Below are positions 1 to 64,000 of a DNA stretch of 64,000 nucleotides, one piece after another. The position numbers were made by a program, and so were the translations under genes. The stretch comes from Pirellula sp. (GTDB lineage Bacteria; Planctomycetota; Planctomycetia; Pirellulales; PNKZ01), in NCBI GenBank assembly GCA_013822735.1, contig PNKZ01000015.1, positions 79,065 through 143,064 on the forward strand. The letters run 5' to 3'. Each line of letters begins with the position of its first letter. Position 1 is the first letter of the stretch. The notes under the pieces were generated by a model. The model did not search any database. It was not told the origin of the DNA and saw only the letters and a program-made list of their open reading frames with translations.

Positions 1-1320
1 TCTGTTGCCGCGAGATTCCTTCTCGGCCAGGCGCAAAACCTGATCGATCACTTTTTCGAGCTTGGGTCGGTCGCGCACCGAAACGGTGAGACAAAGTCCG
101 GTAAAGAGCAGCCCCCCTTCTTCACAGTTGTTGTAGATCGACCACGTATCTCCCAGCCCGGCCAGTAGTTCTTCTTCCACACTGAAGCCGAGTTGGTCCT
201 GCGCTTCGCCCAGTTGCTTCTCGGCCGCGACTCGTGCATCGGGATCAATGCGCTCGACGACGCTCATCGCGACTTCATAAGCACGCTGAGGGTCAAATCG
301 ACCCACGCCGGCGAACTCCGCCGTGGCGGGCACCTTGACAAAGTCGTCCGTCGTCAGAGGCTTGCCTCCCGCCAGCGCCAGCAACCCCTCCGCTTTGCCG
401 TCGTGGCCGATCGAAACTTTCGTGACCGCAGCTTCCTCACCGAGGCCGGAACTGAAGGCAACGTGGCGTAAGTGCCGCAGCCCGGTCGCATCCAGCAGTT
501 TGCCGATGTCGCGCAGCGGCGGAGGTGCATCGGCGCCGATCAGTGGAAACAGCGGCTCAGCCGTTTTGATCACTGCCGCGGTGTTCAAATATGCCAAGGC
601 GCCGGGGCGCGCAATCTCAAGTTCCTTCTCTAATTCGGCAAGCCATTTCGGCGGTCCCTTTTGGTCGGCCAGGCTCTGTACGATCCGAGCTGCTTCCCCT
701 TCTCCCAGTGCCAAGAAAACGTAGTCGCCTTTCACTCCCCAGGCGACCGGCGGCACTTGGGGCGGCGTCGGTAATCGACGAATCGTCACCCCCGCGACCT
801 CCGACCGCTCGACCGCTTGATTGGCCGGCACTTCCGCGAGGTACAGCGATTCCAACTCTTCCAGTGCCGCAACAAACGCTTTCGACTTGTCGCCCGCGTT
901 GACCACGATGCCCGCGTGACCGCTCGGTTGTTGCGGAGGCACCGCCACGTCGGCTACGTAGTGAATGTGAGGTCGCAACAACAAGGTGCGAACGATCACA
1001 GGCAGCGCCCGGGCGAGCGTTCGCTCTTTTTCGTCATCGGCGGGGATGTGCTTCAACCCCTCTTGAACGAGACGATCGACTTCGGCGATGAAAGCTTGAA
1101 TCTCCGGCTCGGCGTGTAACTGCTCGACCTGATTCTTGCTGCCAGGCTCCGCGTTCCCCTGGCCTGCATAGCTGAGATATATCAGACAGTCTTCGGGGGC
1201 CGTCGACTGCAGGCCGACATCCGGCGGAAGCGGCACACCGAGCGGAGAAAGAGCCGTTCCGCCGCCGAACATCATCGCGATCAAGAGAATCGCTTCCATG
1301 GCACCAATTCCGGCATGCAT
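1..1320 (-). CDS. Hypothetical protein, 3' end truncated by the window edge (possible DUF3352-like)
   Basis: Continuous minus-strand frame from ATG at 1320 (MHAGIGAMEAILLIAMMFGGGTALSPLG...) to base 1 without a stop. It is absent from the ORF track because it runs off the edge. Signal-peptide-like start. Confidence 0.7.
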   Translation of the reverse strand, partial: MHAGIGAMEAILLIAMMFGGGTALSPLGVPLPPDVGLQSTAPEDCLIYLSYAGQGNAEPGSKNQVEQLHAEPEIQAFIAEVDRLVQEGLKHIPADDEKERTLARALPVIVRTLLLRPHIHYVADVAVPPQQPSGHAGIVVNAGDKSKAFVAALEELESLYLAEVPANQAVERSEVAGVTIRRLPTPPQVPPVAWGVKGDYVFLALGEGEAARIVQSLADQKGPPKWLAELEKELEIARPGALAYLNTAAVIKTAEPLFPLIGADAPPPLRDIGKLLDATGLRHLRHVAFSSGLGEEAAVTKVSIGHDGKAEGLLALAGGKPLTTDDFVKVPATAEFAGVGRFDPQRAYEVAMSVVERIDPDARVAAEKQLGEAQDQLGFSVEEELLAGLGDTWSIYNNCEEGGLLFTGLCLTVSVRDRPKLEKVIDQVLRLAEKESRGNR

Positions 1321-1508
1321 GAGAGCCTCCGTCGTTCATCAAAGCGGATTGTGTGGGGCGCGAGAGTCGGCGTCATCGCCGCAAAAAACGCACGCGGATA
1401 ATACCGGACGCCCGAACCGGTGTCGAATCCTGAGCTACATCAGCCAGCGTGCGTTCGCACTCCCCAGTCATTCGCCGGAGAGCTCAAAATATTTGAATCC
1501 ATCGGAAA

Positions 1509-2918
1509 TTACGGCAATAGTTCGACCAGAGCGGGATCGCTCACGATGATCTGTCGTGCTCCGGAGCGATCGGCAATAACACCGGTCGCGCGGATGCGTT
1601 TGCCGCGAAAGTGTTCGGACGGGTCGGAGATGCCCGCAGCCTGGAATTTCTTGAGACCTTCGGTATTGATCACCACCGTGAAATTGTCGGCGTCGCGAAA
1701 GTTCTCCTTTGCATTGAGGAACGCCATCCGGCCGTTCTCTAATTTGTTGCCGGAGAGGACGACAAAGTCCACGCTTGCATGCTTGCCGACATTCGCGGCG
1801 ACATCGGCCAGCGCCACGGCGACCGGCGGCCCGAGTTCGGCGACGGACTTCGGCGCCCCGCTCCGCTTCGTCGACGTCGCCGGTCGCGGCCGGACCGTCG
1901 GCACGAGATACGCGCCCGGTGCCGGCGTGGGTGATGTCGGCGCGAAATCAAGTTTCACCGACGACACCACCGGTCGATGGTCGGAGCCGTACGTATCCGC
2001 CGACATCGTCGCTGGTGCAAATCGCGAGGCGGCAGCGCCGGCAACATACATGTTGTCGATCGGCGTGCTGGGGAACGTGGGGAACGTCGTCTCGGAAATG
2101 TGCCGCATAAGATTGGTCATCCGCACTCCGCCCAGTTCGAGCAGGATGGCGTGCGTTTCGTCGTAACCGTCCGTGGTCGCCGTCGTGGCGAGATCGTCGC
2201 GGGCAAGATCGCGACCGTTCTTCGGGTCGGAGTGCCCGACGTTCATATCACCGCCGACCACGGCCGTGTGATCGGGAAACAACCGAATGTCTTGAGCGAC
2301 CGATTCGGCCACCGCGGCGGCGACGAATTCTCGGCGGCGGGCGTTTTCGCGATCGGCCTCGCCGTCAACGCCGCGAGACGACTTCAAGTGCACGCCCACC
2401 ACGGTCAATCGCACGTCGGCAATTCGCACCCAGAGGAAGCCGCGCGTTCCCAGCAGATCGGCCGGAGCAGGCAATCCGAGCTTGAGCGAAGCGGCAATCG
2501 GCAACTCGTCCGGATCGCCGTCGGCCAAATCATTATCCGGCGTCGGATCGTACTCAATCACTTGCGTCAGCGGCCAGCGACTCAGCACCGCGACTTCCAA
2601 CGCCGTAAAGTCCGGCTCGTCGCTCGGGTTGAAGTTCGAACAGGCGACATAGTAGCCGTCGAGCCCCATGGCATCGCGCACGGCCGTCGCCACGGCGGGC
2701 GTCACCACTTCTTGCAGGATCAATACGTCCGGGCGCACCGCCGACGCAAACTCGCGCAGTTGCTCCTTGCGCTCGGCGATTCCGGCCGGCGTGAAACCTT
2801 CGTGGACGTTCCAGGTCGCGACGCGAATTTCGGCGGCCGATACCGGCGGCTGACCGATTACCGCAAGAGCCGCGAGCAGAAGCGCCGGCCGAAGCAAGCG
2901 AAATACGGAATGTTGCAT
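1509..2918 (-). CDS. Endonuclease/exonuclease/phosphatase family protein
   Basis: ATWNVHEGF, ILQEV, GGDMNVG and SDHRPV motifs. Signal peptide from MQHSVFRLLRPALLLAALAVIG favours the internal start over 3020. Confidence 0.85.
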   Translation of the reverse strand: MQHSVFRLLRPALLLAALAVIGQPPVSAAEIRVATWNVHEGFTPAGIAERKEQLREFASAVRPDVLILQEVVTPAVATAVRDAMGLDGYYVACSNFNPSDEPDFTALEVAVLSRWPLTQVIEYDPTPDNDLADGDPDELPIAASLKLGLPAPADLLGTRGFLWVRIADVRLTVVGVHLKSSRGVDGEADRENARRREFVAAAVAESVAQDIRLFPDHTAVVGGDMNVGHSDPKNGRDLARDDLATTATTDGYDETHAILLELGGVRMTNLMRHISETTFPTFPSTPIDNMYVAGAAASRFAPATMSADTYGSDHRPVVSSVKLDFAPTSPTPAPGAYLVPTVRPRPATSTKRSGAPKSVAELGPPVAVALADVAANVGKHASVDFVVLSGNKLENGRMAFLNAKENFRDADNFTVVINTEGLKKFQAAGISDPSEHFRGKRIRATGVIADRSGARQIIVSDPALVELLP

Positions 2919-3041
2919 GAGGAAGCGCCGGGGCGGGTGAAGGGTGCGGGGCGTGCGACCACGCAACATCATGCGCCAACGCGCGCCGCGCGCCAACGGC
3001 AGGCCGCAAGCGACGAGCAACGTGCACCTGCCGCGAACCTT

Positions 3042-4028
3042 TTAGAGCGGCGTTTTCCAGAATCCGAGCTGCCACCGTTCGAACAAGCGGCGTTCGCGGT
3101 CGACAAACTCTTGATGTTTCCGCAGTTCCTCGCGTTTGCCGGGCGAACTCGCAGCCACGGTGCGAGTCAGTCGCACGTACTCGTCGAAATCACTCCGCAC
3201 GCGGTAGTATTCGACGAAGTGCCGGCGATGCGCCTTTTCTTCTTCCAGATAGCGTTCCTCAATCCGCTTAAGTTCCGCCGAAAGTTCCTGCATCGACTTG
3301 TCGACCGCGGCGTCGGAAGGCTTCATCTCACGCGCGACGAACTGTTTGTTGTCGACGAGTTCGACCAGATATTGCGCCTTGAGCACGTTGCCGCGCCACT
3401 CTTGCACCAGCACCGGTGCTTGCTTCTTGACGAGCACCGTGAGGCCCTCGTGCTGCCCTTTGCGAAACTCGGCCCAGTATTCCAACTCGCCCGCGGTCGA
3501 GTACCCCCAAAAATTGCCGTCTCGCAGAGTCGCGTGAAACTGCGCGATGAAGCGCGGCGACACGTGGTCGGCCTGATACGAAATGGCGCCCCCTTCCAGT
3601 TTGCCGTCGGAACTAAAGCCGAAGACTCCGCGCAGCAAATCATCCTTCGGATCGGCATCGAGGTAATAGGTCGTGTTTGTCGTCGGGAACATCTGCACGA
3701 TGCGCCCCCGATTGGGCCGAATCATGTCACGCGTAACCTTGCGATTGCCGGCCAGCGCGACCTCTTCAAATTCCAAACGCTTGGGAGGTGGAGGCGGAGG
3801 AGGAGGCGCCACGACCACGACCGTCGCAGTCGGTTTTGCCGTGGGTGTCGGTTTCGGCGTTGCGCGCGGCGCAAATTGCGGCTGTGAAGCCTTGGCTTGT
3901 GCCACCGGCTTCGGATCCGGCTTTTTCTCCGCGACCGGCGGCGGCTCGCAACCGACGAATCCCGTCGATGCGAGCAGTAAGAACAACACGGCGACGAGCT
4001 TGTCGTCGAAGAGAGCGTTACGTTGCAT
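3042..4028 (-). CDS. Putative lipoprotein, hypothetical
   Basis: MQRNALFDDKLVAVLFLLLASTGFVGCEPPP looks like a lipobox; Pro/Lys-rich linker follows. Confidence 0.6.
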   Translation of the reverse strand: MQRNALFDDKLVAVLFLLLASTGFVGCEPPPVAEKKPDPKPVAQAKASQPQFAPRATPKPTPTAKPTATVVVVAPPPPPPPPKRLEFEEVALAGNRKVTRDMIRPNRGRIVQMFPTTNTTYYLDADPKDDLLRGVFGFSSDGKLEGGAISYQADHVSPRFIAQFHATLRDGNFWGYSTAGELEYWAEFRKGQHEGLTVLVKKQAPVLVQEWRGNVLKAQYLVELVDNKQFVAREMKPSDAAVDKSMQELSAELKRIEERYLEEEKAHRRHFVEYYRVRSDFDEYVRLTRTVAASSPGKREELRKHQEFVDRERRLFERWQLGFWKTPL

Positions 4029-4301
4029 ACACTCGACTCCAGGAATCGAAGAGATTCGAGCGAACGTGCAAACCCGCCCCTCGTCGCATCGCGCCGCGAG
4101 CAATGGGCCCCGCCACCCCTCAGCTTAGCTGTGGCGACTCATGGGATACAACACGGCTATTGGTCGGAGGTTCCGCGAATTTTTCGCGAATGCAAATAAC
4201 GACAACTTGTCGCACCAAAGTTGCTTGATGTGCGGCGACGACACAGCCTGGCGTGCCCGATCGACAGGACCTATGCCCGTTCGAACTCCGACGGATTCCG
4301 C

Positions 4302-5186
4302 CTAGGCGTGCCGGGCCAGTTCAAGACTCATCGCGCGCAATAAGTCGGTAGCCGTGAGCATGCCGACGACCTTGCCGGACGGTTCGACCACCGCGAGTCC
4401 GTCGGACTTGCCTGCGGCCAGGTGCGCCGCGGCATCCGCCAAGGTACGAAGCGGTTCGATCACGGCGTGGTTTTGCGGCAAGAGCGAACCGACGGAGTTA
4501 CTCGTGTTTTCAATCATCAGGTTGTCCGACGAGTCATCCTCTCCGACAAGTTCGAGGCGTCGAGCGCCCCCCAATTGTCGCTGCGAGAGCACGCCGATGG
4601 CCCGAACGCCGTCGGTTACGCCCAAATAGCGAGTTTGGTGCAGTTCCAATAGTTCGATCGCTTCTTGCGGCGCGGCATCGTGGCGGATCGTCGGCCGCCA
4701 CGCGCTCATGATCTTCGCGACGGGGCAACGGGCCGTCCGCGGAGCATGCTCGGCAAACTCCCGGAGGAAGTCACGCGAAGTAATAATCCCGCGCAACCGG
4801 CCTTGCGAAGTGACGGGGATCGAGTGGACATGTCGCTTGAGCATCGTCTGAAGGGCGACAAGCGGAGCAAACTCTTCGTCGACCGAAGCGACGTCGCGCG
4901 TCATCAACACGCCGGCCGCCGGAAGTCCGCAGGCGTCATCCCACCCAGCGCCCTCGACGCCTGACGGCTGCTCCGTCATGTAGCGACTCACGTCCATGTC
5001 GGAGAGGATACCGAGCAATTGGAAATCGTCGCCCACCACGGGGACGTGGTGCATTTCATACTCGCCCATCAAGCGCAGCACGTGCGCGAGAGTGTCGTTC
5101 GGGCCAACCGTAACGGGATTGAACGTGACGAGAGTATTCATCGCAGCGACCTTGCCCAATCTGCTCATTGCTTCGAAGGCATTCAA
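4302..5186 (-). CDS. CBS domain-containing protein (about four CBS motifs)
   Basis: Repeated CBS-like units (HHVPVVGDDFQLLGILSDMDV, HSIPVTSQGRLRGIITSRDFL, GLAVVEPSGKVVGMLTATDLL). Start codon uncertain. Confidence 0.85.
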   Translation of the reverse strand: MNAFEAMSRLGKVAAMNTLVTFNPVTVGPNDTLAHVLRLMGEYEMHHVPVVGDDFQLLGILSDMDVSRYMTEQPSGVEGAGWDDACGLPAAGVLMTRDVASVDEEFAPLVALQTMLKRHVHSIPVTSQGRLRGIITSRDFLREFAEHAPRTARCPVAKIMSAWRPTIRHDAAPQEAIELLELHQTRYLGVTDGVRAIGVLSQRQLGGARRLELVGEDDSSDNLMIENTSNSVGSLLPQNHAVIEPLRTLADAAAHLAAGKSDGLAVVEPSGKVVGMLTATDLLRAMSLELARHA

Positions 5187-5299
5187 AGCTAGGTCGCATT
5201 TTGATCACTTCAGGCAACGACGCGCGGCAGATGCCGTACGTAGCGGTTGTGCCGATTGGCCATGACGACGATCCGCGGCGGCCAAGCCCCCCGTTTGAA

Positions 5300-6286
5300 T
5301 CACCGTGCGGATGCGGGCGACGCCAACACGGCCTTTATTTTATCGAGCAACTCCGGCGATTCGACGTCCGGCGCTCCGATTCCCAGTAAGGCGAAGTTGT
5401 CCGCTACGATCTCTTCCGGATGGATAATGTAAGTGGTATTGCGCCCAATCTTCTCAAAGAAGTCGGGCGTGGCGGAGAGTGCCGTGAGCCGCGATTTGCC
5501 GGTCTTATCGGCAAGAGCTCGCAACGCGCCGGACTTCGCATCGCGCTCCACCAACAACAGCTTCAATTCCAAGTGCTGGAAAAACGGAGCTCCGTCACCG
5601 GCTTCGGCTTGCCCCCGCGTCGACAACAAAATCGGAATGCACCAAACCGGCTCCCCGTCGACTTTCAGCTGAATCGCGTGCTTGTGGTAAGGCGCATCGG
5701 GGTTCGTCAGCTTGCGTTCGGCAACATCCTCCGGCAACGCCAACTCCGGGAACCGCTCAAAACCGATCGTCGCGTAAAGGCGATCCCTTAGCTCCGGATT
5801 GTGCCGCGAGAGTACGTGAAACAATTCGTGCCAGATCAACTTCTCCACACCGGCATCGTCGGACTTCAACCGCCCTTGCGGCAAGACGACGGCGTCGTCG
5901 CGCGTATAAGCGGCACCGCTCTCTTCGTCGCCCGTCGTCTTGATCAGGAGGACGCGCTTCGGCAAAGCCTGAGCGTACTTCTTGCTGCGCTCTTGCATGC
6001 CGGTGAGAATCTTCGTGATGCGAGCCTGCTCTTCGTCGCTCCAAGGCAGCACGCTCAAGCGCGCCACGGCGACGTAGTCGTCAACGCTCATGTTTTTCGA
6101 CGTCCGCAGTCGAACGGCAAGGTCGAGCTTACTGAGCCGATCCAAGTAGACGTCGCGTTTGCTCAGCGCTGCTTTCCCTTCCTCGATGGTCGCGAAAACG
6201 ACATGCGTGTCGGTGCCCAGCATGACGTCGGCATGGGCAGGCGACGACAGGCACATTGCGGCAATGACGAGCAGAGCCGTACGCAT
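5300..6286 (-). CDS. Hypothetical secreted protein with HEXXH-like metallopeptidase motif
   Basis: Signal peptide MRTALLVIAAMCLSSPAHA; motif LIWHELFHVLSRH. Confidence 0.6.
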   Translation of the reverse strand: MRTALLVIAAMCLSSPAHADVMLGTDTHVVFATIEEGKAALSKRDVYLDRLSKLDLAVRLRTSKNMSVDDYVAVARLSVLPWSDEEQARITKILTGMQERSKKYAQALPKRVLLIKTTGDEESGAAYTRDDAVVLPQGRLKSDDAGVEKLIWHELFHVLSRHNPELRDRLYATIGFERFPELALPEDVAERKLTNPDAPYHKHAIQLKVDGEPVWCIPILLSTRGQAEAGDGAPFFQHLELKLLLVERDAKSGALRALADKTGKSRLTALSATPDFFEKIGRNTTYIIHPEEIVADNFALLGIGAPDVESPELLDKIKAVLASPASAR

Positions 6287-6360
6287 AATTTGCTTCCATC
6301 CATCTAGCGACACGTCGGCCTTACGGCTCGACGCTCGCCCAGTTCTCACAGCGATCGCGA

Positions 6361-6768
6361 TTAGTTTTCACCGAGCACTTCGTTCAATACGTCTTCGGAG
6401 ACGTAGATCGGCAACGGCGGATCGCAAGTAACCGCCACGGCGATCGCATCGCTTGGTCGGCTATCGATTTCGACCACTTCGCCGTCCTGCTTCACGCGCA
6501 AGCGTGCGAAGTACGTGTGGTCCTTGAGTTCCGTGATCATCACGCTCTCAAATTCGCCGCCAAGGTTTTGCACGGCGCTGACGATCAAATCGTGCGTCAA
6601 CGGTCGCGGTTTCGGCACGCCCTTGACGCAGCGATCGATGCTCGTGGCCTCAAAAATGCCGATCAAGATCGGAAACGAGCGTTCGCCGTCGACCTCCTTG
6701 AGGAAAATGACCTGTTGATCGTTGATCTCGCTGATCACGATCCTCGACAGCTCCATTTGCACAGGCAT
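6361..6768 (-). CDS. Bifunctional nuclease family protein (DUF151)
   Basis: MELSRIVISEINDQQVIFLKEVDGERSFPILIGIFEATSIDR...RPSDAIAVAV is typical of DUF151/BFN. Confidence 0.85.
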   Translation of the reverse strand: MPVQMELSRIVISEINDQQVIFLKEVDGERSFPILIGIFEATSIDRCVKGVPKPRPLTHDLIVSAVQNLGGEFESVMITELKDHTYFARLRVKQDGEVVEIDSRPSDAIAVAVTCDPPLPIYVSEDVLNEVLGEN

Positions 6769-6977
6769 ACAGAATCCTTCGGCACGAACGCGCCCGACGT
6801 CGGGGCGAGTGAGAGATGCGATGCTTCGATTATACGAGCGGCGTGCGCACGATTGCCAGTAGCGCGACAACGGCGATTTTCTCACCGCACAAGAGTTGCT
6901 TGACATTGAGCCGGCGTTGTGTACCCGTCGCCGGAGATTTGTCGTTCCGCGTGGAGTCTACGTCCTTTCGCTCGGCC

Positions 6978-8279
6978 TTATTTGGGCGGCAAGCGAAACC
7001 AGGCCGATTCGGCCGGGAAGAACTGCGAAAGGTGCAGTCGATCGTAGCGATAATGGGCCAGGACGCGGAGAATCGCTGCGCGCTCGGTCCGCACATAGGC
7101 CTCGTCCGGACAAAGCGTAACGACCCAAGCCGCGAAGACCGGCTCGCGCATATAGTCTTTTTCCAGATGCAACCGGGGCGAAGCGCGACCTTGCACGCGC
7201 AGCCCGGCGACGGCCACGGCGACCGCTTCGGCTTCGCTGTGCTGCGGCTTCCAAGCCTCGTTCATGATGCGCCAGTTTTGCTCGAAGTGCTCCTTGCCGT
7301 CGACATCGAACTTCTCGATCAGCGGCAGGCTCTTGGCCGAGAGTTCCGCACTGTGGCGCAATCCTTCGGCGTAGGCGGCCTTCCACGCATCGTTCGTTTC
7401 CAACTCCCACAGTGCTCGGAGCGCCGTCACGCCGACGCTGCCGGTCCAGGAATGGCGGGGGCCTTGGCCGGGATCGAATACCAATCCGGTGCGGCAAATT
7501 TCCAGCCGCGTTCTTTGGCTCTCGCCGACTCTCTCGACCAGCGCGGCGCGATAGAGTTCGTCCCACCGTGCTTCGCCCGTTAGTCCATGCATGGCTTTCA
7601 ACACGAACAACCGCCGCGGCGCGCCTTCCCAGCCGGGCGTATTGAAGTTGCCGCGATACGTCGACGGTCCGCCGTCACACGGCATCCGCCAGTCGCACTT
7701 CTCTAAGACGTCGATGATCTCGCAGAACCGCTTCGTGAGCCTCTGACGCTCTTCGTCGCTCTGTGGAACGTCTTCCTGCAAGTAACGCCAGATGCCGTAG
7801 AGCCAGGGAGTCGTTTGATCGTTGGAGCCCATCGGATAGGTCGTCACGCCGTCGTCGGCGACGCCGCGCGCGATGAAGCCGGGCGTCTTGCCGAGGGAGG
7901 CAAGAAAGAGCAAGCCGTCGACGAGTCTGCGCGCTTTCGCCAAGTCGGCCGGATCGCGCGTGCGCTTCCAACGGTTGATCGCCCCGTCGAGATACAATCC
8001 GTTGAACATCGGGCCGTCTTCCACGGGGACGCCCCAACTCAATGCGCTCGGCTTCATTTCGCGGCAATCTTGCGGCGAGGGTCGCAAGTATTTGCCGTCG
8101 AGATCCGTGTAGTCGAGCACCGTGTTGTGCGGATCGACGAATCGACGCCAGATCTCCGCATGAGCTTGCTCGACCCCTTTCGCGGCACGGGCTTCGAGAT
8201 CGTCGCCGCGCGCGACGGAGCAGGCGGCAGCGGCTAGCGCGACAACGGCGAATGCCGAGAGTCGGAACGGAACAGCCAT
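6978..8279 (-). CDS. Hypothetical secreted protein, possibly six-hairpin glycosidase-like
   Basis: Signal peptide and helix-rich sequence. ATG at 8279 overlaps the upstream sialidase stop (TGATG). Confidence 0.6.
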   Translation of the reverse strand: MAVPFRLSAFAVVALAAAACSVARGDDLEARAAKGVEQAHAEIWRRFVDPHNTVLDYTDLDGKYLRPSPQDCREMKPSALSWGVPVEDGPMFNGLYLDGAINRWKRTRDPADLAKARRLVDGLLFLASLGKTPGFIARGVADDGVTTYPMGSNDQTTPWLYGIWRYLQEDVPQSDEERQRLTKRFCEIIDVLEKCDWRMPCDGGPSTYRGNFNTPGWEGAPRRLFVLKAMHGLTGEARWDELYRAALVERVGESQRTRLEICRTGLVFDPGQGPRHSWTGSVGVTALRALWELETNDAWKAAYAEGLRHSAELSAKSLPLIEKFDVDGKEHFEQNWRIMNEAWKPQHSEAEAVAVAVAGLRVQGRASPRLHLEKDYMREPVFAAWVVTLCPDEAYVRTERAAILRVLAHYRYDRLHLSQFFPAESAWFRLPPK

Positions 8280-9484
8280 CACTTTTTCTCCTCCGGCAAC
8301 GGCGGCAACTTGGCGCCGTAGTACACGGCCCGATGTCGGTTATCGTCAAACGCGAAGTGGAGCCACTGGCGATCTTTCGTCACGAAGCCGTCGGGGTAGT
8401 TCATGCGACCCTTCGGACCGTCGCACGATTCCTGTTGCAATACGCGCCGATAGGGCCAAGTCTTGAGGCCGTCGAAGCTGATCCACAGCGCCATCGGGCT
8501 GCGATGCGCGGGATTGGGGTTGTGCAGTATCGCCACCGTGTCGCCGCCAAGCGAGTAAAGCGTTGCTTTCGAGCCGGGATTGGGAATATCGCTCTTGGCG
8601 GCGAATTCCGGCCAAGTGAGACCGCCGTCCTTCGATTCGGCGTAGTAGAGCACGCCGCCGAGTTTGTCGCCTCGGATGATCATTGCGATGCGGCCGTCGC
8701 TCAGTTCCACGATGTTGCTCTCGGCCCAACCGAAGTACTTGTCGTTTTCCGTCAGGCGAATGTTACCGTGTTCGCTCCACGTCTTCCCTTCGTCGCTGCT
8801 GATGAGCACGCCGTTGCGCGGGTTCGTAAACTTGCGTTCCAGCGGCGGCAACTTCTGTTCGTCTTCCGGACCGATGTAGTGCTGAAACGGCAACATAATC
8901 CGGCCGTCTTTGCAGACGATATGGTTGCGAATAAACGTCCGGTTCTGCAACCGGCCCGGCATCGGCACGGGCTTCGTCCAGGTGCGGCCGGAGTCATCGC
9001 TCGTCATCGACCAGCTACGCCAGTCGTGGCTCCAGTGCTTCGAGTGCGTCGAAAAGTAGAGTGTCGTTCGGCCGTTGCGAATCAGTAGTTCCGTCGGGCC
9101 TTGGCCGATCGTCTTCCCTTCGCGCGGGAAGCTGGTGTCAAAGGCTTCGGCCTTCGACCAAGTGCGGCCTTGATCGGTGCTGCGACTCACGGCGGTGTAG
9201 TTCTTGGGGGAAGGTTCGGTATCGCCGCCGGCGAGAAAGAAGAGGACCCAGGATCCGTCGGGGAGTTCGCGGAGCGTCGTATCACAGACCATCTTGTTCG
9301 GCGTGACGCCGTCGTAGATCACGGTCGTGCGATCTTGCTTGGCGTCGGCGGCCGCTTGCTCGGCCCACGGCGAAGATGCAGATGCACCGGCGGAGTCTTC
9401 GGCTGCGACGGCAGCGGGAGACGAGCAGCAGCTCAGCAAAACCGCCGAGCAAAAAAGGCTCTTCAGACAACAGGCATGCGACAC
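8279..9484 (-). CDS. Exo-alpha-sialidase / BNR-repeat family protein
   Basis: Asp-box motifs: [47 protein letters not shown]; signal peptide. Confidence 0.88.
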
Positions 9485-9598
9485 GCGATGACCTCCGACG
9501 GAGACGCTTGATGCGAAACGACGAACGTAGGTTCGCCATATTCGTCGATCAAGATGCCGAAGTCGAGAGGCCGCCTGTGAAGTCGCCGTCCTCCGGCG

Positions 9599-11968
9599 CT
9601 AGTGCAGGTTGTCGCCTTCCGTCGGCGCGGCGGGGGGCGTGAGCTCCAGAAGCGGCGTGCCGACGCGCAGAGTTACCGGTGCGGCCGGCGGAGGCGAAGC
9701 CGGCGCCGTGGTGGGCGGCAGGGCAACGATCGCTTGTTCTGCCGCGGGCTCCAATTGAACAGACGGGGCCGGACCGGTGATGTGCTTCCATTCGCCGGAT
9801 ACGGCAGACGCGGCGACGGTGGGTCGCCCGACGCTTTTAGCCGGTTCGGGTACAGCCGACGGTTCGACGTTAGCGGCCTGTTGAACGTTTGCAACGGATT
9901 CTTCGTACTGCGCCGGTTGCACGACCGGCTTCGCGGCCGGAACTTCTTCCAATACCGGCAACAACATCGCCTGAGAACCGGTAACTTTTCGGCCCGGCGA
10001 CAGAATGTAGTTAATCGGCCCGACCTTGAGCAGCGATCGCGAGTTACGCGGCGCATCGAGATAGGCTTTCTCGGCCCAAGGCCCTTCGGCCATGTCGACG
10101 CCGTTGTACTGCAGAAGCGTCCCGGCTTCGAACTGCACGTTCTTCAGGGAGATTGCGTGTTCGACGCGAGCCCGATGGAAGCGAATGTCGGCATCGGCGG
10201 CCATGCGCTGCGCTTCGAGCAAGTAGTCGAGCGTCGCTTGATCGGCATCGAACGCGGCTTGGGTCGCCATCACTTGTTGAAATGCGGCCGTGCGTCTGTT
10301 GAGCGTCGTCTGGACGACGAACTGCGTTCGATCCACTTCGGCCGCGGCCGTGCTTAAGTCGTGGACGACTTGCCGTTCCATTTCATGCAGCAGCGCCCGC
10401 TCGCGCGAGAGCTGCCACTGCGCGCTCTTCACGGCGGCATGACCGCGACGGAACCCAAGCGGCACGTTGAGCTCGGCGCCCAGTTGCCATTCTTGGAATT
10501 TGCCGCCGAAGAGCGTGTCTAACGCCGAACCGAACGGAATCGGCGGTCCGCCGGCAAGATCGTCGCCGAAACCGCGCCACCGATAACGACCGATCGTATC
10601 GAGCTGCGGCAACAGGAAGTTGCGCGAGGCGACGAGCTCCAACTCGCGGCGTTTGACGATCCACCGTTGCCGACGCAGTTCGACGCGTCGCGCCAACGAC
10701 TCGGCCACGAGCGGCTGCCAATCGAATTTCACGGGTACGGTCGTCGGCTCGTCGAGCGGACGCAGGAGTTCGCCGTCGCCGATCGGAAGTCCGATCAGCA
10801 AGCGTAGTCGGCGTTCGCAAACCTGCACGCCGCCGTTGCCGCGAAACGTGCCGCCGCTGGAGCCGTTGTTCATGCGCGTACCGTCGAGCGGAGTGCCGGC
10901 CAGCGCGTTTTGCACTTCTTCTTCGAAGCGGAAGAACTGCTCGCGGGCCTGAGCTTCCTTTTCCGCCTCACCGCCCCGACGACCGGTGTCGTACAACGAG
11001 CGCACTTTACGCCAAGTTTCTAAGCCTGTGTTGCGAGCGACCAGCTTGGCGTCGAGATCGCGATAGGCGTAATAGAGATCCCAGTAAGCGTTTTCCGTTT
11101 CGCTGAGTAGCCCGCGCACGCCGGTTTCCAATTCGGCGAGGCTTACGTCGGTGTTCATCCGCGCGATGAGTACGCCGTTGTAAACGCCCGGCGTCGCCCC
11201 GGGCCCGGCAATGCGGTTGAAATCGACGCCTGCGCCCTGCAACAGCGGATGGCGGAATTCCGTTTCGATATTGGAGTTCCATGCGCTGGGAAAGAGATTG
11301 CCCGGCGCATTGTTCGCGTCGTAGTCGGTGAAGTTTCGCACGCTGAGTTGCGTTCCGTCGGCGGTGCGCTTCGTGAGCTGGTTCTGAAACACGTACGCAT
11401 CTTGTTGCAAAAGACGCGTGCCGCCGCCGAAGAATTGGTTGTTCAGCGCGCGATCGTTTTTCTCAAAGAACGCCGAGCTTGCAAACGACGTGTCGAACGC
11501 GCTCAAGGCCGCTTCCGGCCCGAAGCGCGGATCGGTTTCTTGAATTGCCGGGTTGTAAACCGAACTATACGCCTGCGGCGATCGCAACATCTGCCCGCCG
11601 AGATCTCGCAGTACTTTGGCATTGGCGAGCGCGATTCGCATGGCTTCTTCCAGCGACAGGTCGCGGAAGTTCATCGGCTCGACGCTCGCCAACGACAGCG
11701 GCGCCGGCGTGGAGAGCAAATCATCACTCGTCGGCGTACGGACATCCGCGTATTCGATGGTCGTCGCCGTCGCACGCCAACCCGCGTTATGGATTGACGA
11801 AAACCGGCTCTGGAGATTTTCGCGCGTATTGCAGCCGGGCAATAGGGCGACGATCGCCCCAATCACCACGATTCTGCGTCGTGCGTCTTGTTTCCAGTTC
11901 AAGATTCTCGTCCTTGGGCGCCCTGAATGAAAGCAGCGTCGGCGTTGGTCGACTTTTACGCATTTCAT
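9599..11968 (-). CDS. TolC-like outer membrane efflux family protein
   Basis: Long OEP-like helices (LLSETENAYWDLYYAYRDLDAKLVARNTGLETWRKVRSLYDTGRRGGEAEK...; SLKNVQFEAGTLLQYNGVDMAEG). Lipobox-like LLPGCN near the N terminus; start may be downstream of 11968. Confidence 0.8.
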   Translation of the reverse strand: MKCVKVDQRRRCFHSGRPRTRILNWKQDARRRIVVIGAIVALLPGCNTRENLQSRFSSIHNAGWRATATTIEYADVRTPTSDDLLSTPAPLSLASVEPMNFRDLSLEEAMRIALANAKVLRDLGGQMLRSPQAYSSVYNPAIQETDPRFGPEAALSAFDTSFASSAFFEKNDRALNNQFFGGGTRLLQQDAYVFQNQLTKRTADGTQLSVRNFTDYDANNAPGNLFPSAWNSNIETEFRHPLLQGAGVDFNRIAGPGATPGVYNGVLIARMNTDVSLAELETGVRGLLSETENAYWDLYYAYRDLDAKLVARNTGLETWRKVRSLYDTGRRGGEAEKEAQAREQFFRFEEEVQNALAGTPLDGTRMNNGSSGGTFRGNGGVQVCERRLRLLIGLPIGDGELLRPLDEPTTVPVKFDWQPLVAESLARRVELRRQRWIVKRRELELVASRNFLLPQLDTIGRYRWRGFGDDLAGGPPIPFGSALDTLFGGKFQEWQLGAELNVPLGFRRGHAAVKSAQWQLSRERALLHEMERQVVHDLSTAAAEVDRTQFVVQTTLNRRTAAFQQVMATQAAFDADQATLDYLLEAQRMAADADIRFHRARVEHAISLKNVQFEAGTLLQYNGVDMAEGPWAEKAYLDAPRNSRSLLKVGPINYILSPGRKVTGSQAMLLPVLEEVPAAKPVVQPAQYEESVANVQQAANVEPSAVPEPAKSVGRPTVAASAVSGEWKHITGPAPSVQLEPAAEQAIVALPPTTAPASPPPAAPVTLRVGTPLLELTPPAAPTEGDNLH

Positions 11969-12138
11969 GCGCTAGGGGATTCATCGGACCGCACGATCGA
12001 CATAAGCATTAATTTCGTCAAATTCAGAAAGGTCGACGCAAATTGCCAATGCCAGCTGCCGTTTTCCAGGGGCTTCACACTCATCGAACGCGCGAAAGCA
12101 TGCGGGAAGAAATGCCTGCGAGGATATACTGAGAGGCT

Positions 12139-14154
12139 ATGCTTCCTCCCCTCGAACACGCAGGCACCGCCGGCACCTGGGACGCTCTCGACCACCTCAT
12201 CGATGAGTTGGTGGTGTGGAGCCGTACATCTGCGGCGCCACAGACGTTCTATCGCGAAATGTTGCGACGCGTCATCGAGGCGCTCGCGGCCCGTGGCGCG
12301 TGCGTATGGGAAGCCGAGCCGAGCGGCGCTTTGCTTCGCGCGCACTTTACCGCCGATTCGCACGGGCCCCCCTCAGACGATCCGACGCGCTTTCAACGGT
12401 TCGCTCCGGCGGTCGATTGGGCGTTGTCGCATTGCGAGGCATTGGCGCTAGCGCCCGATGCGGAATCGGACGATCGTTCACTCCCGCCCAACTGCTCCGA
12501 CTCTTTACTTTTTGTCCAACCGTTCGTCGTCGACGACGCCCCGTTGGGAGTGATTCTTGTCGAGCAACGCCCCAACTTAGAGCCTGATGCGCGGCGCGGG
12601 GCACTGCGCCTCTTAGCGACCATTGCCGATCTCACGGCTGATTATCATCGCAATCGTCAGCGCGCTTTATTCCAACGACGCGCGGCGGAAGCCGGCGAGT
12701 TAGAAGCCCTGCTCACCGCTTTGCATGCGGAAATCGACGTTCGCGCAGTCGCCTACGCGGCGGCTCACGAAGGTCGCCGCTGGTGTAACGTGGATCGCGT
12801 CGCAGTACTTTCCCTGGAGCACAAGGCGGCCCGCCTGTTGGCCGTCGGCGGCGTGGAATCCGTCGATCGCCGCGCAGAAAGTGTCCGAAAACTCGAACAA
12901 CTCGCAACATTGGTCGCAGCGCAACGTCGCCCGTTGCGCTATCCAGATCAAGCGACGTCTCCCCCGGCGCCGCAAGTAGCACAAGCCCTGGCCGACTACG
13001 TCGAGGCCGCCGAGCCTCGATCGCTTGAAATCGCGATCCTGGAGCGCGCTTCGGAAGCAATCGAATCGCCGATCGGCTTGTTGGTCCTCGAGCAATTTGG
13101 CCCCGAAACGTCGGGCCTCTCCGACGACTCCTTGCTCGCCGAGCGACTGGAGACTCTCCGTCGCCATACCGGCGTCGCCCTCGCCAACGCGCTGGAAATC
13201 GAACGAATACCGTTGCAGCGCTTTTGGCGGGCACTATCCAACAACCGTAACGTCGTATCGCGCCGCCTCGGCAAGGCTGCCGCCGCCTGCGCCGCCGTCG
13301 CTTTGCTTTGCGGCGCCACTTTCCTCATCCCGGCCCGTCTTACGGTTGAAGCCGCCGGCAAATTGCAGCCCAGCGCACGGCGCGACATCTACGCCCCGCT
13401 CGACGGCATCGTCGAAGAGATCCTCGTCCGGCACGGCGATTTCGTCACGGCCGAGATGCCGCTCCTGAGCCTTCGCAAGCCGGAATTAGAACTCGAACAG
13501 GCGCGCGTGTTAGGCGAGTTGCAAACCGCTGAACGTCGTCTTTCGGCCTTGCGCGCGAATCGTACGTCGGGCACCGCTGCGGATGCCGTCGAGCGTCGCC
13601 GTCGCCAAGAACTTGCCGCGGAAGAAGAACAGCTCAAGCAAGCAATCGCCGGGTCTCAGGAGCAGCTTCGGCTTCTCACACTACAGCAATCGGAACTCAT
13701 CGTACGTTCTCCGATAGCCGGACGCGTAACGACCTGGGACCCCGAACGGTTGCTGGCAGGTCGTCCGGTTGCTCGGGGCGACGCACTTTTACACATTGCC
13801 GACGAATCCGGGCCTTGGACCTTGGAGCTTGACGTACCACAACAAGGGTACGACGACGTCGCCCGCGCGCTTCGCGGCGGTGCGGAACCGCCGGTCGTGG
13901 AGTTCGTCGTCGCCACACGGCCCGAGCAAACGCACATAGGCAAACTCGTTCGCCTAGCCGAAGCGGCTGAAACATCGGCTGACGAAGGTACGCGTTTGGC
14001 CGGCATCGCGGAGTTCCATCGCGCCGATGTAGCCGATGAAATCCGTCGCCCGGGCACATCTGTTTCTGCCAAGATCGATTGCGGTTCCAGTTCGCTCGGC
14101 AGCGTGTCGACGCGCGACCTTCTCTACTATCTGCGAACTCGGTGGTGGTTCTAA
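12139..14154 (+). CDS. GAF-domain protein fused through a TM helix to a HlyD-type periplasmic adaptor
   Basis: N-terminal about 370 aa with GAF-like segments; TM AAAACAAVALLCGATFLIPARL; then AAGKLQPSARRDIYAPLDGIVEEILVRHGDFVTAEMPLLSL (biotinyl-lipoyl) and SPIAGRVTTWDPERLLAGRPVARGDALLHIAD. Confidence 0.78.
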   Translation: MLPPLEHAGTAGTWDALDHLIDELVVWSRTSAAPQTFYREMLRRVIEALAARGACVWEAEPSGALLRAHFTADSHGPPSDDPTRFQRFAPAVDWALSHCEALALAPDAESDDRSLPPNCSDSLLFVQPFVVDDAPLGVILVEQRPNLEPDARRGALRLLATIADLTADYHRNRQRALFQRRAAEAGELEALLTALHAEIDVRAVAYAAAHEGRRWCNVDRVAVLSLEHKAARLLAVGGVESVDRRAESVRKLEQLATLVAAQRRPLRYPDQATSPPAPQVAQALADYVEAAEPRSLEIAILERASEAIESPIGLLVLEQFGPETSGLSDDSLLAERLETLRRHTGVALANALEIERIPLQRFWRALSNNRNVVSRRLGKAAAACAAVALLCGATFLIPARLTVEAAGKLQPSARRDIYAPLDGIVEEILVRHGDFVTAEMPLLSLRKPELELEQARVLGELQTAERRLSALRANRTSGTAADAVERRRRQELAAEEEQLKQAIAGSQEQLRLLTLQQSELIVRSPIAGRVTTWDPERLLAGRPVARGDALLHIADESGPWTLELDVPQQGYDDVARALRGGAEPPVVEFVVATRPEQTHIGKLVRLAEAAETSADEGTRLAGIAEFHRADVADEIRRPGTSVSAKIDCGSSSLGSVSTRDLLYYLRTRWWF

Positions 14155-14156
14155 CC

Positions 14157-15083
14157 ATGATTTCGCCTTCGACCCGCCGATTGTACCTGACGCTCTCGCC
14201 GGCCGTTTGGTCGTTATCGTTTCTCGCCGCGACTGCCGCCGCCGCCGAACCAGCTTCGCTTCATGTGCCTGACGCCGTCGTGACGCTCAGCGAACAAATC
14301 GAAGTCCCGGCACGCAGCGCGGGCGTGTTGGCGACAATGAACGTTCGCGAGGGGGACGTCGTCAAAGCAGGTCAAGTTGCGGGCGTCATGGACGATGCCG
14401 ACGCTCGTCTCGCCGTCGCCAAGGCCGAAACGGAAGCGGCAATCGCTCGCGCCGAAGCAGACAACAAACTGAAAGCGCTCGCCGCCGAAAAGGCCGCCGC
14501 CGCCGCCAAGGCAGAACTGCAGCGCGCCCTCGAGTCGGGCGAGAAATACGCCAAGAGCGTTTCGCAATCGGAGCTCGATCGCCTGCGCCTTCAGGCGGAT
14601 AAGGGCTCGCTCGAACATCAACAAGCCGAACACGAACGAAGTCAGGCACAACTCACGGCGCGCATCAAAGCGAATGAGTTGGATGCGGCACGTCGCAAGC
14701 TCGAACTACACCGCATCACGGCCCCCGCTTCCGGCATGGTGGTCGACGTGCGCAAACATGTCGGCGAATGGGTCGAGCCCGGCATGCCGGTGTTGCGCAT
14801 CGTGCGCATGGATCCGCTACGCGTCGAAGCGTTTGTTTCGGCGGCCGACGCCGTGGGGCTGCGTCCCGGCTGCGACGCTTCGTTTCAAATCGCCGCAGGC
14901 GGCGCGACGGATCGGGTCGCCGGCAAGCTCTCGTTTATCAGTCCCGAGATCGACCCGATTAACGGCCAAGTGCGCATTTGGGTCGATTTGCCCAATGCCG
15001 ACGGAACGCTTCGGCCTGGCCTGCAAGGAACGCTGGTGATCACTCCGGCCGGCAAGCTCGCTCCGGTCGACGGAGCGCGCTAA
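14157..15083 (+). CDS. HlyD-family periplasmic adaptor subunit
   Basis: Signal peptide; VPARSAGVLATMNVREGDVVKAGQVAGVMDD; coiled coil; ITAPASGMVVDVRKHVGEWVEPGMPVLRIV. Confidence 0.87.
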   Translation: MISPSTRRLYLTLSPAVWSLSFLAATAAAAEPASLHVPDAVVTLSEQIEVPARSAGVLATMNVREGDVVKAGQVAGVMDDADARLAVAKAETEAAIARAEADNKLKALAAEKAAAAAKAELQRALESGEKYAKSVSQSELDRLRLQADKGSLEHQQAEHERSQAQLTARIKANELDAARRKLELHRITAPASGMVVDVRKHVGEWVEPGMPVLRIVRMDPLRVEAFVSAADAVGLRPGCDASFQIAAGGATDRVAGKLSFISPEIDPINGQVRIWVDLPNADGTLRPGLQGTLVITPAGKLAPVDGAR

Positions 15084-17317
15084 TGGCGACGGTCGCGACG
15101 CCTTACTCTTTCGCATCGCAGCCGTGGCTCGCACGTCGCGCCGATTTGAAGATCCGCCCCGCGCCGACGGCGGCCGCCGCATGGCTCGTCGAAGACCCCG
15201 CCGCATCACGCTATTTCGAACTATCCGCCGACGAATACTTTTTGCTGCGGCAGTTCGACGGACGTTCCTCCCCCACGGACATTTGCACTCGCTACGAGCG
15301 CGCCTTCGCTCCCCGCCGCCTTGACGACGCTCAACTCGACGAGTTCGCGACGCGACTTTATCACCAAGGGTTGCTCGTTTCCACCGCGACCGGACAAGGC
15401 GAGGTACTGCGTCGCCGCGCTACGGAAACGGCTCGCACCGCGCGACGACGCGCGCTGCTCAACCCGCTCGCGATTCGCTTGCCGGGAGTCGACCCCGCGC
15501 CGATTCTGTCGCGCATTGCTCCCGCCTGCGACTGGATGTTTTCACGCACCTTCCTCCTGCTTGCGATGCTGCTCGCCGTCGCTGCCGTCGGCATCGCCGT
15601 TCTTCGTTCCGACTTGCTGCTCCGGGAATTGCGTGCGGCGACCGCCGCGTTTCATCCGAGCATGCTGCTCAGCTTGGCACTCGTCACTGCCGGCGCCAAA
15701 GTGATACACGAGCTCGCTCACGCCGTGGCCTGCCGTAAACTCGGCGGAAATTGCCGCGAAATCGGCGTGCTGCTGTTGGTGGGCGTGCCTTGCCTCTATT
15801 GCGACGTCACTTCCGTTTGGATGATTCCCGAGCGCTGGAAGCGGGCTGTCGTCGGCGCGGCGGGAATCTTCGCCGAGCTGTTCCTTGCGGCAGTCGCCAT
15901 CTTGCTGTGGAACGCGAGCGCACCCGGACTGTTTCACGACGTCTGTCTGCAACTGGTTGTGGTCTGTTCCGTGGCCACGGTGCTGTTTAACGGTAACCCG
16001 CTCTTGCGCTACGACGGTTATTTCATCCTCACAGACCTTGTCGGCACATCGAATTTAGGGGAGCGCTCCGAGACTGTGCTCGGGACGCTCCTGCGGCAGT
16101 GTTACTGTGGTGACTCGGAGAATGCTGAGATAGGACCGCTTCCGGCTCGCCCCTGGCTTTGGGCCGGCTATGCTTTCGCATCGATTATCTATCGCACGGC
16201 GCTTACCGTCTTGGTGTGGTGGTTCTTGCGCACGGCGCTACGCCCTCTCGGGCTCACCGTCGTGGCCGATGCCGTTTTGGCGCTATCGCTCGTCGGGATG
16301 GTCGTGATCCCGCTCCGACGAACGACCAGCGCTATACGACAAGGACTACTAAACGGACGCATCGATGGGAGGCGCCTCGGCGTGCGAAGCCTCGCGACCA
16401 GTTTGCTTTTGGCAGGCGCATTGCTTTGGCCCTGGCCGCACCGTGTCGCCGCTCCCGCCGTCGCGCACGTGCGAGAGGGGCGCCACCTTTTCATTGCGAC
16501 GCCCGGCAAGATTGTCTCCTCCAAGCAGTTGGGAGATGTCGTAGATGCCGGAGAATCGGTCGCAACACTTGTAAACCTGGATATCGAACGTGAGGCTTCT
16601 CAAGCGCGAAGCGAGGCGGCACAACGTCATGCGGCGGTCGACCACCTTGAGAGCCGACGTGTCGATGACCCTGCTGCAGGTGACGAACTTCCCGCAGCTC
16701 GGCAAGCAGCCGCGGCGGCCGACGACCGTGTGCGTCTGAGTCAGAAGGAACTCGCCCGTTTGGTGATTCGGTCACCCGTCGCGGGAACCGTGCTCCCCTT
16801 ACCCCAAGCGCTGGCGAATCTAGGCGAGGACCCGCAACGCAACTCGGCGAACGAACTCGACTCGTCGCCACTCGCACCGCGCAATCACGGTCGATACCTG
16901 GCGGCGGGGACGCCCCTTTGCACGGTGGGCGATGCCCAAAAACGTGAGGCCGTCCTCGTCGTCGACGAGCGCGACGTTGAATTCGTGCAGACGGATGCCG
17001 ACGTCCGTTGTCAGTTCGACGCAACCGGCACGCGGATCTGGCACGGCCGGGTTATCGAATCTACGGCCATGCGCGACACGAACATTCCGCCGGAAGTTGC
17101 CGCCGCCGGACACTTGGCGTTGGAAGCCGCGCCCGGCGGCTCGCGTCGGCCCACGGCAGAGTATTTTTTGGTACGTGTCGCAATTGAAGATGATGCCGGC
17201 CTGATCCCGATCGGAGCAGTGGGGCAAGCGCGGATTGATGCCGGCGGACAATCGCTCGCAGCCCGCGGAATGCGATTTCTCAGCGAAACGTTCCGAATGC
17301 AGTCTCCGGCCCGTTGA
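15083..17317 (+). CDS. PqqD-like N-terminal domain + M50 (site-2 protease-like) membrane peptidase + HlyD-like C-terminal domain
   Basis: TAATG overlap with the previous stop. YFELSADEYFLLRQFDG...; HELAH (about 15707-15721); LLRYDGYFILTDLVG; C-terminal LVIRSPVAGTVLPL. Confidence 0.83.
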   Translation: MATVATPYSFASQPWLARRADLKIRPAPTAAAAWLVEDPAASRYFELSADEYFLLRQFDGRSSPTDICTRYERAFAPRRLDDAQLDEFATRLYHQGLLVSTATGQGEVLRRRATETARTARRRALLNPLAIRLPGVDPAPILSRIAPACDWMFSRTFLLLAMLLAVAAVGIAVLRSDLLLRELRAATAAFHPSMLLSLALVTAGAKVIHELAHAVACRKLGGNCREIGVLLLVGVPCLYCDVTSVWMIPERWKRAVVGAAGIFAELFLAAVAILLWNASAPGLFHDVCLQLVVVCSVATVLFNGNPLLRYDGYFILTDLVGTSNLGERSETVLGTLLRQCYCGDSENAEIGPLPARPWLWAGYAFASIIYRTALTVLVWWFLRTALRPLGLTVVADAVLALSLVGMVVIPLRRTTSAIRQGLLNGRIDGRRLGVRSLATSLLLAGALLWPWPHRVAAPAVAHVREGRHLFIATPGKIVSSKQLGDVVDAGESVATLVNLDIEREASQARSEAAQRHAAVDHLESRRVDDPAAGDELPAARQAAAAADDRVRLSQKELARLVIRSPVAGTVLPLPQALANLGEDPQRNSANELDSSPLAPRNHGRYLAAGTPLCTVGDAQKREAVLVVDERDVEFVQTDADVRCQFDATGTRIWHGRVIESTAMRDTNIPPEVAAAGHLALEAAPGGSRRPTAEYFLVRVAIEDDAGLIPIGAVGQARIDAGGQSLAARGMRFLSETFRMQSPAR

Positions 17318-17348
17318 TCGAGCAACATCCACGTGGCGGCGGTTCGCG

Positions 17349-17960
17349 TTAGTAGCGAGGGCAACGCGTGCCGCTGCTGCCCGGGCGACCGTATCCCAAC
17401 GAGTAGACGCACTCACGCGGCGGGTGAACCAACATCTTCGCGGGCAACAGCGCCGTATCGGCGGCAAACTGTACGCCCGAGGCAATCGGCTGCATCAACC
17501 CGAAGTTGGCGCCGTAGCGTTCCACGTAGCGTTGTTCGAAATAGAGCGGGCGATGCACCATATTAGATGCTTGCCAGAAGTACATGGAGTCGGCATAGCC
17601 GCGTTGCACTTCGCGCCCTCCGACCGTTTCGGGGGGCGCGGAAGCAGGCGCGGCAACATTAGCGGGAACTTCTCCCGACAACCGAATGTTGACGGAGATA
17701 TCCCGTAGCGGCTTCACAGCCGGCGCGTTGGGGTCGGACTGCGGCGCCGGTATGCTGTCGACTGCAACTTCCTGTTGCGGGACGACTTCAATCGTAGGAG
17801 CCGGCGACGCCAATCTGTTCGAATTTTGGGGATCGGCCGCCATCGCGGCTCCCAACCAAATCATGGCGGCACATTGCGTCGCGACAGCCGCCCAGCGTCC
17901 CATCGCAAAACCGCGACGTCGCAAGACCGTGCTCCCGGCGAATCGGCTTGTAGCGTTCAT
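17349..17960 (-). CDS. Hypothetical exported protein, convergent to the adaptor cluster
   Basis: Signal-like MNATSRFAGSTVLRRRGFAMGRWAAVATQCAAMIWLGAAMA; conserved-looking C terminus PLYFEQRYVERYGANFG...PPRECVYSLGYGRPG. Confidence 0.6.
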   Translation of the reverse strand: MNATSRFAGSTVLRRRGFAMGRWAAVATQCAAMIWLGAAMAADPQNSNRLASPAPTIEVVPQQEVAVDSIPAPQSDPNAPAVKPLRDISVNIRLSGEVPANVAAPASAPPETVGGREVQRGYADSMYFWQASNMVHRPLYFEQRYVERYGANFGLMQPIASGVQFAADTALLPAKMLVHPPRECVYSLGYGRPGSSGTRCPRY

Positions 17961-18420
17961 TCGGGCAATCCTACGTTTAGCGATGACACCGGTTCGACGC
18001 GAGATAACGGTTGCTAGGGCAAGGTATCGTCGCCGCATAATCGTTGCGTCGAACAAACGTGCGATCGAGCGTAAGACCGATACGACGGCTTTAGACGGCA
18101 CAATCGGTACAACGCGAACGTGTTGCACGAAAACGCCGTGTTTTGCGTCGTGATGCCGGCAAATCCCGGGGTAATTGCAGGGGTATTCTGCACCTCACGT
18201 CGAATTCCGGCCCTTTGTTGCGCCCGACAATCGCCAAAGATTGACACCCCCGCAAAGGCTGGAAACAATGGAAACTCACGGGCGGCGCAGCGTCCGGCCC
18301 CTGCGTTCTGCAAAGGCGCGGGGCGGTAACGGAGAGAGTTTCGATCCCCCCTTCCCCGGCTTGGTGAAACAGGGCTAGTTTCGCCGGGCTGTAGCGCGCA
18401 AGCGCTTACGCGACGCCACT

Positions 18421-21400
18421 ATGCGCCAAACTCTCGTTACTTGGCTCTCCGGGTTGATCCGGCCTACGCCCTCTCGCGCCGCGCGAAGGCGTCGCCGAAG
18501 CTTAACGCCGAGCCTGCAAATTCGTCGACTCGAAGAGCGACGGGTTCTGAGCGTCGACGTCGTCGATGGTCAATCACTAACCATCGCGGAGAACAGCAAA
18601 GCCGACACGGTCGTTGGCACCGTCGCGGCGGCAAATGACCCGCCCGCCGAACCGCTGACGTATTCCATCACCGCGGGTAATGACTCCAACGCATTTTTGA
18701 TCAATCCCGTGTCGGGGGAGATTCGCGTCGCCGACGGTTCGCTTCTCGATTTCGAAACGCATCCGACCTGGGAACTCACGGTTGAAGCGCACGCGAACGG
18801 CGATCCGACGCAGCGCGATTCGTCGGTCGTTACGATTTCACTGACGGATGTCTCCGGTCCGGCGACTGCGAATTTTACCGGCAACGCGACTCTGGGCGCC
18901 TCGGGGAATCAGCTCACGCTCACATCCGGCGGCGCGACGCTTTGGACCGCAGGCCGCGAGGACGTAACCTCGCTCACGATTCTCGGCTCATCGGCCGCCG
19001 ATCATCTCGTCATCGATTTCACCGGCGGCAATCCCATTCCTGCCGGCGGCATTCACTACGACGGCCTCGACCAGCCCGGCGGTACCGTTGATTCGCTGGA
19101 ACTCGTGGGGACCTTCGACCACGCGGACTATCGTTACGACGACGGCCACAACGGCGGGATCGTCGTCACACAAGGAGTCGCCACCGGAGCGATTGAATAT
19201 CGCAACCTGGAACCGCTGGTAAATACCGGTTCGGCCGCGAACATCGTCTTTACGCTCGGCGCGGCGGCGGACCACGTCGTGCTGGAAGAGGTTACGCCCG
19301 GCACGTTGCGGCTGCGCAGCACCGACGCCGTGCCGACGTTCGAAACCACCACGTTCACCGCGCCGACGACTTCGCTCACGCTGCGCACCGGCGACGGCAA
19401 CGACACGATTACCGTGTCGCCGTTGACGGGCTCGTTTAGTCTGACGATCGACGGTGAAGGGGACTCGAATACGCTCATCGTCGATCAGGCCGACGCCGCC
19501 GTCGCGGCCCCGACATTCACGTTCGCAGGCTTCGAATTTTTGCAAACCGCGTCGCCCGACCATGCCGAGGCGCTCAGCGGCGCACTAGACGGCGGCCGCG
19601 GCGTGGTCGTCACTTCTCCCACCGGCTCGCTGCTTAGTATTACCGGCTTTCCAGAGTCCACCGCCGGTTTCGATCCGGCGCTATCACTCGGTCGCTTGCT
19701 CAATCCGGCGATTGTTGCCGGTACGCTCGGGGTCAATCTCCCGTCGTCAAATGTCGGTACCGCTGTTCGTAGCGGCGTCGTCGTCTCTTGGACCGGGGGC
19801 CAAACGCTGAGCGACCAAGCCGGCGACGACTTCGTGATCTACGAATCGTCGTCGAGTACCGACGGACCGGACGCAGCCATGGTGCAAGTGCACATCGCCG
19901 GCGCAGGCGGCGGCTGGACGAAGTGGCGTTACGAGACCGCCGACTCGCGCGCCCCCTACGGCGGCGTAGGAACGGCCGGCGCCTTCGCCACGGCGTTTGA
20001 TCTTGCCGACTTCGGCCTCACCGCCGGTCAGTCGATCGACCAAATACGTTACGTAAACATGACCGCCGCCGATCGCATGGAAGGCCCCGGCTATGAACGT
20101 GTCACCGGCGACGGCGTGTTGGTCGCGTCCGGCTTCGTCATTCCCGACGACAACGGCCTGACGAGCAACGTACTGCCGGATCCCGGCTCGTTCGCGTCGT
20201 TTGCCTACTTCGGCAACGCGACCTTCGATCCCGACCCGTTGTATTTCGGCGCGCTGCATCCCCTGGCGACGTCGGGAAATTCGCACAACTCCGATGTCAT
20301 CGCAGTTACGACGTCGACGATTTCGACGACGCGCAACGGCACCGCCGCACCGCTGATCAACTACTCGTCGATCTCGGAACTCGACGTCAATACGCGCGGC
20401 GGAGTCGACTCCGTCACGATCGACGTTGCCGCAGGTCTTCCCGCAACCATTCGCGTCGACGGCGGCAGTCCCACTTCGCAAGACTCGCTGATGGTGCGAG
20501 GCACGACCGGCGCGCAAAGCTTCGCTCTTTCGGGCGACGCAATCACCACTTCCGCAACGACGATCCGCGTTGCCGGAATCGAGTCGACGACCATCGACAT
20601 TTCCATGGCGGGTTCCGGCGACACGGTTGCCGTCGATCGATCGTTCGCCCTTTCCGGAAATGCGCCGAAGCTGCAAATTGTCGGCGGCGGCACGACGGAC
20701 AACGACCAACTGTCCGTCGATACGGAGTACCCGACGTCGTCGCCTGCCGCAGCCCAGAACTTTACGTTCGGCGGCGTGAAGTTCAATCAATCGTCGACGC
20801 CCAACCAGCTTTCCGAACTCGGCATCGGCACGCTCGATGGCGGCTACGGCGCCGTGATCACGACGCGACCGCTTAACTCCGGTTCGACGCCCACCTTCGT
20901 TCCATCGCCCGACGTCGTCACCGACGTGTTCAATCCGTCGCTCTCGTTGGGAGCATTGTGGGATCACGCAAGCGCCACGACTCCGCGCTACGTGAGCCTT
21001 CCCGACGGCTCGAATAACGGCACCGGCGCGCGCGGCGGCATTGCCATTAGCTGGGACAAGGGGCGCTCTCTTACAAACGTCGCCGGCGCCGACTTCGTGA
21101 TCTACGAGTCGGGAGACGCCGGGGCCGACGCCTTCATGGTGCAAGTGCACGACGCCGATACAGGCGTTTGGAGCCAGTGGGTTTATCATAAGGCGTCCGC
21201 GCCGACCGCCGGCGTGTACGCGACCTCGTTTGATCTCGCGGCCGATTTCGGCGTCGCCGGATCAGTCGACGCCATTCGCATCGCCAACCTCACGGCGGCC
21301 GATCGAGTCGTGAACGCATCGGGCGAGGGGACCGTAGTTGTCGGCGGCGGACCAGGAACTTTTGCGCCGCTCGATTCGACGAACACTCCGTTTGGCGCCG

Positions 21401-24400
21401 GCGGTTTTGATCCCGACTTGCTGTATTTCGGCGTGGTACCGTCTCTCGGTAACGTCACGTCGCGCAACGACGTCGTGAACGTCGATGCCAACTCCGTCGA
21501 CGTCGACGGCTTCATGGCGGTCAACTACGCCGGTCTCAAGGGCCTCACCGTCGACACCGGCGGCGGCGCCGATTCCATTCGGGCCACGCCGAGCACCGAT
21601 ACCGCGTACACCATTCAAGGCGACACGCCGGGCATTAGCGTCAATCCCGGCGATCGACTGGTGCTGGACTTATCGGGCGTCACCGCGCCGGTTTTCACCT
21701 CGACGGGAATCGGTGCCGGAACGCTGGCTTCAGGAAACCGCGCCGGCATCTCCGTAACCGGCATCGATTCCCTCGGCGCGACGGCGCAGATGAACGTCGT
21801 CGTTTCCGAAGCTGCGAATTCCGTCGCCGGTAACACAGATGCTTTCAACGTCAGTCGCAACGGCGCGAGCGATGAAATCTCCGTCAACGGGCAACTAGTT
21901 CTGCGCGTCGATCGAGAGGCCGTTGCCAACCTTCGCGTATCGGGCTCCGACGCGGCCGACGATCAGCTCACTATCGACTACTCGGGCGGCACTCCTGTTC
22001 CCGCCGGAAACATCACGTTTGCCGCAGGCTCCGGCGGTACCGACTTGCTCCGCACCACCGGCGGCACGGTGACTACCGTAACCCAGACCTACGCGAACTT
22101 GACCGACGGCAACACGGCGATCGACGCCGACCTCGTCAACTACACAGGGCTGGAGAGCATCACCGACGATCTCACTGCCACGAACCGCAACTTCGTCTAT
22201 CTCGCAACAAACAACGCGATCAACCTTGGCGACGATGTCTCCGCCGCAGGTAGATCGCAGATCGTCGGCGACCACGGAGCGACGACGCGCTTCCAAAACC
22301 CGACCTCCGCGCTCTCGCTCGACGCCGGCCCCGGCGACGATGTCATCACGCTGGCTCGGCTCGATACGGCATTCTCGGCCTCGGTAACCATTCGCGGCGG
22401 TGCCGGCAACGACGACATCGCGCTCGATGACAACGGTCGCGCGACCGTCGGCGGTACTGTCGACTGGATCAAGTTTCCGCTCGCAATCGACGGCGGCGGC
22501 CAGGACGAAGACCGCCTAACGATCGACGATACCGGCTCGACGCGCGATAAGACCTATAGCGTGAGCAACGTGCAAATCGGCGGTGCGGGCGTTCCCGCCG
22601 GGGCGGCCGTTGCGGTGCCGGGGGTCGTTCCGAACGTTAACGGCACCATCGACGGCACGGAGTGGGACCAGGTCCCCGTCGCCTTCGATTCCGGAGCCCG
22701 CCCGGCGTCCGGTTCGCAGTCGATTCTTCACTTCAACTTCGCCGCCAACGGCGGCAACACCACGGCCGACAGCACCGGCAATAACAATACGGGAGTGCTC
22801 GTCGAACCGCCCGGTCCGCAGTTTAGGGTCAGCCAAGGCAGGTTCGGCGGCGCGCTCGATTTCGACGGTGTCGACGACTTCGCCTGGTTCCAAGATGCGG
22901 CATTCGACGTCGGCGCGCGCGGCACCTTGAGTTTTTGGGTGCAGATGGACAACGTGAGCGGGCGAAACCAATTCTTTGAAGGGCCCGGCAATGCGGGGCT
23001 TGAGTTCCAGTATCGGCCCGACACGGGCGGACAGTTCTACGGACGTACGACCGACATCGGCGGCGACGCCGTTATTCGGGCCGGAGGCGATGCTTCGGCG
23101 CTGGGTATTTGGACGAACATCCAATACGTCTGGGATTTCTCCGGGCTCCCGGGCGACACGACGGCAAAGATGCGGATTTACGTGAACGGCGTCGAGTCGG
23201 CCTATCGCGCCGGCACTACACCGACCGATCTGACTTGGGCCGCCGTAGTCAACACCGTCAACGGCATGATGAACGTCGGACGTGACCCCGGCGATGCCGC
23301 GCGCATGTTCGACGGCCGCATGGACGACGTCGCCTGGTTCAATAGCGTGCTGACTGCCGCCGAGCGCAACGCGATTCGCACTGTCGGCGTCGAAGTCGCG
23401 CAGGCCGACACGGCCGGCGCCAATGCCTCCGGTCGACTGAATGCGACGGCCGTGGCCGGCGGCAAACTCGTTGCCTATTGGAATCTCGACGACGCGCCCG
23501 GCACGACCAACGTCGCCGGCGACGGCGGCACCTCGATCGTGCTTCATACGACTCCGCCGCTCGCGCAGTTCGTGGCGGGCGGCAAGTTCGGCGGCGCTCT
23601 CGATTTCGATGGCCTCGACAGCTACGCCACGTTCCAAGACCCGACGTTCAACGTCGGTGAGCGAGGAACGCTCAGCTTCTGGGTCCAGATGGACAATGTC
23701 GGCCGGCGCAATCAGTTCTTCGAAGGGCCGGGCAATTCCGGAATGGAGTTTCAGTATCGCAACTCCGGCAACGGCCAGTTTTACGGCCGTACTCAAGACA
23801 ACGGCGACTTCGTCATCCGCTCCGGCCCCGACAACGGCGTAGCCGGCGTTTGGACGAACATCCAATACGTCTGGGATTTCTCCGGACTTCCCGGCGATAC
23901 CTCGGCGAAGATGCGGATTTACGTCAACGGAGTTGAGTCTTCCTATCTTTCAAACGCTAATCCGGCGAACTCTTTCACGCCGCAAGACCTCAACTGGACC
24001 GCAATCACCAACACGGTCAACGGCGTCATGAACGTCGGCCGTGACCCCGGCGATGTGACGCGCGCTTTCGACGGGCGCATGGACGATATTGCCTGGTTCA
24101 ACACTGTGCTGACCGCGGCCGAGCGGAATGCCATTCGCGCGGTTGGCGTAGAAGCTGCGCAAGGCGATACGGCCGGCGCCAATGCTTCCGGCAGGCTCAA
24201 TGCCACGGCGGTCGCGGGTGGGAATCTCATCGCCTACTGGAACCTAAACGACGCTCCCGGCACGAAGATCGTGCCCGGCGACGGCGGCACGAGCATCGTC
24301 CTGAAGATCGGCCCTCAAACCGAAGGCGCCGAATTCATCGCCGCCGGCGGCCCGACGCTTCCTTCCGGCGGCGCACCGCTCAACGCCGTGTACTTCGACG

Positions 24401-27400
24401 GCAATAAAGACTTTATTCGCACTTCCGACTCTGCGAGCCTCGACTTCAACAAGTCGCAAGGCTCCATTTCGTTCTGGGTTCGGCCCGATCAGCTTACGGT
24501 CGACAACAGTGCGGCCAACGGCTACATCGCCTTGGCGGAAGATTCAAGCCAGCAAATCTTCGTCGGCATCTCGCGACAGCAAGACGCGGGCGCGGCCTTC
24601 GGCAACGCCGATTTCTTCGGTCGGATCGTCTTCTCGCCGTTTGAAAATACGCCGGCCTCGAACCAGAACATCGTCGTCAGCAATACCCGCCTCACCGTCG
24701 GGCAGTGGACGCAAGTCACCGTCACGTGGGATTACGCCACGCTTTCGGCGTCGATCTACATCAACGGCGCACTCGATTCGACGGTCGTCAACAAAACTTC
24801 AAATCCCGCGATCTGGACGCAAGCCGCCGGCAATACGGGCGACTGGCTCTTCGGCGCCGACGGCAAAACCCAAGGCCATGGGCTGCTCGGCGCGATGGCG
24901 GATATCGCCGTTTACGGCAACACGCTCCGCGCAAGCGAAGTGCAAAGCCTCTACCAAACCGGCGCCACGGATTCCGGCTCGTTCGATCTGGCGGGCGCCC
25001 GCGGCCGCTTCAGTTGGGACGCCAACTATGTTTACGGGCTCATCGAGTCGTATCCCGCAGGCCCCGGCACGGCCAACGGCCCCTTCGACAATCTCGAACT
25101 CGATCTCTACATCAACAACGGTGCAACCCTCGCCGCGAGGCTTGATGCTTCAGTTTTAGTGCCGGTGAACAACATCGCGGGCTCGACGGTCGCTCCATCC
25201 GGCTCCGACGTACAACTTTACGAATTCCGTATCCCGATTTCCGCGATCAATGACGGCGTAAAGGCATTCGATCCGGCGTCGGGAGACTTCCTCCGTTATC
25301 ACCTGCGAACCATCGACGGCGAAGTTGCCGGCAGCGGCTTCGACACGCGCGACACGACGCTCGGCTGGATCGTCGAGCCGCCGATCACCTCGGATAATTT
25401 GCGACGCATGGACTTTGCGAAGAGCGAAAATTTCTTCGGGGTCGGCGGTCGGCTCAACTACACGAATTTCGCCCATCTCACGCTTAATGCGGGCTCCGGC
25501 ATTGACGCGCTCACCGTCGTCGACTCGCAGATCGCGCCGGCGGCGACAAACCCGACGCGCACGTTCACGCTGAATACCGGCGGCGGGGCCGACGTCGTCA
25601 CGATCGATTCCGTCGACTCCGCCTTCCGCGCGGCCGTATCGATCGACGGCGAAGCGGGCACAGACGTCGTCACGATCAACGCGCCGCTCGCGCTCGGCAG
25701 CGCACTTTCGACCGGCAATCTGACCGTGACGGCCGAGACCATCGCCATGAACGCCGCCGTTGACACGACCGCCGGCACCGTCGGCAATGTCACCTTTCAC
25801 GTCGGCGGCACGCTCACGATCGCAGATACGGCGAACATCACCGCGGGCGGCGACGTTCTCATCGACGGCACCGGCGCAACCTCGACCGCCGGCGATATCA
25901 CCACGTTCGGCGATAAGATCACGGTCGCCACGCCTGCGACGCTGACCGGCGACGTCACACTGACGACCAGCAACGGTAACGTGCTCTTCAGCGGCGCCTC
26001 CCCGTCGGTAAAAGGCGACTACCTCCTTACGATCGATGCCGGCAACGGTGACGTTACTTTCAACGGCGCCGTCGGCGTTCACGCCGCGCCGACACACTTG
26101 AGCGGCATCGACGTCACCGCCGGAAGCTTGTGGTTCAAGTCGACCGTCGACGTCGACGACCAAGGAATCGATATCGACGTGACCGGCACGGTTCGCTTCG
26201 ATGGCGCGGTGACCACGACCGCGGGCGGCACAATGACCGTCACCAACGGCGGTATTCTCACGATCAACGACGCCGCCAATCTCGACCTCGACGGCGCCTT
26301 CACGCAAGACGGCGTCGGTGCCACGGACCTGTTCGCGAACATCACGACCACGAACGATAACATCGCCTTCCACGCACCCCTACGGTTGCAAGACGACGTC
26401 ACGTTTACGACCGCCGGCGGCGACGTTGGCTTCCAAGGTGCGACGGCGACGATCAACGGCACTCACCAGTTGAACGTTAACGCCTTCGGCGGCGACGTTT
26501 TGTTCGACGGCGCGATCGGCGCCGTCGCCGGCGGAACGCGCGTCGGCGGAATTCTCATCACGTCGTCCGGCAATGTGGACTTCGCCGCCCCGGCGTCGCT
26601 TGCATCCGGCGGCCTCGACATCACCGCCTCCGGCGCCGTGAACTTCAACGCCGCCGTCGACACGACCTCCGGCGGCACTGCGACGATCAAGAACGGCGGT
26701 CTCCTCACGATCGTCGACGCCGCCGACTTCACGCTCGATGGCGCTTTCGCCCAAACCGGCGTCGGCCAAACCTCGCTCGCCGGCGACATCTCGACGACCA
26801 ACGACGCCGTCTCCTTCAACGCCGGCGTTACGATCGCGACCAATGCCGCGGGCGCCGTCGTCATCGACACCGGAACCACCGGCGGCAACGTCACGTTTAA
26901 TTCCACGCTCGACTCTACGACCGCAGGCATCGAAGACTTGCGTCTGAATGCCATCGGACACGATGTCGTTTTTAACGGCCTTGTCGGCGGTGTGAAGGCG
27001 CTCGGCGAGATCACCATCGACGCCGCCCGTAACCTGAGCATCAACACGGGCCTCACCGCCGTTTCGCTAGCTAATGCCGCCGGCACGGGACAAACGTCGT
27101 TCTCCGGCGCCACGCACTTCACGCAAGACACGTCAGGCACGGCCCTCACGCTCAACACGCCGACGATCGTCAGCACCGCTTCGGTTACCTCCGACGGCGG
27201 CACGTTCTTCATCACCACAGACAACTTGAGCATTGGCGCGGCATTCAGCGTCACGAGCGACGGCGAGATTAACGTCGTCGAACGTACGGCAGGCCGCGAC
27301 CTGGAACTCGGCGGTAACACGGCCGGCCGCCTGGCGCTTGATGCCGCGGAACTGGCGTTCATCACGGCCAAGACGCTCCGCATCGGCGACAATCTCGCCG

Positions 27401-29550
27401 GCGACCTGCACTTGAGCGCCCCCGTTTCGGTCGTGCCCGGCGTTATGAATCTGCATCTCATGACCGGCGGAGGAGTCTCCGGCGCAGGCGCCATCACGGC
27501 GACGAATCTCGCCGTCGAAGCGTTCGGCGACGTCCGTCTCGACAACGCCAACGACGTCGTTCTGCTCGCCATTCACACCGGCGTCGGCAACGACATTTCC
27601 TATCGCGACACGAACGATTTCAGGCTCGACGACGTCGACGGCGTCGGCGGCATCGAAGCTCCGACGGGCAACGTCACTCTCGAAACTCCCACGTTGATGA
27701 CGCAAGGATTCTTCGGCAGCATCGTCGCCGGCGGACTGCAACTGCTTGGCGGCTCGGCCCAACTCGGCCTCATGACGAACGACGTCGACATCCTATCCGC
27801 CGATCTCGATGGCGCGCTGAACTTTGGCGACACTGACGATCTCGAAGTCGGTACGGTGCAAACGTTCGGCCCCGCGACCTCCGGTATTACGACGACGAAC
27901 GACGCCGTTTACCTCGCGTCCGGTCAAAACCTCTCCTTAAACGATTCCATCGTAGTCGGAGCGGCGCAGGTCAACCTGCGGTCCGATTTCGGCGCGATCG
28001 ACAGCATCGGCGCGGCGTCGGTAAAGATCGAAGCCTCAATCCTTGGCTTATGGGCCGCTCAGGGAATCGGCGTCACGCAGGCCCTGAAGACCGACGTCGC
28101 GACGCTCGCTGCCTCGAACGCTCTCTTTTCTCCGCCGAAGACGAGCGGAATCCGCATCGACGATGTCTCCGGCGGACTGCTCACCCTGGGCACGGTCACC
28201 GATCCTGTACTCGGTCCGTTCTTCGACACGAGCGGGCTATTTAATCTCGGCCTGGGGGGCACCGTGCTTACCCATGTCGGCGAACTCATTGTCAATCAAC
28301 TCGTCTACGACGCCGGCGGCGGCATCACCCTCTCGACCACGGCCAACGGCGGCAACGACGATAATCTCATCGTCAACGCTCCTGTTATCCTCGGGTCGGA
28401 CGGAAACGGCGACATCACGTTCACAGCCGGAACGGATCTGCTCGTCAACAACACGGGCGTTTTTGACGACGTGCGCAACTTCGGCGCCGGCAGCATCGTC
28501 GGCGCCGCCGGTCGCGACGTCGTACTCGGCCCCGACGTTCGCATTCGTAGCCTCACCGGCGCCATCGTCGGCATTCCGCCGCTCTTGGAGAACGTCTCGG
28601 CGCCGCAAATCGCCAACACGGGCGACGGCTCGGTGACGTTCGACTTCGGCCGGAACGACGAGTTTCACTTCACGGTCGTCGTCGACTGGGCCGACGGCGT
28701 CGTCGACACGATCGAATTGAACCAACCCGCTCGCGCGACGGCGACCGCCTTCCATACCTACACGGGCAATCCCAATACGGTCGACCCCGCAGCACCGATC
28801 CCGGTCACGCTTGTCCTGCGAAGTGATGCGCTGATTCGCTTTACGGGCTACGAAACTACAACGTCGCAAATCCTGCTCACGTTTCCGGGCGACGGTGTGA
28901 AGAACGTGCGAATTGACACGACCATAAAGGTGCGGCATCTCACGGCCGAACCGCCCCAACGTATCACCGCTACGTCGCAACAATCCGCGCCGGTGCAGAT
29001 CCAATCCAACGTCTACAACTCCGGCGGTGCCGCGCTGCAATCTTCGGAGACCGCGGCCCGCGTTGTGATCCTCCGCGAAGTGCTTCCCGACGGCCGAGAA
29101 GGGAGCGCCGTGCGATTCCCGCAAACGGCGCTCGACGACCTCCCCGCGCTCTTTAAAAAGCTTCGCAACGGCCGCTACCGCGTTTATCTCTTCGAACCGG
29201 AGACGCAGACGTTGCGCACCGTGCTCGAGGTCGACGTGCGCGAAGGGAAACCCGCCGTGCCGGCTGCCGGCGGCGACACGGAAGCCGACCCTGCCGACGG
29301 CGCATATGTCTCGCCCCCCGCAGGCGACGACTTTGACTCCGACCCGCCGGGAGGATCACAGTCCGCGGACGCGGCGCAGCAGTCGACTTCGCACGCCGCC
29401 GCCCTTTCCGCAGCAACCGCGGGCATCGGCCTTGCATTGGCCGCGAGCGACGAATCGTGGAGCCGCCGCGTCGATGCGGCGCTCTCGCAGTTTCGCAAGT
29501 TCTCGCGCCTCCGCCCGCTGCCGACTCCGCGCCGTAAACTTCCCCGCTAA
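18421..29550 (+). CDS. Giant (3709 aa) surface/secreted protein with LEPR-XLL-like N-terminal motif, cadherin-like region, LamG-like domains and haemagglutinin-like beta repeats
   Basis: LTPSLQIRRLEERRVLSVD at the N terminus; cadherin-like FLINPVSGEIRVADGSLLDFETHPTWELTVEA; LamG-like GALDFDGVDDFAWFQDAAFDVGARGTLSFWVQMDN repeated; C-terminal hydrophobic segment and basic tail. Confidence 0.92.
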   Translation: MRQTLVTWLSGLIRPTPSRAARRRRRSLTPSLQIRRLEERRVLSVDVVDGQSLTIAENSKADTVVGTVAAANDPPAEPLTYSITAGNDSNAFLINPVSGEIRVADGSLLDFETHPTWELTVEAHANGDPTQRDSSVVTISLTDVSGPATANFTGNATLGASGNQLTLTSGGATLWTAGREDVTSLTILGSSAADHLVIDFTGGNPIPAGGIHYDGLDQPGGTVDSLELVGTFDHADYRYDDGHNGGIVVTQGVATGAIEYRNLEPLVNTGSAANIVFTLGAAADHVVLEEVTPGTLRLRSTDAVPTFETTTFTAPTTSLTLRTGDGNDTITVSPLTGSFSLTIDGEGDSNTLIVDQADAAVAAPTFTFAGFEFLQTASPDHAEALSGALDGGRGVVVTSPTGSLLSITGFPESTAGFDPALSLGRLLNPAIVAGTLGVNLPSSNVGTAVRSGVVVSWTGGQTLSDQAGDDFVIYESSSSTDGPDAAMVQVHIAGAGGGWTKWRYETADSRAPYGGVGTAGAFATAFDLADFGLTAGQSIDQIRYVNMTAADRMEGPGYERVTGDGVLVASGFVIPDDNGLTSNVLPDPGSFASFAYFGNATFDPDPLYFGALHPLATSGNSHNSDVIAVTTSTISTTRNGTAAPLINYSSISELDVNTRGGVDSVTIDVAAGLPATIRVDGGSPTSQDSLMVRGTTGAQSFALSGDAITTSATTIRVAGIESTTIDISMAGSGDTVAVDRSFALSGNAPKLQIVGGGTTDNDQLSVDTEYPTSSPAAAQNFTFGGVKFNQSSTPNQLSELGIGTLDGGYGAVITTRPLNSGSTPTFVPSPDVVTDVFNPSLSLGALWDHASATTPRYVSLPDGSNNGTGARGGIAISWDKGRSLTNVAGADFVIYESGDAGADAFMVQVHDADTGVWSQWVYHKASAPTAGVYATSFDLAADFGVAGSVDAIRIANLTAADRVVNASGEGTVVVGGGPGTFAPLDSTNTPFGAGGFDPDLLYFGVVPSLGNVTSRNDVVNVDANSVDVDGFMAVNYAGLKGLTVDTGGGADSIRATPSTDTAYTIQGDTPGISVNPGDRLVLDLSGVTAPVFTSTGIGAGTLASGNRAGISVTGIDSLGATAQMNVVVSEAANSVAGNTDAFNVSRNGASDEISVNGQLVLRVDREAVANLRVSGSDAADDQLTIDYSGGTPVPAGNITFAAGSGGTDLLRTTGGTVTTVTQTYANLTDGNTAIDADLVNYTGLESITDDLTATNRNFVYLATNNAINLGDDVSAAGRSQIVGDHGATTRFQNPTSALSLDAGPGDDVITLARLDTAFSASVTIRGGAGNDDIALDDNGRATVGGTVDWIKFPLAIDGGGQDEDRLTIDDTGSTRDKTYSVSNVQIGGAGVPAGAAVAVPGVVPNVNGTIDGTEWDQVPVAFDSGARPASGSQSILHFNFAANGGNTTADSTGNNNTGVLVEPPGPQFRVSQGRFGGALDFDGVDDFAWFQDAAFDVGARGTLSFWVQMDNVSGRNQFFEGPGNAGLEFQYRPDTGGQFYGRTTDIGGDAVIRAGGDASALGIWTNIQYVWDFSGLPGDTTAKMRIYVNGVESAYRAGTTPTDLTWAAVVNTVNGMMNVGRDPGDAARMFDGRMDDVAWFNSVLTAAERNAIRTVGVEVAQADTAGANASGRLNATAVAGGKLVAYWNLDDAPGTTNVAGDGGTSIVLHTTPPLAQFVAGGKFGGALDFDGLDSYATFQDPTFNVGERGTLSFWVQMDNVGRRNQFFEGPGNSGMEFQYRNSGNGQFYGRTQDNGDFVIRSGPDNGVAGVWTNIQYVWDFSGLPGDTSAKMRIYVNGVESSYLSNANPANSFTPQDLNWTAITNTVNGVMNVGRDPGDVTRAFDGRMDDIAWFNTVLTAAERNAIRAVGVEAAQGDTAGANASGRLNATAVAGGNLIAYWNLNDAPGTKIVPGDGGTSIVLKIGPQTEGAEFIAAGGPTLPSGGAPLNAVYFDGNKDFIRTSDSASLDFNKSQGSISFWVRPDQLTVDNSAANGYIALAEDSSQQIFVGISRQQDAGAAFGNADFFGRIVFSPFENTPASNQNIVVSNTRLTVGQWTQVTVTWDYATLSASIYINGALDSTVVNKTSNPAIWTQAAGNTGDWLFGADGKTQGHGLLGAMADIAVYGNTLRASEVQSLYQTGATDSGSFDLAGARGRFSWDANYVYGLIESYPAGPGTANGPFDNLELDLYINNGATLAARLDASVLVPVNNIAGSTVAPSGSDVQLYEFRIPISAINDGVKAFDPASGDFLRYHLRTIDGEVAGSGFDTRDTTLGWIVEPPITSDNLRRMDFAKSENFFGVGGRLNYTNFAHLTLNAGSGIDALTVVDSQIAPAATNPTRTFTLNTGGGADVVTIDSVDSAFRAAVSIDGEAGTDVVTINAPLALGSALSTGNLTVTAETIAMNAAVDTTAGTVGNVTFHVGGTLTIADTANITAGGDVLIDGTGATSTAGDITTFGDKITVATPATLTGDVTLTTSNGNVLFSGASPSVKGDYLLTIDAGNGDVTFNGAVGVHAAPTHLSGIDVTAGSLWFKSTVDVDDQGIDIDVTGTVRFDGAVTTTAGGTMTVTNGGILTINDAANLDLDGAFTQDGVGATDLFANITTTNDNIAFHAPLRLQDDVTFTTAGGDVGFQGATATINGTHQLNVNAFGGDVLFDGAIGAVAGGTRVGGILITSSGNVDFAAPASLASGGLDITASGAVNFNAAVDTTSGGTATIKNGGLLTIVDAADFTLDGAFAQTGVGQTSLAGDISTTNDAVSFNAGVTIATNAAGAVVIDTGTTGGNVTFNSTLDSTTAGIEDLRLNAIGHDVVFNGLVGGVKALGEITIDAARNLSINTGLTAVSLANAAGTGQTSFSGATHFTQDTSGTALTLNTPTIVSTASVTSDGGTFFITTDNLSIGAAFSVTSDGEINVVERTAGRDLELGGNTAGRLALDAAELAFITAKTLRIGDNLAGDLHLSAPVSVVPGVMNLHLMTGGGVSGAGAITATNLAVEAFGDVRLDNANDVVLLAIHTGVGNDISYRDTNDFRLDDVDGVGGIEAPTGNVTLETPTLMTQGFFGSIVAGGLQLLGGSAQLGLMTNDVDILSADLDGALNFGDTDDLEVGTVQTFGPATSGITTTNDAVYLASGQNLSLNDSIVVGAAQVNLRSDFGAIDSIGAASVKIEASILGLWAAQGIGVTQALKTDVATLAASNALFSPPKTSGIRIDDVSGGLLTLGTVTDPVLGPFFDTSGLFNLGLGGTVLTHVGELIVNQLVYDAGGGITLSTTANGGNDDNLIVNAPVILGSDGNGDITFTAGTDLLVNNTGVFDDVRNFGAGSIVGAAGRDVVLGPDVRIRSLTGAIVGIPPLLENVSAPQIANTGDGSVTFDFGRNDEFHFTVVVDWADGVVDTIELNQPARATATAFHTYTGNPNTVDPAAPIPVTLVLRSDALIRFTGYETTTSQILLTFPGDGVKNVRIDTTIKVRHLTAEPPQRITATSQQSAPVQIQSNVYNSGGAALQSSETAARVVILREVLPDGREGSAVRFPQTALDDLPALFKKLRNGRYRVYLFEPETQTLRTVLEVDVREGKPAVPAAGGDTEADPADGAYVSPPAGDDFDSDPPGGSQSADAAQQSTSHAAALSAATAGIGLALAASDESWSRRVDAALSQFRKFSRLRPLPTPRRKLPR
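22640..24990 (+). repeat. Three LamG-like domain copies within the giant gene, two nearly identical
   Basis: GALDFDGxDxxAxFQDxxFxVGxRGTLSFWVQMDNVxxRNQFFEGPGNxGxEFQYR appears twice (about 22.85 and 23.59 kb). A third divergent copy (YFDGNKDFIRTSDSASLDF...ISFWVRPDQL) is at about 24.39 kb. Confidence 0.85.
25754..26960 (+). repeat. About 150-aa beta-strand-rich repeats (3 copies) within the giant gene
   Basis: AVDTTAGTVGNVTFHVGGTLTIAD / AVTTTAGGTMTVTNGGILTIND / AVDTTSGGTATIKNGGLLTIVD, each followed by DGxGAT..L.GxITTxND-like segments, about 450 bp apart. Confidence 0.8.
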
Positions 29551-29568
29551 ACATCGCTTGAAAGCTCT

Positions 29569-32500
29569 ATGATCCTCTGTCCCGCTTGCAACCAAACTTC
29601 GACCGTCGCCGATCAAGCGACAGGCCGCTGCGCGCATTGCGGGGCCGCTCTACCCGTCGAAAAGCCCGGTACCGTGGCCGACGTGCGGATTGATCAAACG
29701 TGCGAGTTCGACTCCATCGACCCGGCTGTTGCCGCCGAGGCTCCTTTAGAACCCAAGTCCGGCACCGTTCACGAGGTCCACGGTCTGCAGACCGCCGAAT
29801 TCGACGCGGTATTTCTCGACGATGCCCCGAAATCGCCGCCGGTCGCGGCGCCGTCCGAAGCGCCGAGTGAACCGAAGTCCGGCACCGTGCACGAGGTACA
29901 CGGTTTGCAGACGGCCGAATTCGACGCCGTGTTTCTCGACGACGCCCCTTCGTCGCCACCATCCGCCGCCAAGACCGATGCGCCGCCGGAATCGAAACCC
30001 GGCACCGTGCATGACGTGCACGGATTGCAAACCGCTGAGTTCGGAACGCTCTTCGGAGAAGAAGGGGCCGACAGCTCGGCGTCGTCGAGCGGCACGCCGG
30101 CATCGTTACCTCCGCTGCCGCCTAAGCCCCCGTCGGTCGTCGGCCGCCGTACGGTCGACAACGCGAACATTGCACAGACTTACGATTCCGACGAAATCGG
30201 CTCGAGCCTCGTCGAACAACTTTCCATGGCCTGGGGCGGCGAGATCGAAGACGGGCCGAGCCCGCACGTCACGATCAAAGGAAAAGAAGTCACTCGCACG
30301 CGCAGCGATCAAACGCTCGTCATCAATTCCCGCGCCGTGCGCGATTCCGCCAAACCGCTGGCGCCCAATACGAAAACGCCGGCGACCTTGGCCGACTATG
30401 AGCTGTTGAGCCTGCTCGGCGAAGGAGGCATGGGCGTCGTCTACACGGCTCGCCAAGCCTCGATCGACCGGACCGTCGCGGTGAAGATGCTCAAGCCGGG
30501 GCACTCCAAAAACCGCGACCTGCAACAGAAGTTTCTCGCGGAAGCGGTCGTCACGGGCGATCTCGACCATCCGAACATCGTACCGATGTACGATCTCGGC
30601 AAGAACGAATCGGGCGACCTGTTCTATGCGATGAAGCGCGTGCAAGGCACCCCTTGGAACAAGGCGATTGCCGCCAAGTCGCAGTCGGAGAACGTCGAAA
30701 TTCTGCTAAAGGCGGCGGATGCCGTGGCCTTCGCGCACTCGCGCGGCGTGATCCACCGGGATCTGAAGCCGGAAAACATCATGCTAGGCGAGTTCGGCGA
30801 AGTGCTCGTTATGGATTGGGGACTCGCCTATTCGACTGCGGCATTCCGTAAGTCGGCAAGCATCACGCAGTCGTCGAGCATGGGAGGCAGCCCCGCCTAC
30901 ATGGCTCCGGAAATGGCGACCGGCCCTATCGATCGCGTGACCTTTTCGAGCGACATCTACCTCCTCGGCGCGATTCTCTACGAGATCCTTACCGGACGCC
31001 CGCCGCATTCCGGCGGTAACGTGACGAAATGCCTCATGGCGGCGGCGCGGAACGACATCGTGCCGACCGACAAAACCGGCGAGTTGGTCGATGTGGCTCG
31101 CCGCGCCATGGCCACGCATCCGATCGACCGCTATCGCACCGTCGCCGCGTTCCAGGCGGCGATTCGCGAGTGTCTCGCGCATTCCGAAAGCTTATCGCTC
31201 GCGCATCGCGCCGAACAAGAACTCGCCAAAGCCCGCGACATCGGCGACTATCAGAACTACTCGCGCGCGCTGTTCGGGTACGAAGAAGCCTACGCGCTTT
31301 GGAACGAGAACGAACGCGCCCAAATCGGCATTCGCACCGCCCGACTCGCCTATGCTTCGGCGGCGTACGAGAAGGGAGACTTCGAACTCGCCGCCGGCTT
31401 GCTCGACCGCACCCTTCCCGAACATGTGGCCCTCGGCGACCAAATTCGCAAAGGCCAGGAAGAGCGCGAAGCCCGCAAAGTACGCTTGCGCCGGGCTAAG
31501 CGATTCGTCGCCGGTCTCGCTGCCGCGGTGTTCGTCATCGCGGGCGTCGCCTATTTCGGCATTCGAGCACAGCGCGACCGCGCACGCGACGCCGAGCATC
31601 AAGCCCTCGTCGAGGCGGAAAATGCTCGCATCGCCGAAGGACGCGCGGTCGTCGAAGCGGCAAATGCGCGCACCGCCGAGGGTAAAGCCGTCGTCGAAGC
31701 TGAAAATGCGCGTAAGGCGGAGAGCCGCGCCGTCGTAGAAGCTGAAAATGCTCGTAAAGCCGAAAGCCGCGCGGTCGTCGAAGCTGAAAATGCTCGCACC
31801 GCCGAAGGCAAGGCCAACGTCGCCCGCGACGAAGCGGTAAAATCGAAAGCCGCCGAAGAGTACGCGGCTTACGGCGCTCGCATCGGGCTGGCGGCGGCCC
31901 GTATTGAAGAGAACGCTTTTGCCAGCGCAGCGGAGCTTCTCGAAACCTGCCCGCCGGAGCTGCGCGACTGGGAATGGGGACGGCTCAAGTATCTCTGCGA
32001 TCGCAGCAAACTTACGGTCAAGACTAACGCACCTCTTAACGGGGTCGCCGTCGATCCGCAAAAGAACCGCGCAGCCGTCGGCGGCTGGAACGGCACGCTC
32101 CGCACCGTTGCTCTGAACGACGGCAAGCTCTCCGCTCCGTTACCCTACACCGGTATGATCAACGCCGTTGCGTTCGGTCCACAAGGCGGAGTCCTGGCCG
32201 TCGGAGGCGCCGATCCCAAGGCGTTCGTTGCCATCTATGGTGATGCCGACGGTGACGGTGCAAAATCACGCGTATTTGCCGGCCATACAAAGCCGGTTCT
32301 CTCGCTCTCGTTCAACCGCGCCGGAGATCGCCTCGTCACCGGCTCGGCCGACGGCACGGCCCGGCTCTGGGATGTGGCTGCAGGCGCTGAACTGCGACTC
32401 CTCCGCGGTCACGCCTCGGGCGTGGAATCGGTCGCCTTCTCGCCTGACGAGCAAACGATCGTCACTGCGGGGGCCGACGGCACCGCCATCGTTTGGCCGC

Positions 32501-34812
32501 TCGCCGAGAACAATGCGGCGGATGCCGTCACCGAAGTGCGCGCGATGCTCGCCCATCGCGGTCCGGTGCATGCCGTGGCCTTTGCTCCGGACGGGCGCAC
32601 GGTCGCTTCCGCAGGCGCCGACGAACGCGTGCTCTTGTGGCAAGCTGCGGACGTTCGGCCGTATCGCCTAGCCGAAGTGTTCGCCGAGAATCCGCCCGCG
32701 CCGCCGACAGTACGCGAATTCGTCGGCCACCGCGGGCCGGTACTGTCCGTCGCCTTTTCGCCCGACGGCACGCGGCTCGCCAGTTGCGGCGTCGACAACG
32801 CGGTGCTGGTTTGGGACGTCGTCGCCGGTAAGTTGCTGAAAACCATGCGCGGCCATGCAGGACAAGTCCGCGCCGTCCGGTTCCTTGCCGACAACCGCTC
32901 CCTGGTCTCCGTCGGTTACGACGGCCTGCTCAAGCTCTGGGACGTCGATGAATACAACGAATCGGTCGCCGTACGCCCGAGCGTTATTTCCGGCCATGCC
33001 GACGCGGTGCTGTCCGCGGACTTTGCTCCCGATGAAAAATCGATCGTCACGGCGAGCCGCGATCGAACGGCGCGCATCACGGCCGTATCCGCCTCCGACG
33101 CCCAACCGATCGGCGCTTCGGAAGTGCTCGCCGAAGGACACGAGTACCTAACGTCGTCGGCCGCCGTCACCCCCGACGGCCTTACGCTCGTCACTGCCGC
33201 CGTCGACGGCACGACGCGTATTTGGGATCTCCGTTCCGGCGTAGAACGAGCCATCCTTTCCGGCACCGGCCGCGCTGCCGTGTTGGCAGTCTCCGCCGAC
33301 GGCCGCCTCGCGCTCACCGGCGACTCCGCCCGCGGCGCACAACTTTGGAACTTGGCTGATGGAGCGCTAGTTCGCACTCTCCCTTCCCATCGTACGGAAG
33401 TTTCGGCCGTGGCGATTTCCCCCGACGGCTCGATACTTTGCACGGCGGAAGGGAGCGGACGCGTCAACGCCTATCGCACTGCCGACGGTACCTCGCTCTG
33501 GAGCGAACTGCGTCACTCGCGACGCATTACCGGCTTACTTTTCACGTCCGACGGCAAGCAACTTCTCACGGCGTCGCTCGACAACACCGTGGGCCGCTTC
33601 CACGCCGCCGACGGCGCCGAACTCCGTCCGCTGATCTGGAAGCACCCCTCCGGCGTGACGTCGCTCGCCGCGATCGGCACGAAGCAAGCCGCCACGACAT
33701 GCGAAGACGGCCGTGTGCGGCTTTGGACGATCGCCTCCGGCGATGAGCCCTACACGCTGACGCTTCCGGCAGCCAAATATGCGTCGACTTGTTGCACGCC
33801 CGACGGGCGATATCTCGCCGCCGTCGATCCGCAGACACGCCAAGTGCGGCTCTACGATGTGCAAGAAAAGAAAGAGCTGAGTGACCCGGGCAAACAAGCC
33901 GCCGCGGATCGAATCGTCGCTCCGTGGCTCGACGGAGCGACGCAAGACGCACTGATCTGGTCGGCCGTGTTTACGCCCGACGGCGCAAGCCTAGTTACGG
34001 TCGGCGGCAATGAAGCGCTACTATGGGACCGCGCAACGGGAACGCGCCGCCAAACGTTTCGGCCGCACGGCGCGATCGCCGGCGTCGCATATTCCCCCGA
34101 CGGCCGCGAGGTCGCCACCGCCGGCTGGGACGGCGCCGTAAAAATCTGGGATGTCGCCGCCGGTCGCGCAGTGCGAAAATTGCAAGGAAATCACACCGGC
34201 GCCGTGAACAGTATCGCCTACTCGCGCGACGGCCGCCGCCTGCTTACGGCCGGCAACGACCGCACGGCCCGTCTCTGGGACGCCGCGACCGGCAAGGAGC
34301 TCGCTTCGTTCGCGGGACACGCGCAGCGCGTACTTCATGCATCGTTCGACTCCGACGGCAAACGCATCGTCACGGCGTCGGCCGACGGTACCGCGCGCAT
34401 TTGGGACGTTGCAACCGGCACGTCCTTGTATGAACTCGTCGGTCACGGACGCGCCGTGCTCTCGGCCGAGTTCTCGCGCGACGGCAAACACGTCGTCACA
34501 GCAGGAGCCGACGATACGGCTCGCGTGTGGACTACCGCCGACGGCAAACTTCTGGAGACGCTGACCGGTCACACGGCTCCGGTCACGTCGGCGTCGTTCT
34601 CGGTCGACGGGCGTCGAGTGGTCACCGGTTCTCGCGATTCCGGTGTGAAGCTTTGGGACGTGACCAACGCCAAAGAGCTCCTGTCGCTCAAGGGGCACAC
34701 GTCCGAAGTGAACGTTGTTCGCTTTTCCCCGTCCGGAAGCACGATCCTCTCGGCCGGAGCCGACGGTACGGCGATTCTCTGGCCGACGGCTCCCTGGGAA
34801 GCGGCGAAATAG
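29569..34812 (+). CDS. Membrane Ser/Thr protein kinase with N-terminal zinc ribbon and about 21 C-terminal WD40 repeats
   Basis: CPAC...CAHC ribbon; kinase motifs LLGEGGMGVVY, VAVKML, VIHRDLKPENIML, VMDWGLA, APEM; single TM FVAGLAAAVFVIAGVAYFGI; many GH...WD repeats. Confidence 0.93.
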   Translation: MILCPACNQTSTVADQATGRCAHCGAALPVEKPGTVADVRIDQTCEFDSIDPAVAAEAPLEPKSGTVHEVHGLQTAEFDAVFLDDAPKSPPVAAPSEAPSEPKSGTVHEVHGLQTAEFDAVFLDDAPSSPPSAAKTDAPPESKPGTVHDVHGLQTAEFGTLFGEEGADSSASSSGTPASLPPLPPKPPSVVGRRTVDNANIAQTYDSDEIGSSLVEQLSMAWGGEIEDGPSPHVTIKGKEVTRTRSDQTLVINSRAVRDSAKPLAPNTKTPATLADYELLSLLGEGGMGVVYTARQASIDRTVAVKMLKPGHSKNRDLQQKFLAEAVVTGDLDHPNIVPMYDLGKNESGDLFYAMKRVQGTPWNKAIAAKSQSENVEILLKAADAVAFAHSRGVIHRDLKPENIMLGEFGEVLVMDWGLAYSTAAFRKSASITQSSSMGGSPAYMAPEMATGPIDRVTFSSDIYLLGAILYEILTGRPPHSGGNVTKCLMAAARNDIVPTDKTGELVDVARRAMATHPIDRYRTVAAFQAAIRECLAHSESLSLAHRAEQELAKARDIGDYQNYSRALFGYEEAYALWNENERAQIGIRTARLAYASAAYEKGDFELAAGLLDRTLPEHVALGDQIRKGQEEREARKVRLRRAKRFVAGLAAAVFVIAGVAYFGIRAQRDRARDAEHQALVEAENARIAEGRAVVEAANARTAEGKAVVEAENARKAESRAVVEAENARKAESRAVVEAENARTAEGKANVARDEAVKSKAAEEYAAYGARIGLAAARIEENAFASAAELLETCPPELRDWEWGRLKYLCDRSKLTVKTNAPLNGVAVDPQKNRAAVGGWNGTLRTVALNDGKLSAPLPYTGMINAVAFGPQGGVLAVGGADPKAFVAIYGDADGDGAKSRVFAGHTKPVLSLSFNRAGDRLVTGSADGTARLWDVAAGAELRLLRGHASGVESVAFSPDEQTIVTAGADGTAIVWPLAENNAADAVTEVRAMLAHRGPVHAVAFAPDGRTVASAGADERVLLWQAADVRPYRLAEVFAENPPAPPTVREFVGHRGPVLSVAFSPDGTRLASCGVDNAVLVWDVVAGKLLKTMRGHAGQVRAVRFLADNRSLVSVGYDGLLKLWDVDEYNESVAVRPSVISGHADAVLSADFAPDEKSIVTASRDRTARITAVSASDAQPIGASEVLAEGHEYLTSSAAVTPDGLTLVTAAVDGTTRIWDLRSGVERAILSGTGRAAVLAVSADGRLALTGDSARGAQLWNLADGALVRTLPSHRTEVSAVAISPDGSILCTAEGSGRVNAYRTADGTSLWSELRHSRRITGLLFTSDGKQLLTASLDNTVGRFHAADGAELRPLIWKHPSGVTSLAAIGTKQAATTCEDGRVRLWTIASGDEPYTLTLPAAKYASTCCTPDGRYLAAVDPQTRQVRLYDVQEKKELSDPGKQAAADRIVAPWLDGATQDALIWSAVFTPDGASLVTVGGNEALLWDRATGTRRQTFRPHGAIAGVAYSPDGREVATAGWDGAVKIWDVAAGRAVRKLQGNHTGAVNSIAYSRDGRRLLTAGNDRTARLWDAATGKELASFAGHAQRVLHASFDSDGKRIVTASADGTARIWDVATGTSLYELVGHGRAVLSAEFSRDGKHVVTAGADDTARVWTTADGKLLETLTGHTAPVTSASFSVDGRRVVTGSRDSGVKLWDVTNAKELLSLKGHTSEVNVVRFSPSGSTILSAGADGTAILWPTAPWEAAK
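29755..30066 (+). repeat. 120-bp (40-aa) in-frame tandem repeat, 3 copies, in the kinase N terminus
   Basis: KSGTVHEVHGLQTAEFDAVFLDDAP / KSGTVHEVHGLQTAEFDAVFLDDAP / KPGTVHDVHGLQTAEFGTLFGEEGA. Confidence 0.9.
31609..31818 (+). repeat. 42-bp (14-aa) tandem repeat x5, coiled-coil-like linker after the TM segment
   Basis: VEAENARIAEGRAV VEAANARTAEGKAV VEAENARKAESRAV VEAENARKAESRAV VEAENARTAEGKAN. Confidence 0.9.
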
Positions 34813-34909
34813 CGTCTCCCCTTCGCTTCCAGGAACAACTGCCGGTTCCCGGTGTTCCATCCGGTGTGCGTTCGCGATTCCTGCCGCCGCACCCCTTCGG
34901 AGCACCTAC

Positions 34910-35638
34910 ATGCCGTATCGAGCGGCCCTGTGTATTCTTCTTACTCTATTGCCGCTTGCACCTTCGCACGGCTTTGGGGACGCGCCGACCACGTTAGATG
35001 TCGACCAAGCGACGCTTCGAACGTTGCAAGAATTGATCGGCCAATGGAAAGGAGTCGGCCAAGTGCGGCGCGGCTCCGCGAAAGGCTCCTGGATCGAGGT
35101 CGGCGATTGGGCATGGGATTTTACCGACGGTAAATCGGCCGTCGCATTCGCATCGCCTGCGAGCAAGCACTTCCGTGCCGGACGCATCACCGCCGGCGAT
35201 CGACGAGAGATCCTCCTGCTCAAAGCACGCACCGCCGACGGCAAGGAACTCGCGTACGAAGGGGGCCGCCGCGACGACGGTGCCTGGGAGTTTCTCGCCG
35301 TCGACAAAACTCCTACGGCGCAGACTCCGAGCCGTGTAGTTCTTCGCCTGACGGCGGAAGGCAAGCGTCTCATCATGCTTCTCGAGCGGCGCCTCGGCAC
35401 CGCCGACGATGCCTTCGCAACATTGGCCGAAATCGGTTACACGCGCGCAGGCAGCAATTTCGGTCAAGGGTCCGGCGGCCCGAAATGCATCGTCACCGAC
35501 GGCGCGGGAACCATCGCCGTCTCGCACGCGGGCAAGACGTACTATGTCTGCTGTTCCGGTTGCAAGGAACTCTTCGATTCCGAGCCTGAGAAAGTCATCG
35601 CCGACTATCAAGCTCGGATCGCGGCGCCGCACAAGTGA
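34910..35638 (+). CDS. Secreted protein with C-terminal YHS-like domain
   Basis: Signal peptide MPYRAALCILLTLLPLAPSHG; C-terminal GKTYYVCCSGCKELFDSEPEKVIADY. Confidence 0.7.
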   Translation: MPYRAALCILLTLLPLAPSHGFGDAPTTLDVDQATLRTLQELIGQWKGVGQVRRGSAKGSWIEVGDWAWDFTDGKSAVAFASPASKHFRAGRITAGDRREILLLKARTADGKELAYEGGRRDDGAWEFLAVDKTPTAQTPSRVVLRLTAEGKRLIMLLERRLGTADDAFATLAEIGYTRAGSNFGQGSGGPKCIVTDGAGTIAVSHAGKTYYVCCSGCKELFDSEPEKVIADYQARIAAPHK

Positions 35639-35663
35639 CCCGCGAAGTGGGCGAACGTCGAGG

Positions 35664-37124
35664 CTAAAAGGGCTGTTCGAGCAATTCCACAAGCGTACGG
35701 ACCATGCAACCGCTGGCACCGCCGTCGGCCCAGGGGCGCGGCTTATCGTAGAACGCCGGACCGGCGATGTCCAAATGAACCCAAGGCGTCTCCCCGACGA
35801 ATTCTTCCAAGAACTTCGCCGCCGTGATCGCTCCGCCCCAGCGCCCGTCGCCCGTGTTCTTGATGTCGGCAATCTCGCTACGAATATGCTCGGAATATTC
35901 GGGGAACATCGGCAATTGCCAGAGCGGCTCGCCTGCGCGACGGGCCGCGGCCAGCACGGCGTCGCACCATGATTGATCGTTGGAAAAGGCGCCGGCCGTC
36001 TCAGTTCCGAGCGCAACGACGCACGCCCCGGTCAGCGTCGCCAGGTCGACGATCCGCGCCGGCTTATGATCAAGGGCCACGTTCAAAACGTCGGCCAAAA
36101 CGAGCCGGCCTTCGGCGTCGGTGTTCAATACCTCGATCGTTTTACCGCTACGGGCAGTCAGCACGTCGCCCAGTTTCATCGCCGCGCCGCCGGTCATGTT
36201 TTCGACCAGCCCGACGAGCCCGATCAGATTGATCGGTAGTTTGAGCTTGGCCGCGGCTTGCATTACCGCGAGCACCGTGGCGGCGCCGGCCATGTCGCAT
36301 TTCATCGTGGTCATCGAATCGGTCGGCTTGAGCGAAAGGCCGCCGGAATCAAACGTCACTCCCTTGCCGACAAGCGCCGTCGCCGGCTCGTTCTTCCCCC
36401 CGCGATACTCCAAAATCACTAGGCGCGGGGGCCGTTCGGAACCTTGCGAAACCGCAAGGAGCGAGCCGCAACGCTCTCGTTCCAGCCGAGCACCGTCCCA
36501 AACTTCGCAGGCAATACCGCTTTCCTCGGCAACTCGTTGCGCAGCCAGGGCGAACGACTCCGGATACATCGCATGCGGCGGTTCATTGACCAGGTGCCGA
36601 GCCAAGTTCATCGCTTCGCCGATCGCCTTACCGCGCGCCACCGATTTCACCTGATCGCCTGCCACGAGGATCTTGCCGGGTGCGTGGCGTTTCTTTTCTT
36701 TGCGATAGAGATCCTGGCCTGCGCTGCCGACAATCGCGCCTGCCGCCACGGCTGATTCCTGATCGATCGTCGGGCCTTCCGCCAGGAAAAAGGCAACCGA
36801 TCCACGCGCCTTAGTGGAAAGACATCGGGCGGCGGCGGCGGCGGCGCGATACACCGTAGACGCGTCGCAGCGCGCAGCATCGCCCATGCCGACCAGGACG
36901 ACAAGCGGCGCACGGACACCCGGTACCGAGTGTAGAGTAGTCAGCTCAAAAAGCTTACCGGTCGCCTCTTTCCTTTCCAAAAGTCCGCGTATGATTCCAT
37001 GGCTCGCTTCGTCGATTTGGCGCGTCGATTCCGTAAAGGTTTCGTCGCTCCACAGCCCCACCACCACGGCATCGCACGCCAGTGAGGCAACGCTCCGACG
37101 ATCCGTTTGAACTTCTACTTTCAT
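35664..37124 (-). CDS. pepA: Leucyl aminopeptidase (M17 family)
   Basis: VGKGVTFDSGGLSLKP, KCDMAGAATV, NTDAEGRLVLADVL signatures; internal start MKVEVQTD. Confidence 0.95.
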   Translation of the reverse strand: MKVEVQTDRRSVASLACDAVVVGLWSDETFTESTRQIDEASHGIIRGLLERKEATGKLFELTTLHSVPGVRAPLVVLVGMGDAARCDASTVYRAAAAAARCLSTKARGSVAFFLAEGPTIDQESAVAAGAIVGSAGQDLYRKEKKRHAPGKILVAGDQVKSVARGKAIGEAMNLARHLVNEPPHAMYPESFALAAQRVAEESGIACEVWDGARLERERCGSLLAVSQGSERPPRLVILEYRGGKNEPATALVGKGVTFDSGGLSLKPTDSMTTMKCDMAGAATVLAVMQAAAKLKLPINLIGLVGLVENMTGGAAMKLGDVLTARSGKTIEVLNTDAEGRLVLADVLNVALDHKPARIVDLATLTGACVVALGTETAGAFSNDQSWCDAVLAAARRAGEPLWQLPMFPEYSEHIRSEIADIKNTGDGRWGGAITAAKFLEEFVGETPWVHLDIAGPAFYDKPRPWADGGASGCMVRTLVELLEQPF

Positions 37125-37347
37125 ACTCGTTTCATCCGATAAATGGGGGGGATTCGACGGACACAACCCGCGAGCGGCGGTGCATGACTTCGCTCTTCGA
37201 ACGGTCGGGGCGTTTCTAGCGGCTGTTATACCAAAAACAGAATGAGCGGAATCGGCACGGTAACTGCGTCGACAAAAACTCTTGGCTGGGAGGCCAATCA
37301 GAAGCTTCGTCAAGGACGCGTAGCCTTCTCCTTCGTCCGGGACAACT

Positions 37348-38400
37348 ATGAGTCAACTTAATCACTGGAATCCGGTCGCTTTATCGAGCGCCCTGGGTAC
37401 GAAACCTCTCGGCATCAAACTATCCGGTCACGAAATCGTGCTGTTTCGCAGCGCCGACGGCTCCCCGGGCGCCATAGACGATTCCTGCGTGCACCGACGA
37501 ATGCGTCTGAGTTGCGGCACGGTCGAACGCGGCTGCCTGGTGTGCCCTTACCACGGCTGGAAGTTTCACGCCGACGGCTACGCGGAAAGCCCCGGCACTC
37601 CCCGCATGCGCGGCCGGACCGAATCTTACGACGTGCGCGAGGCTCAGGGACTTCTTTGGCTCAAGCCGCGCGACTGCGAAGCCGAGTTTCCTCGATTCAA
37701 AGAAGACGACTTCCATGCACTAGGGGCGATGCACCACGTCGCAGAAGCGCCCCTGGAAGTAACGCTCGACAACTTCAGCGAAGTCGAGCACACGCCGATG
37801 ACCCATAAGTTGTTCGGGTACGACTTGAACCGCATGGCCGAGGTGACGTGCGACGTGACGACCGATCACGATACGGCTCATTGCCGAACGGTCGGTCCGC
37901 ACAAGCCGATCGATGCTTGGATTCGCGGCGTAATGGGGGTTGGTAAAAACGTCGAATTCGTCGACGAGTGGGACACCTACTATTCGCCGGTCCATATGGT
38001 GATCGACCATTCGCTACGCGACGTCGATACGGGCAAGCCGGGGCGCATCCAGTATCGCGTGCACGTCTTCTTCACCGAGATCGACGAGAAGCAAACCAAC
38101 GTCTTCACCGTGCTCCATGTGAAATCGCATTTCCCGGGCCCGAAGCAAGGCATGCGGATCATCGGCCCTTGGATCAAGCGCTTTGCGAGCAACGAGATTG
38201 AATACGATTGCCAGATGCTCAAGCGGCTCGCCGACACGAGTCCGGATCTCATTGGCTTGAAGCTTTCGCGCTTCGACAAACTCCTCCACATCAACCGCGA
38301 GCGCATCCAGCGTATTTATCGAGGGATCGACCTCCCGCCGATGCGCACCAGCTTGCTGGGAGATGCCGTGACGCAGAACCGCCAGGATCACGTGCATTAG
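37348..38400 (+). CDS. Rieske [2Fe-2S] aromatic ring-hydroxylating oxygenase-like protein
   Basis: CVHRRMRLSCGTVERGCLVCPYHGWKF (CxH...CxxH); non-haem iron region DNFSEVEHTPMTHK. Confidence 0.88.
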   Translation: MSQLNHWNPVALSSALGTKPLGIKLSGHEIVLFRSADGSPGAIDDSCVHRRMRLSCGTVERGCLVCPYHGWKFHADGYAESPGTPRMRGRTESYDVREAQGLLWLKPRDCEAEFPRFKEDDFHALGAMHHVAEAPLEVTLDNFSEVEHTPMTHKLFGYDLNRMAEVTCDVTTDHDTAHCRTVGPHKPIDAWIRGVMGVGKNVEFVDEWDTYYSPVHMVIDHSLRDVDTGKPGRIQYRVHVFFTEIDEKQTNVFTVLHVKSHFPGPKQGMRIIGPWIKRFASNEIEYDCQMLKRLADTSPDLIGLKLSRFDKLLHINRERIQRIYRGIDLPPMRTSLLGDAVTQNRQDHVH

Positions 38401-38418
38401 CAGTCGTCGAGCGGTCGC

Positions 38419-39486
38419 CTACGAGATTCGGCGGCGAATGTTTTCGCCGGTGACGGGGGAAATAACGCCCCGTTCGCAGACGATGCCGCGTATCAATCGG
38501 GCAGGCGTGACGTCGAACGCCGGGTTATACACTTTCACGCCGACGGGCGCAGTCTGTCGGCCGAAGCCGTGCGTCACTTCGCGCGGGTCACGCTCTTCGA
38601 TCGGAATGCCGCAACCGTCGACAAGTGTTAAATCAAAGGTGCTTGAAGGCGCCGCCACGTAGAACGGCACGTCGTGCGCCGCGGCGAGTACGGCGACGCC
38701 ATATGTCCCAATCTTGTTGGCCGTGTCGCCGTTCGCGGCGATGCGATCGGCGCCGACCACGACCGCTTGCACGCGACCTTCGCGCATTACTTGCGCCGCC
38801 ATGTTGTCGCAAATCAGCGTCACATCGAAGCCGCGCCGCTGCAATTCCCAAGCTGTGAGACGAGCTCCCTGCAAGAGCGGCCGGGTTTCGTCGACGAACA
38901 CCCGCAGGTGTTTTCCTTGTTCTTGCGCGGCGTAGAGCAGAGCCAGCGCAGTACCGTATTCACTGGTCGCCAACGCTCCGGCGTTACAATGGGTGAGCAC
39001 GCCGTCGCCGTCGTTAAGCAAAGCCGCGCCATGCGCGCCGATCGCACGGCACATCGCGGCGTCTTCCTCGTGGATCCGCCGCGCCTCATCGAGCAACATC
39101 GATTGCAGCAACTCATGAGGAACGAGTCCGCGCTGCAACTCCGCGGATTGCCGCATCCGGTCGAGCGCCCAAAACAAATTCACGGCCGTCGGCCGGCTCG
39201 TGGCCAGATACCGGCAGGTTTCGTCGAGCCGAGCGAAGAAGTCCGCCTCGTTGAGGTCGACCGCTCCTTGCACGCCCAGACAGACGCCGTATGCGGCGGC
39301 AACGCCGATGGCCGGAGCGCCTCGCACGCGCAACGAACGAATCGCCTCGAAGAGCGTCGCCGTGTCGCGACACGCGACATACTTCGCTTCCGTCGGCAAG
39401 AGCGTTTGGTCGAGCAGGTCGAGATAACCGTCGACATCGCCGACCCAGCGGAGGGTGGCGAATTCCGTGTCGTTGCTACGCATCAC
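38419..39486 (-). CDS. mtnA: S-methyl-5-thioribose-1-phosphate isomerase
   Basis: RVRGAPAIGVAAAYG, THCNAGALAT, VDETRPLLQGARLTAWEL, GADRIAANGDTANKIGTY. Confidence 0.93.
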   Translation of the reverse strand: MMRSNDTEFATLRWVGDVDGYLDLLDQTLLPTEAKYVACRDTATLFEAIRSLRVRGAPAIGVAAAYGVCLGVQGAVDLNEADFFARLDETCRYLATSRPTAVNLFWALDRMRQSAELQRGLVPHELLQSMLLDEARRIHEEDAAMCRAIGAHGAALLNDGDGVLTHCNAGALATSEYGTALALLYAAQEQGKHLRVFVDETRPLLQGARLTAWELQRRGFDVTLICDNMAAQVMREGRVQAVVVGADRIAANGDTANKIGTYGVAVLAAAHDVPFYVAAPSSTFDLTLVDGCGIPIEERDPREVTHGFGRQTAPVGVKVYNPAFDVTPARLIRGIVCERGVISPVTGENIRRRIS

Positions 39487-39489
39487 GAG

Positions 39490-40467
39490 TTAGTAGTTGG
39501 GAGTGGGCGGGCGATAACGCCGCATATCGAGCGAGCGGAAGTACTCGATCGTCTTTCCAAGGCCCTCGCTGAGCGGAACCTTCGGTTCCCAGTCCAACCA
39601 CTTCTTCGCGAGCGTGATGTCAGGTTTGCGCTGCTTCGGGTCGTCCGACGGGAGCGGCTTCTCGATAATGCGGCTCTTGGTACCGGTCTGCTTGATCACG
39701 AGTTCGGCAAGTTCGCGAATCGTAAACTCGCCCGGGTTCCCAAGGTTTACCGGGCCGACAAATTCGTCCGGCCCTTCCATCATGCGAATCATGCCTTCGA
39801 TCAGGTCGTCACGGAAGCAGAAGCTACGAGTCTGTGAGCCGTCGCCGAAGATTGTGATGTCTTGGCCGTTGAGAGCCTGGTAGATGAAGTTGGAGACCAC
39901 GCGGCCGTCGAACGGATGCATGCCGGGGCCGTAGGTGTTGAAAATCCGGATGACGCGGATGTTCACCTTGTTCATTCGCCAATAGTCGAAGAACAATGTC
40001 TCGGCCGCGCGCTTACCTTCGTCGTAGCAAGCTCGGGTCCCGATCGGATTGACGTTGCCGCGGTACGACTCCGGTTGCGGATGAATTTCCGGATCACCGT
40101 AAACTTCGCTCGTGGAAGCTTGCAGCACCTTAGCGTGGCAGCGTTTGGCCATGCCCAAGATATTGATCGCCCCGAGCACCGACGTCTTCATCGTCTTGAT
40201 CGGGTTGTATTGATAGTGGCCGGGCGCCGCGGGGCAGGCAAGATTGTAGATTTCGTCGACTTCGAGCCACAGCGGATGCGTGACGTCGTGCCGCAAGAGT
40301 TCAAAATTCGGCGAACCGAGCAAATGCGACAGGTTCGACTTCTGGCTCGTAAAGAAGTTGTCGACGCAGATGACGTCGTGCCCCGCCCCGACAAGTCGAG
40401 TACAGAGCAGGGAACCAAGAAATCCGGCGCCGCCGGTGACGAGAATGCGTTTAAGTTTACCGCCCAC
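39490..40467 (-). CDS. NAD-dependent epimerase, UDP-glucuronate decarboxylase-like
   Basis: [73 protein letters not shown]. Confidence 0.92.
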
Positions 40468-40661
40468 GCTGCGTAAGCTCCGACATCGAAGATTGAAGAT
40501 CGTAGAAGTGTCGAGCGATCATACGGAGACCGATCGAGTGTCGACGCAGGACGTCGGCACCGCCCCTTCGCAGCGGCGAACCATCAGTATAACATGAAGT
40601 ATTGCGATGGAGCGGGCCTGATTTTTACACGTCTCGACAAGTTCTCAGGGCGACGGCACGG

Positions 40662-43043
40662 ATGGACGACCCACTGTTGGCAAACCTGACACGAGCACAA
40701 CAGGAAGCAGTCCTGCACGTCGATGGTCCGCTCCTCATTCTCGCAGGGCCCGGCAGCGGTAAGACGCGGGTCGTCACGCATCGCATCGCCAACATGTTGC
40801 GAACGGGCATTCCTCCGCAACGCATTCTGGCACTGACGTTTACGAACAAAGCTGCCGAGGAAATGCGTCGTCGCGTCGAGCGATTGGCCCCCGGCAAACA
40901 GGTTTGGGTAAGCACATTTCATCGTTTCTGCGCAAAACTCTTGCGCGAACATGGCAGGCTCGTCGGTCTAGAAGAAAACTTTACGATTTACGACACGTCC
41001 GATAGCCAGTCGACGCTCAAGCGAACGATCGAACTGCTCGACATCGACACCGGGCATTTCACGCCGCAACAAATTGCCCACCATATTAGCTGGGCGAAAA
41101 ACAACCTGATTCCCGCAGCGCAATACCAGCCGCGGCCGGGCCACCCGCTTGGAGCGATCGCCGCCAAAATCTATCCGGCGTACCAACAAGCATTGCTGCA
41201 AGCGAACGCCGTCGATTTCGACGACATGCTCCTCCATGTGGCGATGCTGCTCCGCGAAAGCCCGGAGGTGCGCACGTTGCTCGACTCGCGCTATCGCTAC
41301 ATCATGGTCGACGAGTACCAGGACACGAACCTGGCGCAGTACGCAATCGTCCGCGCGCTCTCGATGGATTACCCGAACCTTTCGGTCACCGGCGATCCGG
41401 ACCAATCGATCTATGGTTGGCGCGGGGCGAACATCAGCAACATTCTGGAGTTCGAAAACGACTACCCCGACGTCCACGTCGTGCGGCTTGAGCAAAACTA
41501 TCGCAGCACGAAGGCCATTCTTAGGGCTGCGGCGTCGCTCATCGCTTACAACAAGCGCCGCAAGGAAAAGGACCTGTTCACCGACAATGGCGAAGGCAAC
41601 GCCGTTCGCCTGACGACATACTTGAGCAATCGCGAGGAAGCGGAGTCGATTGCGGCCCGCATTGTGGCCGAGGTGCGCGCCGGTCGGCGACGCCCGCGCG
41701 ACTTCGCCGTCTTCTATCGCGTGAACGCCTTGTCGCGGTCGCTGGAATTCGCGTTTCGCGACGCCGGGGTGCCGTATCAGATCGTCAACGGCGTCGAATT
41801 CTTCCAACGACAGGAAATCAAAGACGTCATGGCGTACCTGCGGTTGCTCAACAACCCTTCCGACGACGAAGCGTTCTTGCGCGTCGTCAACACGCCTACG
41901 CGCGGCATCGGCAAGACTTCGCTGAAACGCCTCGCCGAATTCTCGCGCGCCCATCGGCAAACCATGCTCACCGTCGCCCGAAACGTCGAGCGGGTCGACG
42001 GCATCGGCAAGAAGCCCGCCGCGGCAATCCGCGAATTCGCCGCGCTCGTCGACCGCCTCGCGCAGCTCACGCTCAAGCCGGTTGAAGAGTTGCTCGGGCA
42101 CGTCTTGAGCGAATCGGGCTACCAAGCGCATTTGCAAGCCTCGGACGAAGCGGCCGATGAAGAACGGCTGGCGAACGTCGAAGAACTCCTCACCGTGGCC
42201 CGCAACTTCGACGAGCGCATCCCCGGCGAAGGCCGCCTGGAAGAATTCCTCGAAGAGATCTGCTTGGTCAACGACACCGACTTCCTCGACGGCGAAGAAG
42301 ACCGCGTGACGTTGATGACACTGCATGCCTCGAAGGGTCTTGAGTTCCCCGTAGTGTTTCTCACCGCCGTCGAGCATGGGTTGCTGCCGCACGAACGGAG
42401 CCGCGAGCATCCGGACGAAGTCGAGGAAGAACGCCGGTTGATGTTCGTCGGCATGACGCGCGCTCAGGAAGAGCTCAACCTGAGTCTGGCTCGCTATCGG
42501 GAGTTTCGCGGCCAGCGGCGGTTGACGGTGCCGAGCCAATTCCTGATGGAGCTGCCTGTTGCGGAATTCGAACGCAACGAAGCTTCCGAGCGCGTTTGGG
42601 ATACGTTTGCGGAATACCCGTCCACGAACGACGTCGACGAACACGTGCACCCAGAGGCGCCCGACGCGGCACACTTCCAGCCCACCGCGCCGCACGGCGA
42701 CGCTGCCGACGACGACGGCCCGGATCAGCAAAGCGACGTGTCGTTCGATATCGATTCGTTCGACGCTCCTGCGACGCGTGCCACGAGTGCGCCCGCCCCG
42801 AGTTTCAGCCTGCGGACCGCCGCAGAGCTTGCCGGCCATGACGTCAAGATGCCGTTGCCGCCGGCCGTATCGCCCGACTTGTTTCATCAAGGTATGGTCG
42901 TGCGTCATCCGGAGTACGGTATCGGCAAGATCTTGGCGCTCAGCGGCGCCGGCGTCAAACGCATGGCGACGGTTTCGTTTCCTCCCGTGGGTCAAAAGAA
43001 GTTCATCCTCGCGCAAAGCCCGCTCCGTCCGGCAAAGGGTTAG
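40662..43043 (+). CDS. ATP-dependent DNA helicase, UvrD/PcrA family
   Basis: LILAGPGSGKTRVVTHRIA, DEYQDTN, VTGDPDQSIYGWRGA, LEQNYRST, TLMTLHASKGLEFPVVFL. Confidence 0.95.
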   Translation: MDDPLLANLTRAQQEAVLHVDGPLLILAGPGSGKTRVVTHRIANMLRTGIPPQRILALTFTNKAAEEMRRRVERLAPGKQVWVSTFHRFCAKLLREHGRLVGLEENFTIYDTSDSQSTLKRTIELLDIDTGHFTPQQIAHHISWAKNNLIPAAQYQPRPGHPLGAIAAKIYPAYQQALLQANAVDFDDMLLHVAMLLRESPEVRTLLDSRYRYIMVDEYQDTNLAQYAIVRALSMDYPNLSVTGDPDQSIYGWRGANISNILEFENDYPDVHVVRLEQNYRSTKAILRAAASLIAYNKRRKEKDLFTDNGEGNAVRLTTYLSNREEAESIAARIVAEVRAGRRRPRDFAVFYRVNALSRSLEFAFRDAGVPYQIVNGVEFFQRQEIKDVMAYLRLLNNPSDDEAFLRVVNTPTRGIGKTSLKRLAEFSRAHRQTMLTVARNVERVDGIGKKPAAAIREFAALVDRLAQLTLKPVEELLGHVLSESGYQAHLQASDEAADEERLANVEELLTVARNFDERIPGEGRLEEFLEEICLVNDTDFLDGEEDRVTLMTLHASKGLEFPVVFLTAVEHGLLPHERSREHPDEVEEERRLMFVGMTRAQEELNLSLARYREFRGQRRLTVPSQFLMELPVAEFERNEASERVWDTFAEYPSTNDVDEHVHPEAPDAAHFQPTAPHGDAADDDGPDQQSDVSFDIDSFDAPATRATSAPAPSFSLRTAAELAGHDVKMPLPPAVSPDLFHQGMVVRHPEYGIGKILALSGAGVKRMATVSFPPVGQKKFILAQSPLRPAKG

Positions 43044-43154
43044 AAAATACATGTAGATGCCGACCGCTTGCCTCCGTTTTCTCATCTAGCGAATCGCGCC
43101 TGCGCATCTGCGGCAAGATTTAACGGCGAACGATCCCACGAACGAGAACGAACC

Positions 43155-44816
43155 ATGTATCGCACGCCGCTCGTAATTACGGCGATCCTGATAGCACTGG
43201 CGAGCTTGCTGCCGGCTCTTGCCCAACGCCCCGGTCCGCCGCCGGGCGGTCCCTTCCATCGCCCTCCTGCCGCGCGCGAAGTAGACAACACCGTCCCCCG
43301 CCGCAGCGCAAGCGAAGACCGCAAGGCGCAGCAAGGGCTCATCCACAACGCCGATCTGGAGATCGCTTCCGCGGGCGACAAGCTCCCGCTCGGCTTCGAA
43401 GCCGAAGGAGATTTTCGGTACAGCTACCTCGGCAACCCTGCGACCGATCGCACCGGCTGGGGCGTCCGCTTTGCGTCGGGCGAAGACCTCGATGGCGACG
43501 GCTCGCGCCAAGCGCGCCTCACCTACACCGTGCGCAACCTGCCAAGCGACGCAAGCCGGTGGTATCGATTCCGCATTCGCGCGTTGGCACAAGAAAAGTT
43601 CTCCTCCGCCAAGAAGCAACTCTACCTCAAAGCGGAGTTCTTTGCCGACGACGGCAGAAACTCCCTCGATTCGATCTCGCAAAACATCTACGGCTCGTTG
43701 GAACAACTGCGGCGCGACGTGCCGAGCGGCGCAACGGGCGATCTGGCGACCGCAATCTGGCGCGGCTATGCGATGGAGTTCCGCACGCCGTTTCCGGAAA
43801 TCGATACGTTGAGACTGACCATCGGCTTCCGCGACGGCGACGGTCCGGCCCAGCGCGCCGAATTTCTCATCGACGAGGTCGACCTCGAGCAAATCCCCGA
43901 GCCGGCGGAGTACGTCGCCGCGGTCGCCGAGCGCTCCTCGCAACGGAGCACGCCGCGGCAGCCGCCGGCCTTGGCAAAGCTCGTGCCTCTCGGAGGTCGC
44001 TGGTATTACGATCCGCGCGAAGACGCCTCGCGAAAAATTCCGAAACAGTTCGACCACACGAACGCCGATCGGCTCCACTACCTCACCGACCGCCTCGAAA
44101 CGCCGTTCGCCGACAACATGTCGGCCTGGCTGCGGCGCGGCTACCTCGACCTCGGCGGCAACAAGCTCGAGCAAGATCGGTTCGTGCCGGACAATCTCGT
44201 GATCACCTTCACCGCCACGCAGATGGTGCTTCGGTCGCATAACATCCCGAACCATCCGACAGCCGTATTCCCCGACGCCGCGCGCGTGCTCGACGGCTCG
44301 CCAAACTTCATCCGCGAGCAGATCAGCACCTACTACGTGCCGCTGGAGCCGCGTGAGAATCCGAAGCGCAAGGCCATGCTCGGCTACACGACGCGCGACG
44401 CCATGCCGCCGGGCCCCATCGGCGTCGCGGTTAACGGAGTCGTGTTTTTCGATCCGTACGACGCGGAAGCGGTCGAGGCGTTCTGGCGGCTCGATCGCTG
44501 CTGCGGCCATCCGAGCCCGATGCAGCAGTATCACTACCACAAGTATCCCGTCTGCGTGAAGTCTCCCTGGTCCGACGACGGCACCGGCCATTCGCCGCTA
44601 ATTGGCTTCGCATTCGACGGCTATCCGGTGTTCGGCCCGTACGAAGCCAAGGGAGTCATGGCAAAAGATTCCACGGAGAACCCGCTCAACGAATTCAACC
44701 TCCACACCGACCCGGCCCGCGGTCCGCACTACCACGTCACGCCGGGAAAATTCCCGCACATCCTCGGCGGCTACTGGGGCATTGCCGACCCGATGAACGC
44801 TCGCCGAGGCAGGTAG
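43155..44816 (+). CDS. YHYH domain-containing secreted protein
   Basis: QQYHYHKYPVCVKSPWSDDGTGHSPLIGFAFDGYPVFGPYE; signal peptide MYRTPLVITAILIALASLLPALA. Confidence 0.85.
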   Translation: MYRTPLVITAILIALASLLPALAQRPGPPPGGPFHRPPAAREVDNTVPRRSASEDRKAQQGLIHNADLEIASAGDKLPLGFEAEGDFRYSYLGNPATDRTGWGVRFASGEDLDGDGSRQARLTYTVRNLPSDASRWYRFRIRALAQEKFSSAKKQLYLKAEFFADDGRNSLDSISQNIYGSLEQLRRDVPSGATGDLATAIWRGYAMEFRTPFPEIDTLRLTIGFRDGDGPAQRAEFLIDEVDLEQIPEPAEYVAAVAERSSQRSTPRQPPALAKLVPLGGRWYYDPREDASRKIPKQFDHTNADRLHYLTDRLETPFADNMSAWLRRGYLDLGGNKLEQDRFVPDNLVITFTATQMVLRSHNIPNHPTAVFPDAARVLDGSPNFIREQISTYYVPLEPRENPKRKAMLGYTTRDAMPPGPIGVAVNGVVFFDPYDAEAVEAFWRLDRCCGHPSPMQQYHYHKYPVCVKSPWSDDGTGHSPLIGFAFDGYPVFGPYEAKGVMAKDSTENPLNEFNLHTDPARGPHYHVTPGKFPHILGGYWGIADPMNARRGR

Positions 44817-44942
44817 CCGCCTGTTTCCAGCAGCCGCTGCGGCACATCGCATCAAGCAGGCGGCAATTGTTGCCTGAGCCGGCATCGCGGAGTAGCCTCT
44901 AAGCTTGCCTTCGCAACTCCCGAGCTTTCGAGGTTCCTCCGC

Positions 44943-46061
44943 ATGTCTCTCTCTCGCCGATCGCTGCTGCAACGCGGCACCGCCTACGCGCTCGCCGCCG
45001 GATTCGCATCGCCTTTCGTACATGGCGCCGAGCCGGCCAAGCCCCAAGCGCCTACAAAACCAAAAGCCGCGGCAAAGTCCAAAGCAAATCCCTATGCCGA
45101 TGCCGTTTTTGTCGACGGCGAACCGTCGCAACCGGCTGCGGACTCGTTCACCGTCGTCGTGATGCCCGATACGCAGCACTACAGCGAGAAATTTCCCGAG
45201 CAATTTCATGCGCAAACGGAATGGATCGTCAAGAACGTGAAGAACCGCCGCATTTCCGCGGTGCTGCAGCTCGGCGACGTCACGAATCACAACGCCGCCG
45301 CCGAATGGGAAGTCGCTCAAAAGGCGATGTCGAAGCTCGACGGCATAGTCCCGTACTTCATCACGCTCGGCAATCACGATTACAGCGAGCGGGGCGGGTG
45401 CAGCGATCGCACGACGCAATACAACGACTACTTTCCGCTTGCCAAGTTTCGCGAACGCCCCAACTTCGGCGGCACCTACGACCGCGAACCGGAACGGATG
45501 GAAAACAGTTATCAAACGTTCGCCGTGGGCGGACGAAAGTTCCTTGTGCTATCGCTCGAATTCGGACCGCGTAACGACGTCGTACGCTGGGCCAACGAAG
45601 TCGCCGCCAACTATGCCGATCACGAAGCGATTCTCATTACGCACGCCTACATGTATTACGACGAAACGCGTTACGATTGGGCCAAATACGGCGAAAGCCA
45701 AACCTGGAACCCGCACCGCTACAAGGTCGCACTCAACTCGAAGGACGACGTCAACGACGGCGAACAACTCTGGCAGAAGCTTGTGAGCAAGCACGAGAAC
45801 TTCATTCTTACGCTCAACGGACACGTAATCGGCGACGGCCTCGGTCGCACCGTCACGAAAACGCCGGCAGGCCGCGACGTACACCAGGTGCTCGTCAACT
45901 ATCAAATGAAACCCAACGGCGGCGACGGCTGGCTGCGCCTGCTCGAATTCAAAGCCGACGGCCGTTCGGTGGCCGTCAGCGATTACTCGCCGACTTTAAA
46001 GCGACAAAACGTCTCGAAGCAAAATCGTTTCGACATGACGATGTCGCCGGTGTCCGGCTAG
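44943..46061 (+). CDS. Calcineurin-like metallophosphoesterase with Tat-like signal
   Basis: SRRSLLQRG; VVVMPDTQHYSE; LQLGDVTNHN; LGNHDY. Confidence 0.88.
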   Translation: MSLSRRSLLQRGTAYALAAGFASPFVHGAEPAKPQAPTKPKAAAKSKANPYADAVFVDGEPSQPAADSFTVVVMPDTQHYSEKFPEQFHAQTEWIVKNVKNRRISAVLQLGDVTNHNAAAEWEVAQKAMSKLDGIVPYFITLGNHDYSERGGCSDRTTQYNDYFPLAKFRERPNFGGTYDREPERMENSYQTFAVGGRKFLVLSLEFGPRNDVVRWANEVAANYADHEAILITHAYMYYDETRYDWAKYGESQTWNPHRYKVALNSKDDVNDGEQLWQKLVSKHENFILTLNGHVIGDGLGRTVTKTPAGRDVHQVLVNYQMKPNGGDGWLRLLEFKADGRSVAVSDYSPTLKRQNVSKQNRFDMTMSPVSG

Positions 46062-46118
46062 GTTAAGCCGCGGCGAACTCGAGCCACGAATCGACGCAAC
46101 CCTCGAATCGATTGCGAC

Positions 46119-46255
46119 ACTTACGTCGCCGCTCGTTTTCAGGGTGCGCAGATAAGTCCCCGTTATCTGCGCGGCCGCTCGGGGAGCTTTTTTGGACATG
46201 TGCGCAGATTACTCCCTGTTATCTGCGCACCTCGCAAGACTCCGTCGACGTAAGT
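46119..46255. repeat. Nested intergenic palindrome: two hairpins bracketed by a 10-bp inverted repeat
   Basis: Outer acttacgtcg (46119-46128) / cgacgtaagt (46246-46255). Inner gcgcagataa-gtccccg-ttatctgcgc (46146-46172) and gcgcagatta-ctccctg-ttatctgcgc (46202-46228). Confidence 0.8.
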
Positions 46256-46314
46256 CCGTAATTCGCAGCCTGACTTACGTCATGGCCGCACTCCAGGCTT
46301 GCCGACCAACCACA

Positions 46315-46382
46315 AATTGCCAAAGACCAGCTCGCACCATACCGGCTAAGCGAGACAATCTCCAGGCAACTTTTGGCCGGCC
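46315..46382 (+). repeat. Two-block conserved intergenic element, copy A
   Basis: aattgccaaaga + 30 nt + aatctccaggcaacttttggccggcc; both blocks are exactly reproduced at 63821-63888 on the minus strand. Confidence 0.85.
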
Positions 46383-46495
46383 GACAGCTCGAAATATCTT
46401 GCGGTCCCGAGGCGGACGGACGCTTCGCAACACGGTAGAATTCGGGCAATCGCGCCGCCCTTCCATTCATCGTCGACCAACGGTCGTTCATTCCC

Positions 46496-47617
46496 ATGCC
46501 GCAACTTCCCATCGCCGCGCCGGAAGACATTGGTTTTGATGCCGCTCGGTTGGCGCGCGTTTATGAGCTTGCCGAGACCTGGACCGAGCGCGGGGAGATT
46601 CCTTCTGCGGCCGTCTGTGTCGGGCGACATGGAAAAATGGTGTCGCCGCGGGCCTTCGGAAAGATGGGGCCGGAGCAGGACGCCGAGCCGATTCGCGATG
46701 ACGCGTTGTTCCTCATGGCGTCGATCACCAAGCCCGTCGTCTATCTAGGGGCGATGCTGCTCGTCGAGCGCGGGCTCATCAATCTCACCGATCCGGTGAC
46801 GAAATACCTTCCCGAGTTTGCCGCGCATCACAAAGAGAACACGTTGCTGCTGCATCTCTTCACGCATACTTCGGGCCTACCCGACATGCTGGAGAACAAC
46901 ACCGAGCTTCGTCGGGCCCACGCGCCGCTGTCGAAGTATGTGCAGCACGGGGTGCGCGATACGGTGCCGCTGTTTCCGGCCGGCACCCAGGTGAGCTATC
47001 AAAGCGTCGGCACGAATCTCACGGCCGAGATCGTGCGGATCGTCTCCGGATTGCCGATCGCCGAGTTTCTGCAGCAAGAAATCTTCGACAAGCTCGGGCT
47101 GAAGTCGATTGCCCTCGGTTCCCGATCGCTCGATCGCAAACGGCTCGTGCGCGTGCAAACGCCCGAATATCAAGAGCCGGCGTTCGGCTGGAACAGCCGC
47201 TATTGGCAAGAACTCGGCGCGCCGTGGGGCGGGCTCTTCAGCACCGCGGCCGATTTCGCGGTCGTATGTCAGTTGATGCTCGGCCTGGGGCGCGTCGGCG
47301 ACGTTCGCATCGCAGCGCCGGCGACCATTCGCGCGATGACGCGTAATCGCCTGCTCGATTTGCCGGAACTCCCCGAGAGCGTGGCCCGCACGCAACCGTG
47401 GGGCCTCGGCTGGCGGCTCAATCATTCCGGCAGCGATGATAGTTGGGGCGAACTTTTGGGCCCGCGCACCTTCGGCCACACCGGCGCCACGGGAACGCTC
47501 GTCTGGATGGACCCCGACACGGAAGTGTTCTGCATCCTACTCACCAACGCGATCCGCGAACGCCAACCGTGGCGGTTGAAAAACCTCTCGAACGCCGTCG
47601 CGGCTGCGGTTGTTTAG
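46496..47617 (+). CDS. Serine hydrolase, beta-lactamase (class C)-like family
   Basis: LMASITKPVVYLGAMLLVERG (SxxK), YQSVGTN, GHTGATGTLVWMDP. Confidence 0.9.
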   Translation: MPQLPIAAPEDIGFDAARLARVYELAETWTERGEIPSAAVCVGRHGKMVSPRAFGKMGPEQDAEPIRDDALFLMASITKPVVYLGAMLLVERGLINLTDPVTKYLPEFAAHHKENTLLLHLFTHTSGLPDMLENNTELRRAHAPLSKYVQHGVRDTVPLFPAGTQVSYQSVGTNLTAEIVRIVSGLPIAEFLQQEIFDKLGLKSIALGSRSLDRKRLVRVQTPEYQEPAFGWNSRYWQELGAPWGGLFSTAADFAVVCQLMLGLGRVGDVRIAAPATIRAMTRNRLLDLPELPESVARTQPWGLGWRLNHSGSDDSWGELLGPRTFGHTGATGTLVWMDPDTEVFCILLTNAIRERQPWRLKNLSNAVAAAVV

Positions 47618-47634
47618 TGATTGTCTTTATCTGG

Positions 47635-48318
47635 GGCGAGCCGGGAGCGTAAGCGACCGGAGTCTTGAATCTCTCTCCGTTTTCGACCAAACCAGTTCAA
47701 CAATTCGTCGCCATGCCCGCTTGGCTGCTGACCAACACGTTTTACGGACAATGGCTTCCCGGCGACGAACGGGGTTCGGTGACAAGCGTACGCGACCGTC
47801 GTCCGGACGATCAAGTGTCGGATAAGCGAATCGAACACGATCTGCGAGGCACCGCCCCGGAGCCGCCGCGACGCGGTTTGGAACGTGCTTCGCTGTTACG
47901 ATTGAAACACGCGCCGATTTCATGCACGGTCGTTATGGCGGAAACTCTCTTCAGGCAGTTTCAAGAAACGGCGACGTTTCGCAAGAGACCTCTGTGGGCC
48001 GTTGCGATCATGTGGAACCATATGCACATGGTGGTCCATGCTCCGGACGATCCGGCCCCCGACCGGCTACTTGGAGACTTCAAAGCCTACGGAAGTCGCG
48101 CGCTCAACCGGGCATGTTCGGAACAGGTCGCCGCACGTTGGTGGACGGACAAAGGGTCCAAACGAAAGCTGGGGGACGACGCAGATGTAGCCGCTGCGAT
48201 ACATTATGTTACGCAAGAGCAGCCTGAACCACTGTTGGTTTGGTCGTTGCGAGATGGTCGGATTATTTAGTTGGTCCAAAGTTTAGTAGACTCCGGTCGC
48301 TTACGCTCCCGGCTCGCC
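47635..48318. mobile_element. RAYT-type transposase gene flanked by 31-bp perfect inverted repeats
   Basis: ggcgagccgggagcgtaagcgaccggagtct (47635-47665) is the exact reverse complement of 48288-48318. Confidence 0.8.
47713..48270 (+). CDS. REP-associated tyrosine transposase / IS200-like (Y1) transposase family protein
   Basis: HUH-like AIMWNHMHMVVHAP, putative catalytic Tyr in AIHYVTQEQ, small size (185 aa). Confidence 0.8.
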   Translation: MPAWLLTNTFYGQWLPGDERGSVTSVRDRRPDDQVSDKRIEHDLRGTAPEPPRRGLERASLLRLKHAPISCTVVMAETLFRQFQETATFRKRPLWAVAIMWNHMHMVVHAPDDPAPDRLLGDFKAYGSRALNRACSEQVAARWWTDKGSKRKLGDDADVAAAIHYVTQEQPEPLLVWSLRDGRII

Positions 48319-48328
48319 TCGGAGAATT

Positions 48329-49816
48329 TTGATGTTCATTCGCCCCCTGTTCGCGATCCTCCTCACACTCTACGGCACTTCATCGATCGTCGCCGCTGCG
48401 CCCGCCGCGAAGCCGAACGTGGTGTATTTCATCATCGACGAGCTCGGCTACTACGAACTCTCCGGCATGGGGCATCCCGAGCACCAGACGCCGAACATCG
48501 ATCGTCTGATGGCCGACGGAATGCGGTTTACGCAATGTCTCGCCGGCGGACCGGTCTGCGCACCGACGCGCTGTGCGTTGCTCACGGGCAAGCACGCCGG
48601 GCACATGACCGTGCGAGCCAACGGCGGCTTCGATCCGTTGCGCGAAGGAGAAGCGACGTTGGCCTCCATGTTTAAAGACGCAGGCTACGCGACCGGCGGC
48701 TTCGGCAAATGGGGCAACGGCGGACGCGGCACCTCGGGCGTGCCGGAGAAACACGGCTTCGACCTCTTCCTCGGCTACTACGATCAGGTGCATGCCCATA
48801 CCTTCTTTCCGAAATACCTGGTGCGGAATAGTGAGGAAGTGCCGCTCGCGGGCAACACGGGCGATACGAAGGTCGGCGAGACCTTCAGCCAGTACGTAAT
48901 CTTCGACGAAGCAAAGAAGTTCATTCGCGCGAATAAGCAGCAGCCGTTCTTTGCTTACCTCCCGTTCACGCCGCCGCATGGGCAGTGGGGCTTTCCGAAA
49001 GACGATCCGTCGTGGCAGTTGTTCAAAGACAAGCCGTATAAATTCGAAGGGAAGATGCTCGAAGATGCCCGGATGTATGCGGCGATGGTCAACCTGATCG
49101 ACCGCGAAGTCGGCGAAGTGCGCGACCTACTCAAGGAACTCGGTCTCACGGATAACACGATCATCGTCTTCTCCGGCGACAACGGGGCGAACAAATACTT
49201 CCCGAACAAAGAATACCCCGAAGGCGTGTTTAGCCCGAACGTGAACCCGCGCACCGGCGTGAAGTACCGCGGCTTCAAGGGGCAACTCTACGACGGCGGC
49301 CTGCATGTGCCGTTCGCCGTTTGCTGGCCGGGCAAGATCAAGCCGGGCTCCGTGAGCGATCACCTCAGCTACTTCCCCGACGTGATGCCGACGCTCGCCG
49401 AGCTCAGCGGCACCACGTGCCCGAAGGACGCCGACGGCATTTCCTTCGCCCCGACGCTCCTCGGCGCCGACGCCGCGGGCGGCAAGCAAGCGGAGCATGA
49501 GTACCTTTACTGGGAGCACCAGAAAGACATCGCCGTGCGGAGCGGCAATTGGAAAGCCATTCAAGTGGGCGGGCCGGGGAAGCCGTGGGAGCTTTACGAC
49601 TTGGCGAACGACGTGTCGGAGGAGCACGACGTCGCTGCGGAACACTCCGATATCTTGGAAAAGCTGAAAGGCTACGCCGCCGCTGCGCACGTGCCTGTGG
49701 AGCCGGGGGTCGTTTACGATCGGTCGCTCGTCGAGAAAGATCGGAAGTATCGCGACGGCGAACCGGCGGAGAAACCGGCCGCAAAGAAGAAGAAACGGAT
49801 CAAAGCCAAGGTTTAG
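48329..49816 (+). CDS. Sulfatase (arylsulfatase family)
   Basis: GGPVCAPTRCALLTGKHAGH matches the C-x-P-x-R sulfatase signature; IIDELGYYELSGMGHPEHQTPNIDRLMADG. Confidence 0.93.
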   Translation: MMFIRPLFAILLTLYGTSSIVAAAPAAKPNVVYFIIDELGYYELSGMGHPEHQTPNIDRLMADGMRFTQCLAGGPVCAPTRCALLTGKHAGHMTVRANGGFDPLREGEATLASMFKDAGYATGGFGKWGNGGRGTSGVPEKHGFDLFLGYYDQVHAHTFFPKYLVRNSEEVPLAGNTGDTKVGETFSQYVIFDEAKKFIRANKQQPFFAYLPFTPPHGQWGFPKDDPSWQLFKDKPYKFEGKMLEDARMYAAMVNLIDREVGEVRDLLKELGLTDNTIIVFSGDNGANKYFPNKEYPEGVFSPNVNPRTGVKYRGFKGQLYDGGLHVPFAVCWPGKIKPGSVSDHLSYFPDVMPTLAELSGTTCPKDADGISFAPTLLGADAAGGKQAEHEYLYWEHQKDIAVRSGNWKAIQVGGPGKPWELYDLANDVSEEHDVAAEHSDILEKLKGYAAAAHVPVEPGVVYDRSLVEKDRKYRDGEPAEKPAAKKKKRIKAKV

Positions 49817-49930
49817 TATCAAGGCCGGGCACCTCCGGCTTACGGCACGGCAATTGCTTTGGAAGGGGTATCGACTCGTAGGCGAGCAAATCGTCGCGAA
49901 ACGCCCCCACTTTCGACAAGGCAGCTTGCA

Positions 49931-51067
49931 ATGCACTCAACCCGATCAATCGTCGCGCTATTTGGAATCATGGCCGTGGCGGGTGCGCTACCGGTCGCTC
50001 GATCGGCCGAACGCCTCAACAATTGGGCAGTTCTCGATCCTGCGGCGGAAGCCCCGACGAAGCCTGCCGAGGAGTCGCCGCTTCCGCTCGTCTTGCGTAT
50101 CGACAAGACGGCCCTCACGCGCTACTCCGACAGCGACGTCGACCGCACGGGCGAGGTCAAGAAGATGGTCTTGGGCACTTATTGCGTCGGCGATAGTCAC
50201 ACGACGGGAACGATCCGCGCGGAACTCCTTCCCGACTCGCAGGAGGCGGCGTTCGATATTTACTTCCGCGGCCGCACCGTTACCAACACCAAAGGAACAC
50301 AGGAGCCGGGAGTCGTTTGGAGTCATACGATTACCGAGTTCGTATCCAAGCGTCGCGTCATTTTCGACCCCCGCAAAGGTTTTGTGGTCGTCGGTGAAAA
50401 CGAGACCACCGGCGATACGAAGCTCGGTTACGATCGCTTCGGCTCGACGCGCCAATTCGGCCATCGACTGATCACGCGGATTACGGAAAAGAAGTCGTAT
50501 CAAATCTTCGAACAGGCTCGTTTGATCGCGGATCGTGACAATAAGAAAGAAGTGGCCGAGACGTTCAGTAAGGAAGTCGACCAGCAAGTTGCTGAGGCCA
50601 ACAAAGGTCTCGACCTCGTCCGCTACGTAAACGGTTTCCTCGGCGACCAAAAGACGCTGCAATTGCACGCCAAGTCGACGAAAGACTTCATCTATATCGG
50701 CATCGGTCCCGAAGGGGAAAAGTATGCTCCCATGGCGGAGATGCCGCCGAGCCGCGGCACGCCGGCGCCAATGGAAATATGGGTGCACGCGTCGCTGCTG
50801 AGCGAGCCGGTCGCCGCGTTGCTGAAACTGATCACGCCCGACATGCCGATTCCGCTGCTGGCCCAAACCAAGATTCTGAGCGCGCTGGCGCTGCCGATCT
50901 CCGGATCGCAGTCGGCGATGGACGTCGACTTCCACGACGGCTGGTTGGTGCTCGGCCTGCCGGACGACGGCGCGAAGGCGCCGCCGCCTGCCGTTGCAGA
51001 AGGTGCGAAGACGGAAGGCACGACAGAAGCGAAGGACAACGGCAACGTAGCCCAGCAAGCGCGCTAG
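49931..51067 (+). CDS. Hypothetical secreted protein
   Basis: Signal peptide MHSTRSIVALFGIMAVAGALPVARS; no family recognised. Confidence 0.65.
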   Translation: MHSTRSIVALFGIMAVAGALPVARSAERLNNWAVLDPAAEAPTKPAEESPLPLVLRIDKTALTRYSDSDVDRTGEVKKMVLGTYCVGDSHTTGTIRAELLPDSQEAAFDIYFRGRTVTNTKGTQEPGVVWSHTITEFVSKRRVIFDPRKGFVVVGENETTGDTKLGYDRFGSTRQFGHRLITRITEKKSYQIFEQARLIADRDNKKEVAETFSKEVDQQVAEANKGLDLVRYVNGFLGDQKTLQLHAKSTKDFIYIGIGPEGEKYAPMAEMPPSRGTPAPMEIWVHASLLSEPVAALLKLITPDMPIPLLAQTKILSALALPISGSQSAMDVDFHDGWLVLGLPDDGAKAPPPAVAEGAKTEGTTEAKDNGNVAQQAR

Positions 51068-51082
51068 GCTCGAGTGCGAGCG

Positions 51083-52312
51083 CTACTTTCGGACGTTCAC
51101 ATCGTCCGGGCGTTGGCCGATCGTGATCGTTAGTTTCTGCGGACCGTCGGCGCGGAGCACGATCATCTCGACCTTGTCGCCCGTTTTTCGGCGGGCGATA
51201 TCGAGCGTAAGCTCCATCGCATCCACTGCCGGCTTTCCGTCCCATTGCAATATGACGTCGCCGACGCGCAAGCCGCCGAGTGCGGCCGGCGAATTCGGCA
51301 ACACCCGCTTCACGAGAATGCCGCCGGTTTGCTCGACGTCGAGTTCCTTCATTTGTTCGGCGCTCAGGTTATCCAGACCCACGCCGAGCCAGCCGCGCGC
51401 GACGCGCCCTTCCGTGATGAGCTGGTTGTAAACCTTGCGCGCCTCATTGCTCGGAATAGCAAAACTGATCCCGCGGAACGCCTCGCCGAGAATGGCCGTG
51501 TTGATCCCGACGACCTTCCCGGTGATATCCACCAACGGGCCGCCGCTATTGCCGGGATTTACGGCGGCGTCGGTTTGCAAAAAGTCTTGATAGGGAGAGC
51601 CTTTGGCGAGACCGCGACGTTCCTTCGCGCTGACGATGCCGGACGTAAACGTGCCGTCGAGCCCGTAGGGATTGCCGACGGCCAGCACCCAATCACCGAC
51701 GGCGAGTTCGTCGCTATTGCCCCATGCGGCGGCGATGAGGTTCTGCGAGTTCAGCTTGATCACCGCGAGATCCATCAGCACGTCGTAGCCCACCAGTCGC
51801 ACGTCGGTAATCGTGCGTCCGTCAGCCAGCTTCACCTCCAACGCGGCGGCATCTTGCACGACGTGGAAGTTCGTGACGACGTACCCTTCCTTGGCGTCGA
51901 CGATCACGCCGGAACCCTGCCCGCGCATGCGCTGGCCTTTTCCGTAGGGCACGCGCAGCCCCCACTCGTCTTGCATCTCCTGCCGGACGATCTTGATCGA
52001 TTCCGTATTGATGTGCACGACGCTCGGTTCCACCAGCTCCGCCACGCGACGAAACGCCAGCGACGTATCCGCCAGCTTCACGAGGCTCGCATTCGCGCCG
52101 AGTTTCGCGATCTCCTCGGCTGCAACTTCCGATTTGGCGCGCAGTTCGCCGCGCTTCATCCCGTATTGCACCTGTTCGGCCATGTAAGGAAGTACGATGA
52201 CGAAGATCAGCGCGAAGAGCAGCAAGAGCAACAACGGTAATCGCCGAGCGGGCGCAGGGGGGGGCGGAGGAGGTGCGTAGGGGCCTGGGTAAAACGGAGG
52301 AATTTCACTCAT
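51083..52312 (-). CDS. Trypsin-like serine protease with PDZ domain (HtrA/DegP family)
   Basis: VVTNFHVVQDA, GNPYGLDGTFTSGIVSA, NPGNSGGPLVDITGKVVGINTA; C-terminal PDZ. Confidence 0.93.
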   Translation of the reverse strand: MSEIPPFYPGPYAPPPPPPAPARRLPLLLLLLFALIFVIVLPYMAEQVQYGMKRGELRAKSEVAAEEIAKLGANASLVKLADTSLAFRRVAELVEPSVVHINTESIKIVRQEMQDEWGLRVPYGKGQRMRGQGSGVIVDAKEGYVVTNFHVVQDAAALEVKLADGRTITDVRLVGYDVLMDLAVIKLNSQNLIAAAWGNSDELAVGDWVLAVGNPYGLDGTFTSGIVSAKERRGLAKGSPYQDFLQTDAAVNPGNSGGPLVDITGKVVGINTAILGEAFRGISFAIPSNEARKVYNQLITEGRVARGWLGVGLDNLSAEQMKELDVEQTGGILVKRVLPNSPAALGGLRVGDVILQWDGKPAVDAMELTLDIARRKTGDKVEMIVLRADGPQKLTITIGQRPDDVNVRK

Positions 52313-52483
52313 CGCGTATCATCTCGTCCGGCCGAGGGTGCTTGAGAATCGGGCCGACGGCGGGTAGAACCGCAACGTGGGAGCGGCAGTTCGACGACGC
52401 ATCGGCAGGTCGATTATATCGCCGCGTTCCTTAATCGGGCACCCGCCGGCAAAAAGTTCGCCGCCGTTCGCCGCTTCAGGAGT

Positions 52484-53140
52484 TTGTGCGTGTCGCGTCC
52501 CCGTTTTTTTCCGGCGCCGCAATCGGCAGGCTCCGACGGCTTTCTCGGCGTCGGCGGCCGGCTCACGCCCGAGTGGCTGCTCGACGCCTATCGTCACGGC
52601 ATCTTTCCTTGGCCGCTCGGCGACGGCACGCTGGCTTGGTTTTCGCCCGACCCGCGCACGGTGATCGAGTTCGCCGATTTCCACGTTCCGCGAAGGCTCC
52701 GCGACACGCTCCGCAGCAAGAAGTTCACGGTGACGTTCGACCAAGACTTCGCCGGCGTCATCGACGGGTGCGCCACGTCTCAAGACCGACTCGAACACAC
52801 TTGGATCACGCCCGAGATGCGCGCGGCCTATCTTGCAATGCATCAGCTCGGGCATGCCCATAGCGTCGAGGCGTGGCATGAAGGGCGACTTGCGGGCGGC
52901 ACCTACGGCCTCGCCGTCGGCGGACTGTTCGCGGCCGAGTCGATGTTCTTCCGCGTCAGCGACGCCTCGAAAGTCGCGCTGGTAACGCTCGTCGAACATC
53001 TCCAGACGCGCGGCTATGTCCTGCTCGACATCCAACAGATGACCGCCAACTCGCGACGGTTCGGGGCGACGGATCTTCGCCGGCGCGACTACTTGAAGCG
53101 CGTCGCCGCGGCGGTCGACCTGCCGACGACGTTTCGCTAA
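52484..53140 (+). CDS. aat: Leucyl/phenylalanyl-tRNA--protein transferase
   Basis: LLDAYRHGIFPWP, WFSPDPRTVIEF, HSVEAWHEGRLAGGTYGLAVGGLFAAESMF, LLDIQ. Confidence 0.93.
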   Translation: MCVSRPRFFPAPQSAGSDGFLGVGGRLTPEWLLDAYRHGIFPWPLGDGTLAWFSPDPRTVIEFADFHVPRRLRDTLRSKKFTVTFDQDFAGVIDGCATSQDRLEHTWITPEMRAAYLAMHQLGHAHSVEAWHEGRLAGGTYGLAVGGLFAAESMFFRVSDASKVALVTLVEHLQTRGYVLLDIQQMTANSRRFGATDLRRRDYLKRVAAAVDLPTTFR

Positions 53141-53161
53141 CCGGCCCTCTAGAGCAGCTCG

Positions 53162-54199
53162 TCAGTTCGGGACTTCGGCCGGCTGCAGGCGTCGGGCGGT
53201 CGTAATCGGCGTGCCGATCGGCGTATTCGCCTCGCCGGCTAGCGGCACAGCGGCGTTCACCGGTCCCGCGCTCACCGGGCGAGCAATCGCGGCCGTCCCT
53301 TTCGGCAGCGACATCCCCATCACATCGCGATAGATGCGATTCGAGATCGACGCAAATTCTTGCTTCGTCTCCGGCGTTACGTTCCGGCACTTCGAAGCGA
53401 TGCGATGTAAGTTTTCCGGAGCCGCTTCGGCCGCTGCGCTCACGCTGGAAACGAAGCCGGTCGTCTCGCGAAAGTTGTGGTCGGCAATACTCCCGATCAT
53501 CGATTGAAACGTCTTCGCAAACACTTCAACGCCGAAGCTATCGAGCTTTACGAACGAATCGAGCCGGCATTGCAGATAGCTGCGGTCGTCGGCATCGCGA
53601 ACGTGCGCGCTCCGCAACGAGAGGATGCAGCGACCTTTGATCGGCCGCGGCATGAGCGTGCCGGTATACACCCCTTCGCAAAACACCACATGGTGCGATT
53701 GCGAACGGTAGAGAAAGTGAATGTCGCCCGAGGTCCCTTGACCGTCGTCGATGTGGTACGACGTCGGTCCGATCTTCTTAATGGTGACTTTCGTCACCCC
53801 CATCACTTCCCACATGTTGATCACGAGTTCGGGATGCTCGAGCAAAAACACGTAGAGCTCGGCATCGGCCTCGATCACTTGCTGCGGTAATCGACGAAAG
53901 ATCGTCGTGTCGTTGACGATGGTCGTCGCCAGCGCGCGCCCTTGCGCCGTCAGCTTATTGAGCGGCAACGAGCGCAAGGCGTCGGCTTGCAGTTCGCGCG
54001 AACCGCCGTGGGCGTTCAATCCGCCGGGCACCTGCTCCGCCGCACGTGCCGGCAATGCCGCCGCGAAGGCCAGGGATAAAGCGAAGAACGCACGCGCGAC
54101 GGATTTCGAGATCAAATTGTCTGACGACGTACGCAAACCGGCCCCCTTCCACGGCAAATGACTTCCATCGAACCGACGTCGATCGAAGCATCCGAACAC
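53162..54199 (-). CDS. Hypothetical exported protein
   Basis: Long ORF with internal signal-like segment VARAFFALSLAFAAALPARA; start uncertain. Confidence 0.55.
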   Translation of the reverse strand: MFGCFDRRRFDGSHLPWKGAGLRTSSDNLISKSVARAFFALSLAFAAALPARAAEQVPGGLNAHGGSRELQADALRSLPLNKLTAQGRALATTIVNDTTIFRRLPQQVIEADAELYVFLLEHPELVINMWEVMGVTKVTIKKIGPTSYHIDDGQGTSGDIHFLYRSQSHHVVFCEGVYTGTLMPRPIKGRCILSLRSAHVRDADDRSYLQCRLDSFVKLDSFGVEVFAKTFQSMIGSIADHNFRETTGFVSSVSAAAEAAPENLHRIASKCRNVTPETKQEFASISNRIYRDVMGMSLPKGTAAIARPVSAGPVNAAVPLAGEANTPIGTPITTARRLQPAEVPN

Positions 54200-54360
54200 G
54201 TCCGCGAAGACGGTCCGGATTTAACGGCCCTAGTGATAATTCGGCTTACGGAAAAAGAACCGCCACTGTTTTTCGCCCCAACGTCGGAACTAGTGCGCGA
54301 AGCCTTACCCCGATTGATCTTGTGACGAATCGCACCTCTCGCGCATGATGCTCGCCGACG

Positions 54361-55746
54361 ATGCCTACTTCACCCAATTCTCGCGGTGCGCCCAACTCGC
54401 GACCGATCCTTCGAGGCTCGGAGTCGAAACCGCCGCTGCGCGCCGAACCGCCGCCCCCTTTTAAGGCGCCCGTTCCGAGTGCCCCGTCGGTTTCCGTCCC
54501 GCGCAAGCATCGCCCGTTGCTTTGGTTTGTGCTGTTGCCGGCGCTGGTCGTCTTGCCGGCGGGCGGCGCGTGGGTCTATCTCGACGCTTGGCCGCGCGAA
54601 ATGTCGCAGCGATGGGAAGCGCGCTTGGCCGATTGCCCCGACACGGAGATCGCCGCGCATTTCAAACGCTTGGAAAGCTTCGGCGCCGCCGGCGTGCAAG
54701 CACGCGTTCGCTTGCTGATGTCGCCGCGACGGGCCGTCGCGGAAGCCGCGCGAAGTTCCCTGGCCGAATACCTGCAATCGCTCATCGCCGGCGACGCACC
54801 CATTCCCGACGTCGACCTGGCGCCGTTGGCCGACGGAATGGAACAGTTAGTCGGCCTGACGCAGTTCGGCGTTCCCGAATCCGCCGTCGACTGGACTTGG
54901 CAAGTACTCGAAACGACCGGCGGCCTGAGCCTCGAGGCGCGTTTGCCCACTCAAACACGCGGCCGGCTCTTGATTGCTTGCAATACGCTGCTGGAGCGCC
55001 CGACGACCACAGCGACCGATGCACGGACGATCGCCCGCCCCGTGCCTTCCGCAACCTCGCCGCCGGCGGCCGGCACCGCGATTTCGACCATCGCCGCCGG
55101 CATCCCTGCTTCGTCGCCGATTATCTCCAACACGCCGCAACCCGCGATGAATCCCGCTCCTACGGCGTCCGCGGCGGTTTCGCAGGCTCCCGAACCGTCG
55201 CAAGCCGCGAGCGCCGCGAATTCGGCCGCGCGCGTCAACCCGATGCGTGGGCCGGTCACCGATGCGCACGTGCAGCCGGTTTCCAATCCGCCGCGCATGC
55301 CGACGATTACGCCCGAACCAACGCCCGAACTGACGGCCGAGCCGGCCTTGGCACTAAGTGCCCGCACCGCGTGGTCGCTCTTTGCCGAACTCGGCGCCGT
55401 CGACACGGTAAGCGGCGGCGCACTTCGCGCCGAGCTCCATCGACGCGGATTCTCCGAAGCAGAAATCGAACTTGGCCGGCATCTCACGAGCCCCGACGCC
55501 GCCGAACGTTTGCACTACACGCAACGTTTGCCGACGCTGGCAGGTGCGTCGCTCAAGCCGTGGTTGCTGCATCTTTCGGCCGATCCCGACGTCGACGTTC
55601 GCCAAGCCTGCTTGGCGATGATGGCGACGACGCACGATCCGGCGATCTTAGCTCGCGTGCGTGAACTCGCTTTCACCGACGGCGATGAAATCATTCGCAA
55701 GACCGCGGCGCAAGTAATCGACGGAGCCAACGGCAAGCGCCGCTAG
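54361..55746 (+). CDS. Hypothetical membrane-anchored protein with Ala/Pro/Thr-rich linker and possible HEAT-like C terminus
   Basis: TM LWFVLLPALVVLPAGGAWVYL; C-terminal LSADPDVDVRQACLAMMATTHDPAILARVRELAF. Confidence 0.6.
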   Translation: MPTSPNSRGAPNSRPILRGSESKPPLRAEPPPPFKAPVPSAPSVSVPRKHRPLLWFVLLPALVVLPAGGAWVYLDAWPREMSQRWEARLADCPDTEIAAHFKRLESFGAAGVQARVRLLMSPRRAVAEAARSSLAEYLQSLIAGDAPIPDVDLAPLADGMEQLVGLTQFGVPESAVDWTWQVLETTGGLSLEARLPTQTRGRLLIACNTLLERPTTTATDARTIARPVPSATSPPAAGTAISTIAAGIPASSPIISNTPQPAMNPAPTASAAVSQAPEPSQAASAANSAARVNPMRGPVTDAHVQPVSNPPRMPTITPEPTPELTAEPALALSARTAWSLFAELGAVDTVSGGALRAELHRRGFSEAEIELGRHLTSPDAAERLHYTQRLPTLAGASLKPWLLHLSADPDVDVRQACLAMMATTHDPAILARVRELAFTDGDEIIRKTAAQVIDGANGKRR

Positions 55747-55762
55747 CACAACACTCTTTGTA

Positions 55763-55829
55763 GCGAGCGGCGGGGTTTATCCGCCGTCTGAAGAGCGCGC
55801 AGACGGCGGGGATAAACCCCGCCGCTCGC
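55763..55829. repeat. Long intergenic inverted repeat (REP/BIME-like), between convergent genes
   Basis: gcgagcggcggggtttatccgccgtctg ... cagacggcggggataaaccccgccgctcgc; arms differ by a 2-nt indel. Confidence 0.85.
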
Positions 55830-55850
55830 CGTGATTGTGCCCGATTCCTC

Positions 55851-57200
55851 TTAGTGCCGCAGCACGTCGACCCGCTTCGCCGTGAGCTGCACCGTTTGCT
55901 TATCCGGCAAGAAGCCGCGAATGCCGTTGATGCCGACGTCGAGCCCGACGAACGGGCGGAGATTCATGCCCGGGGCCGCCGTTACGTAGGCTTGCACCTC
56001 GCCCCGTTCGTTCGTGAGGGCATAGCCGGACATCGTGCCGGCCGGGCCACTGGGAAGTTGCGTCAACCGGCCGGTGCCGTCGTAGCGCGAGGTGTCGAGC
56101 TTCGCTTGATGGACCAGCGCCGCAGGTCGCTTCACCTGCTGATTTTCTTGTGGTTTCACGGCAATCGACGTGGTGGCAGTCGCTTGTACTACGGCAGAAG
56201 CAGGAGCCGTCTGCAGATTCGGCTCGGCGGGCATTTCGGCCGACGCGGCAATCACTTCGAGCGAGGGCGCATCTTTCGCCAACTGACGATCGATCTCCGC
56301 CGTTTCCGAACGCAAATGGGCGATCGCGGCGTAACGCGATTGAATGTCTTGAAAGCGGGCCAGCTTACCGAGGAAGGCCCGAGCGCGACTTCGCTCTCCG
56401 GCCGTCGCGGCGGTTTCCAATAGGCCGTCGGCCCGACGTTGCAACTCGGCGAAGTTCCAGGCCGTCGGTTCGGCGGCGACCATCCGCGAGAGGACCGATT
56501 CCAATTCGTCGAGCACGTCGCTTGCGGCGGCGTCTTCGGGAATGGTTTGCAGCGACGAGAGCGCATCGACGGGGCGACGCTGCGCCGCCTGTTCGGCAAA
56601 CATGGCCGCGGCCGTTTCTTGAAACGCGGCTTGCTGCACGTTGCCGTCGACTCTCGCTGAGCCGGCGGCAAGTTCGGGGTTGCGCGGCTTCGGCAGCTCG
56701 TCCGGATGGCGAACCAAGTGCTTCCCGTGAATCCAGCGGAATTCGCCCGACGGCGGATGAATCTTGTACCAAGCCGTTTCACGTCCGGCCGTAAGCAACA
56801 CGCGGTGTTCGATGATGTCGACCGCTTCCCCTTCATCGAGCTTCACTTGCACGGCGTCGCGCAGATCGCTGAAGTGCGTGCCGACGCGGGCATTCACTTG
56901 GCTGCCCCGAACGACGCCGGTGCGCTCGCCGGTCGGGACGATAAATTCCGCGGCGACCCAGCTAAACGAGCCTTCCGGCGGCCGAATGGCGCACCAGCCG
57001 GCCGGATCGTGCCGCCACACTTCCACAGCGTCGCCATGCCGCAGCGTCAATACGGGATAGAACGCCTCACTCGGCCCGCTCCGCACCGAGGCTTCGTCCG
57101 TGGCGACGAACGCCGAGTAAGGAAATTGCGCGGCCGGTTCTTGCGACCAAGCCGCCGAGGCGATGACAAGGCTAAGAAGTGCTGCGCCGATGTACCGCAT
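55851..57200 (-). CDS. SH3-like domain-containing secreted protein
   Basis: Signal peptide; repeats such as ASVRSGPSEAFYPVLTLRHGDAVEVWRHDPAGWCAIRPPEGSFSWVAAEFI. Confidence 0.75.
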   Translation of the reverse strand: MRYIGAALLSLVIASAAWSQEPAAQFPYSAFVATDEASVRSGPSEAFYPVLTLRHGDAVEVWRHDPAGWCAIRPPEGSFSWVAAEFIVPTGERTGVVRGSQVNARVGTHFSDLRDAVQVKLDEGEAVDIIEHRVLLTAGRETAWYKIHPPSGEFRWIHGKHLVRHPDELPKPRNPELAAGSARVDGNVQQAAFQETAAAMFAEQAAQRRPVDALSSLQTIPEDAAASDVLDELESVLSRMVAAEPTAWNFAELQRRADGLLETAATAGERSRARAFLGKLARFQDIQSRYAAIAHLRSETAEIDRQLAKDAPSLEVIAASAEMPAEPNLQTAPASAVVQATATTSIAVKPQENQQVKRPAALVHQAKLDTSRYDGTGRLTQLPSGPAGTMSGYALTNERGEVQAYVTAAPGMNLRPFVGLDVGINGIRGFLPDKQTVQLTAKRVDVLRH

Positions 57201-57315
57201 GTCGAACCTCTAACTGCGCCGAAGTGTCTATCTCGTCGAAAGATAACGACGGTGAAAATCCGGCGGACTTGTAGCGAAATGCGCGGATGCCGGCAATTGC
57301 AATGCGCGCCATTCG

Positions 57316-57390
57316 CCATTTAGCCGCGGAGCTTGCCTCCGCGATTTCTGGATCAAGGAGAGCGCGATGACAAGCATCGCGGCTAAATGG
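57316..57390. repeat. Intergenic inverted repeat with inner stem
   Basis: ccatttagccgcg (57316-57328) / cgcggctaaatgg (57378-57390); internal cgcggag-cttgc-ctccgcg hairpin. Confidence 0.8.
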
Positions 57391-57486
57391 AAACGAATGC
57401 CGGCATTCCCCATTTGCACCGCCGGCAGTAAAATCGCGAGCTTTCCCTGAACGAACTGTTTCCAAGCCGGTACGCCGTAAACGCTT

Positions 57487-60348
<2,862 letters not shown>

Positions 60349-60604
60349 CGAATCCGCACACTTCACCGTCGAATGGGCGATTACGCCCGCTTTCCGCAGG
60401 TATTTGACCGTAATCTGTAGCGGTTTTTCCGGGCGTACGGCCTTGCGCGGTTTTGTCGTGATCCTACCGCGCCTAGCCGATGGAGAACGTAACGGAATAA
60501 TCGCGCCGATCTGAACGGCGTGCACAACCGGTACGTTACGCAGGCATCGCGCGTCGCCGGCGACGCGGGTCACTTGCTAATCCCGACTCTTGGATTGCGC
60601 ACCC

Positions 60605-61873
60605 ATGAATACCTTTGCCCGCCGGCTGTTCGCGAGCGTCTTCGTCCTTCTGGCAACGGCGGCGACGACGCAAGCTCAGCCGTTCGGCGTCGAACTACAC
60701 AATACGATGATGCCGGCGTCGGGCGGCATGGGGGGCGTGAGCGTAGCGCAGCCGCAGGACGTCATCTCGGCCATAAACGCCAATGCGGCCTCGTTGACCG
60801 GATTTCAAGGTAGCCAATACCACTTCGGCGGCGGCTGGGCTGAAGCGACCTTTAACCTGACGCAAACCGGCACCCTCAACGTCCCGGGCGTCACGCCGTT
60901 TAGCGCCAAGAGCGAAACGCCGGGCGCGATGATCGGCAACATGGGGATGTCGCGGCAGTTTTCGCTTTTCGATTCCGACGCCAACTTCGGCATCGGCCTG
61001 ATTTCCAACGCCGGCGCGGGCGTCGACTTCCGCAACGTCCCGGCGAGCAACGGCACCAGCGCCACGCTGCTGATCCTCGAAATGACGACTTCGTCGGCAG
61101 TTCGCATCACGGAGAAGCTCTCGGTGGGGAGCACGTTCAATCTCGGCAATGCGTATTTCGACGGTCCCTTCGTGGGCAACAGCGCAAACGTGTCGGCGTT
61201 CGGCGCGCGCGGCAGCCTCGGCGTGAATTACGACGTCGGTCCGGCTACAACGATCGGCGCCTATTGGCAGACGAAGCAGCACTTCACCTTTCAAGACGCG
61301 ATTCGCCTTGAGCTGTTCGGAGGAGGATTCGACGTGATGCGCGACGTGGAAATGGACCTGCCGTCGAATATCGCGTTCGGCATCGCCAATCGGTCGCTGA
61401 TGAACGGCAACCTCCTCTTGGCGATGGACGTACTTTACAAGCAATGGGACCAGTGCGACTTGTTCGAAGCGGTCTATCGGAACCAGTGGGTATTTCAGTT
61501 CGGCGCTCAGTACAGCTTTCGAAAGCTGCGGCTGCGGGCGGGCTACGTGTTCGCCGAAAATCCCCTCAAGCCGATTCCGTTGCCGACCGTCGGCGGCGTG
61601 CCGCTGCAAGGAGCACAGAACGCCGCCGAGTATCTGCAAGCAACGTTGGCCTCGATCAATCAAAATCGAATATCAGCGGGCGTCGGCGTGGTCAACGCCT
61701 TACCGGGGGTCGACTTAGATTTCAACGTCGGCGGCATGTTGAAGGAGAGCGAGCAACTCGGTCCCTTCACCTCGGTGAACATGGAAAGCTATTGGATCGG
61801 CCTGGGCATGACCTATCGCTACGGCGCGCACCAGGCGGGCTATGCATCGCCCCTCGCACGAGACGGCTCATGA
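60605..61873 (+). CDS. Outer membrane protein transport protein (OmpP1/FadL-like)
   Basis: Signal peptide; GGMGGVSVAQPQDVISAINANAASLTGFQGSQYHFGGGW; LPSNIAFGIANRSLMNGNLLLAMDVLYKQWDQCD. Confidence 0.8.
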   Translation: MNTFARRLFASVFVLLATAATTQAQPFGVELHNTMMPASGGMGGVSVAQPQDVISAINANAASLTGFQGSQYHFGGGWAEATFNLTQTGTLNVPGVTPFSAKSETPGAMIGNMGMSRQFSLFDSDANFGIGLISNAGAGVDFRNVPASNGTSATLLILEMTTSSAVRITEKLSVGSTFNLGNAYFDGPFVGNSANVSAFGARGSLGVNYDVGPATTIGAYWQTKQHFTFQDAIRLELFGGGFDVMRDVEMDLPSNIAFGIANRSLMNGNLLLAMDVLYKQWDQCDLFEAVYRNQWVFQFGAQYSFRKLRLRAGYVFAENPLKPIPLPTVGGVPLQGAQNAAEYLQATLASINQNRISAGVGVVNALPGVDLDFNVGGMLKESEQLGPFTSVNMESYWIGLGMTYRYGAHQAGYASPLARDGS

Positions 61874-62538
61874 ACACGTGGCACAACGCCGCCTCTCCGA
61901 AATCGACGCCGCCAAAATCAACGCTTCGCATTGATCGGCTGAAATCGTTCAGCGACGGCGTGCTGACGGTCGTGATCACCCTGATGGTGTTCGGCATCGA
62001 CATTCCGACCGATCATCACTTCACGGAGGAAGGTCTGGTAAGCTTTCTGCAAAAGATCGGCTTTCAGATCATGCTGTATATCATCAGCTTCTGGCTGGTC
62101 GCCACCTACTGGGCGCAGCACTACGTGATCTTCCAGAATGTTCGCGTCGGCGATCGCACGCTCTTCTGGCTGAACCTGCTGTTCTTGTTGCCGGTAACGC
62201 TCATCCCGGCGGCGACCAAACTCAAAGGGCTCTACCCGCTCGACACGGCTTCGATCATCGTATTCGGTATTTTGCAGATCATCTGCGGTCTTTGCTTGCT
62301 CGGGCTGTGGCTGTACGTTTCTCGTCGGCCGGCATTGCTCGTGAAACCCGTTACGGCCGAGAAGCGCAAACGGACGCTGATTCGCTTCGCAATCAGCCCG
62401 GTGCTCATGAGCCTGCTGGCGATTCTTGTATCGTTCTGGCGCGTACGCGCGGGAACCCTCATGTTTCTCGGCATCCCGCTCTTTCTGTTGATGTATCAGG
62501 CCGTCGACGCGGAAATGTCGCACGACGACCCGGCGTAA
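61870..62538 (+). CDS. TMEM175 / DUF1211 family membrane protein
   Basis: RLKSFSDGVLTVVITLMVFGIDIP; several TM helices; start overlaps the previous stop (ATGA). Confidence 0.83.
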   Translation: MNTWHNAASPKSTPPKSTLRIDRLKSFSDGVLTVVITLMVFGIDIPTDHHFTEEGLVSFLQKIGFQIMLYIISFWLVATYWAQHYVIFQNVRVGDRTLFWLNLLFLLPVTLIPAATKLKGLYPLDTASIIVFGILQIICGLCLLGLWLYVSRRPALLVKPVTAEKRKRTLIRFAISPVLMSLLAILVSFWRVRAGTLMFLGIPLFLLMYQAVDAEMSHDDPA

Positions 62539-62566
62539 CGACGGGTGCGGCAGGCAGGCGGCGACC

Positions 62567-63682
62567 TTACTGCATCGCCTTCTGCACAATCGGCGTGAGG
62601 ATGTCGGCGTAGCGCATGAAGCCGAGATCGGTGGGGTGGGAGCCGTCGACGGTGTCTTCGCCGTCGTCGCGGAGGAGTTGGCTCCCTTCGACATAAGTGA
62701 GCCCGGTGACGCCCGCCTCGAGCAACCGCTGGTAGACCGCGCGAAACTCGCGGCGGCTCCCTTCATTGCGCTCGCGCCGCGCGGCAACCCAGTAGGAGTC
62801 GGCGTAGGTGCGATCTTCCACGAGGACGATCGGTACGCTCGGCCGCGCTTTACGGAGCGCGGTGACGAACGCTTCGGCCCGTTCTTTGACGAGCGCCGCT
62901 TCCATATTCGGCAACGCGTCGAGCACGTAGACCGAAGCGTCGATCTCGGCGAGCAGCTGCGCGAGTTCCGGTTCCATCTTGCCGTTGCCGGAGAAGCCGA
63001 GATTGATCACGGGAGCACCGATGCGGCGGCCGATGATCGACGACTGCGCCATGCCGGTCCGCGAAGCGCAGGCTCCGTGCATGATACTGGTGCCGTAGAA
63101 GACCACCGGCTTCTTCTTCAGCACCGGATCGGCCGAGCGAATAATGCGGGCCGAAGCCGGCAAGCCGATCTGCACGCTTTGCAAAGAATTGTAGAGGGGC
63201 AGGTACACGCGATATTCCCGCAAGCCGGCGGGCAGCGTGCTCACGAGCGTCTGCTTCGTTTCGATCTTCAACGGCTTCCCGACGGCAATCCAGCGCCAAC
63301 TCCCGTTGTCGGTCTGGCCGTAGAGATCGACGCCGCTGGCGCCCGTCGCAGCCATATGCGGCGGACTGAGCGTCGCTGATTTGAGCGTCCACCGGACGGC
63401 GATCAACGGCGTATCGGCCGCGAAGCGAACGTTCATTCCGGCCGAATTGCGGCTCAGGTTCCACACCGCTTCGCGTACCACCCCCTCAGCTTTGGCAGGG
63501 AGCCGATCGTAGTACTCTTTCACGCCCGACCAGCCGCGCCCTTCGACGTCGAGATCCTTCGCATCGTACCAGTGCAGCGCGTCCCCTTCGATCGTCGTGT
63601 GCGGGATCTTGGCTTCTTCGGCGACCAGAGCTTGTGAAGCGCAGAGGGCGACGATTGCGGCAAGTAGAAAACGCTGCAGCAT
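62567..63682 (-). CDS. SGNH/GDSL-family hydrolase
   Basis: VVFYGTSIMHGACASR (block I), INLGFSGNGKMEPELAQLLAEID, LVEDRTYAD, DGSHPTDLGFMRYADIL. Confidence 0.85.
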   Translation of the reverse strand: MLQRFLLAAIVALCASQALVAEEAKIPHTTIEGDALHWYDAKDLDVEGRGWSGVKEYYDRLPAKAEGVVREAVWNLSRNSAGMNVRFAADTPLIAVRWTLKSATLSPPHMAATGASGVDLYGQTDNGSWRWIAVGKPLKIETKQTLVSTLPAGLREYRVYLPLYNSLQSVQIGLPASARIIRSADPVLKKKPVVFYGTSIMHGACASRTGMAQSSIIGRRIGAPVINLGFSGNGKMEPELAQLLAEIDASVYVLDALPNMEAALVKERAEAFVTALRKARPSVPIVLVEDRTYADSYWVAARRERNEGSRREFRAVYQRLLEAGVTGLTYVEGSQLLRDDGEDTVDGSHPTDLGFMRYADILTPIVQKAMQ

Positions 63683-63820
63683 GGCGGGGTCCTACGATGG
63701 GGAAAGGCGATGGCGGGAAGCGGGCGGAAGTCGCGCCGCAATGAACGACGGACGGGTGTGATTTTCGTCGATGCATCGGTCTCCGCCAAGCGGAAAAACG
63801 GGCCACGACGACGAACCGCG

Positions 63821-63888
63821 GGCCGGCCAAAAGTTGCCTGGAGATTAGGCGGTGAGATCGCTAATGTGCAGGATGATCTTTGGCAATT
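63821..63888 (-). repeat. Two-block conserved intergenic element, copy B
   Basis: Reverse complement reads aattgccaaaga + 30 nt + aatctccaggcaacttttggccggcc; both blocks are identical to 46315-46382. Confidence 0.85.
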
Positions 63889-63911
63889 CAGAGTTGAGCG
63901 ACCGGAGTCGT

Positions 63912-63999
63912 TGTAGGGTGGGTCGAACGAAGTGAGGCCCACGCAGTCGTGCGGCGGCGATCTTCCGCGTCGGCCTCGCTGTGCTCGACCCACCCTACA
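63912..63999. repeat. Intergenic inverted repeat, 15-nt perfect arms
   Basis: tgtagggtgggtcga (63912-63926) / tcgacccaccctaca (63985-63999); inner partial pairing agtgaggcc / ggcctcgct. Confidence 0.85.
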
Positions 64000-64000
64000 C

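Follow-up and report, generated by a model that had tools for sequence, protein, structure and literature searches.

A locus on contig C15, part of a planctomycete genome of 6.9 Mb, raises the question of how proteins thousands of residues long are exported in planctomycetes and many proteobacteria. The stretch analyzed, termed here the window, spans 64,000 nucleotides. An earlier note on this DNA had described a TolC-like gene and three genes with HlyD-type adaptor segments, the last of them fused to a PqqD-like domain and an M50 protease, as an export locus without an ABC ATPase, with a neighboring giant protein as its candidate substrate.

Gene content and gene order

9599..11968, minus strand: TolC/OEP-like outer-membrane factor, 789 aa, with a lipoprotein-like N terminus (Pfam OEP, 2.2e-15)
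12139..14154, plus strand: GAF-HlyD, a cytosolic GAF region, one strong transmembrane segment (residues 380-398, placed after the GAF region by hydropathy) and a periplasmic adaptor (Pfam GAF 8.7e-6, HlyD_3 7e-11)
14157..15083, plus strand: HlyD/RND-type periplasmic adaptor, 308 aa, with an ordinary signal peptide at its sequence start (Pfam HlyD_3 7e-22, HlyD_D23 4e-20)
15083..17317, plus strand: RRE(PqqD-like)-M50-HlyD fusion, 744 aa, with several transmembrane segments by hydropathy (Pfam M50 9e-6, HlyD_3 5e-5; predicted structure at pLDDT 91.4, with adaptor fold matches)
17349..18128, minus strand: conserved exported protein, start uncertain, motif HRPLYFEE..LERYG (homologs at the same place, aligned)
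18421..29550, plus strand: giant protein, 3709 aa, with cadherin and laminin-G-like domains, candidate substrate (Pfam; giants likewise placed in sister loci)

The four exporter genes named in the earlier note were recovered where it had placed them, by Pfam and, for the PqqD-like domain, through homologs. GAF-HlyD, HlyD and M50-HlyD are tightly spaced, with a 2-base gap followed by a 1-base overlap, a close packing that looks as in an operon. The giant gene, said to adjoin the exporter genes, is indeed nearby, but it starts at 18421, beyond the range given for the locus, and the minus-strand gene at 17349-18128, which had been overlooked, fills the gap between M50-HlyD and the giant. This intervening gene recurs at the equivalent position in 11 of 16 related loci and has one further copy elsewhere in the genome. 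The window's gene order is found again in L034, L035, L041, L044, L048, L099, L101 and others, and a TolC homolog takes the same divergent place in those named as well as in L042 and L161. Because the identical order recurs in this way, the organization of the locus is, judged by gene arrangement, beyond chance. Directly after the giant, at 29569-34812 on the plus strand, the window encodes a 1747-residue protein kinase with WD40 repeats, and kinase-like genes are likewise seen near some other module loci. A 349-residue protein at 5300-6349, minus strand, has a weak eCIS_core match (E 0.001, below the cut-off).

No ABC ATPase, RND pump or SecA was found in the window, either by Pfam in the main genes or when reference ABC, RND and SecA proteins were run against all six frames with phmmer, a scan whose only hits were the two adaptors; for the ABC ATPase and the RND pump, this agrees with what had been noted before. 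TolC and adaptors can function with pumps encoded elsewhere, which lends some plausibility to an alternative we consider quite improbable, namely that they serve a distant ABC or RND pump, the giant being either a substrate of type I secretion or of another route, or simply a bystander. One rare exception, at L165:3542-8319 (G018), fits that alternative, with an RND pump and its adaptor directly adjoining M50-HlyD on the same strand. A dedicated ABC exporter or RND pump as the usual neighbor, which the earlier note had held would refute its proposal, was rejected in a survey of about 160 neighborhoods, where an RND pump occurred in 4 and ABC genes in about 10, scattered; these counts speak against a pump encoded elsewhere, as does the presence of the RRE-M50-HlyD fusion, which has no role in such pumps. 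Gene set and neighborhoods together support an ABC-less export locus of TolC/HlyD type.

Such ABC-less type-I-like machinery is in itself not new, because Kamneva, Poudel and Ward (2015; PMC4452313) described a module of GAF-HlyD, M50-HlyD and HlyD, sometimes with OEP, that has a second SecA and no ABC transporter and occurs in Planctomycetes and Proteobacteria. They proposed SecA as the ATPase and M50 as the pore, and termed the biological role completely unknown; our literature search found no later paper on the module. The earlier note, whose interpretation is partly supported, had overlooked this description. The window shares with the 2015 SecA_DEAD/type-I-related module the joint presence of GAF-HlyD, M50-HlyD and HlyD and the lack of an ABC gene, but its clade differs in that no secondary SecA is linked to the module and the genome has no extra copy to match it; typical of the clade are a TolC gene in divergent orientation and, downstream, a giant that carries a leader motif. 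Neither a substrate nor the PqqD-like domain figures in the 2015 description. The new content is the SecA-free clade, the leader motif, a pairing of giant and module that crosses phyla, and the RiPP-type fold of the PqqD-like domain alongside an invariant M50 active site.

With classical type I secretion (HlyB-HlyD-TolC), the window has in common a TolC-like channel, HlyD-type adaptors and a large surface protein next door. It differs in lacking an ABC transporter and any RTX family in the giant (by Pfam), in a shared signal that is N-terminal rather than C-terminal, and in possessing an M50 protease and a leader-binding domain. From an RND tripartite pump it differs by the absence of the RND inner-membrane pump.

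The leader motif and the substrate link

18529..18552, plus strand: leader motif LEERRVLS, residues 37-44 of the giant, after a basic stretch; common to 13/13 window-clade giants

Wherever a giant lies directly downstream of a window-clade module on the same strand (13 of 13 cases, the window's included), it opens with a basic stretch and then LExRxVL. When the LEERRVLS of the window giant was aligned with 34 other sequences, extra conservation appeared just beyond the search pattern, L at -5 and E at -2, and most rows, again including the window giant, lacked a hydrophobic core of the Sec signal-peptide type. Among 830 long ORFs near modules, motif counts were 21 and 6 in the first two 80-aa bins and 0-2 in later bins. 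Matches in L039 and L153, on short or unrelated ORFs, were set aside as probably due to chance.

The motif is that of NCBIfam LEPR-8K/LEPR-XLL (NF012209). Sister giants and other proteins of the same genome match this model, whereas the window giant, with its LExRxLL-like motif, gives no match at the cut-off of the LEPR model, whose 24 positions miss variants such as this one. Across 214 Planctomycetota genomes, LEPR-8K matches occur in 31, and 30 of these 31 encode M50-HlyD, a protein found in 65 of the 214 overall (p=2e-17; family-stratified p=1e-4); G087 is the single LEPR-8K genome without it. Conversely, 35 of the 65 module-bearing genomes have no LEPR-8K match, a figure to be read with the variants missed by the 24-position model in mind. 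At most module loci, a LEPR-like gene is missing from the surrounding 9-10 kb; 6 of 109 LEPR-8K matches fall no more than 15 kb from M50-HlyD, against 1.1 expected. LEPR giants of the window's own genome are also found on contigs C26 and C1, away from the window, which suggests that substrates can be encoded in trans as well.

The shared leader and the motif-module association bear out the earlier choice of the giant as the likely substrate, and on sequence grounds the link between module and giants appears strong. The association, together with the missing RTX family, also counts against a pump encoded elsewhere, although a Vibrio giant with an N-terminal LEPR-XLL and a C-terminal RTX region (PMC10868602) is a point in favor of one; because the two are joined in that protein, type I secretion may, in some hosts, be the route taken by LEPR proteins. 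In the literature on LEPR-XLL and DUF4347 we found no paper linking either to this machine. LEPR-XLL, an annotated motif with no assigned machine in the papers found, is now linked to a single conserved machine that includes a predicted leader-reading domain.

The RRE-M50-HlyD fusion

15134..15409, plus strand: PqqD-like leader-binding (RRE) domain (TIGR03859 in 48/63 homologs; top Foldseek matches TbiB1, TfuB1)
15707..15721, plus strand: HELAH, the M50 zinc site (HExxH); H, E and H invariant in 170/170 homologs
16010..16021, plus strand: YDGY, the third zinc ligand motif of the M50 site; D invariant in 170/170 homologs

Taken singly, the window M50-HlyD protein does not reach the Pfam PqqD model; of 63 homologs, 24 match it, twice as many matching the NCBIfam PqqD model. 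A structure search with the full-length protein gave adaptor folds only; a second prediction and search were therefore made for the N-terminal domain on its own. The best PDB fold matches of that predicted domain (pLDDT 81.5) are the RiPP leader-binding domains TbiB1 and TfuB1, at a fold-level best E of 3e-3; both were solved with bound leader peptides. This fold evidence favors the earlier view of the PqqD-like domain as a peptide binder. The C-terminal part matches, in structure, an adaptor of the MacA/AcrA/EmrA kind.

The earlier note had also suggested that the M50-adaptor fusion replaces the ATPase, a claim that finds no support. Because the protein lacks a nucleotide-binding domain and its protease residues do not vary among the homologs (one locus set was chosen by patterns that include M50 motifs, while 80 HMM-selected loci are free of such patterns), M50-HlyD was rejected as an energy source; its sequence is compatible with a role as selector or protease at the inner membrane. 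The RRE-type fold, the invariant M50 residues and the adaptor part suggest a gate, connected to a TolC conduit, that reads the leader and possibly cleaves it.

RiPP systems that pair PqqD/RRE with M50 (daptide, YydH/LiaK types) have in common with the window protein the leader-binding fold and an intramembrane M50 protease with its active site. They differ from the window, where these parts are fused to a periplasmic adaptor and partnered by a giant, and where no maturation enzyme was found among the genes scanned with Pfam (short ORFs were covered non-exhaustively). The closest NCBIfam model to M50-HlyD, that of the daptide intramembrane metalloprotease (5e-45, far below the cut-off), and the ability of RRE domains to bind RiPP leaders would both suit a protein that matures and exports a small RiPP-like peptide, with the giant unrelated. 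The absence of maturation enzymes from the scanned genes, and the recurrence across phyla of giants with a common leader beside the module, make this highly improbable.

Motors, and the module in Proteobacteria

C30:33497-35440: secondary SecA, adjoining an M50-HlyD module
C13:55916-57802: secondary SecA, adjoining an M50-HlyD module
C29:41910-43892: secondary SecA, unlinked to any module

The window's own genome (G000) has four M50-HlyD genes and four SecA_DEAD genes, one housekeeping and the three secondary copies above, each of about 630-660 aa. The C30 copy, the one scanned for it, is nearly without the SecA wing/scaffold domain, and the C29 copy has a small neighbor resembling the DUF3467-type protein of other loci. 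A second SecA is found in 51 of the 65 module-bearing genomes as opposed to 4 of the 149 others. The M50-HlyD tree places the window in a clade that often has a divergent TolC and seldom a SecA; in its sister clade, linkage to SecA is common. A regression over the 65 genomes assigns 0.89 extra SecA copies to each sister-clade module and 0.03 to each window-clade module; it is crude, the clades being cut by hand and the genomes related. Three near-complete genomes (G018, G164 and G184) have only window-clade modules and no extra SecA, and in the window's own genome three sister-clade modules match three extra SecAs. For these reasons the window module appears to have no dedicated motor. In G022, counted as a single-SecA genome in the survey, a very divergent SecA-like protein (L206:10830-12806; 59 bits to the secondary SecA) adjoins M50-HlyD.

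The same machine might borrow a motor encoded elsewhere, the unlinked C29 copy being shared among modules. One of the three secondary SecAs does lie away from any module, and unlinked secondary SecAs were already seen by Kamneva et al. (PMC4452313), but the three sister-clade modules suffice for all three copies, and the regression and the three genomes that have the clade and no extra SecA point the same way. We regard a borrowed motor as unlikely.

Accessory Sec (SecA2) export of large Gram-positive adhesins offers a partial parallel to the sister modules, whose extra SecA likewise adjoins large surface proteins; here, however, the secondary SecA nearly lacks the wing/scaffold domain and an outer-membrane conduit is present, and the window module has no extra SecA at all.

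We think it rather probable that the locus serves specifically to export giant surface proteins, by a route built from leader, RRE-M50-HlyD, adaptors and TolC. The footing for this, read directly from sequence comparison, is the gene set, its conserved order, the LExRxVL leader that adjacent giants share, the RRE-type fold, the intact M50 site and the lack of a dedicated ATPase gene. The RRE domain would bind the basic LExRxVL leader on the cytosolic side, and housekeeping SecA/SecYEG would push the giant across the inner membrane, a task for which sister modules would use their own secondary SecA. Inside the membrane, the M50 protease may cut off the leader. Together with TolC, the three HlyD-type adaptors would form the conduit across periplasm and outer membrane; the GAF region of GAF-HlyD probably senses or gates.

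The 214 surveyed genomes are all Planctomycetota, and Proteobacteria were sampled through plasmid records. In these records the giant and module are paired in Alpha-, Beta- and Gammaproteobacteria:

Thalassospira plasmid: annotated LEPR-XLL giant, DUF3467, HlyD, M50-HlyD, adaptor, TolC
Burkholderia anthina plasmid: DUF4347 giant, leader LEPRVVYD
Cupriavidus metallidurans plasmid: giant leader LEPRLLYD
Tistrella plasmid: giant leader LEPRMMFD
Azospirillum lipoferum plasmid: giant leader LEPRFMFD
E. coli/Citrobacter plasmids: giant with LESRQLFD and DUF4347, TolC, adaptor, HlyD, M50-HlyD

Loci of Caballeronia, Rhizobium and Phyllobacterium have no readable or recognizable leader. Of 5426 complete E. 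coli genomes, 24 carry the module, most often on a plasmid. E. coli has a single SecA, and the gene tables of PLSDB, which are incomplete, list neither an ABC exporter nor a SecA on the one E. coli plasmid examined; the E. coli version, if functional, therefore works without an extra SecA.

A broader proposal, to which we give slightly less than an even chance, is that these loci represent a distinct diderm secretion pathway, in which an N-terminal LExRxLL leader would be read by a RiPP-type leader-binding domain fused to a membrane protease and periplasmic adaptor, with exit through TolC and no ABC transporter, driven by a second SecA in some lineages and by the housekeeping motor in others, the E. 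coli plasmid versions included. The SecA/HlyD/M50 module of 2015 thereby gains a possible function, and versions of it that appear to have no dedicated motor come into view. The link between motif and machine makes the export of such proteins testable in tractable bacteria, for example Cupriavidus metallidurans CH34.

A small DUF3467 protein (e.g. L225:9648-9944) is a frequent neighbor of SecA-linked Planctomycetota modules and is found at the Thalassospira locus. On plasmids of E. coli, Citrobacter and Hafnia (L224/L230; NZ_CP081687.1 44829-64580), a giant DUF4347/cadherin-like protein accompanies TolC, adaptor, HlyD and M50-HlyD, with no ABC exporter.
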